Origin: Eubacteriales bacterium
Lineage (GTDB): Bacteria; Bacillota; Clostridia; Lachnospirales; Lachnospiraceae
Length of the DNA stretch: 64,000 bases
Direction: 5' to 3'
Assembly: GCA_030524545.1 (NCBI GenBank)
Contig: JAUNGM010000014.1
Location: 29,102-93,101, forward strand
The first letter of the stretch is position 1. Every line of letters begins with the position of its first letter. The position numbers and the translations under genes were made by a program. The notes below the pieces were generated by a model. That model worked only from the letters and a program-made list of their open reading frames with translations. It searched no databases and was not told the DNA's origin. Below, one piece after another: positions 1-64,000 of this stretch.

Positions 1-2
1 CA

Positions 3-446
3 GAGGTACATCCTGATTATGTAACAGAAAATAAAGAAAAGGTGACACTTCCCAAGCAGCTTTCCAACGAAAGCTTCACTAAGGAAATCTGGAAAGAATA
101 CGGCGCACGCTGTATTGGCTGCGGACGCTGCAACTTCGTCTGTCCGACCTGCACCTGTTTTACCATGCAGGATATTTTCTATAAGGACAACCCGAAGGTG
201 GGAGAGAGGCGCCGCGTATGGGCTTCCTGCCAGGTGGACGGATATACGGATATGGCAGGCGGACACGGATTCCGTCAGAGTCAGGGCGACAGAATGCGTT
301 TCAAAGTAATGCATAAAATCTATGATTACGAAAAACGTTTCGGATACCCCATGTGCGTAGGCTGCGGACGCTGCGATGACGTATGTCCGGAATACATATC
401 CTATTCCAATTGTGTAAACCGTTTAGCGAAGGAGGAAAAAGCATGA
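3..446 (+). CDS. asrA: Anaerobic sulfite reductase subunit A, C-terminal part
   Basis: The reading frame is open to the left edge, so only the last 147 or so residues of a protein usually near 340 residues are present. It contains two ferredoxin-type cysteine motifs, CIGCGRCNFVCPTCTC and CVGCGRCDDVCPEY, which bind [4Fe-4S] clusters. In AsrABC, subunit A passes electrons from the flavoprotein AsrB to the siroheme subunit AsrC in the cytoplasm. The stop overlaps the asrB start (ATGA at 443-446), so the two are translationally coupled. Identity rests on the cysteine motifs plus the following asrB and asrC; the missing N-terminal part cannot be assessed. Confidence 0.93.
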   Translation, partial: EVHPDYVTENKEKVTLPKQLSNESFTKEIWKEYGARCIGCGRCNFVCPTCTCFTMQDIFYKDNPKVGERRRVWASCQVDGYTDMAGGHGFRQSQGDRMRFKVMHKIYDYEKRFGYPMCVGCGRCDDVCPEYISYSNCVNRLAKEEKA

Positions 447-1234
447 AAAACGAATACATTCCTCAGTTATCAACCATCAGGGAAGTGATCAGGCATACAG
501 ACCTGGAATATACCTTCCGTATGGATTTTGACGGGGAGGTAAAGCCTGGACAGTTTTTTGAAATCTCCATACCAAAATACGGAGAGGCTCCCATCTCAGT
601 CAGCGGCATTGGCGACGGAACCGTAGATTTCACCATCCGCCGTGTAGGAAAAGTAACCAATGAAATCTTCGAAAACTACGTGGGCGACCGCCTTTTCATC
701 CGCGGTCCTTACGGAAACGGATTTGACATTGAAAACTATAAAGGAAAGGAACTGGCAGTGATCGCAGGAGGAACAGGACTTTCCCCTGTGCGCGGTGTGG
801 TAGATTATTTTGCCCATCATACGGAGGAAACAGTGAGCACCACCCTGATCGCGGGCTTTAAATCACCGAAGGATGTACTGTTCAAAGAGGATTTTGCTTT
901 CTGGAAAGACCGGATCCAGGTGATCCGGACAGTGGATACGGCGCCGGAAGGCTATGACGGCCCTGTGGGAATGGTTACGAAATACATTCCGGACCTGAAA
1001 TTTGAAAATATCAAAAATACGGCATTCATCTGCGTAGGCCCTCCCATCATGATCAAATTCACCGTGATGGAGATTCTGAAGCTTGGCGTGCCGGAAGAGA
1101 ATATCTGGATCTCCCATGAGAGGAAGATGTGCTGCGGCCTTGGCAAATGCGGACACTGCAAGATCGGTTCCACCTATATCTGCCTGGACGGCCCGGTGTT
1201 TAACTATGTAGAAGGAAAAGATCTGATCGATTAG
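443..1234 (+). CDS. asrB: Anaerobic sulfite reductase subunit B (FAD/NAD-binding)
   Basis: A 263-residue ferredoxin-NAD(P)+ reductase-fold protein that takes electrons from NAD(P)H and feeds AsrA/AsrC. Visible features are the FAD-binding barrel in the first ~100 residues (FTIRRVGKVTNEI, IRGPYGNGFD), an NAD-binding segment (AVIAGGTGLSPVRGVV), and near the C-terminus the CCGLGKCGHCKIG cysteine motif typical of the [2Fe-2S] site in PyrK-like proteins. The ATG at 443 is chosen because GGAGG lies 6 bases upstream and it overlaps the asrA stop. It is the second gene of the reductase operon. Family assignment is firm; the physiological electron donor is inferred. Confidence 0.95.
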   Translation: MKNEYIPQLSTIREVIRHTDLEYTFRMDFDGEVKPGQFFEISIPKYGEAPISVSGIGDGTVDFTIRRVGKVTNEIFENYVGDRLFIRGPYGNGFDIENYKGKELAVIAGGTGLSPVRGVVDYFAHHTEETVSTTLIAGFKSPKDVLFKEDFAFWKDRIQVIRTVDTAPEGYDGPVGMVTKYIPDLKFENIKNTAFICVGPPIMIKFTVMEILKLGVPEENIWISHERKMCCGLGKCGHCKIGSTYICLDGPVFNYVEGKDLID

Positions 1235-1246
1235 GAGGTGGCATAC

Positions 1247-2221
1247 GTGGGATTAGATATTAACACAAAAAAATTAAAAAAGAATGCATTCCGTGTGTCA
1301 AAGGAGAGAGGTGTGGGAGCGTCCAGAATCCGTGTTCCAGGCGGATACTTAAACGCAGAAGTGCTGGGAATGGTGCAGGACATTGCACAGACCTACGGAA
1401 ACGGTTATGTACATCTTACCACCCGCCAGGGATTTGAAATTGAAGGAATCCGCCTGGAGGATATGGATGAGATCAATAAAAAGCTTCAGCCCATCATCGA
1501 AATGCTGGAGATCAACCAGACAGACCCGAATACGGGATATCCCGCATCCGGCACCAGAAATATCAGTGCATGCATCGGCAATAATGTCTGTCCGTTTGCA
1601 AACTATAACACAGCGGAACTGGCAAAGAAAATTGAAAAGGCAGTGTTCCCCAATGACCTGCACTTTAAGATCGCCCTTACCGGATGCTCCAATGACTGTG
1701 CAAAAGCGAGAATGCATGATTTCGGCATCATCGGCATGACCATGCCCCAGTATGACCCGTCACGCTGCGTCACCTGCCAGGCCTGTGTAAAAGGGTGTAA
1801 AAGTCTGTCCGTGGACGCTCTCCGTGTGGAAAACTACAAGATCGTCCGCGATGAGGAAAAATGCATCGGCTGCGGTGTCTGTATCACCAAATGTCCTACA
1901 AGGGCACTGACCAGAAGCAAAAAGAAATATTATAAGCTCACCATCATGGGAAGAACCGGAAAGCGCAACCCGCGCCTGGGCGAAGACTTCCTGGTATGGG
2001 CAGATGCGGACAACATTGTGAAGATTATTTTAAATACCTATAAATTCGTGAAAGAATATATTTCTCCAAACGCTCCGGGCGGAAAGGAGCATATCGGTTA
2101 CATTATTGACCGTGTAGGTTTTGAAGAATACAAAAAGTGGGCGCTGGACGGTGTGGAACTGATGCCGGAGACGATCATGAAAGACTGCGTATATTGGAAT
2201 GGCATCCATTTTGACCGGTAA
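1247..2221 (+). CDS. asrC: Anaerobic sulfite reductase subunit C (siroheme)
   Basis: The 324-residue catalytic subunit, which reduces sulfite to sulfide with six electrons; enzymes of this fold can also reduce nitrite to ammonium. The siroheme-[4Fe-4S] cysteines are visible as CIGNNVC and, further on, TGCSNDC. A ferredoxin domain is inserted after them (CVTCQACVKGCK and CIGCGVCITKCPTRAL). The GTG at 1247 is preferred over the GTG at 1238 because the ribosome site TAGGAGGTG would otherwise overlap the start codon. A gene for a Mo oxidoreductase follows after 14 bases, which makes a role in nitrite reduction plausible, but the sequence does not decide between sulfite and nitrite. Confidence 0.94.
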   Translation: MGLDINTKKLKKNAFRVSKERGVGASRIRVPGGYLNAEVLGMVQDIAQTYGNGYVHLTTRQGFEIEGIRLEDMDEINKKLQPIIEMLEINQTDPNTGYPASGTRNISACIGNNVCPFANYNTAELAKKIEKAVFPNDLHFKIALTGCSNDCAKARMHDFGIIGMTMPQYDPSRCVTCQACVKGCKSLSVDALRVENYKIVRDEEKCIGCGVCITKCPTRALTRSKKKYYKLTIMGRTGKRNPRLGEDFLVWADADNIVKIILNTYKFVKEYISPNAPGGKEHIGYIIDRVGFEEYKKWALDGVELMPETIMKDCVYWNGIHFDR

Positions 2222-2235
2222 AAAAGGGGGAAGCT

Positions 2236-4320
2236 ATGAAAAAGATACAATCGACCTGTAATTACTGTGCCATAGACTGTAATCTGGACTTTTATGTGGA
2301 AGACAACCGGGTGATCAAGACCGTACCTACCAAAGGATATCCGGTAAATGACGGGTTCTGCTGCATCAAAGGGCTGTCCCTGGACAAACAGCAGCAGACC
2401 GTGAAGCCCAACAGCCTGCCGAAGATCCGCCGTGACGACGGAAGCTTTTGTGAGGTTTCCTGGGAGGAAGGATTTCAGTATGTGGCAGACAAACTAAAAG
2501 AGCTGCAGGCAAAGTACGGACAGGAGAGCGTGGCCGGCATCAGCACCGGCCAGCTTACCATGGAGGAATTTGCCATTTTCGGCCATGTGATGAGAAATTA
2601 TCTGAAAACCAATGTAGACGGAAATACCCGTCTCTGTATGGCCACCGCGGTGGTGGCGCACAAACAGAGCTACGGATTTGACGCACCGGGATTTACGCTG
2701 AAGGATCTGGAGCTGTCCGACAGGATCATTTTTATCGGTGCCAATCCCGTCGTTGCCCATCCCATCCTGTGGGGAAGGGTGAGACAGAATCAGGTGCCGG
2801 ATCATAAGATTATCGTGATCGATCCCAGAAAATCCGAAACTGCCATGAATGCGGATCACTGGTACGGCCTGAAGTGGAGAAGCGACCTCCTCCTTCTGTA
2901 TACCATTGCAAACCAACTGATTGAAAAGGATTATCTGGATCATACCTTTATTGAAGAGCATACCGAGAAGTTTGAGGAATTCCGTGAGTTTGTAAAATCC
3001 TATACCCTGGAACGGGGAGCCAAAGGAACCGGACTGGCAAAGGAGCAGATCCTGGAGCTTGTGGAACTGATCCACAGCGGAAAACGGGTATCCTTCTGGT
3101 GGACGATGGGTGTGAATCAGGGATATGAGGCAGTGCGTACGGCACAGGCCATCATCAATCTGGCCCTGATGACCGGAAATATCGGAAAGCCAGGAACAGG
3201 GGCAAACTCTATTACCGGGCAGTGTAATGCCATGGGTTCCCGTTCTTACAGCAATACGGCTGTATTTTTCGGAGGCGGGGACTTTACCAATCCTGCCAGG
3301 AGAAAACGGATTTCCCAGGTTCTGGGCGTAGGGGAAGATATGCTGGCAGAGAAGCCTACCAAGACCTACAACCAGATCATTGAAGGCATCAATGCAGGGG
3401 AGATCAAAGGCCTTTGGATCTTGTGCACCAACCCGCGCCATAGCTGGACAAACAACGAAACCTTTGCAAGTGCGGCAAAGAAGCTGGAGCTTTTTGTGGT
3501 GCAGGATATTTATGATACCATCGAAAGCGCAGAGGACTGCACCGTATTTTTCCCTGTGGTACCGGGGCTGAAAAAAGAGGGAACCTACATCAATCTGGAA
3601 CGCCGTCTGGCAGCCATGCGCCCTGTCCTGGAACGCGGAGAAAATGAAATTTCCGACTATGAGGCAGTTCTCGGAGTAGGACGTGCCCTTGGCATGGGGG
3701 ATGCCCTGAAAGGCTGGGAAACACCGAGAGACTGTTTCAATCTCATGCGTGAGTGCTCCAGGGGAATGCCCTGCGACATTACAGGAATTACCTGGGAGAT
3801 GCTGGAAAATTCCCATGGAATCCAGTGGCCTTATCCGGAAGGCAAAGAAGCCGAAAATGCGGAAGAACAGCGGCGCCTGTACGAAGACGGAAACTTCTTT
3901 ACCCCATCCAAAAAAGCGCAGTTTGTATTTGAGGAAGTGCGGGAAAATCCCCTTCCGACTACGGAGGAATTCCCTTATGTACTGAATACGGGTCGCGGAA
4001 GTGTGGGACAGTGGCATACGCAGAGCCGTACAAAGGAAGTGCGCTTTGTAGAAGACGTTTCTGTGAAAAAGGCCTATCTGTACATGAATACGGAGCTTGC
4101 CCGTGAAAAGGGAATTCAGGAGACGGATGAGATTCGTGTCTATTCCGTAAACGGACAGGATGCCGTCTTTGCCGTAAAGGTTACGGACAATGTGCAGTAT
4201 GAAGAGCTGTATGCGCCGATCCACTATATAGAATGCAACAAGCTGACACCGTCCTTATATGATTCTTACTCAAAAGAGCCATCATACAAGGCGACACCGG
4301 TTCGTTTCGAGAAATGTTAG
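2236..4320 (+). CDS. Molybdopterin oxidoreductase, assimilatory nitrate reductase-like
   Basis: A 694-residue bis-molybdopterin-guanine-dinucleotide enzyme of the formate dehydrogenase/nitrate reductase family. An N-terminal [4Fe-4S] site is formed by Cys8, Cys11, Cys15 and Cys42 or Cys43 (CNYCAIDC, GFCCIKG). The Mo ligand position is Cys134 in NTRLCMATAVVAHKQSYG, the pattern of Nas/Nap-type nitrate reductases rather than the selenocysteine of many formate dehydrogenases. No twin-arginine signal is present, so it is cytoplasmic, and the C-terminal [2Fe-2S] domain of larger NasA proteins is absent. The next two genes supply a ferredoxin and a FAD/NAD protein, the same order as the narABC genes of Clostridium perfringens. 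Nitrate is the likeliest substrate; formate or another oxyanion cannot be excluded. Confidence 0.82.
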   Translation: MKKIQSTCNYCAIDCNLDFYVEDNRVIKTVPTKGYPVNDGFCCIKGLSLDKQQQTVKPNSLPKIRRDDGSFCEVSWEEGFQYVADKLKELQAKYGQESVAGISTGQLTMEEFAIFGHVMRNYLKTNVDGNTRLCMATAVVAHKQSYGFDAPGFTLKDLELSDRIIFIGANPVVAHPILWGRVRQNQVPDHKIIVIDPRKSETAMNADHWYGLKWRSDLLLLYTIANQLIEKDYLDHTFIEEHTEKFEEFREFVKSYTLERGAKGTGLAKEQILELVELIHSGKRVSFWWTMGVNQGYEAVRTAQAIINLALMTGNIGKPGTGANSITGQCNAMGSRSYSNTAVFFGGGDFTNPARRKRISQVLGVGEDMLAEKPTKTYNQIIEGINAGEIKGLWILCTNPRHSWTNNETFASAAKKLELFVVQDIYDTIESAEDCTVFFPVVPGLKKEGTYINLERRLAAMRPVLERGENEISDYEAVLGVGRALGMGDALKGWETPRDCFNLMRECSRGMPCDITGITWEMLENSHGIQWPYPEGKEAENAEEQRRLYEDGNFFTPSKKAQFVFEEVRENPLPTTEEFPYVLNTGRGSVGQWHTQSRTKEVRFVEDVSVKKAYLYMNTELAREKGIQETDEIRVYSVNGQDAVFAVKVTDNVQYEELYAPIHYIECNKLTPSLYDSYSKEPSYKATPVRFEKC

Positions 4321-4329
4321 GAGGGGCTT

Positions 4330-4752
4330 ATGTATCGTATAAAAATTGACCGAAGCCGCTGCATCGGCTGCCTGACCTGTGTGACAGCCTGTGTGGTCAG
4401 CCATGAGATGGAGAGCACGGACGCCAGAAACCGTGTGACCATCGACAGTGAAACAAAACCCGCACCGATCTTCTGCCGTCATTGTGAAAGGCCGGAATGC
4501 GTGTATACCTGTATGACCGGGGCCATGAAAAAGAATCCGGTCACCGGATATGTGGAATATGACAAAGAACAGTGTGCAAGCTGTTATATGTGTATCATGT
4601 CCTGTCCTTATGGAATCCTGAAATACGACAGTATCCATCAGAAAGAAATCATGAAATGCAACATGTGCGTACACAGAAGTGAAGACGGAAGTGCAAAGCC
4701 CATGTGCGTGGAGAAATGTCCGATGCAGGCGATTACGTTAGTGGAGGTGTAG
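4330..4752 (+). CDS. Polyferredoxin electron-transfer subunit (four [4Fe-4S])
   Basis: A 140-residue iron-sulfur protein of the DmsB/CooF/NarB type. Cysteine groups are CIGCLTCVTAC, CRHCERPECVYTC, CASCYMCIMSC and CNMC followed later by CVEKC, which together fit four [4Fe-4S] clusters. It probably shuttles electrons between the flavoprotein encoded just downstream and the Mo enzyme encoded just upstream. Spacing to both neighbours is under 10 bases and AGGAGGGG precedes the start. It has no signal peptide or membrane segment, so the complex should be soluble and cytoplasmic. Confidence 0.9.
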   Translation: MYRIKIDRSRCIGCLTCVTACVVSHEMESTDARNRVTIDSETKPAPIFCRHCERPECVYTCMTGAMKKNPVTGYVEYDKEQCASCYMCIMSCPYGILKYDSIHQKEIMKCNMCVHRSEDGSAKPMCVEKCPMQAITLVEV

Positions 4753-4756
4753 GCTG

Positions 4757-5989
4757 ATGAAGTATGTGGTTTTAGGCTCCTCGGCAGCAGGTGTCAACGG
4801 AGTAAGAGAATTACGGAAGATTGATAATGAGAGTGAAATTGTCCTGATTTCCAAAGATAAAGCCATTTATTCCCGCTGTATCCTTCACCAGTATTTAAGC
4901 GGCGAGCGGAATATGGAGCAGCTTTGCTTTGCGGAGCATGATTTTGCGGAGCTTTACCGGGTGAACTGGATGAAGGGAAGAAGCTGTGTGGGGTTAAAGC
5001 CGCAGGAAAAGCTGGTGATTTTGGAAGACGGAGAGACCGTGAGCTATGATAAGCTTCTGATCGCTACAGGCTCCCATACCTTTGTGCCTCCGGTAAAAAA
5101 TCTCAAGGAAGCTAAAAATGTGGTAGGCTTCCGCAATATCGAAGATATGGAGGTTCTGAAGGAAGTGGCCCGGAAGGCCCGGAACATCATTGTCATGGGT
5201 GCCGGCCTGGTAGGTATGGACTGTGCTGTGGGCTTTCTGGAGCTTGGAGTGAAGGTGACCATGGTGGAAATGGCCGGGTGGCTTCTTTCCAGGCAGTTGG
5301 ATGAAAGAGCTGCAAAAACCTATCAGGAAGCTTTTGAGAAGCATGGTATCCGACAGTATTACGGCGTGGGAATCGCAGAAGTGGTGCTGGATGAAGAACA
5401 GAACATCCGGGAAGCAGTGCTTACGGACGGAACAAGGCTGCCATGTGACTATGTGGTAGTGACGGCAGGCGTCCGCTCCAACGTGGAATTTCTGGAAGGA
5501 ACGGGAATTGAGACAAGCCGTTTCGGATTGATTTATGACGAAACCGGAAAAACCAGTGATGATAATATCTACGGAGCCGGGGACGTGTCCGGGACAAGCC
5601 CTATCTGGCCTGTTGCCGTGAAGGAAGGCATTGTTGCCGCAGGCAATATGGCAGGCGTGCCGAGAAAGATGACGGACTTTTTTGCCAGCAAATCCACCAT
5701 GAATTTCCTGGGGATCCCAAGCATGTCTCTGGGGGATGTAAACTGTGAAGATACTGATATTACGGCAGAGGTGAAGGAAACGAAGGACTCCTACAAGAAA
5801 ATCCTGCATAAGGATGGAAAGATCGTGGGCGCTGTCCTTCAGGGAGACCTGGCTTACGGCGGCATCCTTCAGCAGATGATCGCCCGGAAGATTGATGTAA
5901 GAAAGGTGAAGAAGCCAATCTTTGACATTGATTATTCTGATTTCTTCCACATAAAAGAGAACTTTGAGTTCTATTTTGAAGAGGCATAA
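4757..5989 (+). CDS. FAD-dependent NAD(P)H oxidoreductase, NarC/NirB-N-terminal type
   Basis: A 410-residue two-dinucleotide-binding-domain flavoprotein. FAD binding is shown by the N-terminal VVLGSSAAGVNG and the later IYGAGDVSG; NAD(P)H binding by VMGAGLVGMDCAVGFLELG around residue 150. The overall layout matches NADH oxidase/nitrite reductase-type disulfide oxidoreductases, without a redox-active CxxC. It most likely oxidises NAD(P)H and reduces the four-cluster ferredoxin encoded 4 bases upstream, so the three proteins form a soluble NAD(P)H-linked reductase. It is similar in role to NarC of C. perfringens, by gene order and domain type. Confidence 0.86.
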   Translation: MKYVVLGSSAAGVNGVRELRKIDNESEIVLISKDKAIYSRCILHQYLSGERNMEQLCFAEHDFAELYRVNWMKGRSCVGLKPQEKLVILEDGETVSYDKLLIATGSHTFVPPVKNLKEAKNVVGFRNIEDMEVLKEVARKARNIIVMGAGLVGMDCAVGFLELGVKVTMVEMAGWLLSRQLDERAAKTYQEAFEKHGIRQYYGVGIAEVVLDEEQNIREAVLTDGTRLPCDYVVVTAGVRSNVEFLEGTGIETSRFGLIYDETGKTSDDNIYGAGDVSGTSPIWPVAVKEGIVAAGNMAGVPRKMTDFFASKSTMNFLGIPSMSLGDVNCEDTDITAEVKETKDSYKKILHKDGKIVGAVLQGDLAYGGILQQMIARKIDVRKVKKPIFDIDYSDFFHIKENFEFYFEEA

Positions 5990-6055
5990 CTGTCCGGCCG
6001 GCTGTGAGAATACCGGACAGATCAGAAGAAACATAGAAACATAAGGAGAGAGCAT

Positions 6056-6988
6056 ATGGATCGTTTAGAGAGAATGCCCGTACCTGTGCTGCCTACCTTT
6101 GTAGGCGCGTTGACTTTGAGTAATGTGTACAGCGGAATGGGATATACCTGGGTCCGCCATCTGACCATGTGGGCAGCAACGGTGGTTATCCTGCTGTACG
6201 TGATCAAGATCGTGAGATTTCTCGGAACCTGTAAAAAAGAATACGAGACCGTGGTTCCCTGCAGCCTTTATGCAGGCTTTACCATGGTGCTGATGATCCT
6301 GGGAAGTTATTATTTTGACTATGTGCCTGCTCTCAGCAAAGGAATCTGGATGGCGGCCCTTGCTGTCCATGCAGTGCATATTCTGATCTTTACTTACCGG
6401 AATGTGATCAGAAAAAGAGACATCAATACCTTTGTCCCGAGCTGGTATGTTACTTACAATGGAATCATGGTGAGCTGTGTTGTGGGCGGCGCCATGAATG
6501 CAGGGCCGGTTTTAAAAATCGTGCTGTACTATGGAATCATTGTTTATTTTGTCATCCTGCCGTTTATGCTGCGCAGGCTGCTGACTGTGGAAGTGAAGCC
6601 TGCCGTATATCATACGATGGCTGTGCTTCTGGCACCCTGCAGCCTGTGTGTGGTAAGCTATCTGAATGTGGAGAAAAATCCAAATCAGATTCTGCTGTTT
6701 ATCCTGTATGCCTGTGTACTGGCATCCCTGGCGTTTATCATCATCAAGCTGCCGAAGTTTTTTTCCTTCCCCTTTGCACCGGGGTTTGCGGGAATGACCT
6801 TCCCCATGTGTATCGGAATTGTGGCAACGAACAAGATGACCGCATATCTTACCGGAACAGGCAGGGAGTCCTGGGCAGCTCTGACAGGACAGCTTTCGGG
6901 TATCCAGATTTACCTTACCAGCATGATCGTGGGATATGTGCTTCTGCAATTCCTGATCATGGCATTGCGTGTGGAACCGAAAAAGTAG
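6056..6988 (+). CDS. TDT-family (TehA/SLAC1/Ssu1-like) anion transporter
   Basis: A 310-residue protein made almost entirely of hydrophobic helices, about ten by eye, with short polar loops. The N-terminal RMPVPVLPTFVGALTLSN and the regular spacing fit the tellurite-resistance/dicarboxylate transporter family, whose relatives are anion channels for nitrate, chloride or sulfite. It is the only transporter in the reductase operon, and a GGAGAG site lies 7 bases before the ATG. Its place between the reductase genes and mobA suggests it moves the substrate or product anion (nitrate, nitrite, sulfite). The substrate is inference. A terminator-like hairpin follows immediately. Confidence 0.75.
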   Translation: MDRLERMPVPVLPTFVGALTLSNVYSGMGYTWVRHLTMWAATVVILLYVIKIVRFLGTCKKEYETVVPCSLYAGFTMVLMILGSYYFDYVPALSKGIWMAALAVHAVHILIFTYRNVIRKRDINTFVPSWYVTYNGIMVSCVVGGAMNAGPVLKIVLYYGIIVYFVILPFMLRRLLTVEVKPAVYHTMAVLLAPCSLCVVSYLNVEKNPNQILLFILYACVLASLAFIIIKLPKFFSFPFAPGFAGMTFPMCIGIVATNKMTAYLTGTGRESWAALTGQLSGIQIYLTSMIVGYVLLQFLIMALRVEPKK

Positions 6989-6993
6989 GGCCC

Positions 6994-7033
6994 AAAGCAG
7001 CAGGAGGATTTTGTGTCCTTCTGCTGCTTTTTA
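6994..7033 (+). terminator. Terminator-like hairpin between the TDT gene and mobA
   Basis: The arms AAAGCAGCAGGAGGA and TCCTTCTGCTGCTTTTT pair around a short loop and end in a run of T. The stem is long and nearly perfect. It probably ends part of the transcription of the reductase genes and lowers the expression of mobA-moeA-mobB, unless read-through is regulated. Confidence 0.75.
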
Positions 7034-7068
7034 ACACCGGTAAAAACGGAGGACAGAAGGAGAAACAG

Positions 7069-7704
7069 ATGGAACTTGACGGACTGATCCTGGCGGGAGG
7101 AAGAAGTGCCAGAATGGGAGGAAATCATAAGGGAGAGCTGATATACCGGAAGCATACCTTTGTGGAACGGATTCTGAAGGAGTTTGAGAAAGAAGCAGAC
7201 AATATCTGGCTGTCATATGGCACGGAGAAAAAACGGGAATATCCCGGATGCAGGATTGTGATGGATATCTGTCCGGACTGCGGGCCGATCGGAGGACTTC
7301 ATGCGGGGCTTTGCGCATGCAGGAGCGATGGCCTGATGGCGGCCGCGTGTGATATGCCGCTGCTGGAAATAGAACTGTTCCGTTATCTGCACAGGCAAAT
7401 GGAGCAGAAGCAGAGGGAAACAGGCACCTTCTTTCAGGGGGCTGTCCCTGTGACAAATGGGAGGATGCATCCCCTGGCAGCGATTTACAGAAAGGATATG
7501 AAAGAGATCCTTGAGGAACAGATAAGGAAAGAAAACTACAGGATGACAGATGCCCTGAAGCGGGCGGATATTTTGTATGCGGATGTAACGGACCAGAAAG
7601 AGTTTGAGCGAATGCTTCGAAATGTCAATACGGCTTCGGAGTATGAAGCACTGGTCTGGGCGGAAGAAAAGAGAGAGGAGCAGAGAGCCGGATGGAAGCG
7701 TTGA
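7069..7704 (+). CDS. mobA: Molybdenum cofactor guanylyltransferase
   Basis: A 211-residue nucleotidyltransferase that attaches GMP to Mo-molybdopterin to make the MGD cofactor needed by the Mo enzyme encoded at 2236-4320. The GTP-binding N-terminus LILAGGRSARMGG and the DICPDCGPIGGLHAGL segment with the following CDMPLL are characteristic. The ATG at 7069 is preferred because AGAAGGAG lies just upstream and the protein then begins at the nucleotide-binding strand; longer frames would run back through the preceding terminator hairpin. It overlaps moeA by 13 bases. Confidence 0.9.
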   Translation: MELDGLILAGGRSARMGGNHKGELIYRKHTFVERILKEFEKEADNIWLSYGTEKKREYPGCRIVMDICPDCGPIGGLHAGLCACRSDGLMAAACDMPLLEIELFRYLHRQMEQKQRETGTFFQGAVPVTNGRMHPLAAIYRKDMKEILEEQIRKENYRMTDALKRADILYADVTDQKEFERMLRNVNTASEYEALVWAEEKREEQRAGWKR

Positions 7705-8897
7705 CATTGGAGCATGCCGTGGAAATTTTGCTCGGCAAAGTAAAGAAAATAGAGGAGAAGGAGGAAATTTCCCTGTGGGATGCAGCGGGCAGGGTACTGG
7801 CCGGGGATATCACGGCGAAAAGAGACCAGCCCCCGTTTCCCCGTTCTCCTCTGGATGGTTATGCCGTGCGCAGTGAGGATATCCGGGAAGCCTCGAAGGA
7901 GCATCCGGTGTCTCTTCGTGTGACAGATGAGGTAACGGCAGGCCATGTGTCAAAGAACCGGGTAGAGCCGGGGACGGCGATCCGGATCATGACGGGGGCA
8001 CCTATTCCGGATGGCGCAGACTGTATCGTGATGCAGGAGGATACGGATTACGGTGAGGATACGGTACAAATTTACCGGAAAGCAGGCGCCTATGAGAATT
8101 ACTGCTTTGCGGGGGAAGACTATATAATTGGTACAAAGCTGCTGTCAAAGGATACGGTACTTGGTGCTGTGGAAATCGGTACTCTGGCAAGTTTGGGGAT
8201 GGAGACGGTTTCAGTGTACAGACGTCCCAGGACAGCGATCATTACTACAGGAGATGAGATCATTCTTCCCGGGGAGGAACTGACGGAAGGGAAGATTTAC
8301 GATTCCAATCTGTATACACTGGGAACCAGGCTGGCCCTTTGGGGGATGCAGGTGACGGACAGAGGAAAAGTGGAAGATGATGTATTCGCGGCAGCAGCAA
8401 GGATTCGAAAAGCAGCAGAAAACGCGGATATTATCATTACAACAGGCGGGGTATCCGTGGGGAAAAAAGATATCATGCATGATGTAACAGAGCTGCTTTC
8501 CTGTGAAAAGCTGTTCTGGCGGGTGGCGATTAAACCGGGAATGCCCACACTTTGCGCAATGTACGAAGGAAAATTGCTGATCTGTCTGTCCGGCAATCCG
8601 TATGGTGCGGCTGTGAATCTGGAGCTTCTGGTACGCCCTGTTCTGGCAGAAATGTCCGGACGGGGAGATCTCAGGCTGCAGAGAAAACAGGCAGTTTCGA
8701 GAAGCGAATTTCCCAAAAAGAGTCCTGTGCTGCGATATGTCCGTGCGTACTATGAGGACGGGATGGTCCGTAAGGCGGACGGATTAAATGATTCCGGAAT
8801 CCTGAGCAACATGTGCGGGTGCAATTGCCTGATCGAGATTCCGGCGGGGACGGAAGCGCTGAAGGAAGGGGATACGGTATGGGTGGTAATGCTGTAG
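7692..8897 (+). CDS. moeA: Molybdopterin molybdenumtransferase
   Basis: A 401-residue MoeA, which inserts molybdate into adenylated molybdopterin. Recognisable segments are PPFPRSPLDGYAVRSEDI near residues 40-60, IRIMTGAPIPDGADCIVMQE near 105, TTGDEI near 185, TTGGVSVGKKD near 255 and CLSGNPYGAAV near 300, in the usual order. Length is normal for the family. It overlaps mobA upstream and mobB downstream, so the three are translated from one message. No moaA-C genes are present in the window, so earlier cofactor steps must be encoded elsewhere. Confidence 0.94.
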   Translation: MEALTLEHAVEILLGKVKKIEEKEEISLWDAAGRVLAGDITAKRDQPPFPRSPLDGYAVRSEDIREASKEHPVSLRVTDEVTAGHVSKNRVEPGTAIRIMTGAPIPDGADCIVMQEDTDYGEDTVQIYRKAGAYENYCFAGEDYIIGTKLLSKDTVLGAVEIGTLASLGMETVSVYRRPRTAIITTGDEIILPGEELTEGKIYDSNLYTLGTRLALWGMQVTDRGKVEDDVFAAAARIRKAAENADIIITTGGVSVGKKDIMHDVTELLSCEKLFWRVAIKPGMPTLCAMYEGKLLICLSGNPYGAAVNLELLVRPVLAEMSGRGDLRLQRKQAVSRSEFPKKSPVLRYVRAYYEDGMVRKADGLNDSGILSNMCGCNCLIEIPAGTEALKEGDTVWVVML

Positions 8898-9436
8898 ACA
8901 GGATGTCGAAGGTGGTCGCCGTATGCGGCGTAAAAAATTCCGGAAAGACTACGCTCCTTGAAAAGCTGGTGAGGGAGCTGTCAGGTATGGGAATCAGGGC
9001 TGCGGTCATCAAGCATGACGGACATGATTTTTCCTGCGATATTCCCGGAACGGACAGCCACAGGCTATGGAGCGCCGGGGCTTATGGAACGGCAGTGTTT
9101 TCCGAGAATAGAATCTTTGTGCACAAAGAGGAAAGAACGGAACCGGGGAAGAAGGAACCGAAGAAGCAAAAAACAGAAGAAAAGATCCGGGAGCTTCTGG
9201 GTCTTTTTCCGGAGGCGGACATCATTTTTCTGGAAGGAATGAAAGAGAGCAGTTTTCCAAAGATTGAAGTCGTTCGGAAAGCAGTTTCCAGAGAGCCGGT
9301 GTCAAACCCGGAAGGAAGATTCCTGATCGTGACTGATCTGGAACCGGGAGAGTTTCCGGAGGAAATGTTTGCAGGGGAAGAGACGGCAGGTATGGAAGAG
9401 ACAGACCTGATCATTGAGAAAATCCTGCGCATTTGA
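8879..9436 (+). CDS. mobB: Molybdopterin-guanine dinucleotide biosynthesis adaptor
   Basis: A 185-residue GTP-binding protein that assists MobA in making or delivering the MGD cofactor. The P-loop GVKNSGKTTLLEKL and the downstream KHDGHDFSCDIPGTDSHR segment, followed by IIFLEGMKES, are typical of MobB. The ATG at 8879 has AAGGAAGGGG seven bases upstream and lies inside the end of moeA; an ATG at 8903 is the alternative. The middle has a lysine- and glutamate-rich stretch (about residues 80-100) not normally conserved. Confidence 0.9.
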   Translation: MGGNAVDRMSKVVAVCGVKNSGKTTLLEKLVRELSGMGIRAAVIKHDGHDFSCDIPGTDSHRLWSAGAYGTAVFSENRIFVHKEERTEPGKKEPKKQKTEEKIRELLGLFPEADIIFLEGMKESSFPKIEVVRKAVSREPVSNPEGRFLIVTDLEPGEFPEEMFAGEETAGMEETDLIIEKILRI

Positions 9437-9453
9437 GTAATGCTGCAGGATTT
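9420..9453 (+). terminator. Hairpin overlapping the mobB stop codon
   Basis: AAATCCTGC and GCAGGATTT form a perfect outer stem with an inner CATT/AATG pairing. It is followed by only three T residues, so it may be a weak terminator or a 3'-end stabilising structure for the Mo cofactor genes. Confidence 0.5.
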
Positions 9454-9547
9454 GGATCTTATGTCTGAAAACACCCGGGCAGCAGCAAAATGCATAAAAA
9501 CTTGTCCGATACTTCTACAAAACCCCGAAGTATTTTATGGAAGAATG

Positions 9548-9556
9548 TGTTATACT
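9548..9556 (+). promoter_or_regulatory. Candidate pyk promoter (extended -10)
   Basis: TGTTATACT gives a TATACT -10 box with the TGn extension. No good -35 box is found at the normal distance. It lies about 120 bases before pyk, leaving room for a structured leader. Confidence 0.5.
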
Positions 9557-9585
9557 AATTACAAATTGCAATTATGGAAATAACT

Positions 9586-9640
9586 CCGCTTATCGGGCGG
9601 CGAGGGGGCCGGACGATAGGTAACGATTCAGGATTGCAGC
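9586..9640 (+). promoter_or_regulatory. Structured GC-rich leader upstream of pyk
   Basis: A GC-rich island in an otherwise AT-rich gap. CTTATCG near 9589 can pair with CGATAGG near 9616 around an inner GGC/GCC stem and a GAGGGG loop. A later GCAGCCG could instead compete for the GGCGGC arm. I do not recognise a known riboswitch class. It ends about 35 bases before the pyk ribosome site. Confidence 0.4.
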
Positions 9641-9674
9641 CGAATAAAAAGCGAAAATACAAGGAGGGCTACAA

Positions 9675-11087
9675 ATGCGCAAGACAAAAATCATCTGTAC
9701 GATCGGACCATCCAGTGACAATGAGGAGACCCTGACCCAAATGTGCCAGGCCGGCATGAATATTGCCAGACTGAATTTTTCCCATGGAACCCATGAGGAG
9801 CATCAGGTGAAGATCGACCTTGTAAAAAGAGTCCGTGAAAAACTGGATCTTCCCATTGCTATCATGCTGGATACCAAAGGCCCGGAATACCGCATTAAGA
9901 CCTTTGAAAACAAAAAGATCCGCCTGGAAGACGGCGATATCTTTACCTTTACAACGGATGACATAGTAGGAGACCAGACAAGAGTTGCCGTTACCTACAA
10001 GCATCTGATTGATGACCTGAAGGTGGGAGATACGATTCTGGTTAATAACGGACTGGTCATTTTTGAGGTTCAGAGCCTGGAAGGAAGCAATGCCGTATGT
10101 AAAGTAATTGCAGGCGGTGAATTATCCGACAGAAAGAGCATGAATTTCCCGAACCGTCTTTTGACGAATGAATATCTCAGCGAACAGGATAAGGAAGACC
10201 TTCTTTTTGGTATTAAGAATGATGTGGATTTTGTAGCCGCATCCTTCGTATCCACCAAGCAGGACATGAAAGACATCCGCGATTTCCTGGATGCCAACGG
10301 CGGCAAAAATATTGACATCATTGCCAAGATCGAGAATCGTTCCGGTGTGGAGAATATTGATGAGATCTGCAGCATTGCTGACGGCATCATGGTAGCCCGC
10401 GGCGATCTGGGTGTGGAGATTCCGTTTGTGGAAGTACCTTCCGTTCAGAAGCTTTTGATCCGTAAATGCCGCCTGATGGGCAAGAGAGTTATCACTGCAA
10501 CGGAGATGCTGGAATCCATGATCCACAATCCGCGTCCTACCCGTGCAGAGATTTCTGACGTTGCAAATGCAGTGTATGACGGAACTTCCGCAGTCATGCT
10601 TTCCGGTGAATCCGCAGCAGGTGATTTCCCTGTGGCAGCAGTGAAGAATATGGCAGAGATCGCAGAATTTACAGAGAAGAGAATTGACTATACGGAATGG
10701 TTCCATTCCACCAAGTATGAGATTCAGAATAATCTGGATGCCATTTCCCACGGTACCTGTGCAATGGCCATTGACGTAAAGGCCAAGGGAATCGTAGTAA
10801 GCTCCTTAAGCGGAACAACCGCCCGTATGGTCAGCCGTTTCCGCTGTCCTGTGGATATTATCGGGATGACCACCTCTGAGAAGGTATGGCGTAAACTGAA
10901 TATGAGCTGGGGTGTAACACCGGTACTCAGCGAAGAATTCAATTCCCAGGATGTAATGTTCTACCATGGAACCAGATCTGCAAAAGAAATCTTCGGCCTG
11001 AACAAGGGCGACAGTATTGTGCTGACAGGCGGACAGATCAATGGCAAGACCGGAAATACCAATACCATTAAAATCGAAACAATCTAA
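9675..11087 (+). CDS. pyk: Pyruvate kinase
   Basis: A 470-residue pyruvate kinase, which converts PEP and ADP to pyruvate and ATP in the last step of glycolysis. Diagnostic segments are IGPSSDNEETL and ARLNFSHG at the start, LDTKGPEYR near residue 70, DVDFVAASFV near 185, IAKIENRSGVENIDEI near 215 and VARGDLGVEIP near 240, then TATEMLESM with NPRPTRAE. It has the short form that ends after the allosteric domain, without the extra PEP-utiliser domain of some Firmicutes enzymes. AAGGAGGG precedes the ATG, and it is a single-gene unit between its own leader and a terminator. Confidence 0.97.
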   Translation: MRKTKIICTIGPSSDNEETLTQMCQAGMNIARLNFSHGTHEEHQVKIDLVKRVREKLDLPIAIMLDTKGPEYRIKTFENKKIRLEDGDIFTFTTDDIVGDQTRVAVTYKHLIDDLKVGDTILVNNGLVIFEVQSLEGSNAVCKVIAGGELSDRKSMNFPNRLLTNEYLSEQDKEDLLFGIKNDVDFVAASFVSTKQDMKDIRDFLDANGGKNIDIIAKIENRSGVENIDEICSIADGIMVARGDLGVEIPFVEVPSVQKLLIRKCRLMGKRVITATEMLESMIHNPRPTRAEISDVANAVYDGTSAVMLSGESAAGDFPVAAVKNMAEIAEFTEKRIDYTEWFHSTKYEIQNNLDAISHGTCAMAIDVKAKGIVVSSLSGTTARMVSRFRCPVDIIGMTTSEKVWRKLNMSWGVTPVLSEEFNSQDVMFYHGTRSAKEIFGLNKGDSIVLTGGQINGKTGNTNTIKIETI

Positions 11088-11112
11088 ATGGTGTAAAGCA
11101 AAAGTAAAATAA

Positions 11113-11160
11113 GAAAAGCCATCGTTCCCCTCCTTTCCGGACAGATAACGATGGCTTTTT
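11113..11160 (+). terminator. Rho-independent terminator after pyk
   Basis: GAAAAGCCATCGTT pairs with AACGATGGCTTTTT across a loop of about 21 bases and ends in T residues. It starts about 25 bases after the pyk stop. Confidence 0.85.
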
Positions 11161-11184
11161 GATATCGTCACGGGAGGAATGGAT

Positions 11185-11874
11185 ATGAGAGAAAGTTATT
11201 TGACAAATGCAGAAGGAAAACGGGCGGATAATTACGAACTGACCTGTGAAAAGTGGCGGAACATCTTTCTGGAAATGGATCAGGAAAAACTGGCAGAGCG
11301 CTTTGGACTGGAAAGTGACGGAGAAGCATTGTATATTACATATTATGCGCAGAAATACCGCATAGACCGCCGAAACGGAATGATCACCCTGGCGGACTAT
11401 CCGGAACAGAAACTGGCCTTTAATACACTGATGTCTATTTATAATCTTTTCTATTATGCAAAGCCGGGAGCAGCGGTGAAAGGAGAATTTGTACCCTTCC
11501 GCCAGGTGAAGCGGGCGGCACCCTTTGATCCGGCATTCCAGCGGACCGTACTGAAGCCCCTGGCAAAAACTTTTGAAGGGCGGATGGAACTGCTGGAAAA
11601 GGCCTGCACAGCTCTTCACGGATCACCTGTCCGGCAGGGAGATGTGGGATATGTGATCAAAGCCTTTGACTGCATGCCCCTTACTATGATCTTCTGGGAC
11701 GGGGATGAGGAATTTGAGGCACAGGCAAACATTCTCTTTGATGCGGATATCACGGATTTTATCCATGAGGAAAGTGTGGTATGCGTTGCCTCTGACCTTG
11801 TGCGCCGCCTGTCTGAGGAAGCCGGGGTGAAGGAAGCGGGGCAGCTTATGGGAAATGATATCAGGCGGAAATAA
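11185..11874 (+). CDS. DUF3786 domain protein, function unknown
   Basis: A 229-residue soluble protein that fits DUF3786, a domain found alone or attached to Fe-S or corrinoid proteins in anaerobes. The segments supporting this are PFRQVKRAAPFDPAFQ in the middle and the FEAQANILFDADITDFI near residue 190 that ends the domain. There are only a few scattered cysteines and no clear metal-binding motif. The ATG at 11185 is preferred to that at 11179 because GGGAGGA then sits at normal spacing. It stands alone between the pyk terminator and a LacI-type promoter, so context gives no clue to function. Confidence 0.65.
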   Translation: MRESYLTNAEGKRADNYELTCEKWRNIFLEMDQEKLAERFGLESDGEALYITYYAQKYRIDRRNGMITLADYPEQKLAFNTLMSIYNLFYYAKPGAAVKGEFVPFRQVKRAAPFDPAFQRTVLKPLAKTFEGRMELLEKACTALHGSPVRQGDVGYVIKAFDCMPLTMIFWDGDEEFEAQANILFDADITDFIHEESVVCVASDLVRRLSEEAGVKEAGQLMGNDIRRK

Positions 11875-11879
11875 ATATC

Positions 11880-11924
11880 CGGAAACTGCTGTACATCAGA
11901 ATCCGGAAACTGCTGTTCCTCAGA
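11880..11924 (+). repeat. Short tandem direct repeat before the first LacI gene
   Basis: ATCCGGAAACTGCTGT occurs twice, at about 11877 and 11901, each followed by a similar C(A/C)TCAGA. The unit is about 24 bases. It lies just upstream of the promoter of the regulator gene and could be a binding site or a replication-slippage scar. Confidence 0.5.
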
Positions 11925-11928
11925 AGCA

Positions 11929-11957
11929 TTGACAAAAAGTGAAAAACGCAATAAAAT
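11929..11957 (+). promoter_or_regulatory. Promoter of the first LacI-type regulator
   Basis: TTGACA (11929-11934), 17 bases, TAAAAT (11952-11957). A TTAACTTAA motif lies at 11974-11982, just downstream of the expected start, which fits autoregulation by this LacI protein or its paralogs. Confidence 0.75.
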
Positions 11958-12027
11958 AAAAATTAATTAGTTTTTAACTTAAATAATGAAGAAAGAAAAA
12001 TAAATGGAAGAAACGAGAGGGGCAGAT

Positions 12028-13056
12028 ATGGCGAAGGCAGTAACGCTTGCGGATATAGGGAAACGGCTGAATGTAAGTGCGGTGACGGTTTCCAAGGCGC
12101 TTTCCGGGCAGAAGGGCGTCAGCGCGGAAATGCGCAGCAGAATCATTGAGATTGCGGAAGAGATGGGCTATACGAAAAGCGCCACGGAAGAAAAGAAGAG
12201 CTATACCATCGGTGTGATCGTGGCAGAGCGTTATCTTGGAGATGGGCAGTCCTTTTACTGGCAGTTATATCAGGAAATCTCTCAGAGGGCGATTGCTGTC
12301 AACTGTTTTACGATTTTTGAAGTAATCGAACATCGGATGGAAAAAGAGGGAGGCCTGCCGAAAATTATTACGGAAAAGAAGGTAGATGGTCTGATCGTAA
12401 TGGGCGCCTTTAAGTCAGGGTATGCCAATTATCTGGCCTGTGCTGTTAAAATTCCATTTCTGTACCTGGATACTCCGGGCACTTTGGACACCTGCGATTC
12501 TGTTGTTTCCAATAACCTGATGGGAGGGTATCGGATGACCAACTATCTGTTTGAAATGGGACACAGCCGCATTGGCTATGTAGGGACAAGGCTGGCCACC
12601 ACAAGCATTGATGACCGCTATCTGGGGTATGTCAAGTCCCTGATGGGGCATGGGATTCCTTTACGGGAGGATTGGATCATTGATGACCGCGACCGGGAAA
12701 CAGGCGCTGTAGATGCGGAAATAAATTTCCGGCTTCCGAAGGAGATGCCGACGGCGTTTTTTTGCAACTGTGATACTTCTGCCTGCATTTTGATCCGAAA
12801 GCTGAAGGATGCGGGATATTCCGTTCCGGGAGATGTTTCTGTGGTGGGATTTGATAATTTTGTGACAGAGCGGTTTCAGGATGTTGGCCTTACCACTTAT
12901 GAGATCAATACAAAAGAAATGGCAAGACGTGCAGTACACATATTGACTCATAAGCTGAACAATTCCAATTACTCCACCGGGATGTTTATGCTTCCGGGAA
13001 GGTTTATTGAGCGTGACAGCGTGAGTAGGATCGGCCCGGAGGTACCGTTTATTTAA
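12028..13056 (+). CDS. LacI-family transcriptional regulator (paralog 1)
   Basis: A 342-residue repressor-type regulator. The N-terminal helix-turn-helix and hinge are clear (TLADIGKRLNVSAVTVSKAL, residues ~5-24), followed by a periplasmic-binding-protein-like sensor domain ending in VSVVGFDNF. It is probably a sensor of a manno-oligosaccharide product and controls the alpha-galactosidase and transporter genes downstream. The ATG at 12028 is chosen for its GAGAGGGG site. It closely resembles the two LacI proteins at 15630 and 16661, sharing landmarks such as SFYW.LYQ, DRY.GY.KSL and LPKEMPTAF.CNCD, so the three arose by duplication. The effector is inference. Confidence 0.9.
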   Translation: MAKAVTLADIGKRLNVSAVTVSKALSGQKGVSAEMRSRIIEIAEEMGYTKSATEEKKSYTIGVIVAERYLGDGQSFYWQLYQEISQRAIAVNCFTIFEVIEHRMEKEGGLPKIITEKKVDGLIVMGAFKSGYANYLACAVKIPFLYLDTPGTLDTCDSVVSNNLMGGYRMTNYLFEMGHSRIGYVGTRLATTSIDDRYLGYVKSLMGHGIPLREDWIIDDRDRETGAVDAEINFRLPKEMPTAFFCNCDTSACILIRKLKDAGYSVPGDVSVVGFDNFVTERFQDVGLTTYEINTKEMARRAVHILTHKLNNSNYSTGMFMLPGRFIERDSVSRIGPEVPFI

Positions 13057-13147
13057 AGAAAATTCTAAGAAAAAAATTTAACAGGAAAATGTAAAGAATA
13101 AAATCCGCGCAGCGTCAGATGTGCGGGGCAGTTATAGAAAGGTAATG

Positions 13148-13200
13148 AAGCGGCTATTGTGTTCTCTTTCCGGGGAGAACAGATATCCGCTTATTTTTTT
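13148..13200 (+). terminator. Terminator after LacI paralog 1
   Basis: AAGCGG and CCGCTT form the base of a stem, with TGTTCTC and GAGAACA pairing inside, followed by TTATTTTTTT. It separates the regulator from the alpha-galactosidase promoter. Confidence 0.7.
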
Positions 13201-13244
13201 ATACTATAGGATACTTCGGCTATTCTGAAAAAGTAAAAAAGAAA

Positions 13245-13280
13245 TTGACTTTTTATAAATATTAAGTTAAGATTAACTAA
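13245..13280 (+). promoter_or_regulatory. Promoter and operator of the alpha-galactosidase gene
   Basis: TTGACT (13245-13250), 17 bases, TAAGAT (13268-13273). TTAAGTTAA at 13262-13270 and the dyad AGTTAA-GA-TTAACT at 13265-13278 overlap the -10 box, where a bound repressor would block polymerase. The same motif recurs at the other mannan-locus promoters. Confidence 0.7.
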
Positions 13281-13340
13281 AAATAAGCTAAAACAAAAGA
13301 AAAAAGAAGCTAAGCAAACCGGATAAGGAGGAAAATATGA

Positions 13341-15533
13341 ATGGCCATCCAATTTGACCTCTCAAAAAAAATATTTAAACTGGATACCTGCACTACTTCC
13401 TATGTGATCGGCCTTTCTCCGGAGGGGTATGTGGGTCATATTTACTACGGCCCACGGCTGAATTTTATGTGCACGAACTCCCTTCTGCGCATGGAGGAAC
13501 GTCCTTATACCCCATCCGTGAATAGAAGAGAAAAATGTTCCTTCCTGGATTTTTTTCCTATGGAATACCCTACGGGAGGAATTGGGGATTACAGGGAAAG
13601 CTGTCTGGATGTCCGCAGTGAAAACGGCTCCATGGCCTGTGAAATCTTTTATCAACACCATACGATCCAAAAGGGAAAACCTGCCCTGAACGGACTTCCT
13701 GCTTCTTTCGGAGCGGAAAATGAGGTGGAAACCCTGGAAATCTTCTGTGAGGATCCCGTCCTGAAGCTGCAGGTGGTTTTGTCCTATTCCGTATTTGTAC
13801 AGGAAGATATTATCACCAGGAATGTGAAAATCCTCAATCAGGGAACCGGACGCCTGCGCCTGGAAAAGGTATACAGTGCCTGCCTGGATATGGACAATGA
13901 AGAATTTGAAATGCTTTATCTTTGCGGTTCCTGGGCGAGAGAGAATCATCTCCGGAGAGGAAAGGTACGCAGGGGCAGGCAGCGGATTTCTTCCAATAAG
14001 GGAGAATCGGGCCATCAGGAACACCCGTTTCTGGCACTTGTGACACCGGAGACCACCCAGACAACAGGGAAGGTATACGGAATGCATTTCGTATATTCCG
14101 GAAATTTCCTTGCCCAGGCGGAGCAGACGCAGTTTGGGCAGGTGCGTATGGTGATGGGAATCAATCCGGAAGAGTTCTGCTGGAACCTGGAACCCGGATG
14201 TGAATTTCAGGCACCGGAGGCGGTGCTGGTGTACTCTAATGAGGGGCTGGGGAAAATGACCAGAAGCCTTCACGATTTTTATCGCAGCCACATGATTCGC
14301 AGCAAATACCTGTATCAAAAGAGACCGATTCTTATCAATAACTGGGAGGCTACTTACTTTGATTTTGACACGGAAAAGCTTCTCTCCATCGCCAGAGAAG
14401 CCCAAAAGGACGGCATCGAAATGCTGGTCATGGATGACGGCTGGTTCGGTAAGCGTAATTGTGATGACAGTTCTCTGGGGGACTGGTATGTAAATGAGGA
14501 AAAGCTTCCGCAGGGACTTCCAGATCTTGTAAATAAGGTACGGGAAATCGGTCTGGAGTTTGGTATCTGGTTTGAACCGGAGATGATCTCGCCTGATTCC
14601 GGGCTCTATCGTGCCCATCCGGATTGGGTTATCCGGATTCCGGGGAGGGAGCCCGGACAGAGCCGTGCACAGTATGTGCTGGATCTTTCCAGGCCGGAGG
14701 TGCGTGACTATGCTTACGAAAGCGTTGCCCGGATTCTCAGAAGTGCCCCTATTTCCTATTTGAAGTGGGATATGAACCGTCAGCTCTGTGATATGGGAAG
14801 CTCCTATCTTGCAGCGGACGCACAGCAGGAGCTTTTTCACAGATATGTACTGGGCGTTTATGAAATGCAGGAGCGTCTGGTAACGGAATTTCCGGATCTC
14901 CTTCTGGAAAACTGCTCCAGCGGCGGCGGCCGGTTTGACCCGGGAATGCTGTATTACAGCCCGCAGATCTGGTGCTCCGATGATACGGATGCCATGGAAC
15001 GTCTGCGGATTCAGGAGGGAGCAGCCATGCTGTATCCTCTGTCTTCCATCGGTGCACATATAAGCGACTGCCCGAATCATGTAACAGGAAGAACGACGCC
15101 GTTTGCCACAAGAGGACATGTGGCGCTTGCGGGAACATTCGGCTATGAGCTGGATATTACCAGGATTCCCAAAGAGGACCGGTGCCAGATCCCGGGACAG
15201 GTGGAAACCTGCCGCAGATATCAGCATTTGATCCGGACAGGAGATTATTACCGCATTGCCTCCTGGTCGGAAGCGGCCCCATATGACTGCTGGGAGGTAG
15301 CGGCCAAAGACCGGAGGGAGGCGCTGGTCACGTATGTCCAGGTACTTGCCGTGCCCAATATCCACAGCCGGAAAGTTCTTCTTCAGGGTCTTGCTCCGGA
15401 GAAACGATATATTCTGGAGGAAACCGGGGAAGTATATACAGGGGAAGAACTGATATACTGCGGTTTTTTGATAAAAGAGCTGTACGGAGACTGCCAAAGC
15501 AGACTGTATCATTTTGTGGCTGCCAAGGAGTGA
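13341..15533 (+). CDS. GH36 alpha-galactosidase
   Basis: A 730-residue family GH36 enzyme that removes alpha-1,6-galactose from galactomannan or raffinose-type oligosaccharides. The catalytic nucleophile is Asp477 in YLKWDMNR and the acid/base is Asp547 in WCSDDTD, almost the same positions as in the Geobacillus enzyme. Other family blocks are LVMDDGWFGKR, FGIWFEPEMI and ENCSSGGGRFDPG. There is no signal peptide, so it acts in the cytoplasm on imported oligosaccharides. The ATG at 13341 follows AAGGAGG; another ATG at 13337 is out of frame. It has its own promoter with operator-like repeats and precedes two more LacI genes, as the GH36 gene does in the mannan locus of Roseburia intestinalis. 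Confidence 0.95.
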   Translation: MAIQFDLSKKIFKLDTCTTSYVIGLSPEGYVGHIYYGPRLNFMCTNSLLRMEERPYTPSVNRREKCSFLDFFPMEYPTGGIGDYRESCLDVRSENGSMACEIFYQHHTIQKGKPALNGLPASFGAENEVETLEIFCEDPVLKLQVVLSYSVFVQEDIITRNVKILNQGTGRLRLEKVYSACLDMDNEEFEMLYLCGSWARENHLRRGKVRRGRQRISSNKGESGHQEHPFLALVTPETTQTTGKVYGMHFVYSGNFLAQAEQTQFGQVRMVMGINPEEFCWNLEPGCEFQAPEAVLVYSNEGLGKMTRSLHDFYRSHMIRSKYLYQKRPILINNWEATYFDFDTEKLLSIAREAQKDGIEMLVMDDGWFGKRNCDDSSLGDWYVNEEKLPQGLPDLVNKVREIGLEFGIWFEPEMISPDSGLYRAHPDWVIRIPGREPGQSRAQYVLDLSRPEVRDYAYESVARILRSAPISYLKWDMNRQLCDMGSSYLAADAQQELFHRYVLGVYEMQERLVTEFPDLLLENCSSGGGRFDPGMLYYSPQIWCSDDTDAMERLRIQEGAAMLYPLSSIGAHISDCPNHVTGRTTPFATRGHVALAGTFGYELDITRIPKEDRCQIPGQVETCRRYQHLIRTGDYYRIASWSEAAPYDCWEVAAKDRREALVTYVQVLAVPNIHSRKVLLQGLAPEKRYILEETGEVYTGEELIYCGFLIKELYGDCQSRLYHFVAAKE

Positions 15534-15629
15534 AAGTACAGGGAGTGACAAAGTTACAGAATGCCGTGGGAATCTTTGACGATCTGAAAATCATCGGAAA
15601 TGAAAAATAGAATCCAGGAAGAAAAGAAT

Positions 15630-16655
15630 ATGGAAAAAAGTGCAAAGAAAAATGCAGTTACACAGACAGATATTGCAAGAGAATTAAATATCAGTGTGGT
15701 GAGTGTATCCAATGCGCTTGGCGGAAAGCGGGGCGTCAGTGAACAACTGCGGCAGCGTATTCTGGATGCGGCAGAGGAATTGGGATACAGAAGAAACAAT
15801 CAGACAGAGACACAGGAAAATGGCGCTCTTTGTATTGGTATCTTGATATCGGAACGCTATCTGAGTGAAAGTGTAAGCTTTTATAAGAACATTTATCAGG
15901 AAATTGTCCGCGCTGCTTCCGATAAACAAATATTTACGGTTTTGGAGATTCTGGATAAAGAGGACGAGACTAAGACGGCGATGCCTGACATGCTGTACAA
16001 GGAACAGCTTCATGGTATTCTTGTGCTTGGAGAGCTGAAAAAAGAATATATAAGGCTGATGAAAAAAGAAAGCGGAATTCCCGTGATCTTTGTTGATTTT
16101 TATGCGGATGTGCCGGATACGGATTTTGTTATCAGCGATGGATACCATGGTACTTATCAGCTTACCAGGAGCCTGATCGAATCAGGATACCGGGACATTG
16201 CTTTTGTGGGAAATATAAAGGCAACCTCCAGTATCATGGATCGGTATCTGGGGTACCGTAAGGCTATGATGGAGAAGCGGCTTCCGGTCTGCGGGGATCG
16301 GCTGATAAAGGACAGGAAGGAGTGGGATTCGGAAATTTATGTAGAGCTTCCTGTGGAGCTGCCGGAGGCCTTTGTGTGTAACTGCGACAGAACGGCAATG
16401 CTTGTAATTACCCTGCTTAAAGATAGAGGCTGTCTTGTTCCGGAGAATGTGGGAGTGACCGGATTTGACTACTTTGCTCCCGATAACAACAGCGGGATTC
16501 GGCTTTCTACATATGATGTAGATTGCAGGGCTATGGCACGGATCAGCATCAATGCGTTGATTCGGAAGATTCGGCATCCGGATTCGCCTGCAAGAGTACG
16601 GATGGTGTCCGGACAGGTGATTATGGGAAATAGTTTTATTCGTAAGGAAGAGTGA
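15630..16655 (+). CDS. LacI-family transcriptional regulator (paralog 2)
   Basis: A 341-residue regulator with an N-terminal helix-turn-helix (TQTDIARELNISVVSVSNAL) and a sugar-sensing domain. It is homologous over its length to paralogs 1 and 3 but is the most divergent in the ligand-binding part (for example ELPEAFVCNCDRTAM and VGVTGFDYF). The ATG at 15630 is preferred to that at 15600 because AGGAAG lies at suitable distance. It begins about 100 bases after the alpha-galactosidase and is likely co-transcribed with it and with paralog 3, whose start is 5 bases downstream. Confidence 0.88.
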   Translation: MEKSAKKNAVTQTDIARELNISVVSVSNALGGKRGVSEQLRQRILDAAEELGYRRNNQTETQENGALCIGILISERYLSESVSFYKNIYQEIVRAASDKQIFTVLEILDKEDETKTAMPDMLYKEQLHGILVLGELKKEYIRLMKKESGIPVIFVDFYADVPDTDFVISDGYHGTYQLTRSLIESGYRDIAFVGNIKATSSIMDRYLGYRKAMMEKRLPVCGDRLIKDRKEWDSEIYVELPVELPEAFVCNCDRTAMLVITLLKDRGCLVPENVGVTGFDYFAPDNNSGIRLSTYDVDCRAMARISINALIRKIRHPDSPARVRMVSGQVIMGNSFIRKEE

Positions 16656-16660
16656 GCAGC

Positions 16661-17695
16661 ATGGGTGGAAAGCCTACATTAAAAGATATTGCCGGGAAGC
16701 TTCAGGTGAGTACCGTAACGGTATCAAATGCCCTGGCAGGGCGAAGCGGCGTCGGCGAGGAACTAAGAAGCAGAATCATACAGGAAGCAAGGGCAATAGG
16801 ATATCAGCGCGGAAAGCGAAAAGAAAAAGCTTCTTCTGCCAAAAAAAGAACTTTGGTGGGAATGAAAATAGGCGTGATTACGGAGGAACGCTATCTGGAA
16901 AAATTTACTTCATTTTATTGGGAACTGTACCAGAAGATTGTGATAGAGGCTTCCCAAAACGGCAATTTTGTCCTTTTGGAGGTTTTGACAGAGGAAATGA
17001 GACGGTTTGGGGAGCTGCCGAAGCTTGTGCAGCAGAGCCAGGTGGATGCCCTGATCGTGCTTGGGAGAATGTCCACGCCATATCTGCATAAGCTGCATGA
17101 TTTATTTATGGAGCCTATGGTTCTGATGGATTTTGATGATGTGGAAATTTCCTGTGATTCGGTGATTTCCAATGGCTTTTACGGGATGTATTATATGACG
17201 AATTATCTCATTCATGCCGGGCATACAAAGCTGGGATTTGTAGGCTCTTATCTGGCAACGGACAGTATTATGGACCGGTATCAGGGATTTACAAAATCGC
17301 TTCTGGAGCATGGGCTTTTAGAGAGGGAAGAATGGATTCTGGATGACCGCGATACGGATACGGGAAAAACCTTTGTTAATCTTCCAAAGGAAATGCCGAC
17401 GGCATTTGTATGCAACTGTGACCTTACTGTAAATTTAATGGCAGAGGAGCTTAGGAAAGCCGGATACCGTATTCCGGAAGATATTTCGCTGGTGGGCTTC
17501 GACGATTTCCTTGCAGAAGGTGACATGAAGGGAAAGATCACCACCTATTCCGTTGATATGGAAGCAATGGCTCATTACGGACTGAAGCTTTTGATGAAAC
17601 GGAAAAAGGGCGAGTTGGATGAAAAAATTGTGAGAATTGTGGAAGGCCGGCTGATAGAACGAAGTTCTGCGGCAAAGTATCCGTTTTGCGGGTAA
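16661..17695 (+). CDS. LacI-family transcriptional regulator (paralog 3)
   Basis: A 344-residue regulator with helix-turn-helix TLKDIAGKLQVSTVTVSNAL and a sensor domain very similar to paralog 1 (RYQGFTKSLLEHG, LPKEMPTAFVCNCD, ISLVGFDDF). The ATG at 16661 is used; a GTG at 16652 overlapping the previous stop is an alternative. A lysine- and serine-rich linker (about residues 50-70) follows the DNA-binding domain. It lies directly upstream of the transporter promoter with its TTAA(G/C)TTAA sites, making it a likely regulator of that promoter. Confidence 0.88.
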   Translation: MGGKPTLKDIAGKLQVSTVTVSNALAGRSGVGEELRSRIIQEARAIGYQRGKRKEKASSAKKRTLVGMKIGVITEERYLEKFTSFYWELYQKIVIEASQNGNFVLLEVLTEEMRRFGELPKLVQQSQVDALIVLGRMSTPYLHKLHDLFMEPMVLMDFDDVEISCDSVISNGFYGMYYMTNYLIHAGHTKLGFVGSYLATDSIMDRYQGFTKSLLEHGLLEREEWILDDRDTDTGKTFVNLPKEMPTAFVCNCDLTVNLMAEELRKAGYRIPEDISLVGFDDFLAEGDMKGKITTYSVDMEAMAHYGLKLLMKRKKGELDEKIVRIVEGRLIERSSAAKYPFCG

Positions 17696-17741
17696 GAACA
17701 GAAAAACAGTGAAAAAGAACAAAACAAAAGGTCAGAGAAAG

Positions 17742-17791
17742 AAAACAGGCGATGACAATACAGCATTTTGCAAGTGTCATCGCCTGTTTTG
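17742..17791 (+). terminator. Rho-independent terminator after the LacI pair
   Basis: AAAACAGGCGATGACA pairs perfectly with TGTCATCGCCTGTTTT across a 17-base loop. It ends the alpha-galactosidase/LacI transcript. Confidence 0.9.
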
Positions 17792-17836
17792 TGCGCAGAG
17801 TTAGTTAAAACGATAATTTAATACAATAATTAAATA

Positions 17837-18050
17837 TTAACTTAAAAGAGGATTAAAGAAAATGGGGATGGAATTGAATAAGAATATACGAATTTAGTAA
17901 ATATGCACAAAAAAGTATCTTGCTTTAAGGCGTTTGGAATGAAATTATTAAAAAATTAAGTTAAAGCAACCAAAAATGATAAAAAAGAGACTAAAATATT
18001 GACTTTCTTAAGCTTAAATAGTATACTTAATGCAAGTTAAAAAACTTAAT
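17837..18050 (+). promoter_or_regulatory. Promoter and multiple operators of the mannan transport operon
   Basis: The 378-base gap before the binding-protein gene is AT-rich and carries the terminator above plus this regulatory block. TTGACT (17999-18004), 17 bases, TATACT (18022-18027) is a strong promoter. Operator-like words are TTAACTTAA at 17837-17845, TTAAGTTAA at 17956-17964, the palindrome TTAAGCTTAA at 18008-18017 between the -35 and -10 boxes, and AAGTT-AAAA-AACTT at 18034-18047 after the start. Several spaced sites would allow looping or binding by more than one LacI paralog. Confidence 0.75.
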
Positions 18051-18073
18051 ATTAAAAACAAGGAGGACAAAAA

Positions 18074-19405
18074 ATGAAAACGAAAAAATTGTTAAGTTTG
18101 GGACTTGCAGCAGCGATGGCACTGTCAATGCCCCTGGCTGTGAAGGCAGAGGATACCAATATCCTTGATGTGACCCTTGGCGAGGATTACACAGACTTAA
18201 AAGCAGATCTGAAGTTCGTGACCCATAGAACAGATCTGGTGGACACTGTATTTGCAGACTATATTGCGCAGTTCCAGGAAATGTATCCAAACATTAACAT
18301 TACCTACGAGGGAATCACCAACTACGCAGATGATATTATGACTCGTATGTCCACCGGAGACTGGGGTGATATCGGAATGATCCCTACTGCGATCGACAAA
18401 GATGAGCTTCCGTCTTATTTTGAGCCGTTCGGCGAGAAGGAAGCACTGGAAGAAAAGTACACCATGCTGAATAACTTTACATACGAGGGTGTTACCTATG
18501 GCCTTCCGTCTGTCGGCAATGCACAGGGTATCGTATACAACAAGAAGGTATTTGAAGAAGCCGGCATTACGGAACTTCCCAAAACACCGGATGAATTCCT
18601 GGATGCCCTGCAGGCGATTAAGGACAACACAGATGCAATTCCGCTGTACACCAACTTTGCAGCAGGCTGGACAATGAGCGCATGGGATGCTTATATCGGA
18701 GGTTCGGCAACAGGTGATCCGGACTTTATGAATACCGGAATGGTTCATGGCGATAACCCATTTGCAAAGAAGGATGACATGACCGGGCCATACGCAGTTT
18801 ATTATGTATTGTATGAAGCAGTTGCAAGAGGGCTGACAGAAGACGACCCTACTACAACAGACTGGGAAGGCAGCAAAGGCATGATCAATGGAGGCGAAAT
18901 CGGAACAATGGTACTTGGTTCCTGGGCAGTAACCCAGATGCAGGAAGCAGGCCCGAATCCGGATGACATCGGATATATGACCTTCCCGATCACAGTTGAC
19001 GGAAAACAGTATGCAACAGCAGGCCCTGACTACAACTACGGCATTAATGTGAACAGCTCTGATGAGAATAAGCTGGCTGCAAAGCTTTATATCAAATTCC
19101 TGATGGAAGAATCCAACTTTGCATTTGACCAGGGCGGTATTCCTACTGTAGTAGGCGCTGAATATCCGGATATCTACTCCGCATTTGACGGCATTGAACT
19201 GGTAGTTGATAATCCGGCTCTGGAAGGAGAAGAAAATCTTTACACAGAAATCAACAATGATTCTGAAATCGGCCTGAATGTATCTCCTGATGACAAATCT
19301 CTGATCGTGGAAGAAGCGATCAGCGGCGGTATGTCCCTGGATGACATTATGGCAGACTGGAATGAACGTTGGACATCTGCACAGGAAAACGCAGGCGTAA
19401 AATAA
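18074..19405 (+). CDS. Sugar ABC transporter substrate-binding protein (manno-oligosaccharides)
   Basis: A 443-residue family 1 solute-binding protein. The signal peptide (positively charged start, AAAMALSMPLAVKAED) is cleaved after about Ala25. It lacks the lipobox cysteine expected for a Gram-positive binding protein. The mature part has the usual layout (MYPNINITYEG, GLPSVGNAQGIVYNKKVFEEAG, GEIGTMVLGSWAV). With the two permeases downstream and the phosphorylase/epimerase genes, it should bind manno-oligosaccharides outside the cell. A GAGGA site precedes the ATG, and a strong promoter with operators lies upstream. Confidence 0.9.
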   Translation: MKTKKLLSLGLAAAMALSMPLAVKAEDTNILDVTLGEDYTDLKADLKFVTHRTDLVDTVFADYIAQFQEMYPNINITYEGITNYADDIMTRMSTGDWGDIGMIPTAIDKDELPSYFEPFGEKEALEEKYTMLNNFTYEGVTYGLPSVGNAQGIVYNKKVFEEAGITELPKTPDEFLDALQAIKDNTDAIPLYTNFAAGWTMSAWDAYIGGSATGDPDFMNTGMVHGDNPFAKKDDMTGPYAVYYVLYEAVARGLTEDDPTTTDWEGSKGMINGGEIGTMVLGSWAVTQMQEAGPNPDDIGYMTFPITVDGKQYATAGPDYNYGINVNSSDENKLAAKLYIKFLMEESNFAFDQGGIPTVVGAEYPDIYSAFDGIELVVDNPALEGEENLYTEINNDSEIGLNVSPDDKSLIVEEAISGGMSLDDIMADWNERWTSAQENAGVK

Positions 19406-19424
19406 GATAAGAAACCGGATGCAG

Positions 19425-19457
19425 AATTGGGACCGGCATAAGCCGGTTCCAATTTCA
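19425..19457 (+). terminator. Intercistronic hairpin between binding protein and permease
   Basis: AATTGGGACCGGC pairs with GCCGGTTCCAATT (one G-U pair) around ATAA, with only a short T run. Such hairpins after binding-protein genes often stabilise the first cistron and reduce permease expression, rather than ending all transcription. Confidence 0.7.
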
Positions 19458-19483
19458 TCTGACAGAAAGAAGGAGGTTTCTTT

Positions 19484-20458
19484 ATGGGAGAGACAAGAAA
19501 GAAAAATGGATTTATCCGGTGGATTTCAAGCGGAAAAGTAAACAAGAGGCTTTGTATCGTCACATTTATGTTTTTTCCGCTGCTGTTGCTGCTGGTGTTT
19601 ACCTATATTCCTTTTCTAAAGATGTTCCAGTTCAGCTTTTATGATATGAAATACATCGGAGGCAGGGAATTTGTTGGTTTGGAGAATTACATCAATGTCT
19701 TCCAGCGTGATGACTGTTTCCGGGCACTGGCGCTTTGCGGATACTATATTGTGGCATCCTTTATTCAGTTAGGCCTGGCACTTTATTTTGCTTCAGTTTT
19801 AAGCTTCAAGGTAAAAGGCGGAGGCATATTCAAGGGCCTGATGTTCTTCCCGTTTCTGGTCTGCGGTATTGCAGTAGGTTTTGTGTTTAAGTTCTTCTAT
19901 ACGAGAGGCTTTGTGCTGGATACGGTATTGCAGTGGATAGGATTTGAACTGGATAATCTTCCATACTGGTTAAGGGACAGCAGTATCAACAATGCTTCCC
20001 TGGCAGCATCCTCCATCTGGCGTTACATGGGACAGAATATGGTATTGTTTATCGGTGCGATCATGTCTGTAGACAGCTCTCTGTATGAGGCGGCAGCGAT
20101 TGACGGTGCTACAGGATGGCACAAATTCCGTTATATTATTTTCCCAAGCATCAAGACGATCATTGTATTGAACATGATTCTTTCTATTACAGGTTCCCTG
20201 AGTGTATTCGAGCCTCCATACGTTATCACGGGCGGAAGCTTCGGAACCTCTACTTACTTTGTTATTATGAATAAGCTGGCACATGAAAACCAGAAGGTCG
20301 GCCTGGCATCAGCAATGGCGATCGTATTGCTTATGATCATACTGGTGGCAACCGCCGCACAGAAATTAGGCTTTAAGTATTTCTTTGGCGATGGAGAAGA
20401 AGAGGCAATCCGTGTCAAACGAAAAAGGGAAAAAGCAGCAAGGAGGGCAAAGGCATGA
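19484..20458 (+). CDS. Sugar ABC transporter permease (MalF type)
   Basis: A 324-residue inner-membrane permease with about six hydrophobic helices and the cytoplasmic EAA loop YEAAAIDGATGWHKF near residue 205, which contacts the ATPase. It forms a heterodimeric channel with the protein encoded next. The C-terminus is basic (KRKREKAARRAKA). No ATPase gene is nearby, so a shared MsmX-like ATPase from elsewhere in the genome is expected. Its stop overlaps the next start by four bases. Confidence 0.93.
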   Translation: MGETRKKNGFIRWISSGKVNKRLCIVTFMFFPLLLLLVFTYIPFLKMFQFSFYDMKYIGGREFVGLENYINVFQRDDCFRALALCGYYIVASFIQLGLALYFASVLSFKVKGGGIFKGLMFFPFLVCGIAVGFVFKFFYTRGFVLDTVLQWIGFELDNLPYWLRDSSINNASLAASSIWRYMGQNMVLFIGAIMSVDSSLYEAAAIDGATGWHKFRYIIFPSIKTIIVLNMILSITGSLSVFEPPYVITGGSFGTSTYFVIMNKLAHENQKVGLASAMAIVLLMIILVATAAQKLGFKYFFGDGEEEAIRVKRKREKAARRAKA

Positions 20459-21309
20459 ATATTAATACAACGGCAAAAGTAAAAAAAGGCATATGGGCTG
20501 TTTTTAAATATTTTACTTTGATTCTGGGTTCCTTTGTCTCTGTACTTCCTCTGGTAAGCTGTGTGATTACTGCTTTTAAAACAGAAGAAGAATATGCAAG
20601 CACCAATGTTATGCAGCTTCCTTCAAGCTGGCTCAATTTTGATAATTTTGTGCAGGCGTTTAAACAGGCTAATATGGGACTGGCATTCCGTAATTCCATT
20701 CTGATCATGGTAGTTGTGCTCTGCGGTTCCATTTTGACCGGCGCCATGCTGGCATATGTTCTGAATCGTTTTAAATTCCCGGGCAACGGGCTTATCCGCA
20801 ATGCATTCCTGTTTGCATCCCTGCTTCCTGGTATTGCCATGCAGGTATCTGTTTACCAGATTATGTATTCTCTGCACCTGATCAACAGTCTGCCGGGTTA
20901 CATGATCCTGATGATGGGTACGGATGTTATTTCCATTTACATATTTATTCAGTTCTTTGAGAACATTTCCGTAGCTTTGGATGAATCCGCGATTATGGAT
21001 GGATGTACCTATTTCGGTGTGTTTTTCCGTATTCTGCTCCCGCTTTTAAAGCCGGCGATTGTAACGGTTATGATTTTAAAGGGTGTTGGCGTTTACAACG
21101 AGTATTATACTGCGAACCTTTATCTGCAGGATAAAAACACTCTTGTAACGGTTGCAACATCTCTGTTTAAGTTTACCGGTCCTTTGGGCAATCAGTACAA
21201 CTACATCTGTGCAGGCGTAATTATCACCATGCTTCCGGCACTGATTGTATTTATCGCTTGTCAGAAACAAATTTACAGCGGTCTGACACAGGGAGCGGTA
21301 AAAGGTTAA
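20455..21309 (+). CDS. Sugar ABC transporter permease (MalG type)
   Basis: A 284-residue permease with about six membrane helices and EAA motif DESAIMDGCTYFGVF near residue 175. The C-terminal LTQGAVKG ending is common in MalG-type carbohydrate permeases. The start ATG overlaps the end of the MalF-type gene (ATGA), so the two are coupled. It completes the membrane part of the oligosaccharide importer. Confidence 0.93.
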   Translation: MNINTTAKVKKGIWAVFKYFTLILGSFVSVLPLVSCVITAFKTEEEYASTNVMQLPSSWLNFDNFVQAFKQANMGLAFRNSILIMVVVLCGSILTGAMLAYVLNRFKFPGNGLIRNAFLFASLLPGIAMQVSVYQIMYSLHLINSLPGYMILMMGTDVISIYIFIQFFENISVALDESAIMDGCTYFGVFFRILLPLLKPAIVTVMILKGVGVYNEYYTANLYLQDKNTLVTVATSLFKFTGPLGNQYNYICAGVIITMLPALIVFIACQKQIYSGLTQGAVKG

Positions 21310-21401
21310 GCAATTACGACATTTTTTTGGAAAGGCAGGACGTTGTTCCGGCGGCATGATAGGAAGCGGCTTCGGAGAATAACGTCTGATGGTAAAAAGA
21401 T

Positions 21402-22397
21402 ATGAGCGAGATTAGAATTATAGGCCCGGCAGTCCCGAATGTTCCGTGGCAGGACTGCCCGGGAGAATTAAACCATGCACCTGTATGGCGCTATAGTGAA
21501 AATCCTATTATTGGAAGAAATCCCGCCAAAGAGGTTGCAAGAATCTTCAACAGTGCGGTGATGCCCTACGGTGATGCATTTATCGGAGTATTCCGGGGAG
21601 AACAGACAAACGGCATTCCTTATATCTATCTGGGAAGAAGCCGGGATGCCATTCACTGGGAATTTGGCGAAGAAAAAATTCCGTTTGTGGATGAAGATGG
21701 AAAACCATTTATGCCTGTATACGCCTATGACCCCAGACTGGTGAAGGTGGAAGATACCTACTATGTGATCTGGTGCCAGGACTTTTACGGAGCTTCCATC
21801 GGAATCGCAAAGACACAGGATTTCAAAACATTTGTGAGGATAGAGAATCCGTTCCTCCCATTTAACAGGAATGCGGTTCTTTTCCCGCGGAAGATCAACG
21901 GAAACTTTATGATGCTGTCCCGTCCGAGCGACAGCGGCCATACACCTTTCGGCGACATCTTTGTTTCCGAAAGCCCGGATATGGTGTACTGGGGCAAACA
22001 CCGCCATGTGATGGGAAAGAGCACGGAATGGTGGGAATCCCTGAAAATCGGCGGCGGTGCAGCACCGATCGAGACATCTGAGGGCTGGCTTCTGTTCTAC
22101 CATGGCGTGAGCGGAACCTGCAACGGCTATGTATACAGCATCGGCGGAGCGATTCTGGATATTGACAATCCCTCCATTGTAAAATACCGCTGCGAGAATT
22201 TCCTTCTGACACCGGAAGAGTGGTATGAAGAAAGAGGTTTTGTACCGAATGTTACCTTCCCGTGCGCAACCATCTGCGATGCCAAAAGCGGAAAGATCGC
22301 TATCTACTACGGTGCGGCAGATACTTATGTAGGCCTTGCATTTACAACGGCTGAGGAGATCATTACTTATATTAAAGAACACAGCGTGGTAAGATAA
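21402..22397 (+). CDS. GH130 beta-1,4-manno-oligosaccharide phosphorylase
   Basis: A 331-residue GH130 enzyme, cytoplasmic, that phosphorolyses the non-reducing end of manno-oligosaccharides to mannose-1-phosphate. The catalytic aspartate is probably Asp110 in YAYDPRLV. RNAVLFPRKINGNF followed by LSRPSDSGH, and the KIGGGAAPIET segment, are characteristic of the GH130_2 group (RaMP2-like) rather than the mannosyl-glucose phosphorylase group. It is the first catabolic gene after the permeases. Subfamily assignment is by motif reading, so the exact chain-length preference is inferred. Confidence 0.85.
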   Translation: MSEIRIIGPAVPNVPWQDCPGELNHAPVWRYSENPIIGRNPAKEVARIFNSAVMPYGDAFIGVFRGEQTNGIPYIYLGRSRDAIHWEFGEEKIPFVDEDGKPFMPVYAYDPRLVKVEDTYYVIWCQDFYGASIGIAKTQDFKTFVRIENPFLPFNRNAVLFPRKINGNFMMLSRPSDSGHTPFGDIFVSESPDMVYWGKHRHVMGKSTEWWESLKIGGGAAPIETSEGWLLFYHGVSGTCNGYVYSIGGAILDIDNPSIVKYRCENFLLTPEEWYEERGFVPNVTFPCATICDAKSGKIAIYYGAADTYVGLAFTTAEEIITYIKEHSVVR

Positions 22398-22482
22398 GCA
22401 GAACAGGAGATCTTTAAAAGATATCAGAAAAAGAATAAGAGAAAGAAAGATAACAGAAAGATAACAGATAAGGGAAAAGTAT

Positions 22483-23655
22483 ATGCAGGCATTTGTAAAA
22501 GAAATCAAAGAACATTTGGAAAATAAGCTGATTCCCTTCTGGGAGGGGCTGAAGGATGAAGAATACGGCGGTTATTACGGATTTATGGACTATGACCTTA
22601 CCGTAGACCGGAAATATGAAAAGGGCTGTATTTTAAACAGCCGGATTCTCTGGTTCTTTTCCAATGCCTACCTGGTTCTTGGGGATAAAAAGCTTCTTGA
22701 GGATGCACGCCATGCCTGGGAGTTTATGAAGCAATATTGCCTGGACAGGGAATACGGAGGCATTTACTGGTCCGTGACCTATGACGGAAAAGTCCTGGAC
22801 AGCACCAAACATACGTATAATCAGGCCTTTGCCATTTATGCGCTGTCATCCTATTATGATGCATCCGGCGATGAGGAGGCGCTGAAGCTGGCTTTTGAGC
22901 TTCAGTGCCTGATTGAAAAGCATTGTACGGATGAATACGGATATCTGGAAGCGTTTGACCGCACCTTTGCACCTGTGGAGAATGACAAGCTGTCAGAAAA
23001 CGGGGTCATGGCGGAAAAGACCATGAATACCCTGCTCCATGTGATGGAAGCTTACACGGAATTATACCGGGTGAGCAAGGAAAACGTAATTGCGGATCGT
23101 CTGTGCTTTATGCTGGATCTGGCTGCAGAGAAGGTTTACAACCCGGTGCTTGGAAGACAGGAAGTCTTCTTTGACAGACAGTGGAATACCCTGATCGATC
23201 TGTATTCCTACGGACATGATATTGAAACCGCATGGCTTGTGGACAGGGCCTTGGAGGTTCTGGATGACCCGGAATATACGGCAAAGATCTCCCCGATCAC
23301 AAAAACGATTACGGCGAACATCTATGAGCGTGCCTATAGAAACCATTCCCTTCCAAATGAAGCAGAAAACGGAAGGGTCGATCATACAAGAGTATGGTGG
23401 GTACAGGCAGAAGCCATTGTTGGGTTTGTAAACGGCTGGCAGAAGGATCCGGAGAAGAAATGCTATCTGAAAGCAGCAGAGGAGCTTTGGGAATATATCT
23501 GTACATATCTGATCGACAAAAGAGAAGGCTCTGAGTGGTTCTGGTCCGTGGATGCAGAAAACAGGCCGGTGGAAAAGCCCATCGTGGAGCCCTGGAAATG
23601 CCCTTATCATAACGGGCGTATGTGTATGGAAGTAATCAGGAGGTTAGGGCAATGA
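22483..23655 (+). CDS. Cellobiose/mannobiose 2-epimerase
   Basis: A 390-residue (alpha/alpha)6-barrel enzyme of the N-acylglucosamine 2-epimerase family. It converts the reducing-end mannose of beta-1,4-mannobiose to glucose, giving mannosyl-glucose, the substrate of the phosphorylase encoded next. Supporting segments are [12 protein letters not shown] near residue 50, [12 protein letters not shown] near 110, [10 protein letters not shown] near 245, [13 protein letters not shown] near 310 and the [10 protein letters not shown] end. The arrangement fits bacterial cellobiose 2-epimerases. Its stop overlaps the next start (ATGA). Confidence 0.9.
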
Positions 23656-24815
23656 TACATAAACAGTATTATGTGGAGCAGCAGAAATTGGAAAATTTAA
23701 TTTCCAGGAAAAACAGGAAGTCAGATTTTTATAACGGCATTTATGACCGTTATGAGGATCCTGTCCTGACCAGGGAACATGCACCGGTGCTCTGGAGATA
23801 TGACCTGAATGCAGAAACAAATCCGTATTTTATGGAGCGGCTTGGCATCAATGCGGTGATGAATTCCGGAGCAATCGAACTGGACGGAAAGTTCTATCTG
23901 GTCGTGAGAGTGGAAGGCAATGACAGAAAGTCGTTTTTTGCAGTGGCAGAGAGCGATAATGGGATTGACGGCTTTCATTTCTGGGATTATCCGGTGGTTT
24001 TGCCGGATACCTGCCCGGAGGAGACGAATGTTTATGATATGCGTCTGACAAAACATGAGGATGGTTACATCTATGGTGTTTTCTGTTCGGAAAGCAAGGA
24101 TACTACCACCTCAGATTTATCGGCGGCAGTGGCCCGGGCGGGAATTGTACGCACAAAGGATCTAAAGACCTGGGAACGTCTGGATAATCTGAAGACCCTG
24201 CATTCTCCCCAGCAGAGAAATGTCGTGCTTCATCCGGAATTTGTAGACGGAAAATATGCGTTTTACACCCGTCCCATGGATGGCTTTATCGAAACAGGAA
24301 GCGGCGGCGGAATCGGATTCGGGCTGTGCGAGGATATTGCCCATGCTGTCATCGATGAGGAAAAGATCATCAGCAAACGCATCTACCACACCCTTACCGA
24401 GTCTAAAAACGGTGCAGGTGCAGTACCCATCAAGGGCAGCAGATGCTGGATCAACATTGCCCACGGTGTCAGAAATACGGCGGCAGGCCTCCGGTATGTG
24501 CTGTATGTATTCGCAACGGATCTGAACGACCCGTCAAAAGTGATCGCAGAGCCCTCCGGCGTATTTATGGTACCTCTTGGAAAAGAGCGGGTCGGGGATG
24601 TTTCCAACGTGGTCTTTACCAACGGAGCCATTGCCAGGGCGAACGGGGATGTGTATATCTACTACGCTTCCTGCGATACCAGAATGCATGTGGCAACGAC
24701 GTCGATTGATAAATTGGAGGATTACCTTTTCCATACACCGAAGGATCCTCTGCGCTCCCCTGATTGCGTGAAACAGCGCTGTGAGCTGATTCAAAAGAAT
24801 CTGGAGCTTTTATAA
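23652..24815 (+). CDS. GH130 4-O-beta-D-mannosyl-D-glucose phosphorylase
   Basis: A 387-residue GH130 enzyme of the GH130_1 (RaMP1/MGP) type. It splits mannosyl-glucose with phosphate to mannose-1-phosphate and glucose. The catalytic aspartate is probably Asp129 in NVYDMRL; other group features are [33 protein letters not shown] and [16 protein letters not shown]. The ATG at 23652 is used because it overlaps the epimerase stop and AGGAGG lies 7 bases upstream. The gene order epimerase then MGP is the classic pair for intracellular mannobiose catabolism. Confidence 0.9.
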
Positions 24816-24840
24816 AACGCCGGAAAGGCGGACCGAATAA

Positions 24841-24945
24841 CCGGGCGGAGCAATATCCGCCCGGAATAAAAAATCAGAGGAGTGATGGAGGTTCGTGTGA
24901 AAAAGCATATTGCAGTCAGCCATCATTGCTCTGATTTTTTATTAC
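24841..24945 (+). terminator. Double hairpin after the phosphorylase gene
   Basis: A compact stem CCGGGCGGA/TCCGCCCGG (24841-24864) is followed by a 24-base-pair imperfect stem whose arms run AATAAAAAATCAGAG and CTCTGATTTTTTATT (24865-24945). The second could terminate in both directions. It marks the border between the phosphorylase genes and the esterase genes. Confidence 0.8.
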
Positions 24946-24993
24946 ACAGAGTAAGTTTATGAACACATGATTTTCAGAATGAGGAGGAACGAT

Positions 24994-26040
24994 ATGAACA
25001 TACAGCCGGATCATGAAAATCTCATCTATTCCGGAAGGATAGACTGGAGCAATCCAAAGGCCCCTGTCTTTGTGTATCCCTGTACTTCCGTACAGATGCG
25101 GTTTACCGGAAACAGCCTGAAAATTTTTATAGAAAATCATCATGCATACTGGAACAACTACCTGGGCTATCTTCTGGATGGAAAGCAGGAAAAAGCTCTG
25201 CTGGCTCAGAAGGGAAAGACGACACTTGCGATCAAAGTCCCGCAGACACCGAACGGGGAGCATGAGCTGTTGTTATTTAAGAGACAGGATGCATGCCATG
25301 AATTTGCATTTCTGGGAGCGGAGATCGGCGACGGCGAAAGACTTCTCAGGTGCCCTGCAAAGCCGGAAAGGCGGATTGAGGTGTACGGAGATTCTGTTTC
25401 TGCCGGAGAGGTCTCAGAAGCAGTTTCCTGTGTCGGGATGGAAGACCCGGAGCATAACGGAGAATATTCCAATAGCTGGTATTCCTATGCATGGATGACT
25501 GCAAGAAAGCTGAACGCTGAGATTCATGATATTGCACAGGGCGGAATCGCACTTATGGATGGGACAGGCTGGTTCTGCGAGCCGGAGGCTGTCGGGATGG
25601 AAACGGCGTGGGACAAGATCCATTACAATCCGGTACTTGGAGAATCCATGCAGTGGGATTTCAGCAGATATACACCCCAGGCAGTCATTGTTGCACTTGG
25701 GCAGAACGACAGCCATCCGCAGGACTGCATGCGTCAGGATTATGACGGGGAGCAGGCTGTGATCTGGAGACAGCATTATCAGGAATTTCTGAAAAAATTA
25801 AGAGAAAGGTATCCCAAAGCAAGGATTATCTGCTGTACCACACTGCTGAATCATGATGCGTCATGGGACCGGTCTATCGGACAGGCAGTACAGGAACTGC
25901 AGGATGAAAAAATTACCCGCTACCTTTTTCAACGAAACGGAAGAGGAACTCCGGGACATCTCAGAATACCGGAGGCAAAGGAAATGGCGGAGGAACTGGC
26001 AGCGTATATAGAGAGTCTTGAGATAGAAGGGTGGAACTGA
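24994..26040 (+). CDS. CE2-type acetyl esterase (SGNH with jelly-roll domain)
   Basis: A 348-residue esterase likely to remove acetyl groups from mannose residues of imported manno-oligosaccharides. It has the two-domain layout of carbohydrate esterase family 2: an N-terminal beta-rich domain (about residues 1-125) and an SGNH-hydrolase domain with the nucleophile Ser134 in YGDSVSAG. ALGQNDSHP carries the Asn block and a candidate catalytic His is in TPGHLRIPEA. No signal peptide is present. The ATG at 24994 follows GAGGAGGA. R. intestinalis pairs a CE2 and a CE17 esterase in its mannan locus, and the same pair seems present here. Confidence 0.82.
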   Translation: MNIQPDHENLIYSGRIDWSNPKAPVFVYPCTSVQMRFTGNSLKIFIENHHAYWNNYLGYLLDGKQEKALLAQKGKTTLAIKVPQTPNGEHELLLFKRQDACHEFAFLGAEIGDGERLLRCPAKPERRIEVYGDSVSAGEVSEAVSCVGMEDPEHNGEYSNSWYSYAWMTARKLNAEIHDIAQGGIALMDGTGWFCEPEAVGMETAWDKIHYNPVLGESMQWDFSRYTPQAVIVALGQNDSHPQDCMRQDYDGEQAVIWRQHYQEFLKKLRERYPKARIICCTTLLNHDASWDRSIGQAVQELQDEKITRYLFQRNGRGTPGHLRIPEAKEMAEELAAYIESLEIEGWN

Positions 26041-27116
26041 TGATGAAAGGAATCAATCTTGCAAGATTAAAACAGTGCATGCTGCGGGCGGAAACCGGCG
26101 GGGAGCTGACCATCGGATTTCTGGGCGGTTCCATTACCCAGGGAAGCCTGGCAACACAGCATGAAAACACATATGCTTACAGGGTATTCTCCTGGTGGCA
26201 GAAGGAATTTCCAGATGCAGAATTTCACTATGTGAATGGCGGAATTGGAGGAACTACTTCCCATTTCGGAGTATCACGGGCTGTGACGGATGTGCTGATG
26301 TACCAGCCGGATGTGGTGGTTGTGGATTTTAGTGTCAATGACGAAGCGGATGCGTTTTTTCAGGAAACGTATGAAGGAGTGATCAGAAGGCTTCTGTCCT
26401 GGAAGTCAAAACCGGCAGTTATTTTGCTGAACAATGTTTTTTATGATACCGGGAAGAATGCCCAGGAATATCATAATGCTGTGGGAGACTGGTATCATAT
26501 TCCGCATGTAAGCATGAAAGATACGCTTTACCAAAAGATGAAAGCGGGAATGTACACCAGAGAGGAACTGACCCGGGACGGACTTCATCCTAATGACAAA
26601 GGACATGAACTGGTGGCTGCCGAGATTAGCGCCTTTTTGGCTCAGGTAAAGGAATGCTGCCATGAAAATGAAGAAGAGATGACTTTGCCGGAGCCTTTAA
26701 CCGCCAATGCATATGAACATGCAAGAAGGCTGACGATCCGGGAAATTTCCCCCGAACTTGACGGTTTCCGGGCAGACACGGAAGAAAAGACAGGACATCT
26801 GGATTTCTTTAAGAACGGGTGGATCGGCAGAAAAGCAGGCGATAAGATCTTGTTTGAAATCCCGGCATCCTGTATTGCAGTCCAATACAGAAAGACCGTT
26901 GCAAAACCTGCTCTGCGTGCAAGGCTGACCCTTGACGGCGATGCGGAAAATGCAAAGATCCTGGATGGGAATTTTGAGGAGGATTGGGGCGACTGCCTGT
27001 ACCTGGAGCCGGTTCTTCATCACGGGGAAAACAAAATGCATATTGTAGAACTGGAGATCATGGAGGATAAAGAAGAGGCGTCACCGTTTTATCTGTTATC
27101 ACTTATTATTGCATAA
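26040..27116 (+). CDS. CE17-type acetyl esterase (SGNH)
   Basis: A 358-residue SGNH esterase. The nucleophile is Ser31 in FLGGSITQG, the Gly/Asn blocks are GGIGGTTS and DFSVNDEAD, and the Asp/His pair is in RDGLHPNDKGH near residue 185. The C-terminal ~140 residues form a separate beta-rich domain, like the carbohydrate-binding domain of CE17 acetyl-mannan esterases. The ATG at 26040 overlaps the stop of the CE2-type gene and has AGAAGGG upstream. It probably deacetylates the 2-O, 3-O or 6-O positions left by the partner esterase. Confidence 0.8.
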   Translation: MMKGINLARLKQCMLRAETGGELTIGFLGGSITQGSLATQHENTYAYRVFSWWQKEFPDAEFHYVNGGIGGTTSHFGVSRAVTDVLMYQPDVVVVDFSVNDEADAFFQETYEGVIRRLLSWKSKPAVILLNNVFYDTGKNAQEYHNAVGDWYHIPHVSMKDTLYQKMKAGMYTREELTRDGLHPNDKGHELVAAEISAFLAQVKECCHENEEEMTLPEPLTANAYEHARRLTIREISPELDGFRADTEEKTGHLDFFKNGWIGRKAGDKILFEIPASCIAVQYRKTVAKPALRARLTLDGDAENAKILDGNFEEDWGDCLYLEPVLHHGENKMHIVELEIMEDKEEASPFYLLSLIIA

Positions 27117-27135
27117 AAATAGCAGGGAGAAAGAC

Positions 27136-28461
27136 ATGAGTATTTTAAAATTAAAGCCAAGCTGTAAGGACTACCTTTGGGGCGGCAGCAGACTGAAAGA
27201 AGAATATGGAAAAGAGTATGACGGCAATGTGCTGGCAGAAACGTGGGAACTGTCCTGCCATCCGGACGGCCCGTCGTACATCACAAACGGAACATATGCA
27301 GGAAAGACCCTGCAGCAGTATATTGACAGAGAGGGAAAAGAGGTTCTGGGAACCCATTGCCGGAGATTCCGCGATTTTCCCATTCTTACGAAATTTATTG
27401 ATGCAAAGGATCATCTGTCAATCCAGGTTCATCCGGATAACCGGTATGCCCTGAAAAATGAAGGGCAGTACGGAAAAACGGAAATGTGGTATGTAATGGA
27501 TGCCGGGGAGAATGCATTTCTGTACTATGGATTTAGAAGAGAGATTACCAAAGAGGAATTTGAACGGCGAATTCAGGAGGATACACTTCTGGAGGTGCTG
27601 AATGCGGTTCCTGTTCAGAAAGGTGATGTATTGTTTATTGAATCCGGTACCATTCATGCAATCGGAAAAGATATCCTGATTGCGGAAATCCAGCAGAATT
27701 CGAATGTGACCTACCGTGTGTATGACTACGGAAGAGTAGGAAAGGACGGAAAAAAGAGGGACTTACATATTGAAAAGGCGCTGGCCGTTACCAATCGGGT
27801 TCCCATTGTGAAGGATAAGAGCAGTTATCCGCATGTTGCTGACTGTGACTATTTTACGGTAGATAAACTGAACCTTGACGGAAGAATCATGAAGAAGATG
27901 GAGGGAAATGTTTCCGGGGAATCATTTGCCAGCATTTTGATACTGGATGGGAAGGGAACGATTTCCTGCGGGAAGGAAACGGTGGAGTATCAAAAAGGCG
28001 ACAGCCTGTTTCTTTCTGCCGGCAGCGGTGCATATGAGATCGAGGGAAGCTGCGATGCCCTGATCACCACGATCCGGGCAAATGCAGGACTTGTGAGAGT
28101 GGGAATTGATATCGGCAGATCTGCCACGAAAATCGGGCTTGTGGATATGAATTATAAGCTGCTGGCACATAAGGTCATCCGGACGGAGCCGGAAAAGCAC
28201 CCGGAGGAGATCATCCGGAATATCGGGGAAGCAGTTCTTGGGTTAATGGAAGAGCATGGGATTGCTGTGGATCAGTGTGCGGGTGCCGGAGTCGGTGTAC
28301 CGGGAACAGTAGATGATAAAAAGGGTGTTGTGATTGAGTCTGACTATATTCCATGGAAGCATGTTCAGCTTGAAAATATGCTGGAAGAATATCTTCCTGT
28401 CCCTGTGAAGGTTGCCGATGATGCGGACTTTGCCGCTCTTGGAGCTGCATGCCTGGTGTGA
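27136..28461 (+). CDS. Phosphomannose isomerase fused to a truncated ROK domain
   Basis: A 441-residue protein in two parts. Residues 1 to ~315 are a type I mannose-6-phosphate isomerase (LSIQVHPDN, GKTEMWYVMDAG, IESGTIHAIG), which links mannose-6-phosphate to fructose-6-phosphate. From about residue 320 a ROK sugar-kinase domain begins (VGIDIGRSATKIGLVD, GVGVPGTVDD) but ends at ADDADFAALGAACLV, right at the catalytic aspartate, lacking the zinc-binding and second half. The isomerase part should be active; the kinase part cannot be complete. The ATG at 27136 follows GGGAGAAAG and the frame overlaps nothing important in the esterase. The remainder of a ROK gene is not found downstream. Confidence 0.85.
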   Translation: MSILKLKPSCKDYLWGGSRLKEEYGKEYDGNVLAETWELSCHPDGPSYITNGTYAGKTLQQYIDREGKEVLGTHCRRFRDFPILTKFIDAKDHLSIQVHPDNRYALKNEGQYGKTEMWYVMDAGENAFLYYGFRREITKEEFERRIQEDTLLEVLNAVPVQKGDVLFIESGTIHAIGKDILIAEIQQNSNVTYRVYDYGRVGKDGKKRDLHIEKALAVTNRVPIVKDKSSYPHVADCDYFTVDKLNLDGRIMKKMEGNVSGESFASILILDGKGTISCGKETVEYQKGDSLFLSAGSGAYEIEGSCDALITTIRANAGLVRVGIDIGRSATKIGLVDMNYKLLAHKVIRTEPEKHPEEIIRNIGEAVLGLMEEHGIAVDQCAGAGVGVPGTVDDKKGVVIESDYIPWKHVQLENMLEEYLPVPVKVADDADFAALGAACLV

Positions 28462-28470
28462 CTGCGAAAA

Positions 28471-28499
28471 TTGACAATTGAGGAATCATGTGATAACGT
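28471..28499 (+). promoter_or_regulatory. Candidate promoter of the phosphomannomutase gene
   Basis: A perfect TTGACA at 28471-28476 lies before GATAAC (28492-28497, 15-base spacing, with TG just upstream) or TAACGT at 17 bases. It suggests the mutase can be expressed apart from the mannan genes. Confidence 0.5.
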
Positions 28500-28551
28500 A
28501 AAAACAATGATATACAAAAATGAGGTATTGTGAATATAGAGGAGGAACAGG

Positions 28552-30267
28552 ATGGGTTACAGAGAAGTTTATGAAAAATGGTGTACGGACGAATACTTTG
28601 ATGAAGAAACCAGAGCCGAACTGAAAGCGCTGGAAGGGAACGAGAAAGAGATTGAAGACCGTTTTTACCGTCAGTTGGAATTTGGAACCGGCGGCCTGCG
28701 TGGTGTGATCGGTGCGGGGACAAACCGGATGAATATCTATACCGTTCGTCAGGCGACCCAGGGACTGGCCAATTATATCTTGTCTCAGGGCGGTCAGGAC
28801 AAGGGCGTTGCCATTGCTTTTGATTCCCGGATCATGTCTCCGGAATTTGCCAAAGAAGCGGCATTGTGTCTGAATGCCAACGGAATCCGGACCTATTTAT
28901 TTGAGAGCCTTCGTCCTACGCCGGAGCTGTCTTTTGCAGTCCGGAAGCTTGGATGTATTTCCGGCATTGTAATTACCGCCAGCCACAACCCGAGAGAATA
29001 CAACGGATACAAAGTATACTGGGAAGACGGCGCACAGATCACGCCGCCACATGATAAGAACATTCTGGCAGAAGTGGCAAAGGTAACGGACTTTGGCCAG
29101 GTAAAGACCATGGAGGAGAAGGATGCTGTGGAAGCCGGGCTGCATAAGATCATCGGACGGGAAATCGATGATGCCTATATGGTACAGTTAAAGGCCCAGA
29201 GCATTCACCCGGAGATGATTCCGGAGGCTGCCAAAAACATGAAGATCGTTTACACTCCTCTTCACGGAACAGGAAATCTTCCAGTGCGGAGAGTCCTGAA
29301 GGAGCTGGGATTTGAACAGGTCTATGTGGTAAAAGAACAGGAGCTGCCGGACGGAAAATTCCCGACCGTGGCCTATCCGAACCCGGAGGATGCAAAAGCA
29401 TGGACATTGGCGCTTGCCCTTGCTGAAGAGGTGGATGCGGATATCATTCTGGCTACTGACCCGGATGCGGACCGCCTCGGTGTCTATGCCAAAGATACAA
29501 AGACCGGAAAATATGTCAGCTTTACAGGAAATATGTCCGGAATGCTCATTGCGGAATACATTCTCCGTGAGCGTACAAAGACCGGAACCATGCCGGAAAA
29601 TTCGGCTCTTGTGGAAACTATCGTTACTACAGATATGGCAAAAGCCATTGCAAAGGCCTACGGCGTGGCATTGATCGAGGTTCTGACGGGCTTTAAATAT
29701 ATCGGTGAGCAGATTAAGTTCTTTGAGCAGGAGAACAGCCATCATTATGTATTCGGCCTGGAAGAAAGCTATGGCTGCCTTGCCGGAACCTATGCACGAG
29801 ATAAGGATGCCTGTGTGGCGGTGATGATGCTCTGCGAGGTTGCTGCTTACTATAAGACCCGGGGAAAGACCCTCTGGGATGCGATGGTGGATATGTATGA
29901 AACCTACGGCTATTACAGAGAAGGCCTGTCTACCCTGACCTTAAAAGGAATCGATGGAGCACAGCAGATTCAGGATATGATGAAAGAATTCCGTACCAAC
30001 CCGCCGAAAACCCTGGGAGGCTGTAAGGTGCTTGCAGTGCGTGACTATCAGGCCGATACAAGGACAGATCTGGCAAACGGCGGGGCAACACCGACAGGCC
30101 TGCCCAAATCCAATGTCCTTTATTACGAACTGGAAAACAACGCATGGTGCTGCGTTCGCCCGTCCGGCACGGAACCGAAGATCAAGTTTTATTATGGCGT
30201 AAAGGGGACTTCCATCGAGGATGCGGAAGCGAAGCTGGAAGTGCTGAAGAAGGATCTTGTGAGATAG
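28552..30267 (+). CDS. Phosphomannomutase/phosphoglucomutase
   Basis: A 571-residue alpha-D-phosphohexomutase. The phosphoserine is Ser144 in TASHNPREYNGYKVY, the metal loop is ATDPDADRLGV near residue 305, the sugar loop is GLEESYGCL near 400, and the phosphate loop is RPSGTEPKIKFYYGV near 535. It converts the mannose-1-phosphate from the two GH130 enzymes to mannose-6-phosphate and may also act on glucose-1-phosphate. Length fits PgcA-type enzymes of Firmicutes. AGGAGGA lies 6 bases before the ATG. Confidence 0.92.
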   Translation: MGYREVYEKWCTDEYFDEETRAELKALEGNEKEIEDRFYRQLEFGTGGLRGVIGAGTNRMNIYTVRQATQGLANYILSQGGQDKGVAIAFDSRIMSPEFAKEAALCLNANGIRTYLFESLRPTPELSFAVRKLGCISGIVITASHNPREYNGYKVYWEDGAQITPPHDKNILAEVAKVTDFGQVKTMEEKDAVEAGLHKIIGREIDDAYMVQLKAQSIHPEMIPEAAKNMKIVYTPLHGTGNLPVRRVLKELGFEQVYVVKEQELPDGKFPTVAYPNPEDAKAWTLALALAEEVDADIILATDPDADRLGVYAKDTKTGKYVSFTGNMSGMLIAEYILRERTKTGTMPENSALVETIVTTDMAKAIAKAYGVALIEVLTGFKYIGEQIKFFEQENSHHYVFGLEESYGCLAGTYARDKDACVAVMMLCEVAAYYKTRGKTLWDAMVDMYETYGYYREGLSTLTLKGIDGAQQIQDMMKEFRTNPPKTLGGCKVLAVRDYQADTRTDLANGGATPTGLPKSNVLYYELENNAWCCVRPSGTEPKIKFYYGVKGTSIEDAEAKLEVLKKDLVR

Positions 30268-30301
30268 AAAACCAGGATGATTTGCTGTTTTATCCTTTAG
30301 C

Positions 30302-30330
30302 TTGCTATTTAGGGCATCGGATGGTAGTAT
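30302..30330 (+). promoter_or_regulatory. Candidate promoter of the two-component operon
   Basis: TTGCTA (30302-30307), 17 bases, TAGTAT (30325-30330), about 40 bases before the response regulator start. Confidence 0.5.
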
Positions 30331-30369
30331 TAGAAATATAGCAGAATTCAGGAAGGGCATAAATTTGCT

Positions 30370-31038
30370 ATGAAAATTCTAATTATTGAAGACGACGCCG
30401 GACTGAATCGCGGGATTTCTTTTGCGCTTGAGCAGGAAGGATATGAAACCCTGATGGCACGGACTCTCAAAGAAGGGATGGAGTTCTTTGAGAAGGAGAA
30501 GCCGGACGGAGTTTTGCTGGATCTGAACCTGCCGGACGGCGACGGGATCGAGGGCTGTAAGAGGATTCGGGAAACGTCGGATGTCCCGGTGCTGATGCTG
30601 ACTGCACGGGATATGGAAGTGGATGAGCTTATGGGCCTTACCAGCGGGGCGGATGATTATATGACCAAGCCGTTTTCCGTGGCGGTTCTGAAAGTCCGTC
30701 TGAAGAACATCCTGGATCGAAAACAAAAAAAGAAAGAAACCGAACCGATTCTTTCCTCCGGGGAGCTGCGGGTAAATCCGGGCAATCTTCGTGTATTTTG
30801 CGGGGAGAAAGAGCTGGAGCTGAGCATGACGGAATTCCGCCTCCTCCAGTATTTTCTGGAAAATAAGAACCAGGTGCTTCTGAAAGAGCAGATTCTGCAG
30901 CATATCTGGGATGCGGACGGAAATTATGTGGAAGAAAATACTCTCTCTGTGAATATCAGCCGTCTCCGCAGGAAAATCGGCGGAAATTATATACGGACGA
31001 TTCAGGGAATGGGGTATCTGTGGGAGGAAAAACCATGA
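30370..31038 (+). CDS. OmpR-family response regulator
   Basis: A 222-residue regulator. The receiver domain spans about residues 1-115, with acidic pocket EDD at 7-9, the phosphorylated Asp in GVLLDLNLPDGDG and the conserved Lys in DYMTKPF. A winged-helix DNA-binding domain follows (LSMTEFRLLQYFLEN, NTLSVNISRLRRKIG). It probably controls the ABC exporter genes downstream in response to the kinase encoded next. Its stop overlaps the kinase start (ATGA). Confidence 0.93.
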   Translation: MKILIIEDDAGLNRGISFALEQEGYETLMARTLKEGMEFFEKEKPDGVLLDLNLPDGDGIEGCKRIRETSDVPVLMLTARDMEVDELMGLTSGADDYMTKPFSVAVLKVRLKNILDRKQKKKETEPILSSGELRVNPGNLRVFCGEKELELSMTEFRLLQYFLENKNQVLLKEQILQHIWDADGNYVEENTLSVNISRLRRKIGGNYIRTIQGMGYLWEEKP

Positions 31039-31958
31039 CACCGGAATTCTGGAATCTGGTATTGGGTATAGGAATTGCGGTATGTCTTGGTGCGCTGGCC
31101 GCTGTTGTCCTGTATTTTTTCAGGCAGTGGAATAAGCTGGAGAGACTGCTGGAGGAGTCAGAGAAAGGCTCTTACGGAGAGGGATGCCGGGAACTGCAGG
31201 ATACCAGGGAATCAAAACTTTTCGGGCAGCTCTGCCGGATCTTAAATACCGCACAATATAAAGAGACGCAGGCGGTGGATGAGAAGAATCAGGTGATGGA
31301 GCTGATTTCCGATCTTTCCCACCAGTTAAAAACACCGCTGGCAAATATTGTGATGAACATGGAGCTTCTGAAAGACAGCACCATGGACGAAACCCAGAAA
31401 AAAGACTTTCTGGAACATACGGCAGGACAGGCGGCAAAAATGCAGTGGCTCATGGAAAATCTTCTGAAAGCCTCCAGGCTGGAAAACGGGATGATCGATT
31501 TTCAGGCGGACAATACGCCGGTCAAAGGGACGATCGCAAAAGCAGTCAGTGCTGTCTATGCCCAGGCAGCCGGAAAGCAGATTCAGATCCGTGTGGAGGA
31601 ATTTCAGGATTTTCCTTTATATCATAATCCGAAATGGACAGCGGAGGCACTGACGAACCTTCTGGAAAATGCCGTAAAGTACTCACCCCGGGGAAGCTGT
31701 GTACGGATCGGAATTTCCCGGCTGGATATTTATACCAGGATCTTTGTTGCGGATGAAGGAATCGGAATTCCTGAGAAGGAATACAACCAGATATTTCAGC
31801 GCTTTTACCGGGGCAGGGCAGTGGAGCAGGAAGAGGGCAGCGGCCTTGGGCTGTATCTGGCACAGTTGATCCTGCAATGCGAAAAAGGTTATATTACAGT
31901 GGCTTCCAGGCCGGGGAAGGGAAGCACCTTTTCCGTATTTTTACTGAACCAGGGATAA
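31035..31958 (+). CDS. Sensor histidine kinase
   Basis: A 307-residue kinase with one clear N-terminal membrane helix (LVLGIGIAVCLGALAAVVLY) and almost no extracellular part, so it probably senses through a partner membrane protein. The phosphorylated His lies in DLSHQLKTPL near residue 100 and the ATP-binding blocks are LLENAVKYS, VADEGIGIP and GSGLGLYLAQ. BceS-type kinases, which sense through the ABC permease, are also short with little sensor domain. The ATG at 31035 follows GGGAGG. Confidence 0.9.
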   Translation: MTPEFWNLVLGIGIAVCLGALAAVVLYFFRQWNKLERLLEESEKGSYGEGCRELQDTRESKLFGQLCRILNTAQYKETQAVDEKNQVMELISDLSHQLKTPLANIVMNMELLKDSTMDETQKKDFLEHTAGQAAKMQWLMENLLKASRLENGMIDFQADNTPVKGTIAKAVSAVYAQAAGKQIQIRVEEFQDFPLYHNPKWTAEALTNLLENAVKYSPRGSCVRIGISRLDIYTRIFVADEGIGIPEKEYNQIFQRFYRGRAVEQEEGSGLGLYLAQLILQCEKGYITVASRPGKGSTFSVFLLNQG

Positions 31959-32002
31959 ATAACCGCAAAGAAACAGATGATAGGATACAGCAGGCGATTG
32001 AT

Positions 32003-32065
32003 AAGCAGGTAGTTGTACAGCAGTCAGAATTCTGACAAAACTGTCACAACTTACCTGCTTTTTTG
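32003..32065 (+). terminator. Terminator of the two-component genes, containing a palindrome
   Basis: AAGCAGGTAGTTGT pairs with ACAACTTACCTGCTT (one bulged base), then TTTTTT. Inside the loop is the perfect palindrome GTCAGAATTCTGAC (32023-32036). The ABC transporter genes then need their own promoter, and the repeated TGTCA/TGACA words here may be part of the regulator's binding site. Confidence 0.7.
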
Positions 32066-32069
32066 TCAG

Positions 32070-32096
32070 GATGGTGTAAGACGTGTCTGCTAAAAT
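32070..32096 (+). promoter_or_regulatory. Candidate promoter of the ABC exporter genes
   Basis: A TAAAAT -10 box near 32091 lies about 60 bases before the ATPase start. The -35 region is weak, as expected for a promoter activated by a response regulator, with TTGTCAGG about 25 bases upstream. Confidence 0.35.
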
Positions 32097-32157
32097 AGCA
32101 GCAGGCCGGAGGAAAACACGGGACAGCACGGCCATCTGATGAAAGGAGAAGTGGGAT

Positions 32158-32859
32158 ATGAGCAGCATATTGGAAACAAAAGACTTAAAAAAATATTATG
32201 GAAGCGGCGAGAATCAGGTAAAGGCTCTGGACGGAGTGGATCTCTCTGTGGAAGAGGGAGAATTTGTGGCCGTGGTAGGAGCCTCCGGTTCGGGCAAATC
32301 CACTCTTTTGCACATGCTCGGAGGACTGGACTACGCTACCGGCGGAACTGTGAAGGTGGCAGGAAAAGAAATTTTCAGGCTGAATGAAAATGAACTGACG
32401 ATTTTCCGAAGAAGGAGAATCGGGTTTGTCTTCCAGAGCTACAATCTGGTACCCATCCTGAATGTCTATGAAAATATCGTACTTCCGGTGGAACTGGACG
32501 GAAGAAAGGCGGATGAGGAGTTTATCCATGATGTTATAAAAACGCTGGGGCTTTCGGATAAAAAATCGAGCCTTCCGGGGCAGCTTTCCGGCGGGCAGCA
32601 GCAGAGGGTAGCCATTGCCCGTGCCCTTGCGACAAAGCCGGCCATCATTCTCGCTGACGAGCCGACAGGAAACCTTGACAGCAAAACGACCCAGGAAGTC
32701 TTAGGGCTTTTGAAGCTGACGGGAGAGCGTTTTCACCAGACTGTTGTGATGATCACCCACAATGAGTCCCTTGCGCAGCTCTGCGACAGGGTGATCCATA
32801 TTGAGGACGGAAAAATAGTAGATGACCGTCGAAACGGAGGTGCTTCCTATGAGAAATAA
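32158..32859 (+). CDS. ABC transporter ATPase (MacB/BceA type)
   Basis: A 233-residue ATPase. The Walker A is GASGSGKST near residue 45, the Q-loop is in [11 protein letters not shown], the signature is [15 protein letters not shown] and the Walker B is [13 protein letters not shown]. The last two blocks match the LolD/MacB/BceA group of lipoprotein and antibiotic-peptide exporters. It pairs with the large FtsX-type permease encoded with an 11-base overlap. The start follows AAAGGAGAAG. Confidence 0.95.
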
Positions 32860-35482
32860 TAATGGGGCAGCTATCCGGAAGCTTTCCGGGCGGAGTTTCC
32901 GGAACAACCGTATGCGGAATGCCTTTGCGATTTTGGCGATCATCCTGACAGGAATGCTGTTTACAGCGGCATTTTCTCTTGTAAGCGGGATGATGCAGGT
33001 GGCAGAAGAGCAGACCATGCGGGAAGTGGGCGGTAAATTTCACGCAGGCTTAAAGATTGTGACAGAAGAACAATATGAGAAAATCACGGCAGACCCAATG
33101 GTGAAACGCTGCGGCTACAATATTCTGATCGGCTATGCCCAAAATATTGTAAAAAGGCAGGCTGAACTTCGGTATCTTCCGGAGGAAAAGGATTTGGAGG
33201 ATTATTTTATCAAGCTGGAAGAAGGCCATCTTCCGGAAGCGGAAAATGAGATCGCGGTGGATACCATTGTGATGGATGAATGCAAGATCCCCCATGCTCT
33301 TGGAGAAACGATTCCTCTGACGTTTACGTTTATGGGAAAAACGATTCAGAAGGATTTTGTGGTAAGCGGCTGGTATGAAGGGGACTTCGTGGGCCATGCA
33401 AGTGAGCTGTTTTTTTCGGAGGCTTACTGGAAGGAATTAAAGGGAAATCTCACGGATGAGGATTTTACAGCATGGTATAAGGCGCATCCGGAGGACAGCG
33501 GTGTAGGACTTAGAAGCGGGAATTTGTTTTTTGAAAATACCTCTGATCTGGAGGGAAAAGTCCGTACAGTGATCTCCAATGCCGGGTACGAGCCGGGAAC
33601 GGAAGTGGCTTATGGAGTGAACTGGGCATATATGACCAGCAGGATTTCCTCGGTTGATCCCCTGACACTGGCAATTCTGGGCGGTGCGGTTCTGGTGATC
33701 CTGCTGACAGGCTATCTGATTATTTTTAATATTTTCCAGATTTCTGTCATGAGTGATATCCGTTTTTACGGATTGCTGAAGACCGTTGGAACAACGAAAA
33801 AACAGATTCGGCGTATGGTGAGGCGGCAGGCTCTGATGATGTCCGGAATCGGCATTCCCATCGGGCTTCTGGCAGGCTACGGGATCGGCAAGTGCGTGCT
33901 GCCTTTTGCCATGAGCTTTATGAGTTACAATATAGAAATTTCCCTGAAGTTTCATCCTATGATCTTTGTATTTGGGGCGCTTTTTTCCGCATTGACCGTA
34001 TTTTTAAGCTGCAGGAAGCCGGGAAAGATTGCGGGAAGCGTGTCGCCCATAGAGGCGGTAAGATATACGGAAGTTTCGGTTTCCAAAAAGAAAAAGAAGA
34101 AACGGAAGGGGCAGTTTGGACTGGTTTCCATGGCTTTTGCCAACCTTGGAAGAAATAAAAAGAAAACGGCTGTGGTCGTGGCGGCTATTACCCTGAGTAT
34201 GGTACTTCTGACGCTGGTCATGACAGGGGTGGGAAGCTTCCGGATCGAAAAATTTATGGACTACCGGATTGTGGGGGATTATATGCTGGGAAGCAACAAT
34301 CTGATCAGTTCCGTGTCAAGGGTCGTTGACTTTAAAATTGATGATGCTTTTATACAGAATGCAGATTCCCGGAAGGGCATTCTGGAAAAAGATGAGCTGT
34401 GGTGGAACAGCTATGGAAGCGAGATCGTAATGGATGAGAAAGCTCTTACCCGGTACAGGAAGCTGGATGCGGACGGAAAGCTGGAACATTCTGATTTTAC
34501 AGCCTATAGGCTTGAGCAGGTACTTGCAGGGAAAATGAACATGGGCGGCAATTTTTATGGCTATACGGACGCACTTCTGGAAAATCTGACGGTTCTGGAA
34601 GGAAAACTGGATATAGAAAAATTTCAGAAAGGAGATTATATTCTGATCGGAATACTGAACGGGGCAGGGGAACTGTCAGCGGAGGACAGCCTTTATCATC
34701 CCGGGGATCAGGTAAAAGTCCAGAGCGTGACGGAACAATCCGGAATACATGAGATTACAGATGATTCCGGAGAAGTGATCGACGTATGGTATGACAATAT
34801 GGAAACAAAGGAGTACGAGGTGATGGCGGTTGTGGATATCCCTCACAGTATGGATGTTCATATGTATAGCTCCAATGCAATGGATGTGGTACTCCCTCTT
34901 CGGGAATTTACAGAAAATCCGGAGAGCAACGAATGTTTTGCAGTGTCCTACACGGTGGAGGAAGAAGACCGGGAGGCATTTGAGGCAGCGCTGAAGGATT
35001 ATACGGAAAACCAAAACCCGGAAATGGGATACCTTTCCAAGAATACCCTGCGGGAAGAATTTTCCGGTATGGTAGGGGTCATCTCTACGATCGGAATTGC
35101 CCTGTCAGCAGTAATCGCTTTTATCGGAATCCTGAATTTTATCAATGCGGTGATTACCGGAATTATTGCCCGGAAGCGGGAATTTGCCATGCTCCAGAGC
35201 ATCGGCATGACCAACGGGCAGCTTCAGAAAATGCTGGTATATGAAGGTATCAGCTATGTGGCTGCTGCCGGGATCATCAGCTTCTGTCTGGGAAGTGTGA
35301 TGGCATGGCAGTTGTTTACTGCACTGAACCAGGTGATTCTGTTCTTTGAGTACCGCTTCCGGATACTGCCCTTTGTGATCATGCTGCCCGTTCTTCTGGC
35401 AGTGGCAGTGGCCGGGCCGATGGCGGCTTACAGGAGAATGAGAAGAAAAAGTATTGTGGAGAGACTGAGGGAAACGGAGTGA
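32849..35482 (+). CDS. FtsX-like ABC transporter permease
   Basis: An 877-residue permease with one N-terminal helix, a large extracellular domain (residues ~45-270), a core of three helices, a second extracellular domain (about 470-740) and three C-terminal helices. The two helical cores contain FtsX-type segments such as FNIFQISVMSDIRFYGLLKTVGTT and FAMLQSIGMTNGQ. This double-FtsX layout is used by exporters or mechanotransmitters that act on peptides, lipoproteins or bacitracin-like antibiotics. Start ATG 32849 follows CGGAGGTG. The substrate is unknown; a role in defence against cell-wall active peptides is inferred from the neighbouring two-component genes. Confidence 0.88.
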   Translation: MRNNNGAAIRKLSGRSFRNNRMRNAFAILAIILTGMLFTAAFSLVSGMMQVAEEQTMREVGGKFHAGLKIVTEEQYEKITADPMVKRCGYNILIGYAQNIVKRQAELRYLPEEKDLEDYFIKLEEGHLPEAENEIAVDTIVMDECKIPHALGETIPLTFTFMGKTIQKDFVVSGWYEGDFVGHASELFFSEAYWKELKGNLTDEDFTAWYKAHPEDSGVGLRSGNLFFENTSDLEGKVRTVISNAGYEPGTEVAYGVNWAYMTSRISSVDPLTLAILGGAVLVILLTGYLIIFNIFQISVMSDIRFYGLLKTVGTTKKQIRRMVRRQALMMSGIGIPIGLLAGYGIGKCVLPFAMSFMSYNIEISLKFHPMIFVFGALFSALTVFLSCRKPGKIAGSVSPIEAVRYTEVSVSKKKKKKRKGQFGLVSMAFANLGRNKKKTAVVVAAITLSMVLLTLVMTGVGSFRIEKFMDYRIVGDYMLGSNNLISSVSRVVDFKIDDAFIQNADSRKGILEKDELWWNSYGSEIVMDEKALTRYRKLDADGKLEHSDFTAYRLEQVLAGKMNMGGNFYGYTDALLENLTVLEGKLDIEKFQKGDYILIGILNGAGELSAEDSLYHPGDQVKVQSVTEQSGIHEITDDSGEVIDVWYDNMETKEYEVMAVVDIPHSMDVHMYSSNAMDVVLPLREFTENPESNECFAVSYTVEEEDREAFEAALKDYTENQNPEMGYLSKNTLREEFSGMVGVISTIGIALSAVIAFIGILNFINAVITGIIARKREFAMLQSIGMTNGQLQKMLVYEGISYVAAAGIISFCLGSVMAWQLFTALNQVILFFEYRFRILPFVIMLPVLLAVAVAGPMAAYRRMRRKSIVERLRETE

Positions 35483-35504
35483 TATACGGTGAATGCTTTT
35501 TAAC

Positions 35505-35533
35505 TTGAATCGGAACTATCGATGTGATAACAT
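35505..35533 (+). promoter_or_regulatory. Candidate promoter of the YesN/YesM operon
   Basis: TTGAAT (35505-35510), 17 bases, TAACAT (35528-35533). A hairpin AGGCCGCA/TGCGGCCT (35590-35610) lies between it and the ribosome site; it lacks a T run and so is probably the end of an upstream message or a leader structure. Confidence 0.4.
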
Positions 35534-35632
35534 GGGGATAACATAAATGTGAAATTATTGTCATGTGTAAAAAGGGACACTTTATTTTGAGGCCGCATTT
35601 TTTGCGGCCTTATGACGTGAAGGGGTGACGCG

Positions 35633-36778
35633 ATGTATAAAATGGCGATTGTAGATGATGAACCGCTGATGTTGGAAGGAGTTTCAAAGGCTATGGATTG
35701 GGAAGCCAACGGATATCAGTTAATTGGAGCCTTCCGCAGTCCGGAAGGATTAATCCGTTTTTGTGAAAAGGAGCATCCGGATATACTGCTGTTGGATATA
35801 ACAATGCCCGAGGCTGATGGGATTTCGCTGTTGAAAGAAATAAAAATACAATTTCCTGAAATCAGTGTTATCATGCTTACAGCTCATAATGAATTTTCAT
35901 ATGTGCGGGATTCGCTGCGTTACCATGCAGATGAATATTTGTGGAAGCCGGAGATTGGTTTTCAGGACATTCTGGACTGCATGAATCATGTTTTGGAAGG
36001 GCGCAGGAGGAAGGAACAGAGCAGCGAGAAAAAGATTTATGAGTTTGCGGATTATGCTTATAAAGTAGAAAAAAATGAATTTTCATCTGAAGTTTTTAAA
36101 CAGCTTATCGCAGAAATCGAAAGGGCTCTGGATATGGAAAACGTGCTGGAACTGACGGACATATGGAAAAGGATCAAGGAGCTGCTCACGCAGTCTCATC
36201 CATCTAAGGAGAGCTTGCTGAGCAGCTTTCTGCGCATTTTTTATCTGTACCAGCAGTACTTTAGCAAGTCTGATTTACAGGAAAACTGTGTACAGGAAAA
36301 AGAGGTTCTGGAGGTATTTTATAAAAGCAATACCCGTCAGGAATTCACAGATGAGCTGTTTCATTTATTTGAAAAAATGAACGATTTTCTGAACTGTCAG
36401 AAGATGATTGCTTCAGAAGAGCTAAAACGAAAAATAGAGTGTTATATTGAGGAACATATGGGAAATAATCACCTGAATCTGATGGAATTGTCCAAAGCTA
36501 TCGGACTGAGTTATTCCTATTGTTCCAGGATATTTCCGGAGATTACCGGAAAGAACTTTTCCAGATATCTGATTGATGTACGTATGGAAAAAGCGTGTGA
36601 ATATCTTAAGTACAGCAGCTATAAGATTGATCGTATTATGGAGCTTGTCGGATATATCGATAAAAGCTATTTTGTTAAGAGTTTTCGCCAGTATACAACG
36701 TTTACGCCGTTTCGCTACAGAGAAGAATATAGGGTGAAGAAACATGCGGAAGAAAAAGAGCAGAATACAATTTCGTAA
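35633..36778 (+). CDS. AraC-type response regulator (YesN-like)
   Basis: A 381-residue regulator. The receiver domain covers about residues 1-125 (DDEP near 8, phosphorylated Asp in LLLDITMPEADG). A middle segment of ~130 residues has helical character, and the C-terminal AraC/XylS domain has two helix-turn-helix units (LMELSKAIGLSYSYCSRIF and IMELVGYIDKSYFVKSFRQY). Regulators of this type usually activate nearby carbohydrate ABC importer genes. It overlaps the kinase gene by 35 bases. Confidence 0.92.
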   Translation: MYKMAIVDDEPLMLEGVSKAMDWEANGYQLIGAFRSPEGLIRFCEKEHPDILLLDITMPEADGISLLKEIKIQFPEISVIMLTAHNEFSYVRDSLRYHADEYLWKPEIGFQDILDCMNHVLEGRRRKEQSSEKKIYEFADYAYKVEKNEFSSEVFKQLIAEIERALDMENVLELTDIWKRIKELLTQSHPSKESLLSSFLRIFYLYQQYFSKSDLQENCVQEKEVLEVFYKSNTRQEFTDELFHLFEKMNDFLNCQKMIASEELKRKIECYIEEHMGNNHLNLMELSKAIGLSYSYCSRIFPEITGKNFSRYLIDVRMEKACEYLKYSSYKIDRIMELVGYIDKSYFVKSFRQYTTFTPFRYREEYRVKKHAEEKEQNTIS

Positions 36779-38588
36779 AATCAGCACAAAGCTGGTAGTA
36801 ACTTACAGTTGTATCGTATTTTTAATATTTCATGCCATGTGTCTGATCAGCATAAATTTCCTGAGACATCAGTATAAAAAAGAATTGATTCGTACTGATA
36901 AAGAGGCACTTCATCAGATATCCAGCAGTATCATTCTTATGACGGATCTGATGGTGGAAAAGATGATTCAGGTATACAGCAACAGCAATGTCCGGATGTT
37001 CTTTTCCGAATTTTCGGCGTTGACAAGGGAAGAATTTGCAGAACAAAAAGCACGGGATTATGAAATGGTAAAGGAACTGAGGGAAGTTCGGAAAATCCTG
37101 CGGGAAAATGGTATGCTTTATACACAGATGAACGGAGCTGTTACATTGATTACGGAGAAGAGAGCTATTTTTACATCCTGGCCGCAGGATAATTCTCTGG
37201 ATTATTCTGCCAGCATTACTAAAGAAAAAGCCATGTGGGATCAGTTCTTTAGGGATAATCTGACGAACTATAAATGGGAGATTGTCAATGAGCGGGATGC
37301 AATGTCTTTTCAGAAAGATACGGATAAAAACATGCTCATGTGTATTTATCATTACAGAGTTTCTCAGGGGAAAGAGGGAAGAGGCTATATCTGTATCAGC
37401 ATTGATGCTCGTGAACTTGAAAAGTGTTATGAATCCTGGATGGATGAAAATATGAGCAATGAAATTTTTCTTTTAGACGAACATCAGGAGCGGCTGGTCA
37501 GTCTGAACCAGAAGGAAAAGATCAGTATTTCAGAGGAAACGCTCAAAGAGATTCGTCGGGAAGTGCGTACAGGCTGTACAGAAGGAAGCTATGAAGATGA
37601 AAAATTTATTTATGATTATCGGGTAATCTCACAGAGAGACTGGATTCTTGTAAATAAAATCCCGCAGAATTACATTGCCAGAAGAGTTGCGGAATCAATA
37701 AAGATTTTTATTGTCATTCTTGCTGCGGGATGCCTGTGTGCCTGCGCACTTGTTATTGCATTTACTTTTCGCTTTTCTAACAGAATCAGATATCTGAAGC
37801 GTCTGATGACAAGTGCTGCTTCAGAAAAATACAGTCTCCGCTATCAGTCAAAATATGATGATGAATTGGATGAAATCGGGGAAAGTTTTAATTTGATGGA
37901 GGACGAGATCAGGGCCTATACACAGAAGCTTGTAGAAGAAGAAAAGAAAAAGAAGCTGAGCGAAATTAATTATCTTCATGCGCAGATCAATACACATTTC
38001 CTTTATAATATTTTTAACTCTATTAAAATGCTGTCTGTACTGCATCGTAATGAAGACATTAATGAACTGATCACTTCTCTTGTCCGGCTGCTGCGTGGAA
38101 CACTGGACGTATCCGGGGAAATGCTTACTCTGGAAGAGGAAATGCAAAATGTAGAGCACTATTTCAGGATAGAGAATATTGTGCATTTGCAGGAACTGGA
38201 ACTGCATGTGGAGTGCGCGGATGAATTCAAAAAGAAGATGATTCCCAAGCTTCTGATTCAGCCGATCGTGGAAAATTGTATTATTCATGGATTTAAACGC
38301 GGAAGCTCCTCGTCAGGGCAGCATATATGGATTTCAGTGGAGGAAGATTTCGCAGAGCGCAGTCTGTATATCAAGATCATGGATAATGGATGCGGAATCA
38401 GCAAGCAGCAGATGATGAATATCAAAAGCTTTCAGCATGGATATACCAGAAGTATCGGAATTCGTAATATAGAAGAGCGCATAGAAGTGCTGTTTGGCAG
38501 AAATTATGGAATAGAGATAGAGAGCACCGTAAACAAAGGAACCACCGTTCTGCTGAAAATACCTTCCATAGAACAGGAGAAGGGATGA
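36744..38588 (+). CDS. YesM-type sensor histidine kinase
   Basis: A 614-residue kinase. It has two membrane helices (residues ~15-35 and ~315-340) flanking a large extracellular sensor domain, then a HAMP domain, a His_kinase domain and an ATPase domain (VENCIIHGFKRGS, MDNGCGIS). The phosphorylation block reads QINTHFLYNIFNS, with Thr where the family nearly always has Pro before the His. It probably senses an extracellular sugar or the binding protein encoded downstream, and activates the ABC importer genes through the AraC-type partner. Confidence 0.92.
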   Translation: MRKKKSRIQFRKISTKLVVTYSCIVFLIFHAMCLISINFLRHQYKKELIRTDKEALHQISSSIILMTDLMVEKMIQVYSNSNVRMFFSEFSALTREEFAEQKARDYEMVKELREVRKILRENGMLYTQMNGAVTLITEKRAIFTSWPQDNSLDYSASITKEKAMWDQFFRDNLTNYKWEIVNERDAMSFQKDTDKNMLMCIYHYRVSQGKEGRGYICISIDARELEKCYESWMDENMSNEIFLLDEHQERLVSLNQKEKISISEETLKEIRREVRTGCTEGSYEDEKFIYDYRVISQRDWILVNKIPQNYIARRVAESIKIFIVILAAGCLCACALVIAFTFRFSNRIRYLKRLMTSAASEKYSLRYQSKYDDELDEIGESFNLMEDEIRAYTQKLVEEEKKKKLSEINYLHAQINTHFLYNIFNSIKMLSVLHRNEDINELITSLVRLLRGTLDVSGEMLTLEEEMQNVEHYFRIENIVHLQELELHVECADEFKKKMIPKLLIQPIVENCIIHGFKRGSSSSGQHIWISVEEDFAERSLYIKIMDNGCGISKQQMMNIKSFQHGYTRSIGIRNIEERIEVLFGRNYGIEIESTVNKGTTVLLKIPSIEQEKG

Positions 38589-38759
38589 AAATAAAAATTT
38601 ATATGAAATCGCAAAAAAATTATATTTTTAGAGACAGCAAACATATGACAACGATACAGGTCAAAATATTTATATAAACATGAAAAATGCCTTTCTTTTT
38701 ATTATGGACAGAAAAATATATACTATAAATATCTAAAATAAAGAAAAGGGGGTAATTAC

Positions 38760-40040
38760 ATGAGAAAAATGATTGCGGCGATGCTGGCAGGAAGTATGGT
38801 GTTTGCGCTGACTGCACAGGGAGTCATGGCAAAGGCGCAGGAGGATGACGTGGTGGAACTGATTTACTGGAAATCCTATAACGTGGATGTATATAAGGAT
38901 TTTATTGATAAATTCAATAAAGAGCATCCTAATATTCATGTGACAGCAGAAACATTTCCGGATCACCAGTCTACACTGCAGAAAATTCAGGTACAGGCAT
39001 CTGCCGGAAATGCCGAAATGCCGAATGTCATCCAGTTGGATACGTGTATGACAGCTACTGTAGACAGTGTGGCACCTCTGGTTGATCTAAAGCCGTATCT
39101 GGATGCCAGTGATTCGCTGAAGCTGGATAATTTTTATGATACGTTTCAGAAGGAAGCATATGTTGGTGATAAGCTTGCCGGGCTGCATGTGTGTGCAAAT
39201 TGTGATGTGCTTTTTTACAACAGGGATATTTTTGAGCAGGCGGGGTTGGATCCGGAGAAAGCTCCTGCCACCTGGGATGAGGTGATCGCATATGGCCGTC
39301 AGATTAAAGAGAAATGCGGAGATGCTGTCATTCCGTTTGCCTATACGGGAATTACCGGAGACTATTATGAGCAGTTCTCCTGGGAATGGCAGGCTATGGT
39401 ACAATCTGCAGGAGGCAGGATGTTTAATGAAGATTATACGGAGCCTCTGTTCAATTCTCCGGAAGGAATTGCCGCCTTGGAGTTTTTGGTTGGGACGGTT
39501 ACGGATTCTGAGATCGCCAGCTTAAGCTATCCGGAAAAAGGTTTTGAAAACGGAAAAGTAGGTATGTATATGGATGGTACATGGAGTATTAATACGTATC
39601 AGGATGCTCTGGGTGAGAAGCTTGGCGTAGGTCTGATGCCAGGCAAAAAAGAGTCCAAAGTTATGGTTGGCGGAGACCAGATGATGATCGTGGACTCCGG
39701 AGATCAGAAAAAGAACGATGCTGCTTTTGAATTTTTGACTTATATGATGTCGGAGGAAGTCATTATTGCCAACAGCAAGGATCAGGGGGAGCTGGTATGT
39801 CAGAAATCGATTGCTGCAACACCGGAATATCAGGAATATCTGGGAAAGAGCAAGGCTATGCAGGTGGCACAGTCAGCCATGGAGCATTGTGCGTACAGGG
39901 CAAGAACCCCATGGTATGACGAATGGTCGCAGCTGGTGTATACGATATGTGAGCCGTGTCTTTACGGAGAAATCAGTTGTAAGGATGCCCTGGCAGATCT
40001 GGATGTCCAGACAAAAGAAATCATCAGTAAATACAACTAA
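38760..40040 (+). CDS. Sugar ABC transporter substrate-binding protein 2
   Basis: A 426-residue family 1 binding protein with a signal peptide (MRKMIAAMLAGSMVFALTAQ, cleaved near Ala24-Ala26). As with the first binding protein, there is no lipobox cysteine. Mature landmarks are NKEHPNIHVTAETF, NVIQLDTCMTAT, LFYNRDIFEQAGLDPEKAP and GKVGMYMDGTWSI. It is followed by a terminator-like hairpin, then two permeases. The ligand is unknown. AAAGGGGG lies at good distance from the ATG. Confidence 0.9.
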   Translation: MRKMIAAMLAGSMVFALTAQGVMAKAQEDDVVELIYWKSYNVDVYKDFIDKFNKEHPNIHVTAETFPDHQSTLQKIQVQASAGNAEMPNVIQLDTCMTATVDSVAPLVDLKPYLDASDSLKLDNFYDTFQKEAYVGDKLAGLHVCANCDVLFYNRDIFEQAGLDPEKAPATWDEVIAYGRQIKEKCGDAVIPFAYTGITGDYYEQFSWEWQAMVQSAGGRMFNEDYTEPLFNSPEGIAALEFLVGTVTDSEIASLSYPEKGFENGKVGMYMDGTWSINTYQDALGEKLGVGLMPGKKESKVMVGGDQMMIVDSGDQKKNDAAFEFLTYMMSEEVIIANSKDQGELVCQKSIAATPEYQEYLGKSKAMQVAQSAMEHCAYRARTPWYDEWSQLVYTICEPCLYGEISCKDALADLDVQTKEIISKYN

Positions 40041-40049
40041 ATGCTGATC

Positions 40050-40096
40050 AAAGCCTGCCAATAAGGCCATTGCCTCACGGCAGGCTTTTTCTTTTT
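40050..40096 (+). terminator. Intercistronic terminator after binding protein 2
   Basis: AAAGCCTGCC pairs with GGCAGGCTTT, then TTCTTTTT. It likely reduces permease expression relative to the binding protein, the same design as at 19425-19457. Confidence 0.8.
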
Positions 40097-40125
40097 GAAA
40101 AAGCAGGACAGAAGGGGGCTTGGAA

Positions 40126-41028
40126 ATGAAGAAACAAAAACGGACACTGACGATACGACAGAGAGATAACTTATGGGGATTTGCATTTATCTTTCCCTGT
40201 ATTCTTATTTTTGCAGTATTTACGATCTATCCTTTTTTTTACAGCGCTTATCTGAGTTTGCAGGAGAAGGCAGGCGTGAGCATGACCGATTTCGCATTTG
40301 CCGGATTTAAGCAGTTTTCCAAAGCTTTTGCAAGCAAAGAAATGTGGAATTCGTTTCGGGTAACGGCTGTGTATACGTTTCCTACAGTGACGCTGCATCT
40401 GACCATTGGGCTGGGACTGGCAATATTGGTGAATAAAAGTATACATTTCCGTCCTCTGGTGCGGGCGATGTATTTTGTGCCGGTAATTCTTTCTACGGTT
40501 GTGGTTTCTATGGTCTGGAGATTTATGCTCAGCCCTAATGTGGGTCTGTTTAACCGGCTTATTGCCCGATTTGGACTATCCCCGGATATCGCCTGGCTGA
40601 AATCACCGAAGCTTGCTATGGCAGCAATTATCATTGTGGGGGTATGGAAGTGGATTGGATACTTTATGGTGCTGTATCTGGCTGCGCTGCAGGACATTCC
40701 TGTTACGCTTTATGAGGCTGCGGAGATTGACGGGGCCAGCGGTTTGCAGAAATTCTTCAGGATCACGGTGCCGCTTTTATCAAATACCACACAGTTTTTG
40801 CTGATTATTTCCATTATTAATACGTTTCAGGTATTTGACCAGGTGTATATGCTGACAGCAGGCGGGCCGATTAAAAAGACGGATGTGATCGTTTATTATA
40901 TTTACAGGCAGGCATTTAAAAACTACGACATGCCCTACGCCTCTGCAGTTTCCTGGCTGCTGTTTGCAGTCATTTTTGTATTGACCGCCATTCAGATGCG
41001 GATATCAAAAAATAAAGAAATTTATTGA
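40126..41028 (+). CDS. Sugar ABC transporter permease (MalF type) 2
   Basis: A 300-residue permease with about six hydrophobic helices and EAA loop YEAAEIDGASGLQKFF near residue 200. It begins at ATG 40126 with AAGGGGG upstream (a TTG at 40120 is an alternative). It pairs with the permease encoded immediately downstream. No ATPase gene accompanies it, so it also must use a shared ATPase. Confidence 0.92.
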   Translation: MKKQKRTLTIRQRDNLWGFAFIFPCILIFAVFTIYPFFYSAYLSLQEKAGVSMTDFAFAGFKQFSKAFASKEMWNSFRVTAVYTFPTVTLHLTIGLGLAILVNKSIHFRPLVRAMYFVPVILSTVVVSMVWRFMLSPNVGLFNRLIARFGLSPDIAWLKSPKLAMAAIIIVGVWKWIGYFMVLYLAALQDIPVTLYEAAEIDGASGLQKFFRITVPLLSNTTQFLLIISIINTFQVFDQVYMLTAGGPIKKTDVIVYYIYRQAFKNYDMPYASAVSWLLFAVIFVLTAIQMRISKNKEIY

Positions 41029-41042
41029 GGAGGGGGTACTTC

Positions 41043-41876
41043 ATGTCAAGAAAGACAAAAAAAGAAATTTACAAAATCATCTGGACTATATTGGCTGTGA
41101 GCTTTGGTATATTGATGATTACTCCGCTTGTATTTATGATATCGACATCCCTTAAAACGGACAATCAAATATGGAAATATGATATCCAATGGATTCCGGA
41201 TCCGATTATTTTGGAGAATTATAAAAGGGTGTTTACGGAAATGCCGTTCGGCAGATTCTTTTTGAATTCCGTAATCGTAGCAGGGGGAGTTACGCTTGGC
41301 CAGATTGTTACAGGTTATCTGGCAGCTTATGCGTTTGCCAGAATACGATTTTTTGGAAGAGATCAGATTTTTATGCTGTTTCTGGCAACCATGATGATTC
41401 CTGGTTATGTACTGATTATTCCGCAGTATATTATGGTGGACAGGCTGGGTCTGATGAACAGCTATGCTGCGATGATCCTTCCTACTATGGTGACTGCTTT
41501 CAGCATCTTTTTGCTGCGGAATTTTATGTACTCCATTCCTATGGAACTGGATGAGGCTGCAATGATTGATGGATGCAGCCGGCTGCAGATTCTTACCAGA
41601 ATTATTGTTCCGCTTACAAAACCGGCTTTGTCAGCAATGGTTATCTTTGTATTTATGACTGCATGGAATAATTTTCTGTGGCCGCTGCTGGTAACCTCCA
41701 GTGAGTCCATGCGGACGATTCCGCTGGCACTGTCCTATTTTCAGACCAGCAATGATGCGGAATACGGTCCATTAATGGCTGCAGCGCTGGCGGCATCTAT
41801 GCCTATTCTTGTTTTGTTTATGCTTGCGCAGAATAAATTTATTGAAGGTATGACAATGAGCGGAGTGAAAGGTTAA
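41043..41876 (+). CDS. Sugar ABC transporter permease (MalG type) 2
   Basis: A 277-residue permease with about six hydrophobic helices and EAA loop DEAAMIDGCSRLQIL near residue 180, ending in the common GMTMSGVKG. The ATG at 41043 is chosen because GAGGAGGGGG is 8 bases upstream. It completes the second importer's membrane unit, and the gene for a large cytoplasmic enzyme follows after 13 bases. Confidence 0.92.
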   Translation: MSRKTKKEIYKIIWTILAVSFGILMITPLVFMISTSLKTDNQIWKYDIQWIPDPIILENYKRVFTEMPFGRFFLNSVIVAGGVTLGQIVTGYLAAYAFARIRFFGRDQIFMLFLATMMIPGYVLIIPQYIMVDRLGLMNSYAAMILPTMVTAFSIFLLRNFMYSIPMELDEAAMIDGCSRLQILTRIIVPLTKPALSAMVIFVFMTAWNNFLWPLLVTSSESMRTIPLALSYFQTSNDAEYGPLMAAALAASMPILVLFMLAQNKFIEGMTMSGVKG

Positions 41877-41889
41877 CAGGTGAAGAAAA

Positions 41890-44748
41890 ATGAGCAGATT
41901 TGATAAATTACTGGAACAGGGAACCTGTTCAGCGTATTTTAAGGCAGTGTATGATCCAAAAAGCTATGAGACAGATATGGCATTAAGCGAGCGGCAGCTT
42001 TTTACCCAGTCTAACGCAAGAGTCCTGCTGGGGCAGGATACAATGGGGAGAATGCATTTTATTGCGGCACCTCATGAAAAAGATTATGTGATTCCTACCG
42101 GAAAGAACAACAGACATCAGCATATTACAGCATGTCCCGGTATGTATTACCAGACAGATCTGACACTGTTCCTTGGAAAGGTGTTTTATCAGGTGGAGGG
42201 TGATAACGGAGAAATTCTGCGCGGTGCAAAGGAAGGAAGCAGGACAGCTTATCTGAATGATTTTCTTCCATGGACCTCAGTGCAGGATAAAGGGCTGCGC
42301 ATGGATACGTTCAGTATCGCCCCGGTTATGGAACGGCCCGGACGGCGCGGAATGAAAACGCTGCCACTGCCCGGACCATCCGGTGCTGTTTATGGAATGC
42401 GTATAAAAAACATAGGCGAAAAGATATGGAGTGGAAAGATCCGACTGTGCTTTTCTGATTTATTTATGTCAAAATATGAACACTGCGGGGATCGGGCGGA
42501 AACAAGAGCGTATCCGGCTCAGTATATGCAGGCAGACAGAAACCTTCTGCTGATGCAGCGGCCGGAAGGGTATACGGGATTGTGGATGAAGGACGGATGC
42601 TGGGAAAAAGAAGGCGGATCTTATACGGCAGCAGCCTGTGTGTGCCTGCAGCCCGGAGAAGAGTATCTTGCAGAGGCGAACATTGCGGTATCTCAGAGTA
42701 CGGACGGTATCAGCGAGGCTATGAGCCTTTTATATCTGCATGACAGCATTCGCTGGATTGAGATTACGGATCAATTCTGGAAGAGATATCTGGGAGAGTT
42801 GAAGGTGGAAATTCGGGGAGATGATGCACTTGCTGCTAAGAGCCGTGATATGCATATCCGCAATATTCTGGATGACTTCAACTGTGTTCAGACGGATGAG
42901 AAGGGGAATGTCCTGATTCACTGGCAGGGGGCTCCGTCTCACTGCATGGGCAGACTGTGGGGGATTGATGTAGAGCCTACGACCCTAAGTTTTATCCATA
43001 TGTTTCCGGAATTGGGAGAACGTCTTATAGAATATATGGTTGACCGCAATGAACCGGGATACGCCTGTTTCCCTGAGCATTCGGTACCAATCATGATGGC
43101 TCCGCTGGTAATGGCCGGAGAATATTACAATTATACAGGCAATCACCGATACTTTCTGGAACAGCCGTATGTGATGAGCCGTCTGGACGAAATCTGGGAT
43201 ACGATCACAGGCTTCTGTAAAGAGGGGTGCAGTCTGGTTCCCTCCCGTTATTCAAGTGACGGAATTGTCATGCGCAGGTATGACCATGGTACAAATGTAA
43301 AATTTTGGTATGCGTCTGTTTTATATGGAAGAATTTGTGAGGCCCTGGGAAAAGAAAAGGCAATGCAAGTTTATGCTTATGCAGAACAGCTAAAAAAGGA
43401 TATAGAGAAATATATGGTGGAGGATGGCCCTTTCGGCAGACAGATTTCAGGAGGAACGAATCTGGGAGAGCAGGAGGATTTTTATATGGATGAGGATTTT
43501 CCATATTATGACGGGGAAGACTCCTCTTCCGTACTGGCTCCTGTTTATGGGATTTATGGATTTACCTATGAACCCTGGGTCAATTATCACAGGTTTGCAA
43601 GGTCATTGTTTTGTTCCAATTATGATCCGGAGATGGATACATTGCGGTGGTTTCCCTATGGAGGCGCATTGGACGGAACCGCTTACATATCGCAACTGGG
43701 AGGCTCTGTAACGAAGGAAGAGATGAAGAAATCTCTGGATAATATGATTCGGGCGGCTGTGGATGAGACAGGCTCCCTTTACTGGTGGCCGAAAGCCGAA
43801 AACAGGCGGCGTATGATTGCCAGGTGCAGTCAGGGACAGGGAAGCTGGATCGTGCAGTACATAAGGCAGTGGCTCGGCATCCGATTTTATGCACGGGAAC
43901 GGGTACTGCGGATTCAGCCGCAGGGGCTTTTGGACAGATTTAACTGGAAAGGGGCTTATTTAGGCGGATATGTATTTGACATTGCTTATGAGGAAACGGA
44001 ACAGAAAGGCAGTATTCAGGTAACAAATCATACTCAGGAGGAATTTCGGGTGATTTTTGGGTGCAGAATGTATGGAGCAGGAGCACAGGGACGCATTCAG
44101 GAGAAAGAAGGCAAGATATTGCCTGGAGAGACACTCGTGCTGGAAATCGCATCGGAGGAACAGGCAACTGACGGATATTTTGCTGTGGAAAATACAGAGC
44201 TGGAACAGTTTGTGGATAAAGATAAGATTCTGTTGCAGCATTTTGGATTTAAACAGCCATATATAGAGAACGTAGATAAGAAAAATATCTTTCTGCTGCG
44301 TCTTGTTCTTGGAAATGCAAATGAAATGGCAATAGAAAATGTGCAGGCAGTTTTTACCTGTCCATCCGGCTTGAAATTAGGAGAAAAAAGATTGCGTATG
44401 TGGGATAATGGTGATGACCTGCAGTCTGAAAACTGCCGAATCGTGCGTGAAAAAGTGAACCCTATGGAAAAAACAGTATTGCCGGTATGGGTGGAGGCAG
44501 ATGCCTCATATGATGCTTCGGAGGTTTGGTTTGACAGTCATCCTTTTTTGGGAGGAACCAGGGGAAAGAGTGGGAAATTATGGATCGCTTCTGAAAAGGA
44601 ACATCTGGAGGATATAATTTCTGTAAAACTGCAATATGAACTGAACGGTAAAAAAATGGAAAAAAATATGACGATTCCGGTAGCTTCTATGCCTGCTAAA
44701 GAGCTGACAGAGTACACAAAAACATTTTTGGGAAGTCTTGGAGAATAA
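41890..44748 (+). CDS. Large putative six-hairpin glycosidase or phosphorylase, unassigned family
   Basis: A 952-residue protein without signal peptide or membrane segment. The N-terminal ~290 residues are beta-rich, the middle (about 310-690) has the helical character of an (alpha/alpha)6 barrel (LWGIDVEPTTLSFIHMF, PEHSVPIMMAPLVMAGEYY, NVKFWYASVLYGRICEAL, GSLYWWPKAENRRR), and beta-rich domains follow. This resembles GH94/GH65/GH15-like enzymes in architecture, but I cannot assign a GH family. It is the only enzyme of the YesN/YesM-regulated importer operon, so it probably processes the imported sugar in the cytoplasm. Acidic residues in NLGEQEDFYMDEDF are candidates for the active site. Confidence 0.6.
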   Translation: MSRFDKLLEQGTCSAYFKAVYDPKSYETDMALSERQLFTQSNARVLLGQDTMGRMHFIAAPHEKDYVIPTGKNNRHQHITACPGMYYQTDLTLFLGKVFYQVEGDNGEILRGAKEGSRTAYLNDFLPWTSVQDKGLRMDTFSIAPVMERPGRRGMKTLPLPGPSGAVYGMRIKNIGEKIWSGKIRLCFSDLFMSKYEHCGDRAETRAYPAQYMQADRNLLLMQRPEGYTGLWMKDGCWEKEGGSYTAAACVCLQPGEEYLAEANIAVSQSTDGISEAMSLLYLHDSIRWIEITDQFWKRYLGELKVEIRGDDALAAKSRDMHIRNILDDFNCVQTDEKGNVLIHWQGAPSHCMGRLWGIDVEPTTLSFIHMFPELGERLIEYMVDRNEPGYACFPEHSVPIMMAPLVMAGEYYNYTGNHRYFLEQPYVMSRLDEIWDTITGFCKEGCSLVPSRYSSDGIVMRRYDHGTNVKFWYASVLYGRICEALGKEKAMQVYAYAEQLKKDIEKYMVEDGPFGRQISGGTNLGEQEDFYMDEDFPYYDGEDSSSVLAPVYGIYGFTYEPWVNYHRFARSLFCSNYDPEMDTLRWFPYGGALDGTAYISQLGGSVTKEEMKKSLDNMIRAAVDETGSLYWWPKAENRRRMIARCSQGQGSWIVQYIRQWLGIRFYARERVLRIQPQGLLDRFNWKGAYLGGYVFDIAYEETEQKGSIQVTNHTQEEFRVIFGCRMYGAGAQGRIQEKEGKILPGETLVLEIASEEQATDGYFAVENTELEQFVDKDKILLQHFGFKQPYIENVDKKNIFLLRLVLGNANEMAIENVQAVFTCPSGLKLGEKRLRMWDNGDDLQSENCRIVREKVNPMEKTVLPVWVEADASYDASEVWFDSHPFLGGTRGKSGKLWIASEKEHLEDIISVKLQYELNGKKMEKNMTIPVASMPAKELTEYTKTFLGSLGE

Positions 44749-44869
44749 TTAATCTTGTTCCTTTTTTCAAACTTGTATGAAAATCATCTGTATGATAATA
44801 TGTATATAACAGAAATGTGCAAGCATTCTGGAGACAAACTGCAGAATAAAAATGAAAGCAGGTGATATA

Positions 44870-45823
44870 ATGTCAAATACACCATATGATGATGTATTTC
44901 GAACGTTACTGAATGACTGCAGTAGTCTGGCCCTGCCGCTGCTTAATGAAGTGTTTAAGGAAGGATACACAGGAAAAGAGCAGATTGAATTTTTTCCAAA
45001 TGAACACTTTCTGAACCAGCAGGATGGTGAGGAAGATAAAAGGATCACGGATACCTGTTTCGTTGTCAAAGATAAAAAAATGAAACGGTACCACTGGGAA
45101 TGCCAAAGCACAGAAGATAAAAAAATCCTGATCAGGATTTTCGAGTATGATGCACAGATAGCGCTTGATTATGGGAAAGTAAAAGAAGAGGTTCTGGAAG
45201 TGATATTTCCTCATTCTGCAGTTTTATCTCTACGGGGAGGAAGGTCAGCCCCTGATCAAATGAAAATCCGGATTATAACACCGGAAGAGACTGCGGAGTA
45301 TAGAGTGCCAGTTATGAAAATGTGCAGCTATACACTGGAGGAGATTTTCTCAAAAGAACTGTTTTTCCTTCTTCCGTTTTATATATTTACTCATGAGGGT
45401 CAATTTGAGGAATATGAAAAGAATGCGGAAAAGCTGGAAAAACTGAAAGAAGAATATACATATCTGACCGCCGGGCTGGAAACACTGGTGAAAGAAGGAA
45501 GGCTTGGAGAATACGAGAAATGTACAATTATTGACATGTGCAAAAGGGTACTGGAAAAAATCGCCTCTAAGTATAAAAGGATTCAGAGAGGAGTGAGGGA
45601 GGTTATGGGCGGACAAATATTGGAATACGAAGCCAAGACGATCCTAAATCAGGGGAAAAAAGAAGGCATGGAGGAAGGAATCGAAAAAGGAATCGATTCT
45701 TATGCGGCGCTCACATCAAAGCTTCTGCAGGCCAATCGCCTGGAAGATCTGAAACGGGCATCAGAAGATATAGAGTATAGGAAACAGCTTTACCGGGAAT
45801 TGGATATAAAAATTTCCAAATAA
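44870..45823 (+). CDS. Rpn/PD-(D/E)XK nuclease-family (transposase-like) protein
   Basis: A 317-residue protein of the PDDEXK_2 or Rpn type (recombination-promoting nuclease or 'PD-(D/E)XK transposase' annotations). The supporting features are TPYDDVFRTLLND at the N-terminus, the DTCFVVKDKK...YHWECQS nuclease block near residues 58-85, and the glycine/lysine/glutamate-rich tail (GKKEGMEEGIEKG) seen in many such proteins. It is a solo gene with a possible promoter (TTGTAT, 17 bases, TAATAT at 44796-44801). Such genes spread horizontally, but no inverted repeats flank it. Confidence 0.72.
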   Translation: MSNTPYDDVFRTLLNDCSSLALPLLNEVFKEGYTGKEQIEFFPNEHFLNQQDGEEDKRITDTCFVVKDKKMKRYHWECQSTEDKKILIRIFEYDAQIALDYGKVKEEVLEVIFPHSAVLSLRGGRSAPDQMKIRIITPEETAEYRVPVMKMCSYTLEEIFSKELFFLLPFYIFTHEGQFEEYEKNAEKLEKLKEEYTYLTAGLETLVKEGRLGEYEKCTIIDMCKRVLEKIASKYKRIQRGVREVMGGQILEYEAKTILNQGKKEGMEEGIEKGIDSYAALTSKLLQANRLEDLKRASEDIEYRKQLYRELDIKISK

Positions 45824-45885
45824 CTTAGAACATGAATAATACTGATTCCTCTGTACTAATAGTGAGTCTGTGAAAAACGTAACGC

Positions 45886-45914
45886 TTGTACAGGGATAGG
45901 GAATATGGTATGAT
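45886..45914 (+). promoter_or_regulatory. Promoter of the nitrogenase-like/hyp operon
   Basis: TTGTAC (45886-45891), 17 bases, TATGAT (45909-45914). Transcripts would start near 45921 and run through a 170-base leader to a terminator before the first gene. The 379-base gap 45824-46202 thus holds a promoter, a leader and a terminator. Confidence 0.65.
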
Positions 45915-45920
45915 AACAGT

Positions 45921-46090
45921 ATCTAAGATTGAAATGGCTATTGAGATCGAAGATGCGTTTATGACTGAGTATACAATGGCTGTCCGGGCAGGTATTTGGA
46001 GCGGTTAATTTTGACCGCCGGCTGCAGGAGGCAGATTGTAACGAGTTCAGGTGTATTTGTTGACCGCATCTTTCGGGATGCGGTCTTTTT
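45921..46090 (+). promoter_or_regulatory. Attenuator-like leader with alternative stems
   Basis: GCGGTTA at 46001-46007 can pair with the first TGACCGC (46012-46018) or with a second TGACCGC (46061-46067), which is also the 5' arm of the terminator at 46062-46085. The first pairing frees the terminator; the second disrupts it. A 24-codon reading frame (45934-46008, starting MAIEIEDAF, ending WSG) stops inside the GCGGTTA arm, so translation or ligand binding could choose between the folds. No known riboswitch is recognised. Confidence 0.5.
46062..46090 (+). terminator. Terminator in the leader of the nitrogenase-like operon
   Basis: GACCGCATC, loop, GATGCGGTC, then TTTTT. It lies upstream of the first gene, so it is an attenuator rather than an operon end. 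Confidence 0.85.
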
Positions 46091-46117
46091 CGTTGGCAGA
46101 CATAGGAGGGAATCCGG

Positions 46118-46138
46118 ATGAAGGTTCCTTATCATTGA
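46118..46138 (+). other. Possible six-residue leader ORF
   Basis: ATG with GGAGGG eight bases upstream encodes MKVPYH and stops. It lies between the attenuator and the TM1266-type gene. It may be a chance start codon or a short regulatory peptide. Confidence 0.25.
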
Positions 46139-46202
46139 CAAGCATATAAAATGATTCAGTGGACTATTTTTAAGTTTACTACAGCATATGGGGAGGACTG
46201 AC

Positions 46203-46454
46203 ATGGAAACCAGAATCGCAATTATCGGAATCATTGTGGAGGATATCGATTCTACAGGCGCAGTGAATGAAGTGCTGCATGACTATAGTATGTATATTAT
46301 CGGGCGTATGGGACTGCCTTACAGGGAGCGGGATATTAACATCATTACCATTGCCCTGGATGCGCCCGGAGATGTGATCAATACGATGGCAGGAAGAATC
46401 GGGAAAATACAGGGAGTCAGTGTGAAGGCCATGTATTCGAAACTACCGGAGTGA
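46203..46454 (+). CDS. TM1266-family iron-hydrogenase-system type regulator
   Basis: An 83-residue ACT/NikR-C-like small protein (TRIAIIGIIVEDIDS, VNEVLHDYSMYIIGRMGLPY, ITIALDAPGDVINTMAGRIG, VKAMYSKL). The family is known as a putative regulator found beside [FeFe]-hydrogenase maturation genes; no such genes are in this window. The ATG at 46203 follows GGGGAGG. It is the first gene of the nitrogenase-like operon, only 39 bases from the first nifH-like gene, which suggests it senses or regulates the metal-cluster system encoded after it. Confidence 0.82.
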   Translation: METRIAIIGIIVEDIDSTGAVNEVLHDYSMYIIGRMGLPYRERDINIITIALDAPGDVINTMAGRIGKIQGVSVKAMYSKLPE

Positions 46455-46493
46455 GACAGAAACATATTTCAGTAATCATATTGGGGGATTTTT

Positions 46494-47258
46494 ATGAAGA
46501 AAATAGCGGTTTACGGAAAAGGCGGTATCGGAAAGTCCACGATCGTTTCCAACCTGGCGGCTGCGATGGCAAAGAAGGGCCTTCGGGTCATGCAGATCGG
46601 CTGTGATCCCAAGGCGGATTCTACGATTGGCCTTCGCCATGGGGAAAAGCTTCCGACCATTCTGGAAACGGTGCGAAAAAAGAAAGATCAGTTTACGTTA
46701 GAGGAAATTACAAAGACCGGCTATGCCGGGGTAGTCTGTGTGGAAGCGGGAGGCCCGATTCCCGGGCTTGGATGTGCCGGACGGGGGATCATCACCGCAC
46801 TGGAAAAGCTGGAGGCCAAAGGGGCATATGACAGGTTTGAGCCGGATGTGGTGTTTTATGACGTACTGGGCGATGTGGTCTGCGGCGGTTTTTCCATGCC
46901 GATGAGGGACGGATATGCAGACCAGGTATTTATCGTGACTTCGGGAGAGAATATGTCCATTTACGCGGCTGCCAATATTGCAACGGCCATTGAGAATTTT
47001 CAGGGGCGCGGATATGCCGGGCTTGGAGGCATGATCCTGAACTGCCGCAATGTGAAAAATGAGATGGAGAAAGTGGAAGAACTTTGCGGAGATTTTCATA
47101 CGGAGATTGTGGGAAAGATAGCGTTCAGCGAGACGGTACAGGATGCGGAAGCGCTGCATAAAACAGTAATAGAAGCCTTCCCGGAAAGCGAGATCGCAGA
47201 AGCGTACCGGAATCTGGCAGATGTGATGATAGAGCGGCTGCAGATCAGGGTCCCCTAA
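46494..47258 (+). CDS. Nitrogenase iron protein-like ATPase (NifH-like 1)
   Basis: A 254-residue NifH/BchL/CfbC-type reductase component. The P-loop is [10 protein letters not shown] at residues 5-14, and the two [4Fe-4S] ligands that bridge the dimer are kept: Cys94 in GLGCAGRG and Cys130 in [19 protein letters not shown] and [10 protein letters not shown] are further family marks. It is expected to bind ATP and pass single electrons to the component-1-like pair encoded downstream. It is not a true NifH: no nifDK catalytic set or nifB/E/N is around. The target reaction is unknown. Confidence 0.92.
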
Positions 47259-47331
47259 CGGGATACCAGAATGGCATCCGCCAGGAAAGAGGAAATCCCT
47301 AAAGGGATACCAGGGTGGCATCCGCCATCAA
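47249..47331 (+). repeat. Two copies of a double-hairpin repeat between nifH-like 1 and nifD-like 1
   Basis: Copy A (about 47249-47285) and copy B (47286-47331) are 44 bases apart. Each has a first hairpin (TCCC...GGGA; ATCCC-TAAA-GGGAT in copy B, 47295-47308), the spacer ACCANNN, and a second hairpin TGGC-ATCC-GCCA (47272-47283 and 47316-47327). Each copy also carries an SD-like GGGA(T) followed by ATG or GTG. The same design recurs at the window end. Confidence 0.75.
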
Positions 47332-47345
47332 AGGAGGAAGAACGA

Positions 47346-48680
47346 ATGTTAAGAAAAGTAGGAGGAGGGATGGACTCTTCCGGGGCGAAGGTAAGCATAC
47401 GGGAAGCAAATTTCCCCGCGCCCTTTCAGGAAGGACTGGAATACAGCTCTCCGGCAAGAGGGACCTGGAATATTGTACATACCGGTATGCTGATACCGGA
47501 ATCCCATCAGATTTTTGTCTGCGCCCAGGGATGCCTGCGGGGAGTGGTGCTTACCGCAGCGGAGATGAATGCGATGGGGCGTTACTCCGCAGTAGCCATC
47601 CGGGAAGAAAATGTGCTGGACGGAACCATGGAGGAATTGATGATCGAAGGAGTATCGGATGTGCTGAAAAAGCTTTCCTACAGGCCAAAAGCCGTGCTGC
47701 TTTTTATCAGCTGCCAGCATTTCTTTCTGGCATATGACCAGAAAGGGGTATTCCGGACTTTGCGAAAGCGCTTTCCGGATATCCGGTTCCTGGACTGCTA
47801 TATGATACCGACCCTGCGCAAAAGCGGCCTGACGCCGGATCAGAAGATGCGTATCCAGCTCTACAGTGCACTGGAACCGATGCCTCAGAAACTGAAAAAA
47901 ATAAGTCTGATCGGAAGCAATCTGCCTGTAAGTGCAGACAGTGAGCTGGTAAAGCTGCTGCAGGAAAACGGTTTTGAACTGGTTCAGCTTCAGGATTGCC
48001 AAAGCTTTGATGATTATCTTCACATGGCGGAAAGCTCCCTGAACCTCTTTTATGAGCCGCTGGCCCTGATGGCAGCAAAGGATCTGGAAAAACGGCTGGG
48101 GCAGAAGTATCTGTACCTGACCTTCAGCTTCTGCTATGAGGAACTGGAAGAAAATTACCGGAACCTGTGCGAAGCACTTCAGATATCCATACCGGATGAC
48201 TGGAGTGTCGGCCTCAGGGAAAAAGCGGAGCTTTCCTTAAAAAGGGCGAGAGACATTATCGGGGACACGCCCATAGCAGTGGACTATTCTTTTACATTCC
48301 GTATTTTGAGCTTTACACGGATGCTGCTGGAGCATGGATTTCATGTGACGGAGATTTACGGTGATGTGTTTCTGCCGGAAGAGAAGGAAGATTTTCTGTG
48401 GATTCAGAAGCATTTTCCGGAGATTGCCGTCTCATCCTGCATCCGTCCGAAGATGCGTTATCTGAACCGGAAGCGGGACGGAAAAATGCTGGCAGTCGGA
48501 CAAAAAGCCGCCTATTTCACGGGAACAGATCATTTTGTTAATGTGGTGGAGAGCGGAGGGCTGTATGGCTATGAAGGAATCGTTCAGATTGCCGGGCTGA
48601 TGGAGGATGCATTTTTACATACAAAGGATCGAAAATCAATCATTCAAAGAAAAGGATACGGGTGTGAGAGCTGTATATGA
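47346..48680 (+). CDS. Nitrogenase component 1-like protein (NifD/E-like 1)
   Basis: A 444-residue protein with the three-domain alpha/beta fold character of nitrogenase component 1 subunits. Candidate cluster cysteines are Cys59 and Cys63 in FVCAQGCLRG and Cys123 in LFISCQHF, equivalent in order to the second and third P-cluster ligands of NifD; the first ligand is missing. There are no clear FeMo-cofactor ligands. The late VTEIYGDVF segment is shared with the second D-like protein (VSEIYGTVS). The ATG at 47346 follows AAAGGAGGAA. It is probably the partner of the K-like protein encoded in the four-base overlap downstream. Confidence 0.8.
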   Translation: MLRKVGGGMDSSGAKVSIREANFPAPFQEGLEYSSPARGTWNIVHTGMLIPESHQIFVCAQGCLRGVVLTAAEMNAMGRYSAVAIREENVLDGTMEELMIEGVSDVLKKLSYRPKAVLLFISCQHFFLAYDQKGVFRTLRKRFPDIRFLDCYMIPTLRKSGLTPDQKMRIQLYSALEPMPQKLKKISLIGSNLPVSADSELVKLLQENGFELVQLQDCQSFDDYLHMAESSLNLFYEPLALMAAKDLEKRLGQKYLYLTFSFCYEELEENYRNLCEALQISIPDDWSVGLREKAELSLKRARDIIGDTPIAVDYSFTFRILSFTRMLLEHGFHVTEIYGDVFLPEEKEDFLWIQKHFPEIAVSSCIRPKMRYLNRKRDGKMLAVGQKAAYFTGTDHFVNVVESGGLYGYEGIVQIAGLMEDAFLHTKDRKSIIQRKGYGCESCI

Positions 48681-49852
48681 AACAGGTAGCAGGTTTGATT
48701 TCAACTTATTCGTCGGATGAATTTGGCATCTGTTCCGCCCTTTATGAGCTGGGGGGGATGGTGGTCATGCATGATGCATCCGGCTGCAATTCCACATACA
48801 CCACCCATGATGAGCCGCGTTGGTATGAGGTGGACAGTATGATCTATATCTCGGCCATTTCCGAAATGGAAGCGATCATGGGGGATGATGACAAACTGAT
48901 CGGGGACCTGGTAGAGACGGCCGGGGAACTCCATCCCGGATTTATCGCCGTTGTGGGAGCGCCTATTCCGTATATGATCGGAACGGACCTGGGAGCGATC
49001 GCGGCAATTACAGAGAAAAGGACAGGCATTCCCTGCTTTGGCTTTTCGGCCAACGGAATGCAGAATTATACAAAGGGAATTTCCATGGCTTTGGAGAAAA
49101 TCGTGGAGAGGTTCTGCATTCGCGAGATTGCCGGGACAAAGAACCTGTCGGTAAATATCATCGGTGCAACTCCGCTGGATTTTTCCGTAAACGGCAGCGT
49201 GGACTCCATAAAAGAATGGATTCAGGAGCAGGGCATGGAAGTGGGAGCCTGTTTTGCCATGGGGAGTACCATGGAAGAAATTGAGAAAGCCGGGCAGGCC
49301 CGTGTGAACCTGGTGGTTTCCTACGGCGGGCTTGCAGCGGCAAAAAAACTGAAAGAAATCTTCGGAACACCCTATGTAGTGGGGGTTCCTTTAGGAAAGG
49401 CATTTGCGGAGTATCTGGGGAACGCTGTAAAAAAGGCGGCGGAAACAGGGGAATGTGTGATTGGCTATCGGGATGCGGATATATGCGGAGAGGAGACAGT
49501 TACCGGATCTTTAAAATCCCTTGCAGTCATTGGGGAAAGCGTATATTCAGCGTCCCTGGCGGCAGCGATACGGATGGAATGCGGAATCGATGCGCGGGTA
49601 TTCTGCCCCCTTGATACGGAGCCGGAGCTGCTCCGGGAAGGCGATCTGCTGACACCGGAGGAGGATGATCTGATGGAACACCTGCCTGAGGCGGAGGGAG
49701 TGATCGCAGATCCTCTGTACCGGCCTTTATGCAGCGAAAATATAAAATTTTATCCGCTTCCTCATGAGGCCTTTTCCGGAAGAATTTATGATGCAGTGAA
49801 TCCGGATCTGGTGAATCGGGAATTACGGAAAGTGGAGGTTAGGGAATGTTAA
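48677..49852 (+). CDS. Nitrogenase component 1-like protein (NifK/N-like 1)
   Basis: A 391-residue component-1-type protein. It opens with [21 protein letters not shown] and keeps a single cysteine at the expected cluster position, Cys37 in [18 protein letters not shown]. The usual second and third positions are empty ([13 protein letters not shown] lacks Cys). [11 protein letters not shown] and [14 protein letters not shown] are shared with K-like 2. It should form a heterodimer or heterotetramer with D-like 1. A reduced, bridging [4Fe-4S] cluster as in BchNB or CfbD is the most plausible cluster type. Overlaps both neighbours by a few bases. Confidence 0.8.
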
Positions 49853-50595
49853 AACTTGCAATATACGGAAAAGGCGGGATTGGAAAATCCACCACAACCA
49901 GCAACCTGGCAGCGGCCTTTGCGGTGCTGGGGAAAAAGGTGATCCAGATCGGATGTGACCCAAAAGCGGATTCTACCATTAATCTGCTGGGAGGGAATCC
50001 GGTGAAGCCTGTGATGAATTATCTTCGGGAGTACGATGAAGAGCCGGAGCGGATTGACCAGATTGCGAAGGAGGGATTCGGCGGCGTGCTCTGTATCGAG
50101 ACCGGGGGCCCGACGCCGGGACTGGGCTGCGCAGGAAGAGGAATCATCACGACCTTCAGCCTGCTGGAAGATCTGGAGCTTTTTGAAACGTATCAGCCGG
50201 ATGTGGTGCTTTATGATGTGCTGGGAGACGTGGTGTGCGGAGGGTTTGCAGCTCCTATCCGGGAAGGCTATGCAAGCGGTATCCTGATCGTCACTTCCGG
50301 GGAAAAGATGGCGTTGTATGCAGCCAATAATATCAATACTGCGGTGAACAATTTTGAAGACCGGGGATATGCATCCGTGAAGGGAATTATCCTGAACCGC
50401 AGGGATGTGGAGAATGAGGAAGAAAAGGTGCGGGAATTTGCCGAAAAGAACGGGCTGGAAATTGTGGCGGACATCCCCAGGAGCCAGGACATTATCCGGT
50501 TTGAAGACCGGGGAATGACGGTGATCGAGGGAGATGTAAATCTGCCTGTCAGCCGGAAGTATCTGGAGCTGGCAAAACGTCTGCTGGAAGAGTAA
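49846..50595 (+). CDS. Nitrogenase iron protein-like ATPase (NifH-like 2)
   Basis: A 249-residue second NifH-type protein. P-loop [15 protein letters not shown] at residues 6-20, cluster ligands Cys95 (GLGCAGRG) and Cys131 ([10 protein letters not shown]). It is clearly related to NifH-like 1 but differs through its whole length, so the duplication is old. Its start overlaps the end of K-like 1 by seven bases, and the second triad follows directly. Having a reductase for each pair suggests that the pairs do different reactions or different steps. Confidence 0.92.
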
Positions 50596-50622
50596 AGATT
50601 CCTTAATGCGATAGGAGGTTTT

Positions 50623-51933
50623 ATGGAGAAGGAAGTTTATTATATCACTGCTGCCGAACTGGCAGAACGGGGAAGGGATGGGATTCCGGACGAGCTGCAG
50701 TCTTCGAAGCATCTGATCTACAGCTCTCCGGCAACCCTTTCCTTTAATTCCCCCGGAGCGCAGGGCTTTGGGGTAAAGAGGGCGGGCCTTGCTGTTCCGG
50801 GATCCGTGGAGCTTTTGGTGGCTCCGGGATGCTGCGGAAGGAATACGACCATGCTCAGTGAACTGGGCGGATACAGTGAGCGATTTTTTTATCTGCTGAT
50901 GGACGACACGGATATTGTGACGGGACGCCACCTGAATAAGATCTCAAAGGCTGTAAAAGAGGTGGTGGATTCTCTGGAAGAAAGGCCCTCTGCGGTCATG
51001 ATCTGTATTACCTGTGTGGATGCCCTTCTGGGAACCGATATGGACAGGGTCTGTCGGAAAGCTTCCGATTACGCAGGGGTTCCGGTACTTCCCTGCTATA
51101 TGTATGCCCTGACAAGAGAGGGACGTGTACCGCCTATGACTGCGGTACGGAAATCCGTTTACTCCCTCCTGGAAAAAAGAGAGAAGAAGTCCACGACAGT
51201 GAATCTTCTGGGAGAGTTTGCCCCGTTTCTGGATGATACGGAGTTGTATGAGATTCTCCGGGGGCTTGGGGTGAAGAAGATCAATGAGATTTCCAGATGT
51301 AAGGATTTTGAGGAATATCTTTCTATGGCGGAGGCGAATTTTAATCTTGTTTTGAACCCGGAGTGCCGTCTGGCTGCGGAGGATATCCGGAAACGTCTGG
51401 ATATTCCGGGAATCGAGCTTACCAGACTTTACCAGATCGACAAGATTCACCGCCAGTATGAACTGCTGGGAGGTGCTCTCGGCGTGAAGATCGATGACGG
51501 GAAATACTATGAGGCTGCCATGGAAGCGGTAGAACGCTTTTCCCAAAAGTATCCCGAAACGGTATTTGCCATTGGGGAATGCCTGAATGGCGGATCCTTC
51601 GAGCTGGCGCTGGCACTGCTTCGTTATGGACATCACGTATCGGAAATATACGGAACGGTTTCTTCAGAAAACTTTATCTATATTAAGAAGATTGCGGCAA
51701 TAAGCCCTGATACACGGATTTATACAAATCTGTCCCCGACAATGCTCTACTATGACTGCGGGGAAGGGAAGGCGGACATTACCATCGGAAAGGATGCGGA
51801 ATATTATCATCCGAATTGTGTAAATGTGCCATGGAACCAGGAGCGCCAGCCTTTTGGGTATTCCGGGCTTCGTCATCTGTTTGAGGAATTGGAGGAAGCA
51901 ATGGACAAGACTGCAGAAGGGAGAACAAGATGA
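50623..51933 (+). CDS. Nitrogenase component 1-like protein (NifD/E-like 2)
   Basis: A 436-residue component-1-like protein. Its N-terminal part YSSPATLSFNSPGAQGFG lacks the first P-cluster cysteine. Cys70 and Cys71 in VAPGCCGRN and Cys128/Cys131 in ICITCVDAL match the second and third ligand positions. VSEIYGTVSSENF near the C-terminus aligns with D-like 1. It is more like the first D-like protein in layout than any NifD known to me. Start follows AGGAGG. The downstream K-like 2 overlaps its stop by four bases. Confidence 0.8.
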   Translation: MEKEVYYITAAELAERGRDGIPDELQSSKHLIYSSPATLSFNSPGAQGFGVKRAGLAVPGSVELLVAPGCCGRNTTMLSELGGYSERFFYLLMDDTDIVTGRHLNKISKAVKEVVDSLEERPSAVMICITCVDALLGTDMDRVCRKASDYAGVPVLPCYMYALTREGRVPPMTAVRKSVYSLLEKREKKSTTVNLLGEFAPFLDDTELYEILRGLGVKKINEISRCKDFEEYLSMAEANFNLVLNPECRLAAEDIRKRLDIPGIELTRLYQIDKIHRQYELLGGALGVKIDDGKYYEAAMEAVERFSQKYPETVFAIGECLNGGSFELALALLRYGHHVSEIYGTVSSENFIYIKKIAAISPDTRIYTNLSPTMLYYDCGEGKADITIGKDAEYYHPNCVNVPWNQERQPFGYSGLRHLFEELEEAMDKTAEGRTR

Positions 51934-52973
51934 AGGGATTATTAAAATATCTGTCACCCTTTGCGCCGGATCAGTCCGGTGCGGCATCGGTGCTGTATGA
52001 GCTGGGCGGGATCACGGTCATCTGTGATGCGGGCGGCTGTACGGGAAACATCTGCGGGTTTGATGAGCCGAGATGGTTTGTACGGAAAAGTGCCATCTTC
52101 AGCGCAGGCCTTCGGGATATGGATGCGATTCTCGGAAGAGATGACAGGCTGGTGGAGAAGCTGAAGGATACGGCCAAAAAAGTGGATGCGGAATTTGCCG
52201 CTGTCATCGGAACCCCTGTCCCTGCGGTGATTGCAACGGATTTTCAGGCGCTGAAGCGAATGGCAGAGAAGCGCTGCGGGATTCCGGTGATCACCGTGGA
52301 GTGTACGGGAACCCGTATATATGATGAAGGGGAAGAGGAAACTTACCTGGAATTGTTCCGCAAATTTGCGGAGGATCAAAAAGAAGTGAATGCGAAAACC
52401 ATAGGGGTGCTCGGCGCTACCCCGCTGGATCTGGGCAGCATTCATGCAGACCGGGAAATCCATGAGGTGCTGTCGAAGCAGGGATATGAGAATGTTTTCT
52501 GTTATGGCATGGGAAGCGGCCTGGAAGCGGTAAAAAATGCAGGGACTGCAGCAAAGAATCTGGTTGTAGCCCCCGCAGGCCTGAAGGCAGCGCAGTATTT
52601 GCAAAAACGGTTCGGCACGCCGTATGAGGTGTCTTACCCGCTCCTTGGAGAAGAGATCAAAGAGCAGCTTCATAAGCTGGCAGGAAAAAAAGTCCTGGTT
52701 GTTCATCAGCAGACAGCAGCCAACGAAATCCGTAAGGAGATCCGCCGGGCCGGGGAAGCGGATGTAACGGCGGCAACCTGGTTTATGCTGACAGAGGAAG
52801 GAAAAGAACCGCAGGATGTGCAGCTTACCACAGAAAAGCAATTTGCAGAGTATGTGGAACAGGGAGGCTTTGATGTGATCATCGGAGACCGGCTTTTGAA
52901 ACGGGCGCTTAGAACTTATCAGGGAGAATATATCGCAGTCAGCCACTTTGCGGTATCAGGGGAATTGGGATGA
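51930..52973 (+). CDS. Nitrogenase component 1-like protein (NifK/N-like 2)
   Basis: A 347-residue protein. Like K-like 1 it opens with LSPFAPDQSGAASVLYELGG, has Cys37 in CDAGGCTG and the shared DEPRW, and keeps GATPLDLG and LVVAPAGLKAAQYL. VIGTPVPAVIATD replaces the third ligand segment and has no Cys. The C-terminal part is shorter than that of K-like 1. It closes the second triad, and the next gene, hypF, overlaps its stop by four bases, tying the nitrogenase-like genes to the hyp genes in one transcript. Confidence 0.8.
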   Translation: MKGLLKYLSPFAPDQSGAASVLYELGGITVICDAGGCTGNICGFDEPRWFVRKSAIFSAGLRDMDAILGRDDRLVEKLKDTAKKVDAEFAAVIGTPVPAVIATDFQALKRMAEKRCGIPVITVECTGTRIYDEGEEETYLELFRKFAEDQKEVNAKTIGVLGATPLDLGSIHADREIHEVLSKQGYENVFCYGMGSGLEAVKNAGTAAKNLVVAPAGLKAAQYLQKRFGTPYEVSYPLLGEEIKEQLHKLAGKKVLVVHQQTAANEIRKEIRRAGEADVTAATWFMLTEEGKEPQDVQLTTEKQFAEYVEQGGFDVIIGDRLLKRALRTYQGEYIAVSHFAVSGELG

Positions 52974-55378
52974 GCAGATCAAATGAAAAAAGTACACAGG
53001 TCATCCGTGTGTATGGAATTGTCCAGGGAGTTGGCTTCCGGCCCTTTGTGAGCCGAATTGCAGACCGTGCGGGGGTCACGGGAAACGTGGCAAATAAGGG
53101 TTCCTATGTGGAAATCTATGCAAGAGGAACCGAAGAGGAACGGGCGGAATTTCTGCAATATCTGCGGGAAGAGCCTCCGGAGCGGTCTGCTGTATTAAAG
53201 ACCGATATTTCGGACTGTGAGGATATTCCTTTTGAACAGTTTGACATTATTGAAAGTGAAAAAGAAGAGGGGGATATCTTCGTTTCTCCGGATATTGCCA
53301 CCTGCCCCAAGTGCAGGCAGGAATTGTATGATCCCGGAAACCGCAGATATATGCATCCTTTTATCAACTGTACGGCATGCGGCCCGAGGCTTACGATCCT
53401 GGATTCCATGCCCTATGACCGGGAACGGACCAGTATGGGGGAGTTTCCCATGTGCCCGGAATGTGCGTATGAATATACCCATGCGGAAACAAGAAGATAC
53501 GATGCACAGCCTGTCTGCTGCAATGACTGCGGCCCGGAGGTTTATCTGATCGGAAGAGAGGAACGCGGCCGGGAGGCGATCACTTATGTGCGGAAGGCAA
53601 TTCTGGAAGGCAAGATCATTGCAGTAAAGGGAATCGGAGGATTTCACCTCTGCTGTGACGCCGCTAATGAGGAGGCTGTAGCAAGGCTTCGGAAGCTGAA
53701 AACACGCCCGGCAAAGCCCTTTGCAGTGATGATGAAAAATCTTGAGACTGTGGAGCGGGAATGCATCATCAGCCCGGAGAGTGAGGAAGTGCTGGACGGC
53801 CACCAGAAGCCGATCATTCTGCTGAAAAAAAAGCCGGGCGGGATCCTGGCTCCTTCCGTGGCTCCCGATAACCCTAAAGTAGGGGTGATGCTTCCGTATG
53901 CTCCTGTGCAGATGCTGCTGTTTGAGTATAATGACGGAATCACCATGACCACGGACTGCTTTGTGATGACAAGCGGAAATGTATCCGGGGCGCCTATCTG
54001 CCGGACGGATGAAGATGCGGTGAAGGAGCTTTCGTCTTTTTGTGACATTATCCTGTCCCATGACCGCAAAATCCGGCTGCGGGCAGATGATTCGGTGATG
54101 GACTATTACAGGGGGGAACCCTATATGATCCGCCGCTCCCGGGGCTATGCGCCGCTGCCCTTTATGTTATCAGAGGCGTTTCACGGGCAGGTGCTTGCTG
54201 TGGGCGGAGAATTAAAAAATACATTTTGCATCGGGAAAAACCAGCTGTTTTATCCGTCGCCCTATGTGGGGGATATGGCGGATATCCGGACAGTGCAGGC
54301 ATTGGAAGAATCCATCATCAGGATGGAGGAGCTTCTGGAAGCGAAGCCGTCCATTGTGGCCTGTGACATGCACCCGAAATACAATACCACGCTTGTGGCG
54401 GAAGAGCAGGGGATCCCTGTTTTCCGTGTGCAGCATCATTATGCGCATATTGTATCCTGCATGGCAGAGAATGACTGCGCAGAACCGGTGATCGGAGTTT
54501 CCTTTGACGGGACGGGATACGGAACGGACGGGACAATCTGGGGCGGTGAGATTCTGGAGGCTTCCTATCAGTCCTTTACACGGCTTGGAAGCATCCGGCC
54601 GTTTATCCAGATCGGCGGTGATGCTTCGGCAAAAGAAGGCTGGAGGATTGCCGTATCCATGATCAACTGCCTGTATCCGGACAGGGCGGCAGAGATTGTG
54701 GAAACGCTCGGGCTGTGTGAGGAGTCTGTGAGGAAGCTGTATGAACAGATGGCAGTGCGGAAGATCAACAGTGTGGTATCCACAAGCGCAGGAAGATTAT
54801 TCGATGCAGTCAGTGCGATTCTGGGAATCCGGCTTTGTTCTACCTTTGAGGGAGAGGCATCAACGACTCTGGAGTTTGCTGCCGAAGCGTATGAGGAGAC
54901 AAGGGCCGAAGAAGCGATTCGGGAAGAGCTTCGGGCAGTTTTGAAATCATTTTCCGCTGCTGCGGAGTGTGTGGAGAAGGAATCCCCGGTGGAACTGCCG
55001 GAGAAGGAGAATGCACAGAAATTTATTCTCCCGACGGAACGGCTGGTTCGTCTGATCATAGAAAAAAGGCTTCAGGGAACAGAGGCAGGGAATTTAGCTT
55101 ATCTTTTCCATGCCTTGCTGGCAGAGCAGATCGTGGAAGGCTGTAAGAAAGCGGCAGAAATGACAGGGCTTGAGGTCTGTGCCCTGAGCGGCGGAGTCTT
55201 CCAGAATCAGCTTCTTCTGCGGCTGTGCGAGGAGCGGCTGACGGAAGAGGGCTTCCGGGTACTGCGGCACAGCCTGCTTCCGCCGAACGACGGGGGAATT
55301 GCATTGGGCCAGGCCGTGGCGGCGATGGTTTATATACAGAAACAGAATGATCTGGAAGATACAAAACAGGTGGAATAA
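52970..55378 (+). CDS. hypF: Carbamoyltransferase HypF
   Basis: An 802-residue HypF. It transfers carbamoyl groups, from carbamoyl phosphate, to the C-terminal Cys of HypE as the source of cyanide ligands. Domains in order are: acylphosphatase (VQGVGFRPFVSRIA, residues ~18-31), two zinc fingers (CPKC...CTAC and CPEC...CNDC, ~105-190), a YrdC-like domain (~205-390) and a Kae1-like C-terminal domain (QHHYAHIVSCMAE, GVSFDGTGYGTDGTIWGGE, ALSGGVFQN). All expected domains are complete. Its four-base overlap with K-like 2 is unusual for hyp genes. Confidence 0.96.
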   Translation: MSRSNEKSTQVIRVYGIVQGVGFRPFVSRIADRAGVTGNVANKGSYVEIYARGTEEERAEFLQYLREEPPERSAVLKTDISDCEDIPFEQFDIIESEKEEGDIFVSPDIATCPKCRQELYDPGNRRYMHPFINCTACGPRLTILDSMPYDRERTSMGEFPMCPECAYEYTHAETRRYDAQPVCCNDCGPEVYLIGREERGREAITYVRKAILEGKIIAVKGIGGFHLCCDAANEEAVARLRKLKTRPAKPFAVMMKNLETVERECIISPESEEVLDGHQKPIILLKKKPGGILAPSVAPDNPKVGVMLPYAPVQMLLFEYNDGITMTTDCFVMTSGNVSGAPICRTDEDAVKELSSFCDIILSHDRKIRLRADDSVMDYYRGEPYMIRRSRGYAPLPFMLSEAFHGQVLAVGGELKNTFCIGKNQLFYPSPYVGDMADIRTVQALEESIIRMEELLEAKPSIVACDMHPKYNTTLVAEEQGIPVFRVQHHYAHIVSCMAENDCAEPVIGVSFDGTGYGTDGTIWGGEILEASYQSFTRLGSIRPFIQIGGDASAKEGWRIAVSMINCLYPDRAAEIVETLGLCEESVRKLYEQMAVRKINSVVSTSAGRLFDAVSAILGIRLCSTFEGEASTTLEFAAEAYEETRAEEAIREELRAVLKSFSAAAECVEKESPVELPEKENAQKFILPTERLVRLIIEKRLQGTEAGNLAYLFHALLAEQIVEGCKKAAEMTGLEVCALSGGVFQNQLLLRLCEERLTEEGFRVLRHSLLPPNDGGIALGQAVAAMVYIQKQNDLEDTKQVE

Positions 55379-55394
55379 AAGGAGGAACAAGGGC

Positions 55395-55601
55395 ATGTGT
55401 GTAGGTTTAGCGGCAAAAGTAGTAGGAATTAAAAACGGAATGGCAGTTGTGGATGCATCCGGTGCAAAGCGTGAGGTTTCCGCGGAGCTTCTGGAAGATC
55501 TGGAACCGGGAGATTATGTGATGGTTCATGCCGGAATTGCCATTGCAAAGATCACGGAAGACGATACAGAAGAAACCGACGATCTCATGGGATTGTTATA
55601 A
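55395..55601 (+). CDS. hypC: Hydrogenase maturation chaperone HypC
   Basis: A 68-residue protein beginning MCVG, with the essential Cys2 that binds the Fe(CN)2CO unit with HypD. LEPGDYVMVHAGIAIAKI is the family hallmark. The ATG at 55395 follows AGGAGGAAC and gives exact N-terminal Met-Cys. HypC normally hands the iron unit to the large subunit of a [NiFe] hydrogenase; none is encoded here. Confidence 0.96.
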   Translation: MCVGLAAKVVGIKNGMAVVDASGAKREVSAELLEDLEPGDYVMVHAGIAIAKITEDDTEETDDLMGLL

Positions 55602-55611
55602 CGGAGAAAAG

Positions 55612-56667
55612 ATGATGGAAAAAATACAGAAAACAGCAAAAGAGATAATCGAAACTTATGATGGATCTCCCATCCGTATTATGGAAGTGTGCGGCACCCA
55701 TACCCATGAAATTTTCCGGCTGGGAATCCGAAAGATCCTTCCGGAAAATGTGGAACTGATCTCAGGCCCCGGATGCCCGGTCTGCGTTACACCTGTGGGA
55801 TTTATTGATGAGGCAGTGATGCTGGCTCTGGAACATGGCGCAGTCATCTGTACCTTCGGAGACTTGATCCGGGTTCCGGGAACAAAGAAAAGCCTTGCGG
55901 ATGCACGGGCAGAGGGAGCGAAGATCCAGGTTGTGTACACCCCTCTGGATGCGGTGGATTATGCGGCGGAAAATCCGGATAAGCAGGTGGTATTTCTGGC
56001 AGTGGGATTTGAGACAACCACACCGTCCGTCTGTCTTGCGGCAAAGAAGGCACAGGAAGCAGGGCTTGAGAACTTCTCCCTTCTTACCGCAAATAAGACC
56101 ATGCCAAATGCATATCAGGCATTAAAAGGCAGCGCAGACGCATTTCTCTATCCCGGACATGTCAATGCCATCACAGGTGAAGAAGAATGCAGAAAACTGG
56201 CGGAAAGAGACGGAGTCTCCGGCGTGATCGCAGGATTTACGGCAAAAGAACTGCTGACAGCCCTGGCTGTAACTATAGAAAAATCAAAGACAGGAATACC
56301 GTTTTTTGTGAACTGTTATCCCCGTGTCGTTCGGCCGGAGGGAAATACCGCAGCACAAAAAATCATAGAAGAAGTGATGGAACCCTGCGATTCCGAATGG
56401 AGAGGACTTGGTGTGATACCGGGCTCCGGCCTGCAGCTTCGTGAGGGATACGGTGCGTATGATGCCCGGAAGAAATTCCGCCTTCCAAAAGTGGAAGGGC
56501 GAAGCAATCCGGCCTGCCGCTGCGGAGAAGTGCTTCAGGGAAAATGCAGGCCGTCGGACTGCAAAGTATTCGGAAAAGGATGTACGCCGCAGCATCCCAT
56601 CGGTGCCTGCATGGTATCCAATGAAGGTGCATGTTCTGCCTATTATCAGTACAGCAGTGAGGTATAA
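55612..56667 (+). CDS. hypD: Fe(CN)2CO assembly protein HypD
   Basis: A 351-residue HypD, the scaffold that builds the Fe(CN)2CO unit with HypC and HypE. The catalytic/iron-binding motifs are MEVCGTHTHEIFR near residue 24, GPGCPVCVTP near 55 and the C-terminal [4Fe-4S] region (CRCGEVLQGKC, CKVFGKGC, GACMVSNEGACSAYY). The ATG at 55612 is used (55615 is an alternative), ten bases after the hypC stop, with a GGAG site. All conserved cysteines are present, so it looks functional. Confidence 0.96.
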   Translation: MMEKIQKTAKEIIETYDGSPIRIMEVCGTHTHEIFRLGIRKILPENVELISGPGCPVCVTPVGFIDEAVMLALEHGAVICTFGDLIRVPGTKKSLADARAEGAKIQVVYTPLDAVDYAAENPDKQVVFLAVGFETTTPSVCLAAKKAQEAGLENFSLLTANKTMPNAYQALKGSADAFLYPGHVNAITGEEECRKLAERDGVSGVIAGFTAKELLTALAVTIEKSKTGIPFFVNCYPRVVRPEGNTAAQKIIEEVMEPCDSEWRGLGVIPGSGLQLREGYGAYDARKKFRLPKVEGRSNPACRCGEVLQGKCRPSDCKVFGKGCTPQHPIGACMVSNEGACSAYYQYSSEV

Positions 56668-56681
56668 AGGAGGAAACAGAT

Positions 56682-57689
56682 ATGATGGAAAATAAAGTAA
56701 CCCTTGCCCACGGAGCAGGGGGAAGACAGACAGCCGAGCTGATCGAAAAAGTATTTAAGGCACATTTTGCCAATCCGGAATTTACGGCAGATGATGCGGC
56801 AATCCTGAACGTGGGCGACGGCAGAATCGCCATGACTACCGACGGATTTATCGTTTCCCCTTTTGAATTTCCGGGAGGAAATATCGGAAAACTCAGTATC
56901 TGCGGTACGGTCAACGATCTGGCGTGTATGGGAGCAAAACCGCTTTATTTAACCTGTTCTTTTATTATAGAAGAAGGATTTCCTCTGGATAAGCTGGAAG
57001 AGATTGCTTCCTATATGGAAAAAACGGCTGCGGAGGCCGGGGTAAAGATTGTGGCAGGAGATACTAAGGTTGCCGGAAAAGGCCAGGTGGACAATGTATT
57101 TATCACCACCACCGGCATCGGAAAGCTGCAGGAGGGTGTCCATACTTCCGGCGCATTCGCAAAACCAGGAGATGCGGTGATCGTCACAGGGGATATCGGA
57201 CGGCACGGCTGCACCATCCTTCTGGCACGGGAAAATCTGGGAATTGAAGCGGATGTAAAGAGCGACTGTGCACCTTTGTGGGGAACCGTGGAATCGATGC
57301 TTGAAACAACGAAAGACATCCATGTGATCCGGGATGCCACCCGCGGCGGGGTAGGCACGGTTCTTTATGAAATTGCCGCAGAGAGTAAGGTGGGAATCCG
57401 TCTGGATGCCTCTTCCATTCCGGTAGACGGAGCCGTCCGCGGCGTTTGCGGAATGCTTGGCCTGGATCCGCTGTATCTGGCAAATGAAGGAACCTTAGTG
57501 GTAGTTGCCCCTAAGGAAAAAGCGCAGGCGCTGGTCGAAACACTTCATAAAGGGAAATATTCCGGAAATGCTGCGATTATCGGTGAGGTTACAGATACTA
57601 TGCCCGGAAAGGTCGTGATGACTACGGAAATCGGTGCCGAAACACTGCTCCCACAGCCGGGCGGAGAATTACTGCCGCGGATTTGCTAG
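56682..57689 (+). CDS. hypE: Hydrogenase maturation protein HypE
   Basis: A 335-residue PurM-like ATPase, which dehydrates the thiocarbamate at its C-terminal Cys to thiocyanate. The protein begins with VTLAHGAGGRQT and ends exactly in LLPRIC, the carbamoylated tail. TTDGFIVSPFEFPGGNIG and VAGDTKVAGKG are other family marks. It ends the operon. The adjacent LysR gene is convergent and there is no clear terminator in the 19-base gap. Confidence 0.96.
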   Translation: MMENKVTLAHGAGGRQTAELIEKVFKAHFANPEFTADDAAILNVGDGRIAMTTDGFIVSPFEFPGGNIGKLSICGTVNDLACMGAKPLYLTCSFIIEEGFPLDKLEEIASYMEKTAAEAGVKIVAGDTKVAGKGQVDNVFITTTGIGKLQEGVHTSGAFAKPGDAVIVTGDIGRHGCTILLARENLGIEADVKSDCAPLWGTVESMLETTKDIHVIRDATRGGVGTVLYEIAAESKVGIRLDASSIPVDGAVRGVCGMLGLDPLYLANEGTLVVVAPKEKAQALVETLHKGKYSGNAAIIGEVTDTMPGKVVMTTEIGAETLLPQPGGELLPRIC

Positions 57690-57708
57690 TGTACTGTCAA
57701 ATTGATAT

Positions 57709-58605
57709 TCAGGAATCCTTATAATAGTCCCGCACAAAGTGAATGAACTGTTTCACATGGGGTTTTAAGATTCTGTTTTTGCTGTAAACAATATAAAAGG
57801 TACGCGTATGGGCGGATTCTTCTAAAGGGAATAGGAGAATCTGCCTTGTTTTTTCCAGATCAAGAGCAGAACGGGCTGACAAAATGGAAATACCAAGTCC
57901 GTTGACAATGGATTTCTTGATGGATTCCAGATCATTCATGCGGACAACTACATTTAAGTCGGAGCTGGAGATTCCGTGGCGTTCCAGGAAACGGTCCATT
58001 TCTTTGCGCGTGCCGGAGCCTGTTTCCCGGAGAATGAAAGATTCATCCAGAAAGTCCCGGAAAGCAGCACCGCGGCTTTTGAGCTTCAGAAAATGGTCGT
58101 TGACCGGAGTTGCGATGACGAGAGAGTCGTGGCAGAAGGGAAGGAAGCAGCAGGTTTCTTCTTCTGCTTTCTGGCCCGTAAGGCTTAAGTCCACGCTGCC
58201 ATCCAGAACCCTTTGGATCGCACCGGCACTGTCGGACTGCCAGGAATGAAAATAGATATTTTCCACCTGCCGTCCGAAAGCACTCAGAAGCTCCGGGAGA
58301 AGATAGGAGGAAGGAATGGTGGACACGCCGATATCAATGATCTTTTTCTTGGTTCCGGCAAATTCATCCACCAGATTGTTGCGCATGTTCAGCATCTGCA
58401 CAGCACAGTCATAGAGCTGGTAGCCTCTGGCAGTGACGGTAAGCTTTTTGGTAGTGCGGATGATGAGGCGGGAATTCAGTTCGGTTTCCAGTGAGCGGAT
58501 ATGCGCACTGATGGTGGGCTGCGTCAGATAAAGGCGCCGTGCTGCCTCAGAAAAACTGTTATATTCTACGACGGCCACAAAGGCTTCCAATTGTTTAAAT
58601 TCCAT
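57709..58605 (-). CDS. LysR-family regulator, selenium-metabolism type
   Basis: A 298-residue LysR-type regulator. The N-terminal helix-turn-helix (MEFKQLEAFVAVVEYNSF, AARRLYLTQPTISAHIRSLE) is followed by the effector-binding domain (residues ~90-295). It sits after a cysteine-desulfurase-like gene on the minus strand and near yedE, a TusA-like gene and a DUF3343 gene on the plus strand. LysR proteins in such sets are annotated as selenium-metabolism associated. Its likely target is the inverted repeat at 59898-59959. The effector is unknown. Confidence 0.85.
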   Translation of the reverse strand: MEFKQLEAFVAVVEYNSFSEAARRLYLTQPTISAHIRSLETELNSRLIIRTTKKLTVTARGYQLYDCAVQMLNMRNNLVDEFAGTKKKIIDIGVSTIPSSYLLPELLSAFGRQVENIYFHSWQSDSAGAIQRVLDGSVDLSLTGQKAEEETCCFLPFCHDSLVIATPVNDHFLKLKSRGAAFRDFLDESFILRETGSGTRKEMDRFLERHGISSSDLNVVVRMNDLESIKKSIVNGLGISILSARSALDLEKTRQILLFPLEESAHTRTFYIVYSKNRILKPHVKQFIHFVRDYYKDS

Positions 58606-58650
58606 AGCGGTTATCCTCGAATCGATTTTATTCTGCCGGGGGCGGCGGGG

Positions 58651-59823
58651 TTATCCGTTAAGGCCGGTGATCTCGGCCAGAGCATGCAGGGCGGCATCCA
58701 GTTCCTCTTGCGTATTCCCGGGGCCGAAGGAGAATCGGATAGTTCCCGCCGGATATGTACCCAGTGTTTTGTGGGCATTTGGAGCGCAGTGAAGTCCCAC
58801 CCGTGTCATGATTCCATACCGGTCATCCAGTTCATAGGCCGCCTGTGCCATATCCATCTGAAGAGTCTGAATGGAGACAACTGCACAGCGGTCAATGCAG
58901 TCCTGTTTTCCCACGATACGGATGTACTCGCTTTCCGGATCCAGATTCCTAAGCCCTTTCAGAAAATAGTCCGTCAAAGCCATTTCATGGCGGAACATTT
59001 CTTCCATGGAACTGTTCTCCAGATCGGTCAGTGCTGCATGAAGTCCAAGAATTCCGGGAAGGTTGGGAGTCCCCGGTTCAAAACGGTCAGGCAGAAAATC
59101 CGGGATTTCTTCCGTATGGGAAATGCTTCCGGTACCGCCGGAGAGGAGCGGTTCAATCTGTCGGGCAAGGGTATCCCGCACCAGAAATCCGCCGATTCCC
59201 TGTGGGCCGCGAAGCCCTTTATGCCCGGTAAAAGCCAGGGCATCAATATGCATTTCTTCCATATCGATCGGAAGGATTCCGGCAGTCTGGGCGGTATCCA
59301 GGATAAATGCAATCTTGTGCTTCTGACAGAGCAGTCCAAGCTCCCGGGCAGGCATGACCGTACCGCAGACATTGGAAGCGTGGAGACAGACAAGAGCCCT
59401 GGTATTTGGCCGGATAAGCGATTCCGCTTCTTCCAGGCACAGGCTTCCGTCCTGTCTGCAGGGAATCCGGTCAAACAAAACACCGGTTTTTTGAAGCTGT
59501 GTTAAAGGCCGCATGACAGCATTATGTTCCATGGCAGAGACAAGTACGTGGTCGCCTGGTTTAAGCAGGCCCTTCAAAAGGATGTTTAAACTGGACGTGA
59601 CATTGCCCGTAAAGATCACATTCCTGCAGTTGGGAAAATGGAACAGGCGGCAGAGCTGTTCCCTTGTTTCATAGACCTGTTCCTCCACGGAGTAGGCTTC
59701 TGTGTAGCAGCCTCGGTTCACATTCACGGAAAAGCCGGAAAGATACCGGTAAACAGCGTCTGCCACGGAGGAAGCCTTGGGAAAGGAAGTACTGGCCTGG
59801 TCAAGATATATTTTTTTCCTCAT
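58651..59823 (-). CDS. Cysteine desulfurase-family aminotransferase class V
   Basis: A 390-residue PLP enzyme. The PLP lysine is Lys202 in [17 protein letters not shown], and a conserved cysteine lies in [15 protein letters not shown] near residue 350, which suits release of sulfur or selenium from cysteine or selenocysteine. The start [11 protein letters not shown] is typical of the EF2568-like group that travels with yedE and TusA/YedF genes in selenium loci. GAGG lies about 10 bases before the ATG. It is the first gene of the minus-strand pair with the LysR regulator. Confidence 0.88.
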
Positions 59824-59854
59824 AAAAGTACCTCGCGATCATTCTGATAGATGC

Positions 59855-59860
59855 AGTATA
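59855..59860 (-). promoter_or_regulatory. Candidate -10 box for the minus-strand pair
   Basis: On the minus strand this reads TATACT, about 32 bases before the start codon at 59823. The -35 region (TAGATA at 59878-59883) is weak. Confidence 0.4.
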
Positions 59861-59897
59861 TCATAATTTATTAATTCTATCTATAAATATCCTAAAA

Positions 59898-59959
59898 AAT
59901 CATTTATAAATTATTGGAAGGATTTTGAAAGAAATGGTATCATTTTTTTATAAATGATT
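59898..59959 (+). promoter_or_regulatory. 13-bp inverted repeat operator between divergent genes
   Basis: AATCATTTATAAA (59898-59910) and TTTATAAATGATT (59947-59959) are perfect inverted copies 36 bases apart, centred on the yedE promoter region. A TTGGAA (59914-59919) and TATCAT (59938-59943), 18 bases apart with TGG before the -10 box, is the candidate yedE promoter. The repeat spans both divergent promoters, as LysR operators usually do. Confidence 0.7.
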
Positions 59960-59985
59960 TATGAACAAGAAAGGAAGGGTTACAA

Positions 59986-61065
59986 ATGAAAAACGAAAAA
60001 ACAGTGATTACGGGAGCCGGCATTATGATCGGTCTGATAGCTGCTGCGCTTGTATTTTTCGGCAATCCGGTAAATATGGGATTCTGTATCGCATGTTTTC
60101 TGCGGGATACATCCGGTGCGCTGGGCCTGCACTCTGCAGCAGCCGTTCAGTACATACGTCCGGAGATCATCGGACTTGTCCTTGGCTCCTGTATCCTTGC
60201 ACTGGTAAACAAAGAATTTAAACCGCGCGGAGGAAGCGCCCCTGTAACACGTTTTATTTTAGGCGTTTTTGTAATGATCGGATGCCTGATGTTCCTGGGA
60301 TGTCCGTTCCGCATGATCTTACGAATTGCAGGCGGTGACCTGAATGCCATTTTCGGGCTGGTGGGATTTGTTCTTGGAATCCTGGCAGGCGTCTTTTTCC
60401 TGAAGAGAGGCTACACGCTGAAACGCTCCTACAAAATGCCGAAAGCAGAAGGCGGCCTTTTCCCTGCATTGGAAATCGTCTTTCTGGTTCTGCTTGTGGC
60501 AGCTCCGGCATTTATTCACTTTACGGAACCGGAAGGAGGCCCCGGCGCTAAACATGCGGCAATCCTCATTTCTCTTGCAGCAGGCCTGATCGTAGGAGCA
60601 CTTGCACAGAAGACGCGTCTTTGTATGGTAGGCGGTATCCGTGATGCAGTTCTTTTTGGGGAATACAAGCTGCTGATCGGCTTTGCAGCCATTCTGGTCA
60701 GTGCACTTGTGGGAAATCTGATCCTTACGGCAGCAACAGGAACTCCTTATTTTACCCTTGGCATGGCAGGCCAGCCGGTTGCACATACGGACGGTCTCTG
60801 GAATGCCCTTGGAATGCTTCTTGCAGGCTTCGGCTGCGTGCTCCTGGGCGGATGTCCTCTGCGCCAGCTTGTACTTGCAGGCGAAGGAAATACGGACTCT
60901 GCCATCGCGATTTTCGGTCTGATGGTTGGTGCTGCATTTGCACATAACTTTGGTCTGGCTTCTTCCGGAGAGGGCCCGACTGCGAACGGAAAGATCGCTG
61001 TGATCATCGGTATCGTTGTAGTTGCCGTGATCGCAGTCCTGAATTCCAGAAAAAGTGAAGCCTGA
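59986..61065 (+). CDS. yedE: YedE-family selenium/sulfur transporter
   Basis: A 359-residue protein with about ten membrane helices in two repeated halves. Conserved cysteines include GFCIACFLRD and FLGCPFRM in the first half, and KTRLCMVGGIRD and LLGGCPLRQL in the second. This is the pattern of the YeeE/YedE sulfur-trafficking transporters. The partner proteins encoded immediately downstream (TusA-like and DUF3343) match selenium-associated YedE loci. AAGGAAGGG lies before the ATG. Sulfur rather than selenium transport is possible. Confidence 0.9.
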   Translation: MKNEKTVITGAGIMIGLIAAALVFFGNPVNMGFCIACFLRDTSGALGLHSAAAVQYIRPEIIGLVLGSCILALVNKEFKPRGGSAPVTRFILGVFVMIGCLMFLGCPFRMILRIAGGDLNAIFGLVGFVLGILAGVFFLKRGYTLKRSYKMPKAEGGLFPALEIVFLVLLVAAPAFIHFTEPEGGPGAKHAAILISLAAGLIVGALAQKTRLCMVGGIRDAVLFGEYKLLIGFAAILVSALVGNLILTAATGTPYFTLGMAGQPVAHTDGLWNALGMLLAGFGCVLLGGCPLRQLVLAGEGNTDSAIAIFGLMVGAAFAHNFGLASSGEGPTANGKIAVIIGIVVVAVIAVLNSRKSEA

Positions 61066-61107
61066 AAACAGTCAGATACAGATAGGATATGAGAGGAGAA
61101 GCAAGAG

Positions 61108-61314
61108 ATGAAAACAATTGATGCAAGAGGCCTGTCCTGCCCGGAGCCGGTTATTATGACAAAGAATGCTCTGGCATCTAAGGAAGCTGCTTATGAAGTG
61201 CTTGTAGATAATGTTACTGCCAAAGAAAATGTTACCCGCTTTGCCACACATCAGGGATACCAGGTTAAGGCGGAGGAGAAGGGAGATGAGTATCTCCTTC
61301 ATCTGAAAAAATAA
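61108..61314 (+). CDS. TusA/SirA-like sulfur or selenium carrier
   Basis: A 68-residue TusA-fold protein with the catalytic Cys in DARGLSCPEPVIMTKNAL (residues ~4-21). The classical YedF protein has an extra DsrE-like domain; here only the TusA domain is present, so it is a stand-alone carrier. It lies between yedE and the DUF3343 gene, and probably accepts persulfide or perselenide from YedE or the cysteine desulfurase-like enzyme. Confidence 0.9.
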   Translation: MKTIDARGLSCPEPVIMTKNALASKEAAYEVLVDNVTAKENVTRFATHQGYQVKAEEKGDEYLLHLKK

Positions 61315-61324
61315 CAGAGGAAGC

Positions 61325-61573
61325 ATGGAAGAGTATATTGCTACGTTTTATTCCCATTTCGGGGCAATCCGGTTCAAAAGATCCTGTGAAGCTGCGGGAC
61401 TTACCGCCGCAGTGATGCCGGTACCCAGAAATTTAAGCTCCTCCTGCGGGACCTGTGTGAAATTCCAGGCGCGGGGGGAATCATCCATTCCGGAAAAAAA
61501 CGAGGAGATGGAACAGATTGTCCTTGTCACGGACAGGGGATTTCAGCAGATCTATCAGGCGGAGGATGCCTGA
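61325..61573 (+). CDS. DUF3343 protein, putative Se/S carrier
   Basis: An 82-residue protein of the DUF3343 family (MEEYIATFYSHFGAIRFKR, AAGLTAAVMPVPRNLSSSCG, CVKFQARGES). The SSCGTCVKF segment offers two cysteines. DUF3343 genes regularly occur beside yedE, TusA-like and aminotransferase class V genes, and are annotated as putative Se/S carrier-like. GAGGAAGC precedes the ATG. The function is inferred from neighbours. Confidence 0.85.
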   Translation: MEEYIATFYSHFGAIRFKRSCEAAGLTAAVMPVPRNLSSSCGTCVKFQARGESSIPEKNEEMEQIVLVTDRGFQQIYQAEDA

Positions 61574-61579
61574 CATAAC

Positions 61580-61638
61580 GAAAAAGCGCTGTCTCAGCAG
61601 AAATGAAGAAGTCTCATTTCTGTTGGACAGCTTTTTTT
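61580..61638 (+). terminator. Terminator after the selenium-type genes
   Basis: AGCGCTGTC pairs loosely with GGACAGCTT, with a strong inner stem GCAGAAATGA/TCATTTCTG, then TTTTTTT. It ends the yedE-TusA-DUF3343 transcript. Confidence 0.85.
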
Positions 61639-61666
61639 GTATTCTTTTCTATGACATATTACAGGA

Positions 61667-61695
61667 TTGTTTCGGAGATTAAAAAATAGTATAAT
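61667..61695 (+). promoter_or_regulatory. Promoter of the second OmpR two-component operon
   Basis: TTGTTT (61667-61672), 17 bases, TATAAT (61690-61695). Confidence 0.65.
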
Positions 61696-61730
61696 ATTTT
61701 TTAATAAAATAAAATAAGGATGTGGATACG

Positions 61731-62423
61731 TTGGGTGTGAAAATATTAGTAGCAGATGATGATGAGCTATTAAGGAATCTTCTGGGAGATATATTGGAAA
61801 AAGAAGGATATGAAGTGACAGAGGCGGAGGACGGAGACTGTGCTCTGGAAAGCTTTCGGAAGAATCCGGAATTTAAATTGGTTATATTGGACATTATGAT
61901 GCCGAAAAAGAATGGTTTTGAGGTTCTTGAGGAGATACGCAGATCTTCGACCGTTCCTGTGATCATGTTGACTGCATTGGGAGATTCCGAGGATGAGATA
62001 GAAGGATTTCGGCTGGGGGCGTGTGATTATGTGGCAAAGCCGTTCCACAGGAAGGTTCTTCTTGCCAGGATTCGTGCGGCCCTGGAATATAAATCCGGGT
62101 TGGCGGAGGAGGCGCATGGAGATATGCTGTGCTTTAAGGCACTGAAGGTAGATCTGAATGGCTGCCGCGTTTATTCAGGAGGCGAAGAAGTGATACTTAC
62201 GAACAAGGAGTATCGGCTTTTACTGTATCTGATTGAAAACAGAAACATTGTCCTCACCCGTGACCAGATTCTGGAACGAATCTGGGGATTTGACTATGAA
62301 GGAGATATCCGCACCATAGATACACATATTAAGATGCTGCGGAACGACCTGGGAGAATGCGGGGATTATATTCGTACCATACGCGGAATCGGGTATGTAT
62401 TTCAATGGGAGGAGCGATTATGA
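61731..62423 (+). CDS. OmpR-family response regulator 2
   Basis: A 230-residue regulator (if read from TTG 61731; GTG 61722 and GTG 61737 are alternatives, and the AAGGA at 61716-61720 fits 61731 best). Receiver domain with ADDDE, phosphorylated Asp in LVILDIMMPKKNG, Lys in DYVAKPF; winged-helix DNA-binding domain (TNKEYRLLLYLIENR, DIRTIDTHIKMLRNDLG). It is coupled to the kinase (ATGA overlap). Its target genes may lie beyond the right edge of the window. Confidence 0.93.
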   Translation: MGVKILVADDDELLRNLLGDILEKEGYEVTEAEDGDCALESFRKNPEFKLVILDIMMPKKNGFEVLEEIRRSSTVPVIMLTALGDSEDEIEGFRLGACDYVAKPFHRKVLLARIRAALEYKSGLAEEAHGDMLCFKALKVDLNGCRVYSGGEEVILTNKEYRLLLYLIENRNIVLTRDQILERIWGFDYEGDIRTIDTHIKMLRNDLGECGDYIRTIRGIGYVFQWEERL

Positions 62424-63829
62424 AAGGGACTCTTCGCAAAAAATATATTGCAGCAGGCTGCCTGCTGATTATTTGTTTTCTGTCCTGCCTTCTGGTGACG
62501 GCAAATCTACTGAGGGAAAGTGTTGTAGAAAGCTGGAATCACCGTAAACTTCAGGAAATCGTATCCGAAATAGCCGGACAATTGATTCAGTCTGACTGGA
62601 AAATCTCGGAGGAGGATATGGACAGCCGGGCTTCTGAAAATGATGTAATGATTGCGATTACAGATGAAAACCTGAAAATCCTTTTCAGTACCAGAAGCTG
62701 GGAAATTGCCAAAGGAGAATTTGGTACAAAAACAACGAAAGCGATCAATGACGGAGAAAAAAATCTCGACAGTACAGGGAACAGCTTTGCCAGTTACTTT
62801 GATGATGCCAATAAAGCATTTTTTGTTGAAGTAAATAAAGTGCTGGGGTATGGGTATATCATTGTCCGCAAATCTATTACAGGTCTGAACAGCAGTACGC
62901 AGGCCATGCTGATCTGCTTTTTGATTGCGGGTGGTTTTACCATGCTGTTCGGAACACTTGCGATTATTTATCTGTCCGGAAAAATGGTGAAGCCCATTCA
63001 GGAAATCAACAAAGTTACAGGGCAGATTGCCGATCTGAATTTTGATGAAAAGGTTATGGTAAACAGCAATGATGAATTTGGCGCACTTGCAGAGTCTGTA
63101 AATGTCATGTCTGACAGACTGAAGGAATCCATGGGAGAACTGCAGAAGGAGGTAGAGATGCGCAAGACCCTGGTACGGAATATGGCCCATGAATTGAAGA
63201 CTCCGGTGGCAGTCATTATGGGATATGCAGAAAATATGTCTTACATGAAAGATCAGCCGGAAAAGATTGAAAAGTATTGTAATGTCATTTCGGAAGAATG
63301 CGGAAGGATGGATGTGATTGTTCATCAAATGCTTGAGAATTCTTCTTATAAAAAAGGGGAATGTGAGCTGCATAAAACATATTTTCAGGTGCAGACGCTG
63401 ATGGACAGCATTCGGAAATGTTATATGGACGAATTTCCTGGAAGAAAAGGGGATTATGTGGAGTGTAATGAAGTGCGGGGAACTGTCTGGGGAGATATGG
63501 AAGTGATTCAGAGAGCACTTTACAATTTTATAAAAAATGCGGTTGCTTACGGAAATAAGGAAGGAATGATCCGCATTTTTGCCAGAGAAGAGGAAGAACT
63601 GATACATTTTACCGTGTTTAATGAAGGAAATCCTATTCCAAAGGAGGAGCAGGAAAAAATATGGGACGTATTTTATAAAGTGAATACTGCCCGTACAAGA
63701 AACAGGAACAGTTTTGGAATCGGCCTGTCAATCGTAAAACAGGCTGCGGAGGCCCATGGAGGAAGTGTAGGCGTACAGAATGTCCGGGGCGGAGTAGAGT
63801 TCCATTTTACGATGAAAAAAACAAAATAA
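62420..63829 (+). CDS. Sensor histidine kinase with HAMP domain
   Basis: A 469-residue kinase with two membrane helices (residues ~10-30 and ~165-190) flanking an extracellular sensor domain of ~130 residues. A HAMP domain follows, then the phospho-His block VRNMAHELKTPVAVIMGYAENM near residue 255 and ATPase blocks (NFIKNAVAYG, RNRNSFGIGLSIVKQ). The ATG at 62420 follows GGGAGG. The signal is unknown. The 170-base segment after it has no gene and leads into a tandem repeat. Confidence 0.92.
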   Translation: MKGTLRKKYIAAGCLLIICFLSCLLVTANLLRESVVESWNHRKLQEIVSEIAGQLIQSDWKISEEDMDSRASENDVMIAITDENLKILFSTRSWEIAKGEFGTKTTKAINDGEKNLDSTGNSFASYFDDANKAFFVEVNKVLGYGYIIVRKSITGLNSSTQAMLICFLIAGGFTMLFGTLAIIYLSGKMVKPIQEINKVTGQIADLNFDEKVMVNSNDEFGALAESVNVMSDRLKESMGELQKEVEMRKTLVRNMAHELKTPVAVIMGYAENMSYMKDQPEKIEKYCNVISEECGRMDVIVHQMLENSSYKKGECELHKTYFQVQTLMDSIRKCYMDEFPGRKGDYVECNEVRGTVWGDMEVIQRALYNFIKNAVAYGNKEGMIRIFAREEEELIHFTVFNEGNPIPKEEQEKIWDVFYKVNTARTRNRNSFGIGLSIVKQAAEAHGGSVGVQNVRGGVEFHFTMKKTK

Positions 63830-63902
63830 AATAAATATTAAGCAAATATTTCACAAAGATTACACAATAGTGATGCATGATAGCCATGGATAAAATATAG
63901 AA

Positions 63903-64000
63903 AGAGGTAATCCTAAAGGATACCACTATGGCCATACGGCCAGAAAAAGAGGTAATCCTAAAGGATACCACTATGGCCATACGGCCAGAAAAAGAGGTAA
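63903..64000 (+). repeat. 45-bp tandem repeat at the window edge
   Basis: A 45-base unit starting AGAGGTAATCCTAAAGGAT occurs at 63903, 63948 and 63993 (cut by the window end), with the first two copies identical. Each unit has ATCC-TAAA-GGAT, the spacer ACCACTA, and TGGCC-ATAC-GGCCA. One frame is open with the 15-residue repeat RGNPKGYHYGHTARK, a second with MAIRPEKEVILKDTT, each unit of which has an SD-like AAAGGA before an ATG. The array may continue to the right. Confidence 0.85.

Follow-up and report, generated by a model that had tools for sequence, protein, structure and literature searches.

An operon of two nitrogenase-like triads and hypFCDE as a candidate substitute for HydG in [FeFe]-hydrogenase maturation

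Here, we analysed a 64,000-nt window (the whole stretch of DNA under study) from a Eubacteriales bacterium of the Lachnospiraceae, in which an operon with the gene order TM1266-H1-D1-K1-H2-D2-K2-hypF-hypC-hypD-hypE occupies positions 46203-57689. The features are listed below.

46203..46454, + strand: TM1266-type 'iron-only hydrogenase system' putative regulator, 83 aa (Pfam PF21699, 5.9e-30; NCBIfam TIGR03959, above cut-off)
46494..47258, + strand: H1, NifH-like Fe protein of triad 1 (PF00142, 2.4e-89)
47346..48680, + strand: D1, component-1-like subunit of triad 1 (residue conservation and fold comparison; the ORF opens at 47271, the likely start is 47346)
48677..49852, + strand: K1, component-1-like subunit of triad 1 (PF00148, 1.3e-31)
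49846..50595, + strand: H2, NifH-like Fe protein of triad 2 (PF00142, 2.7e-87)
50623..51933, + strand: D2, component-1-like subunit of triad 2 (PF00148, 6e-29)
51930..52973, + strand: K2, component-1-like subunit of triad 2 (PF00148, 3.2e-24)
52970..55378, + strand: hypF, carbamoyltransferase (TIGR00143, 760 bits, above cut-off)
55395..55601, + strand: hypC, chaperone (TIGR00074, above cut-off)
55606..56667, + strand: hypD (TIGR00075, 410 bits, above cut-off)
56682..57689, + strand: hypE (TIGR02124, 427 bits, above cut-off)
57810..57846, + strand: terminator-like stem-loop 3' of the operon (15 pairs and a T-run; a consensus match only)

H1 contains a P-loop, and the cysteine pairs of the two Fe proteins are conserved throughout (C94 and C130 of H1 in 56/56 relatives, C95 and C131 of H2 in 77/77). 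D1 has invariant C84, C88, C148 and H150 across 62 relatives (residues numbered from 47271). In K1, C37, H32 and H44 are invariant among 55 relatives as well as in alignment A4, and C19 is invariant among the 55 but not in A4. For triad 2, D2 residues C70, C71, C128 and C131 are conserved in 80/80 relatives, except that C128 is missing from a fusion protein in genome G238, and K2 residues C37 and C42 in 67/67. HypF, as a carbamoyltransferase, takes the first step towards cyanide in [NiFe]-hydrogenase maturation, and HypD is the scaffold of the Fe(CN)2CO unit. All four Hyp proteins score above their family cut-offs, and the key cysteines, checked for HypC and HypE, are in place: the N-terminal cysteine of HypC (C4 when numbering begins two codons upstream) is conserved with one histidine in 49/49 relatives, and the C-terminal PRIC cysteine of HypE (C335) in 56/56. 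The arrangement differs from HypABCDEF maturation in that the operon contains no HypA/B and the hyp genes are joined to nitrogenase-like genes. It also lacks a [NiFe] client: in line with the original prediction, the own genome has no match to the [NiFe] large subunit (PF00374), and its sole HypD match (E <= 1e-40) is that of the operon.

The triads share the Fe protein and the D/K fold with nitrogenase and the NifEN scaffold, and most of the closest sequences with solved structures are NifE or NifD. They nevertheless stay below all curated cut-offs. Against the NifH profile, H1 and H2 reach 332 and 304 bits (cut-off 394), and no D/K subunit exceeds 70.5 bits, where the cut-offs start at 268. 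This best score was obtained with NifE (cut-off 505), which places the subunits outside NifE/NifN. Scores are likewise too low for CfbC (328 and 294 bits, cut-off 402), BchL (194 and 208, cut-off 345), BchB (at most 60, cut-off 490) and BchN (19, cut-off 420), so that neither CfbCD nor DPOR (BchLNB) accommodates them; from these systems, as from methylthio-alkane reductase, the locus also differs by having two triads with Hyp/Hyd partners. The D1 and D2 folds resemble DPOR, NifEN and nitrogenase alike. In alignments, D2 C131 and K1 C37 coincide with cluster cysteines of NifE/NifN, and D2 carries an asparagine at the position of the NifE cofactor cysteine, which we take to correspond to the FeMo-co ligand Cys275 (partner ligand His442).

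Relatives of D2 are encoded on 526 stretches of named genomes, and the two triads with hypFCDE, read from this one locus as one operon, are indeed a conserved and widespread bacterial unit and no local oddity. The predicted tie between hyp and nitrogenase-like genes also held: among the best 80 of the 526 stretches, a recognised gene was visible behind K2 in 72 loci, and the first such gene was hypF in all 72. The original prediction had further proposed a look at co-occurring genes; those that recur are the regulator TM1266 and two maturases of [FeFe]-hydrogenase, HydE and HydF, and HydG is not among them. HydE and/or HydF lie within 26 of these 80 loci, and HydE, HydF or TM1266 within 49, counts that are affected by the many loci on cut contigs. 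The same linkage is present in the f11 genomes, G380 and G390. Other recurring families in the 80 loci were limited to an ABC-ATPase family (11 loci), apparent antisense ORFs (7-10 loci) and families found in 4 loci.

The textbook source of CO and CN is tyrosine, which is cleaved by the radical-SAM enzyme HydG. HydG assembles an Fe(CO)2CN synthon, and HydE and HydF work this up and pass it on to HydA; to our knowledge, HydG is generally regarded as required for [FeFe]-hydrogenases. The own genome encodes HydE (580 bits, cut-off 255), HydF (557 bits, cut-off 326) and a group A [FeFe] HydA (TIGR02512, 457 bits, cut-off 406) with the L1-L3 motifs TSCCPAW, MPCTAKKYE and EVMACRRGCIMGGG. A search of this genome for HydG returned 68.7 bits at best (cut-off 312), at the HydE gene. 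The genome thus resembles the canonical HydE/HydF/HydG system, down to the HydE/HydF/TM1266 genes that relatives often keep in the cluster, but has two nitrogenase-like triads and HypFCDE in HydG's place.

This absence extends well beyond one genome, and operon and HydG turned out to be nearly mutually exclusive. In an order sample of 392 genomes, including 18 with D2, HydG was found in 0/18 D2-bearing genomes compared to 161/172 genomes with HydF and without D2 (Fisher p = 3e-17, uncorrected for relatedness). A further 50 D2-bearing genomes contain HydF in 47 cases and HydG in 2, so that in the pooled 68 D2 genomes HydG is missing from 66 and HydF kept in 64. Both systems are present in C. 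drakei and C. thailandense. Of the 28 HydF-positive, HydG-negative genomes of the order sample, 11 have neither D2 nor HypD, and HydG loss is therefore possible without the operon. Genome G388 holds HydG, HydE, HydF, TM1266 and triad 1, with no match to D2 or HypD; triad 1 is therefore not simply one half of a HydG substitute. Two genomes (G331, G369) encode HydA with all three H-cluster motifs and neither HydF nor HydG above cut-off, from which it follows that a HydA gene is no proof of an active hydrogenase.

Within the window's own genus, HydG and the operon are swapped at the level of a locus. Genome G372 has the order TM1266-hydE-hydG-lipoprotein-luxS, and its operon-bearing sister G329 reads hydE-lipoprotein-luxS; hydG and TM1266 are gone from the site, and TM1266 is now located in the operon cluster. 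In a HydE tree, the cluster-type proteins do not form a single clade (AU p = 0.00025), and a minimum of 3 changes is forced. An independent-pairs test was not significant; it had only 3 pairs with support, and none of these agreed in direction.

Acetogens provide a further case. In a 2022 survey (PMC9431212), HydE and HydF are reported for 8/8 acetogens, and HydG as not found in C. ljungdahlii, C. carboxidivorans, C. coskatii, C. ragsdalei and strain AWRP, for which the survey offers no straightforward explanation; the ideas raised there are an atypical radical-SAM protein or the use of free CO/CN. Three of these five genomes were scanned here (L125, L132, L127), and each carries the operon and gave no HydG match. 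The survey also lists a HydG called by motifs in C. autoethanogenum.

But what could supply the Fe-CO/CN unit in such genomes? We consider it quite probable that HypFCDE and the two ATP-driven nitrogenase-like reductases make this unit for HydE and HydF and so replace HydG, a replacement that we infer from distribution and synteny. HypF and HypE would generate cyanide from carbamoyl phosphate, and HypC-HypD would carry the iron and assemble the Fe-CN/CO unit; the original suggestion that HypCDEF supplies Fe-CN/CO is probably right. The NifH-fuelled, ATP-driven H2-D2K2 and H1-D1K1 would contribute reductions; the likeliest ones are the conversion of CO2 or formate to CO and a step that brings the unit into a form acceptable to HydE. 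The roles of HydE, HydF and HydA would be unchanged. One nitrogenase-like complex would then, more likely than not, be a dedicated CO-forming enzyme; we know of no such CO source in anaerobic Hyp systems. Any division of labour between the triads is speculative. HypCDEF is known to yield Fe(CN)2CO and not Fe(CO)2CN, which counts against the proposed replacement.

Might the client of the hyp genes instead be a [NiFe] or Ech-type hydrogenase encoded at another place in the genome, their link to the nitrogenase-like genes being an accident of operon structure? PF00374 matches occur in 19 of the 69 genomes searched. Six of these are Clostridium with longer large-subunit matches; the other 13 have 361-382-aa proteins matching over about 70 positions, which are probably Ech/Nuo-like. 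Seven f11 genomes are among the positives, six with a single HypD and one (G293) with none, so that Hyp sharing is possible there. PMC9431212 also reports that every one of its eight acetogens has a single [NiFe] hydrogenase of group 1a, where Hyp could therefore serve [NiFe] as well; however, its Table 4 lists two HypC/D/E sets for C. carboxidivorans, one of them with HypA/B as neighbours by gene number and the other presumably being that of the operon, and G238 has a second HypD. As the original prediction had set out for its own refutation, an accidental link would go with hydrogenase genes always present elsewhere and freely varying hyp neighbours, but PF00374 is without a match in 50 of the 69 genomes (49 of the 68 with D2, the own genome included) and the neighbours show no such free variation, with hypF behind K2 in all 72 visible cases, an outcome in favour of the original prediction. 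As a general account, this explanation is largely refuted, and we regard it as highly improbable.

Two other explanations accept the link. The operon could make, and itself be, a new metalloenzyme, i.e. a nitrogenase-like reductase with Fe-CN/CO ligands and an unknown substrate that borrows HydE/HydF for its cofactor. Two triads look like more than a HydG substitution requires, triad 1 co-occurs with HydG in G388, and the folds point equally to DPOR, NifEN and nitrogenase, but such an enzyme does not predict that HydG is lost while HydF is kept, and the NifE/NifN-like cluster cysteines and the asparagine of D2 also speak against it; we judge it unlikely. The original idea of one triad as scaffold and the other as catalyst on an unknown substrate was not supported. 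The operon could also act in H-cluster assembly beside the HydG step, e.g. on the dithiomethylamine bridge or in reducing a HydE/HydF intermediate, with something else replacing HydG. G388, the two Clostridium species with both systems and the HydG-less genomes without D2 would fit, but HypFCDE, the known non-HydG route to Fe-bound CO/CN, stays with triad 2, which makes this quite unlikely.

Replacement of HydG by the operon would explain hydrogen-using acetogens and gut bacteria that lack HydG, and the operon offers a concrete, deletable candidate for HydG-less hydrogenase maturation in industrial acetogens such as C. ljungdahlii. If true, the metallocofactor worlds of nitrogenase, [NiFe]- and [FeFe]-hydrogenases would merge, nitrogenase-like enzymes would take part in building the organometallic cofactor of a different enzyme, and it may come to light how CO ligands arise anaerobically. 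D2 was also found in the gut bacteria Anaerobutyricum, Eubacterium ramulus, Faecalicatena and Anaerostipes, and the operon therefore bears on gut hydrogen metabolism and heterologous hydrogenase production.

The operon of the original prediction, in which a TM1266-type gene is followed by two nitrogenase-like triads (H1-D1-K1 and H2-D2-K2) and hypF-hypC-hypD-hypE, proved to be real, with all members recognised in that order:

46203-57689, + strand, TM1266 to hypE, eleven genes (profile and family matches)

Neighbouring genes overlap by 4-7 bases at D1/K1, K1/H2, D2/K2 and K2/hypF, and a clear Shine-Dalgarno sequence upstream of 47346 suggests that D1 probably starts there. The region between H1 and D1 (47258-47346) contains a short direct repeat, GGGATACCAG..GGCATCCGCCA, present twice. 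At 57709-61573 lie genes which, judging by eye, we take to be LysR, cysteine desulfurase-like, YedE-like transporter, TusA-like and DUF3343-like, a set presumably resembling one for selenium metabolism; in relatives it was not found next to the operon.

The D2 clade (at least 45% identity) was found in 18 of 392 sampled genomes from the window's order, and longer neighbourhoods were read for 14 of the 17 besides the window's own. hypF follows K2 in 13 of these 14. The exception, genome G238 (L047:9625-11403), encodes a natural D2-K2 fusion of 592 aa with a short K2 portion, and has hypF-hypC-hypD and a D1-like gene at another place on that contig. Scanning named genomes gave 526 stretches that encode D2 relatives, with hosts including Clostridium ljungdahlii, C. 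ragsdalei, C. carboxidivorans, C. drakei, Anaerobutyricum hallii, Eubacterium ramulus, Faecalicatena contorta and an Anaerostipes, as well as MAGs labelled Lentisphaeria, Coriobacteriaceae and Synergistaceae (the last a single 3-kb contig). A search for the gene order had been proposed as a check: among the best 80 of the 526 stretches, 53 contain every one of D1, K1, H2, D2, K2, hypF, hypC, hypD and hypE, and wherever a recognised gene is visible after K2 (72 loci), the first one is hypF. These 80 loci are arranged as triad 1-triad 2-hyp (41) or triad 2-hyp-(TM1266)-triad 1 (24), the remaining 15 being cut or ordered otherwise. Since triad 1 can be without an adjoining H of its own (loci L151 and L157, genomes G380 and G135), H2 probably serves both triads.

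Which genes accompany the cluster? The search for constant neighbours, likewise part of the original prediction, pointed to [FeFe]-hydrogenase, of which HydE and HydF are maturases and TM1266 the putative regulator. Among the same best 80 of 526 stretches, TM1266 occurs in 34 loci, HydF in 17 and HydE in 13 (26 loci have HydE or HydF, and 49 at least one of the three), counts that are lower bounds because many contigs stop within the cluster. HydG occurs in none of the 80, and no unlabelled family in more than four, apart from an ABC-ATPase (11) and apparent antisense ORFs (7-10). Genomes of family f11 such as G075, G120 and G287 show TM1266-HydF-HydE-H1-D1-K1-H2-D2-K2-hypFCDE. In the window's own genome, HydF and HydE are each encoded by a single gene away from the operon, each above cut-off, and a HydABC-like trimer includes a HydA that scores above the [FeFe] group A cut-off and in which the three H-cluster motifs are complete.

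Across the order sample, HydF (TIGR03918) is present in 189 of 392 genomes and HydG (TIGR03955 over cut-off) in 170. HydF was found in 17 of the 18 D2 genomes (the one without it, G281, is an assembly of 90% completeness) and HydG, by the TIGR03955 profile, in none, compared to HydG in 161 of 172 HydF genomes without D2 (Fisher p = 3e-17, ignoring kinship of the genomes). In 50 further D2 genomes, picked from the 80 to favour named isolates, longer contigs and a wide spread, and possibly sharing some species with the order sample, HydF was detected in 47 and HydG in two (C. drakei and C. thailandense). A [NiFe] hydrogenase would be the canonical client of Hyp proteins, and six Clostridium genomes do have longer matches to its large-subunit profile PF00374; another 13 have only 361-382-aa proteins matched over about 70 positions, which are probably Ech/Nuo-like. 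PF00374 found no match in the own genome, nor in 49 of 68 D2 genomes (50 of 69 including G388, described below). In most carriers, the operon is not for a [NiFe] hydrogenase.

Within the window's genus, genome G372 carries TM1266-hydE-hydG-lipoprotein-luxS, with HydE, HydG and LuxS above cut-off and no match for D2 or HypD; its HydE is 75% identical to that of the window's genome. The cluster carrier G329 of the same genus has hydE-lipoprotein-luxS (17 bases from the upstream gene to hydE, 87 from hydE to the lipoprotein ORF), with neither TM1266 nor hydG in the surrounding 20 kb; its TM1266 sits inside the cluster. A HydE tree (39 rows selected from the loci analysed, 38 of them in the test, neither C. 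drakei nor C. thailandense among them) rejected a single clade of cluster-type sequences (AU p = 0.00025) and forced at least three changes. The synthon source thus seems to have been exchanged more than once, with HydE retained. With no more than three supported pairs, none in the same direction and two or three in the opposite one, an independent-pairs test could not reach significance.

The missing HydG has been noted before. According to a survey of eight acetogens (PMC9431212), HydE and HydF occur in all eight, HydG is missing in C. ljungdahlii, C. carboxidivorans, C. coskatii, C. ragsdalei and C. sp. AWRP, and motifs support HydG in C. autoethanogenum, C. drakei (in agreement with our profile search) and C. 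scatologenes. The survey also reports that every one of the eight has a [NiFe] 1a hydrogenase, that five species have HypCDEF but not HypAB, and that C. carboxidivorans has two HypC/D/E sets. For the missing HydG its authors offer no straightforward explanation; they consider an atypical HydG-like radical-SAM protein or that free diatomics are used, and ask whether some mechanism is yet to be identified. According to PMC4022347, C. autoethanogenum HypEDCF is CAETHG_0368-0371 and its Hyt [FeFe] hydrogenase has been characterised. Our searches of titles and abstracts returned no paper tying nitrogenase-like genes to HydE, HydF or HydG.

We suggest that the operon most likely replaces HydG. HypF and HypE would form HypE thiocyanate from carbamoyl phosphate, a step established for [NiFe] maturation, and HypCD would build an iron-CN/CO unit. 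Electrons may come from H2-D2K2, which has hyp with it in every visible locus but that of G238, and from H1-D1K1; most likely they would serve to make CO from CO2 or formate and to tune the CN:CO ratio from Fe(CN)2CO, the normal product of Hyp, to the need of the H-cluster. HydE, HydF and HydA would then act as usual. Several genomes limit the claim to this strength. Eleven HydF genomes of the order sample are without HydG, D2 and HypD, and the three of them that were read (genus g83; L070:8047-10544, L071, L072) retain TM1266-hydE-hydF. G388, a genome that also encodes HydG (L082), has H1-D1-K1, TM1266, HydE and HydF in one cluster (L056:9048-16148) and no match for D2 or HypD. Both the operon and HydG are present in C. 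drakei and C. thailandense, and G331 and G369 of the window's genus (L085:2487-4175, L087:1986-3677) encode HydA with complete H-cluster motifs, with no HydF or HydG over cut-off.

H1 and H2 retain both cluster cysteines and the P-loop (the latter read from sequence). Key cysteines are kept in HypC (49/49 relatives examined), HypE (56/56), HydE (12/12 sequences) and HydF (17/17), while HypD and HypF were assigned by family score only. D1 and D2 are component-1 folds in predicted models (mean pLDDT 78.8 and 82.7). Among named relatives, C84, C88 and C148 of D1, C70, C71, C128 and C131 of D2, C37 of K1 and C37 and C42 of K2 are invariant; K1 C37 lines up with a Cys of NifN and D2 C131 with one of NifE, a pattern that would fit an interface [4Fe-4S] cluster. 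NifE has its cofactor Cys where D2 has an Asn. A third nitrogenase-like pair lies at a contig end of the own genome (L038:3-3646, C12), with a component-1 subunit (PF00148, 98.8 bits), an H protein that shares 48% identity with H1 and an adjoining SBP_bac_5 ABC transporter. Elsewhere in the window, 383-9436 holds genes resembling, by eye, AsrB/AsrC-type sulfite reductase, molybdopterin oxidoreductase and MobA/MoeA/MobB.
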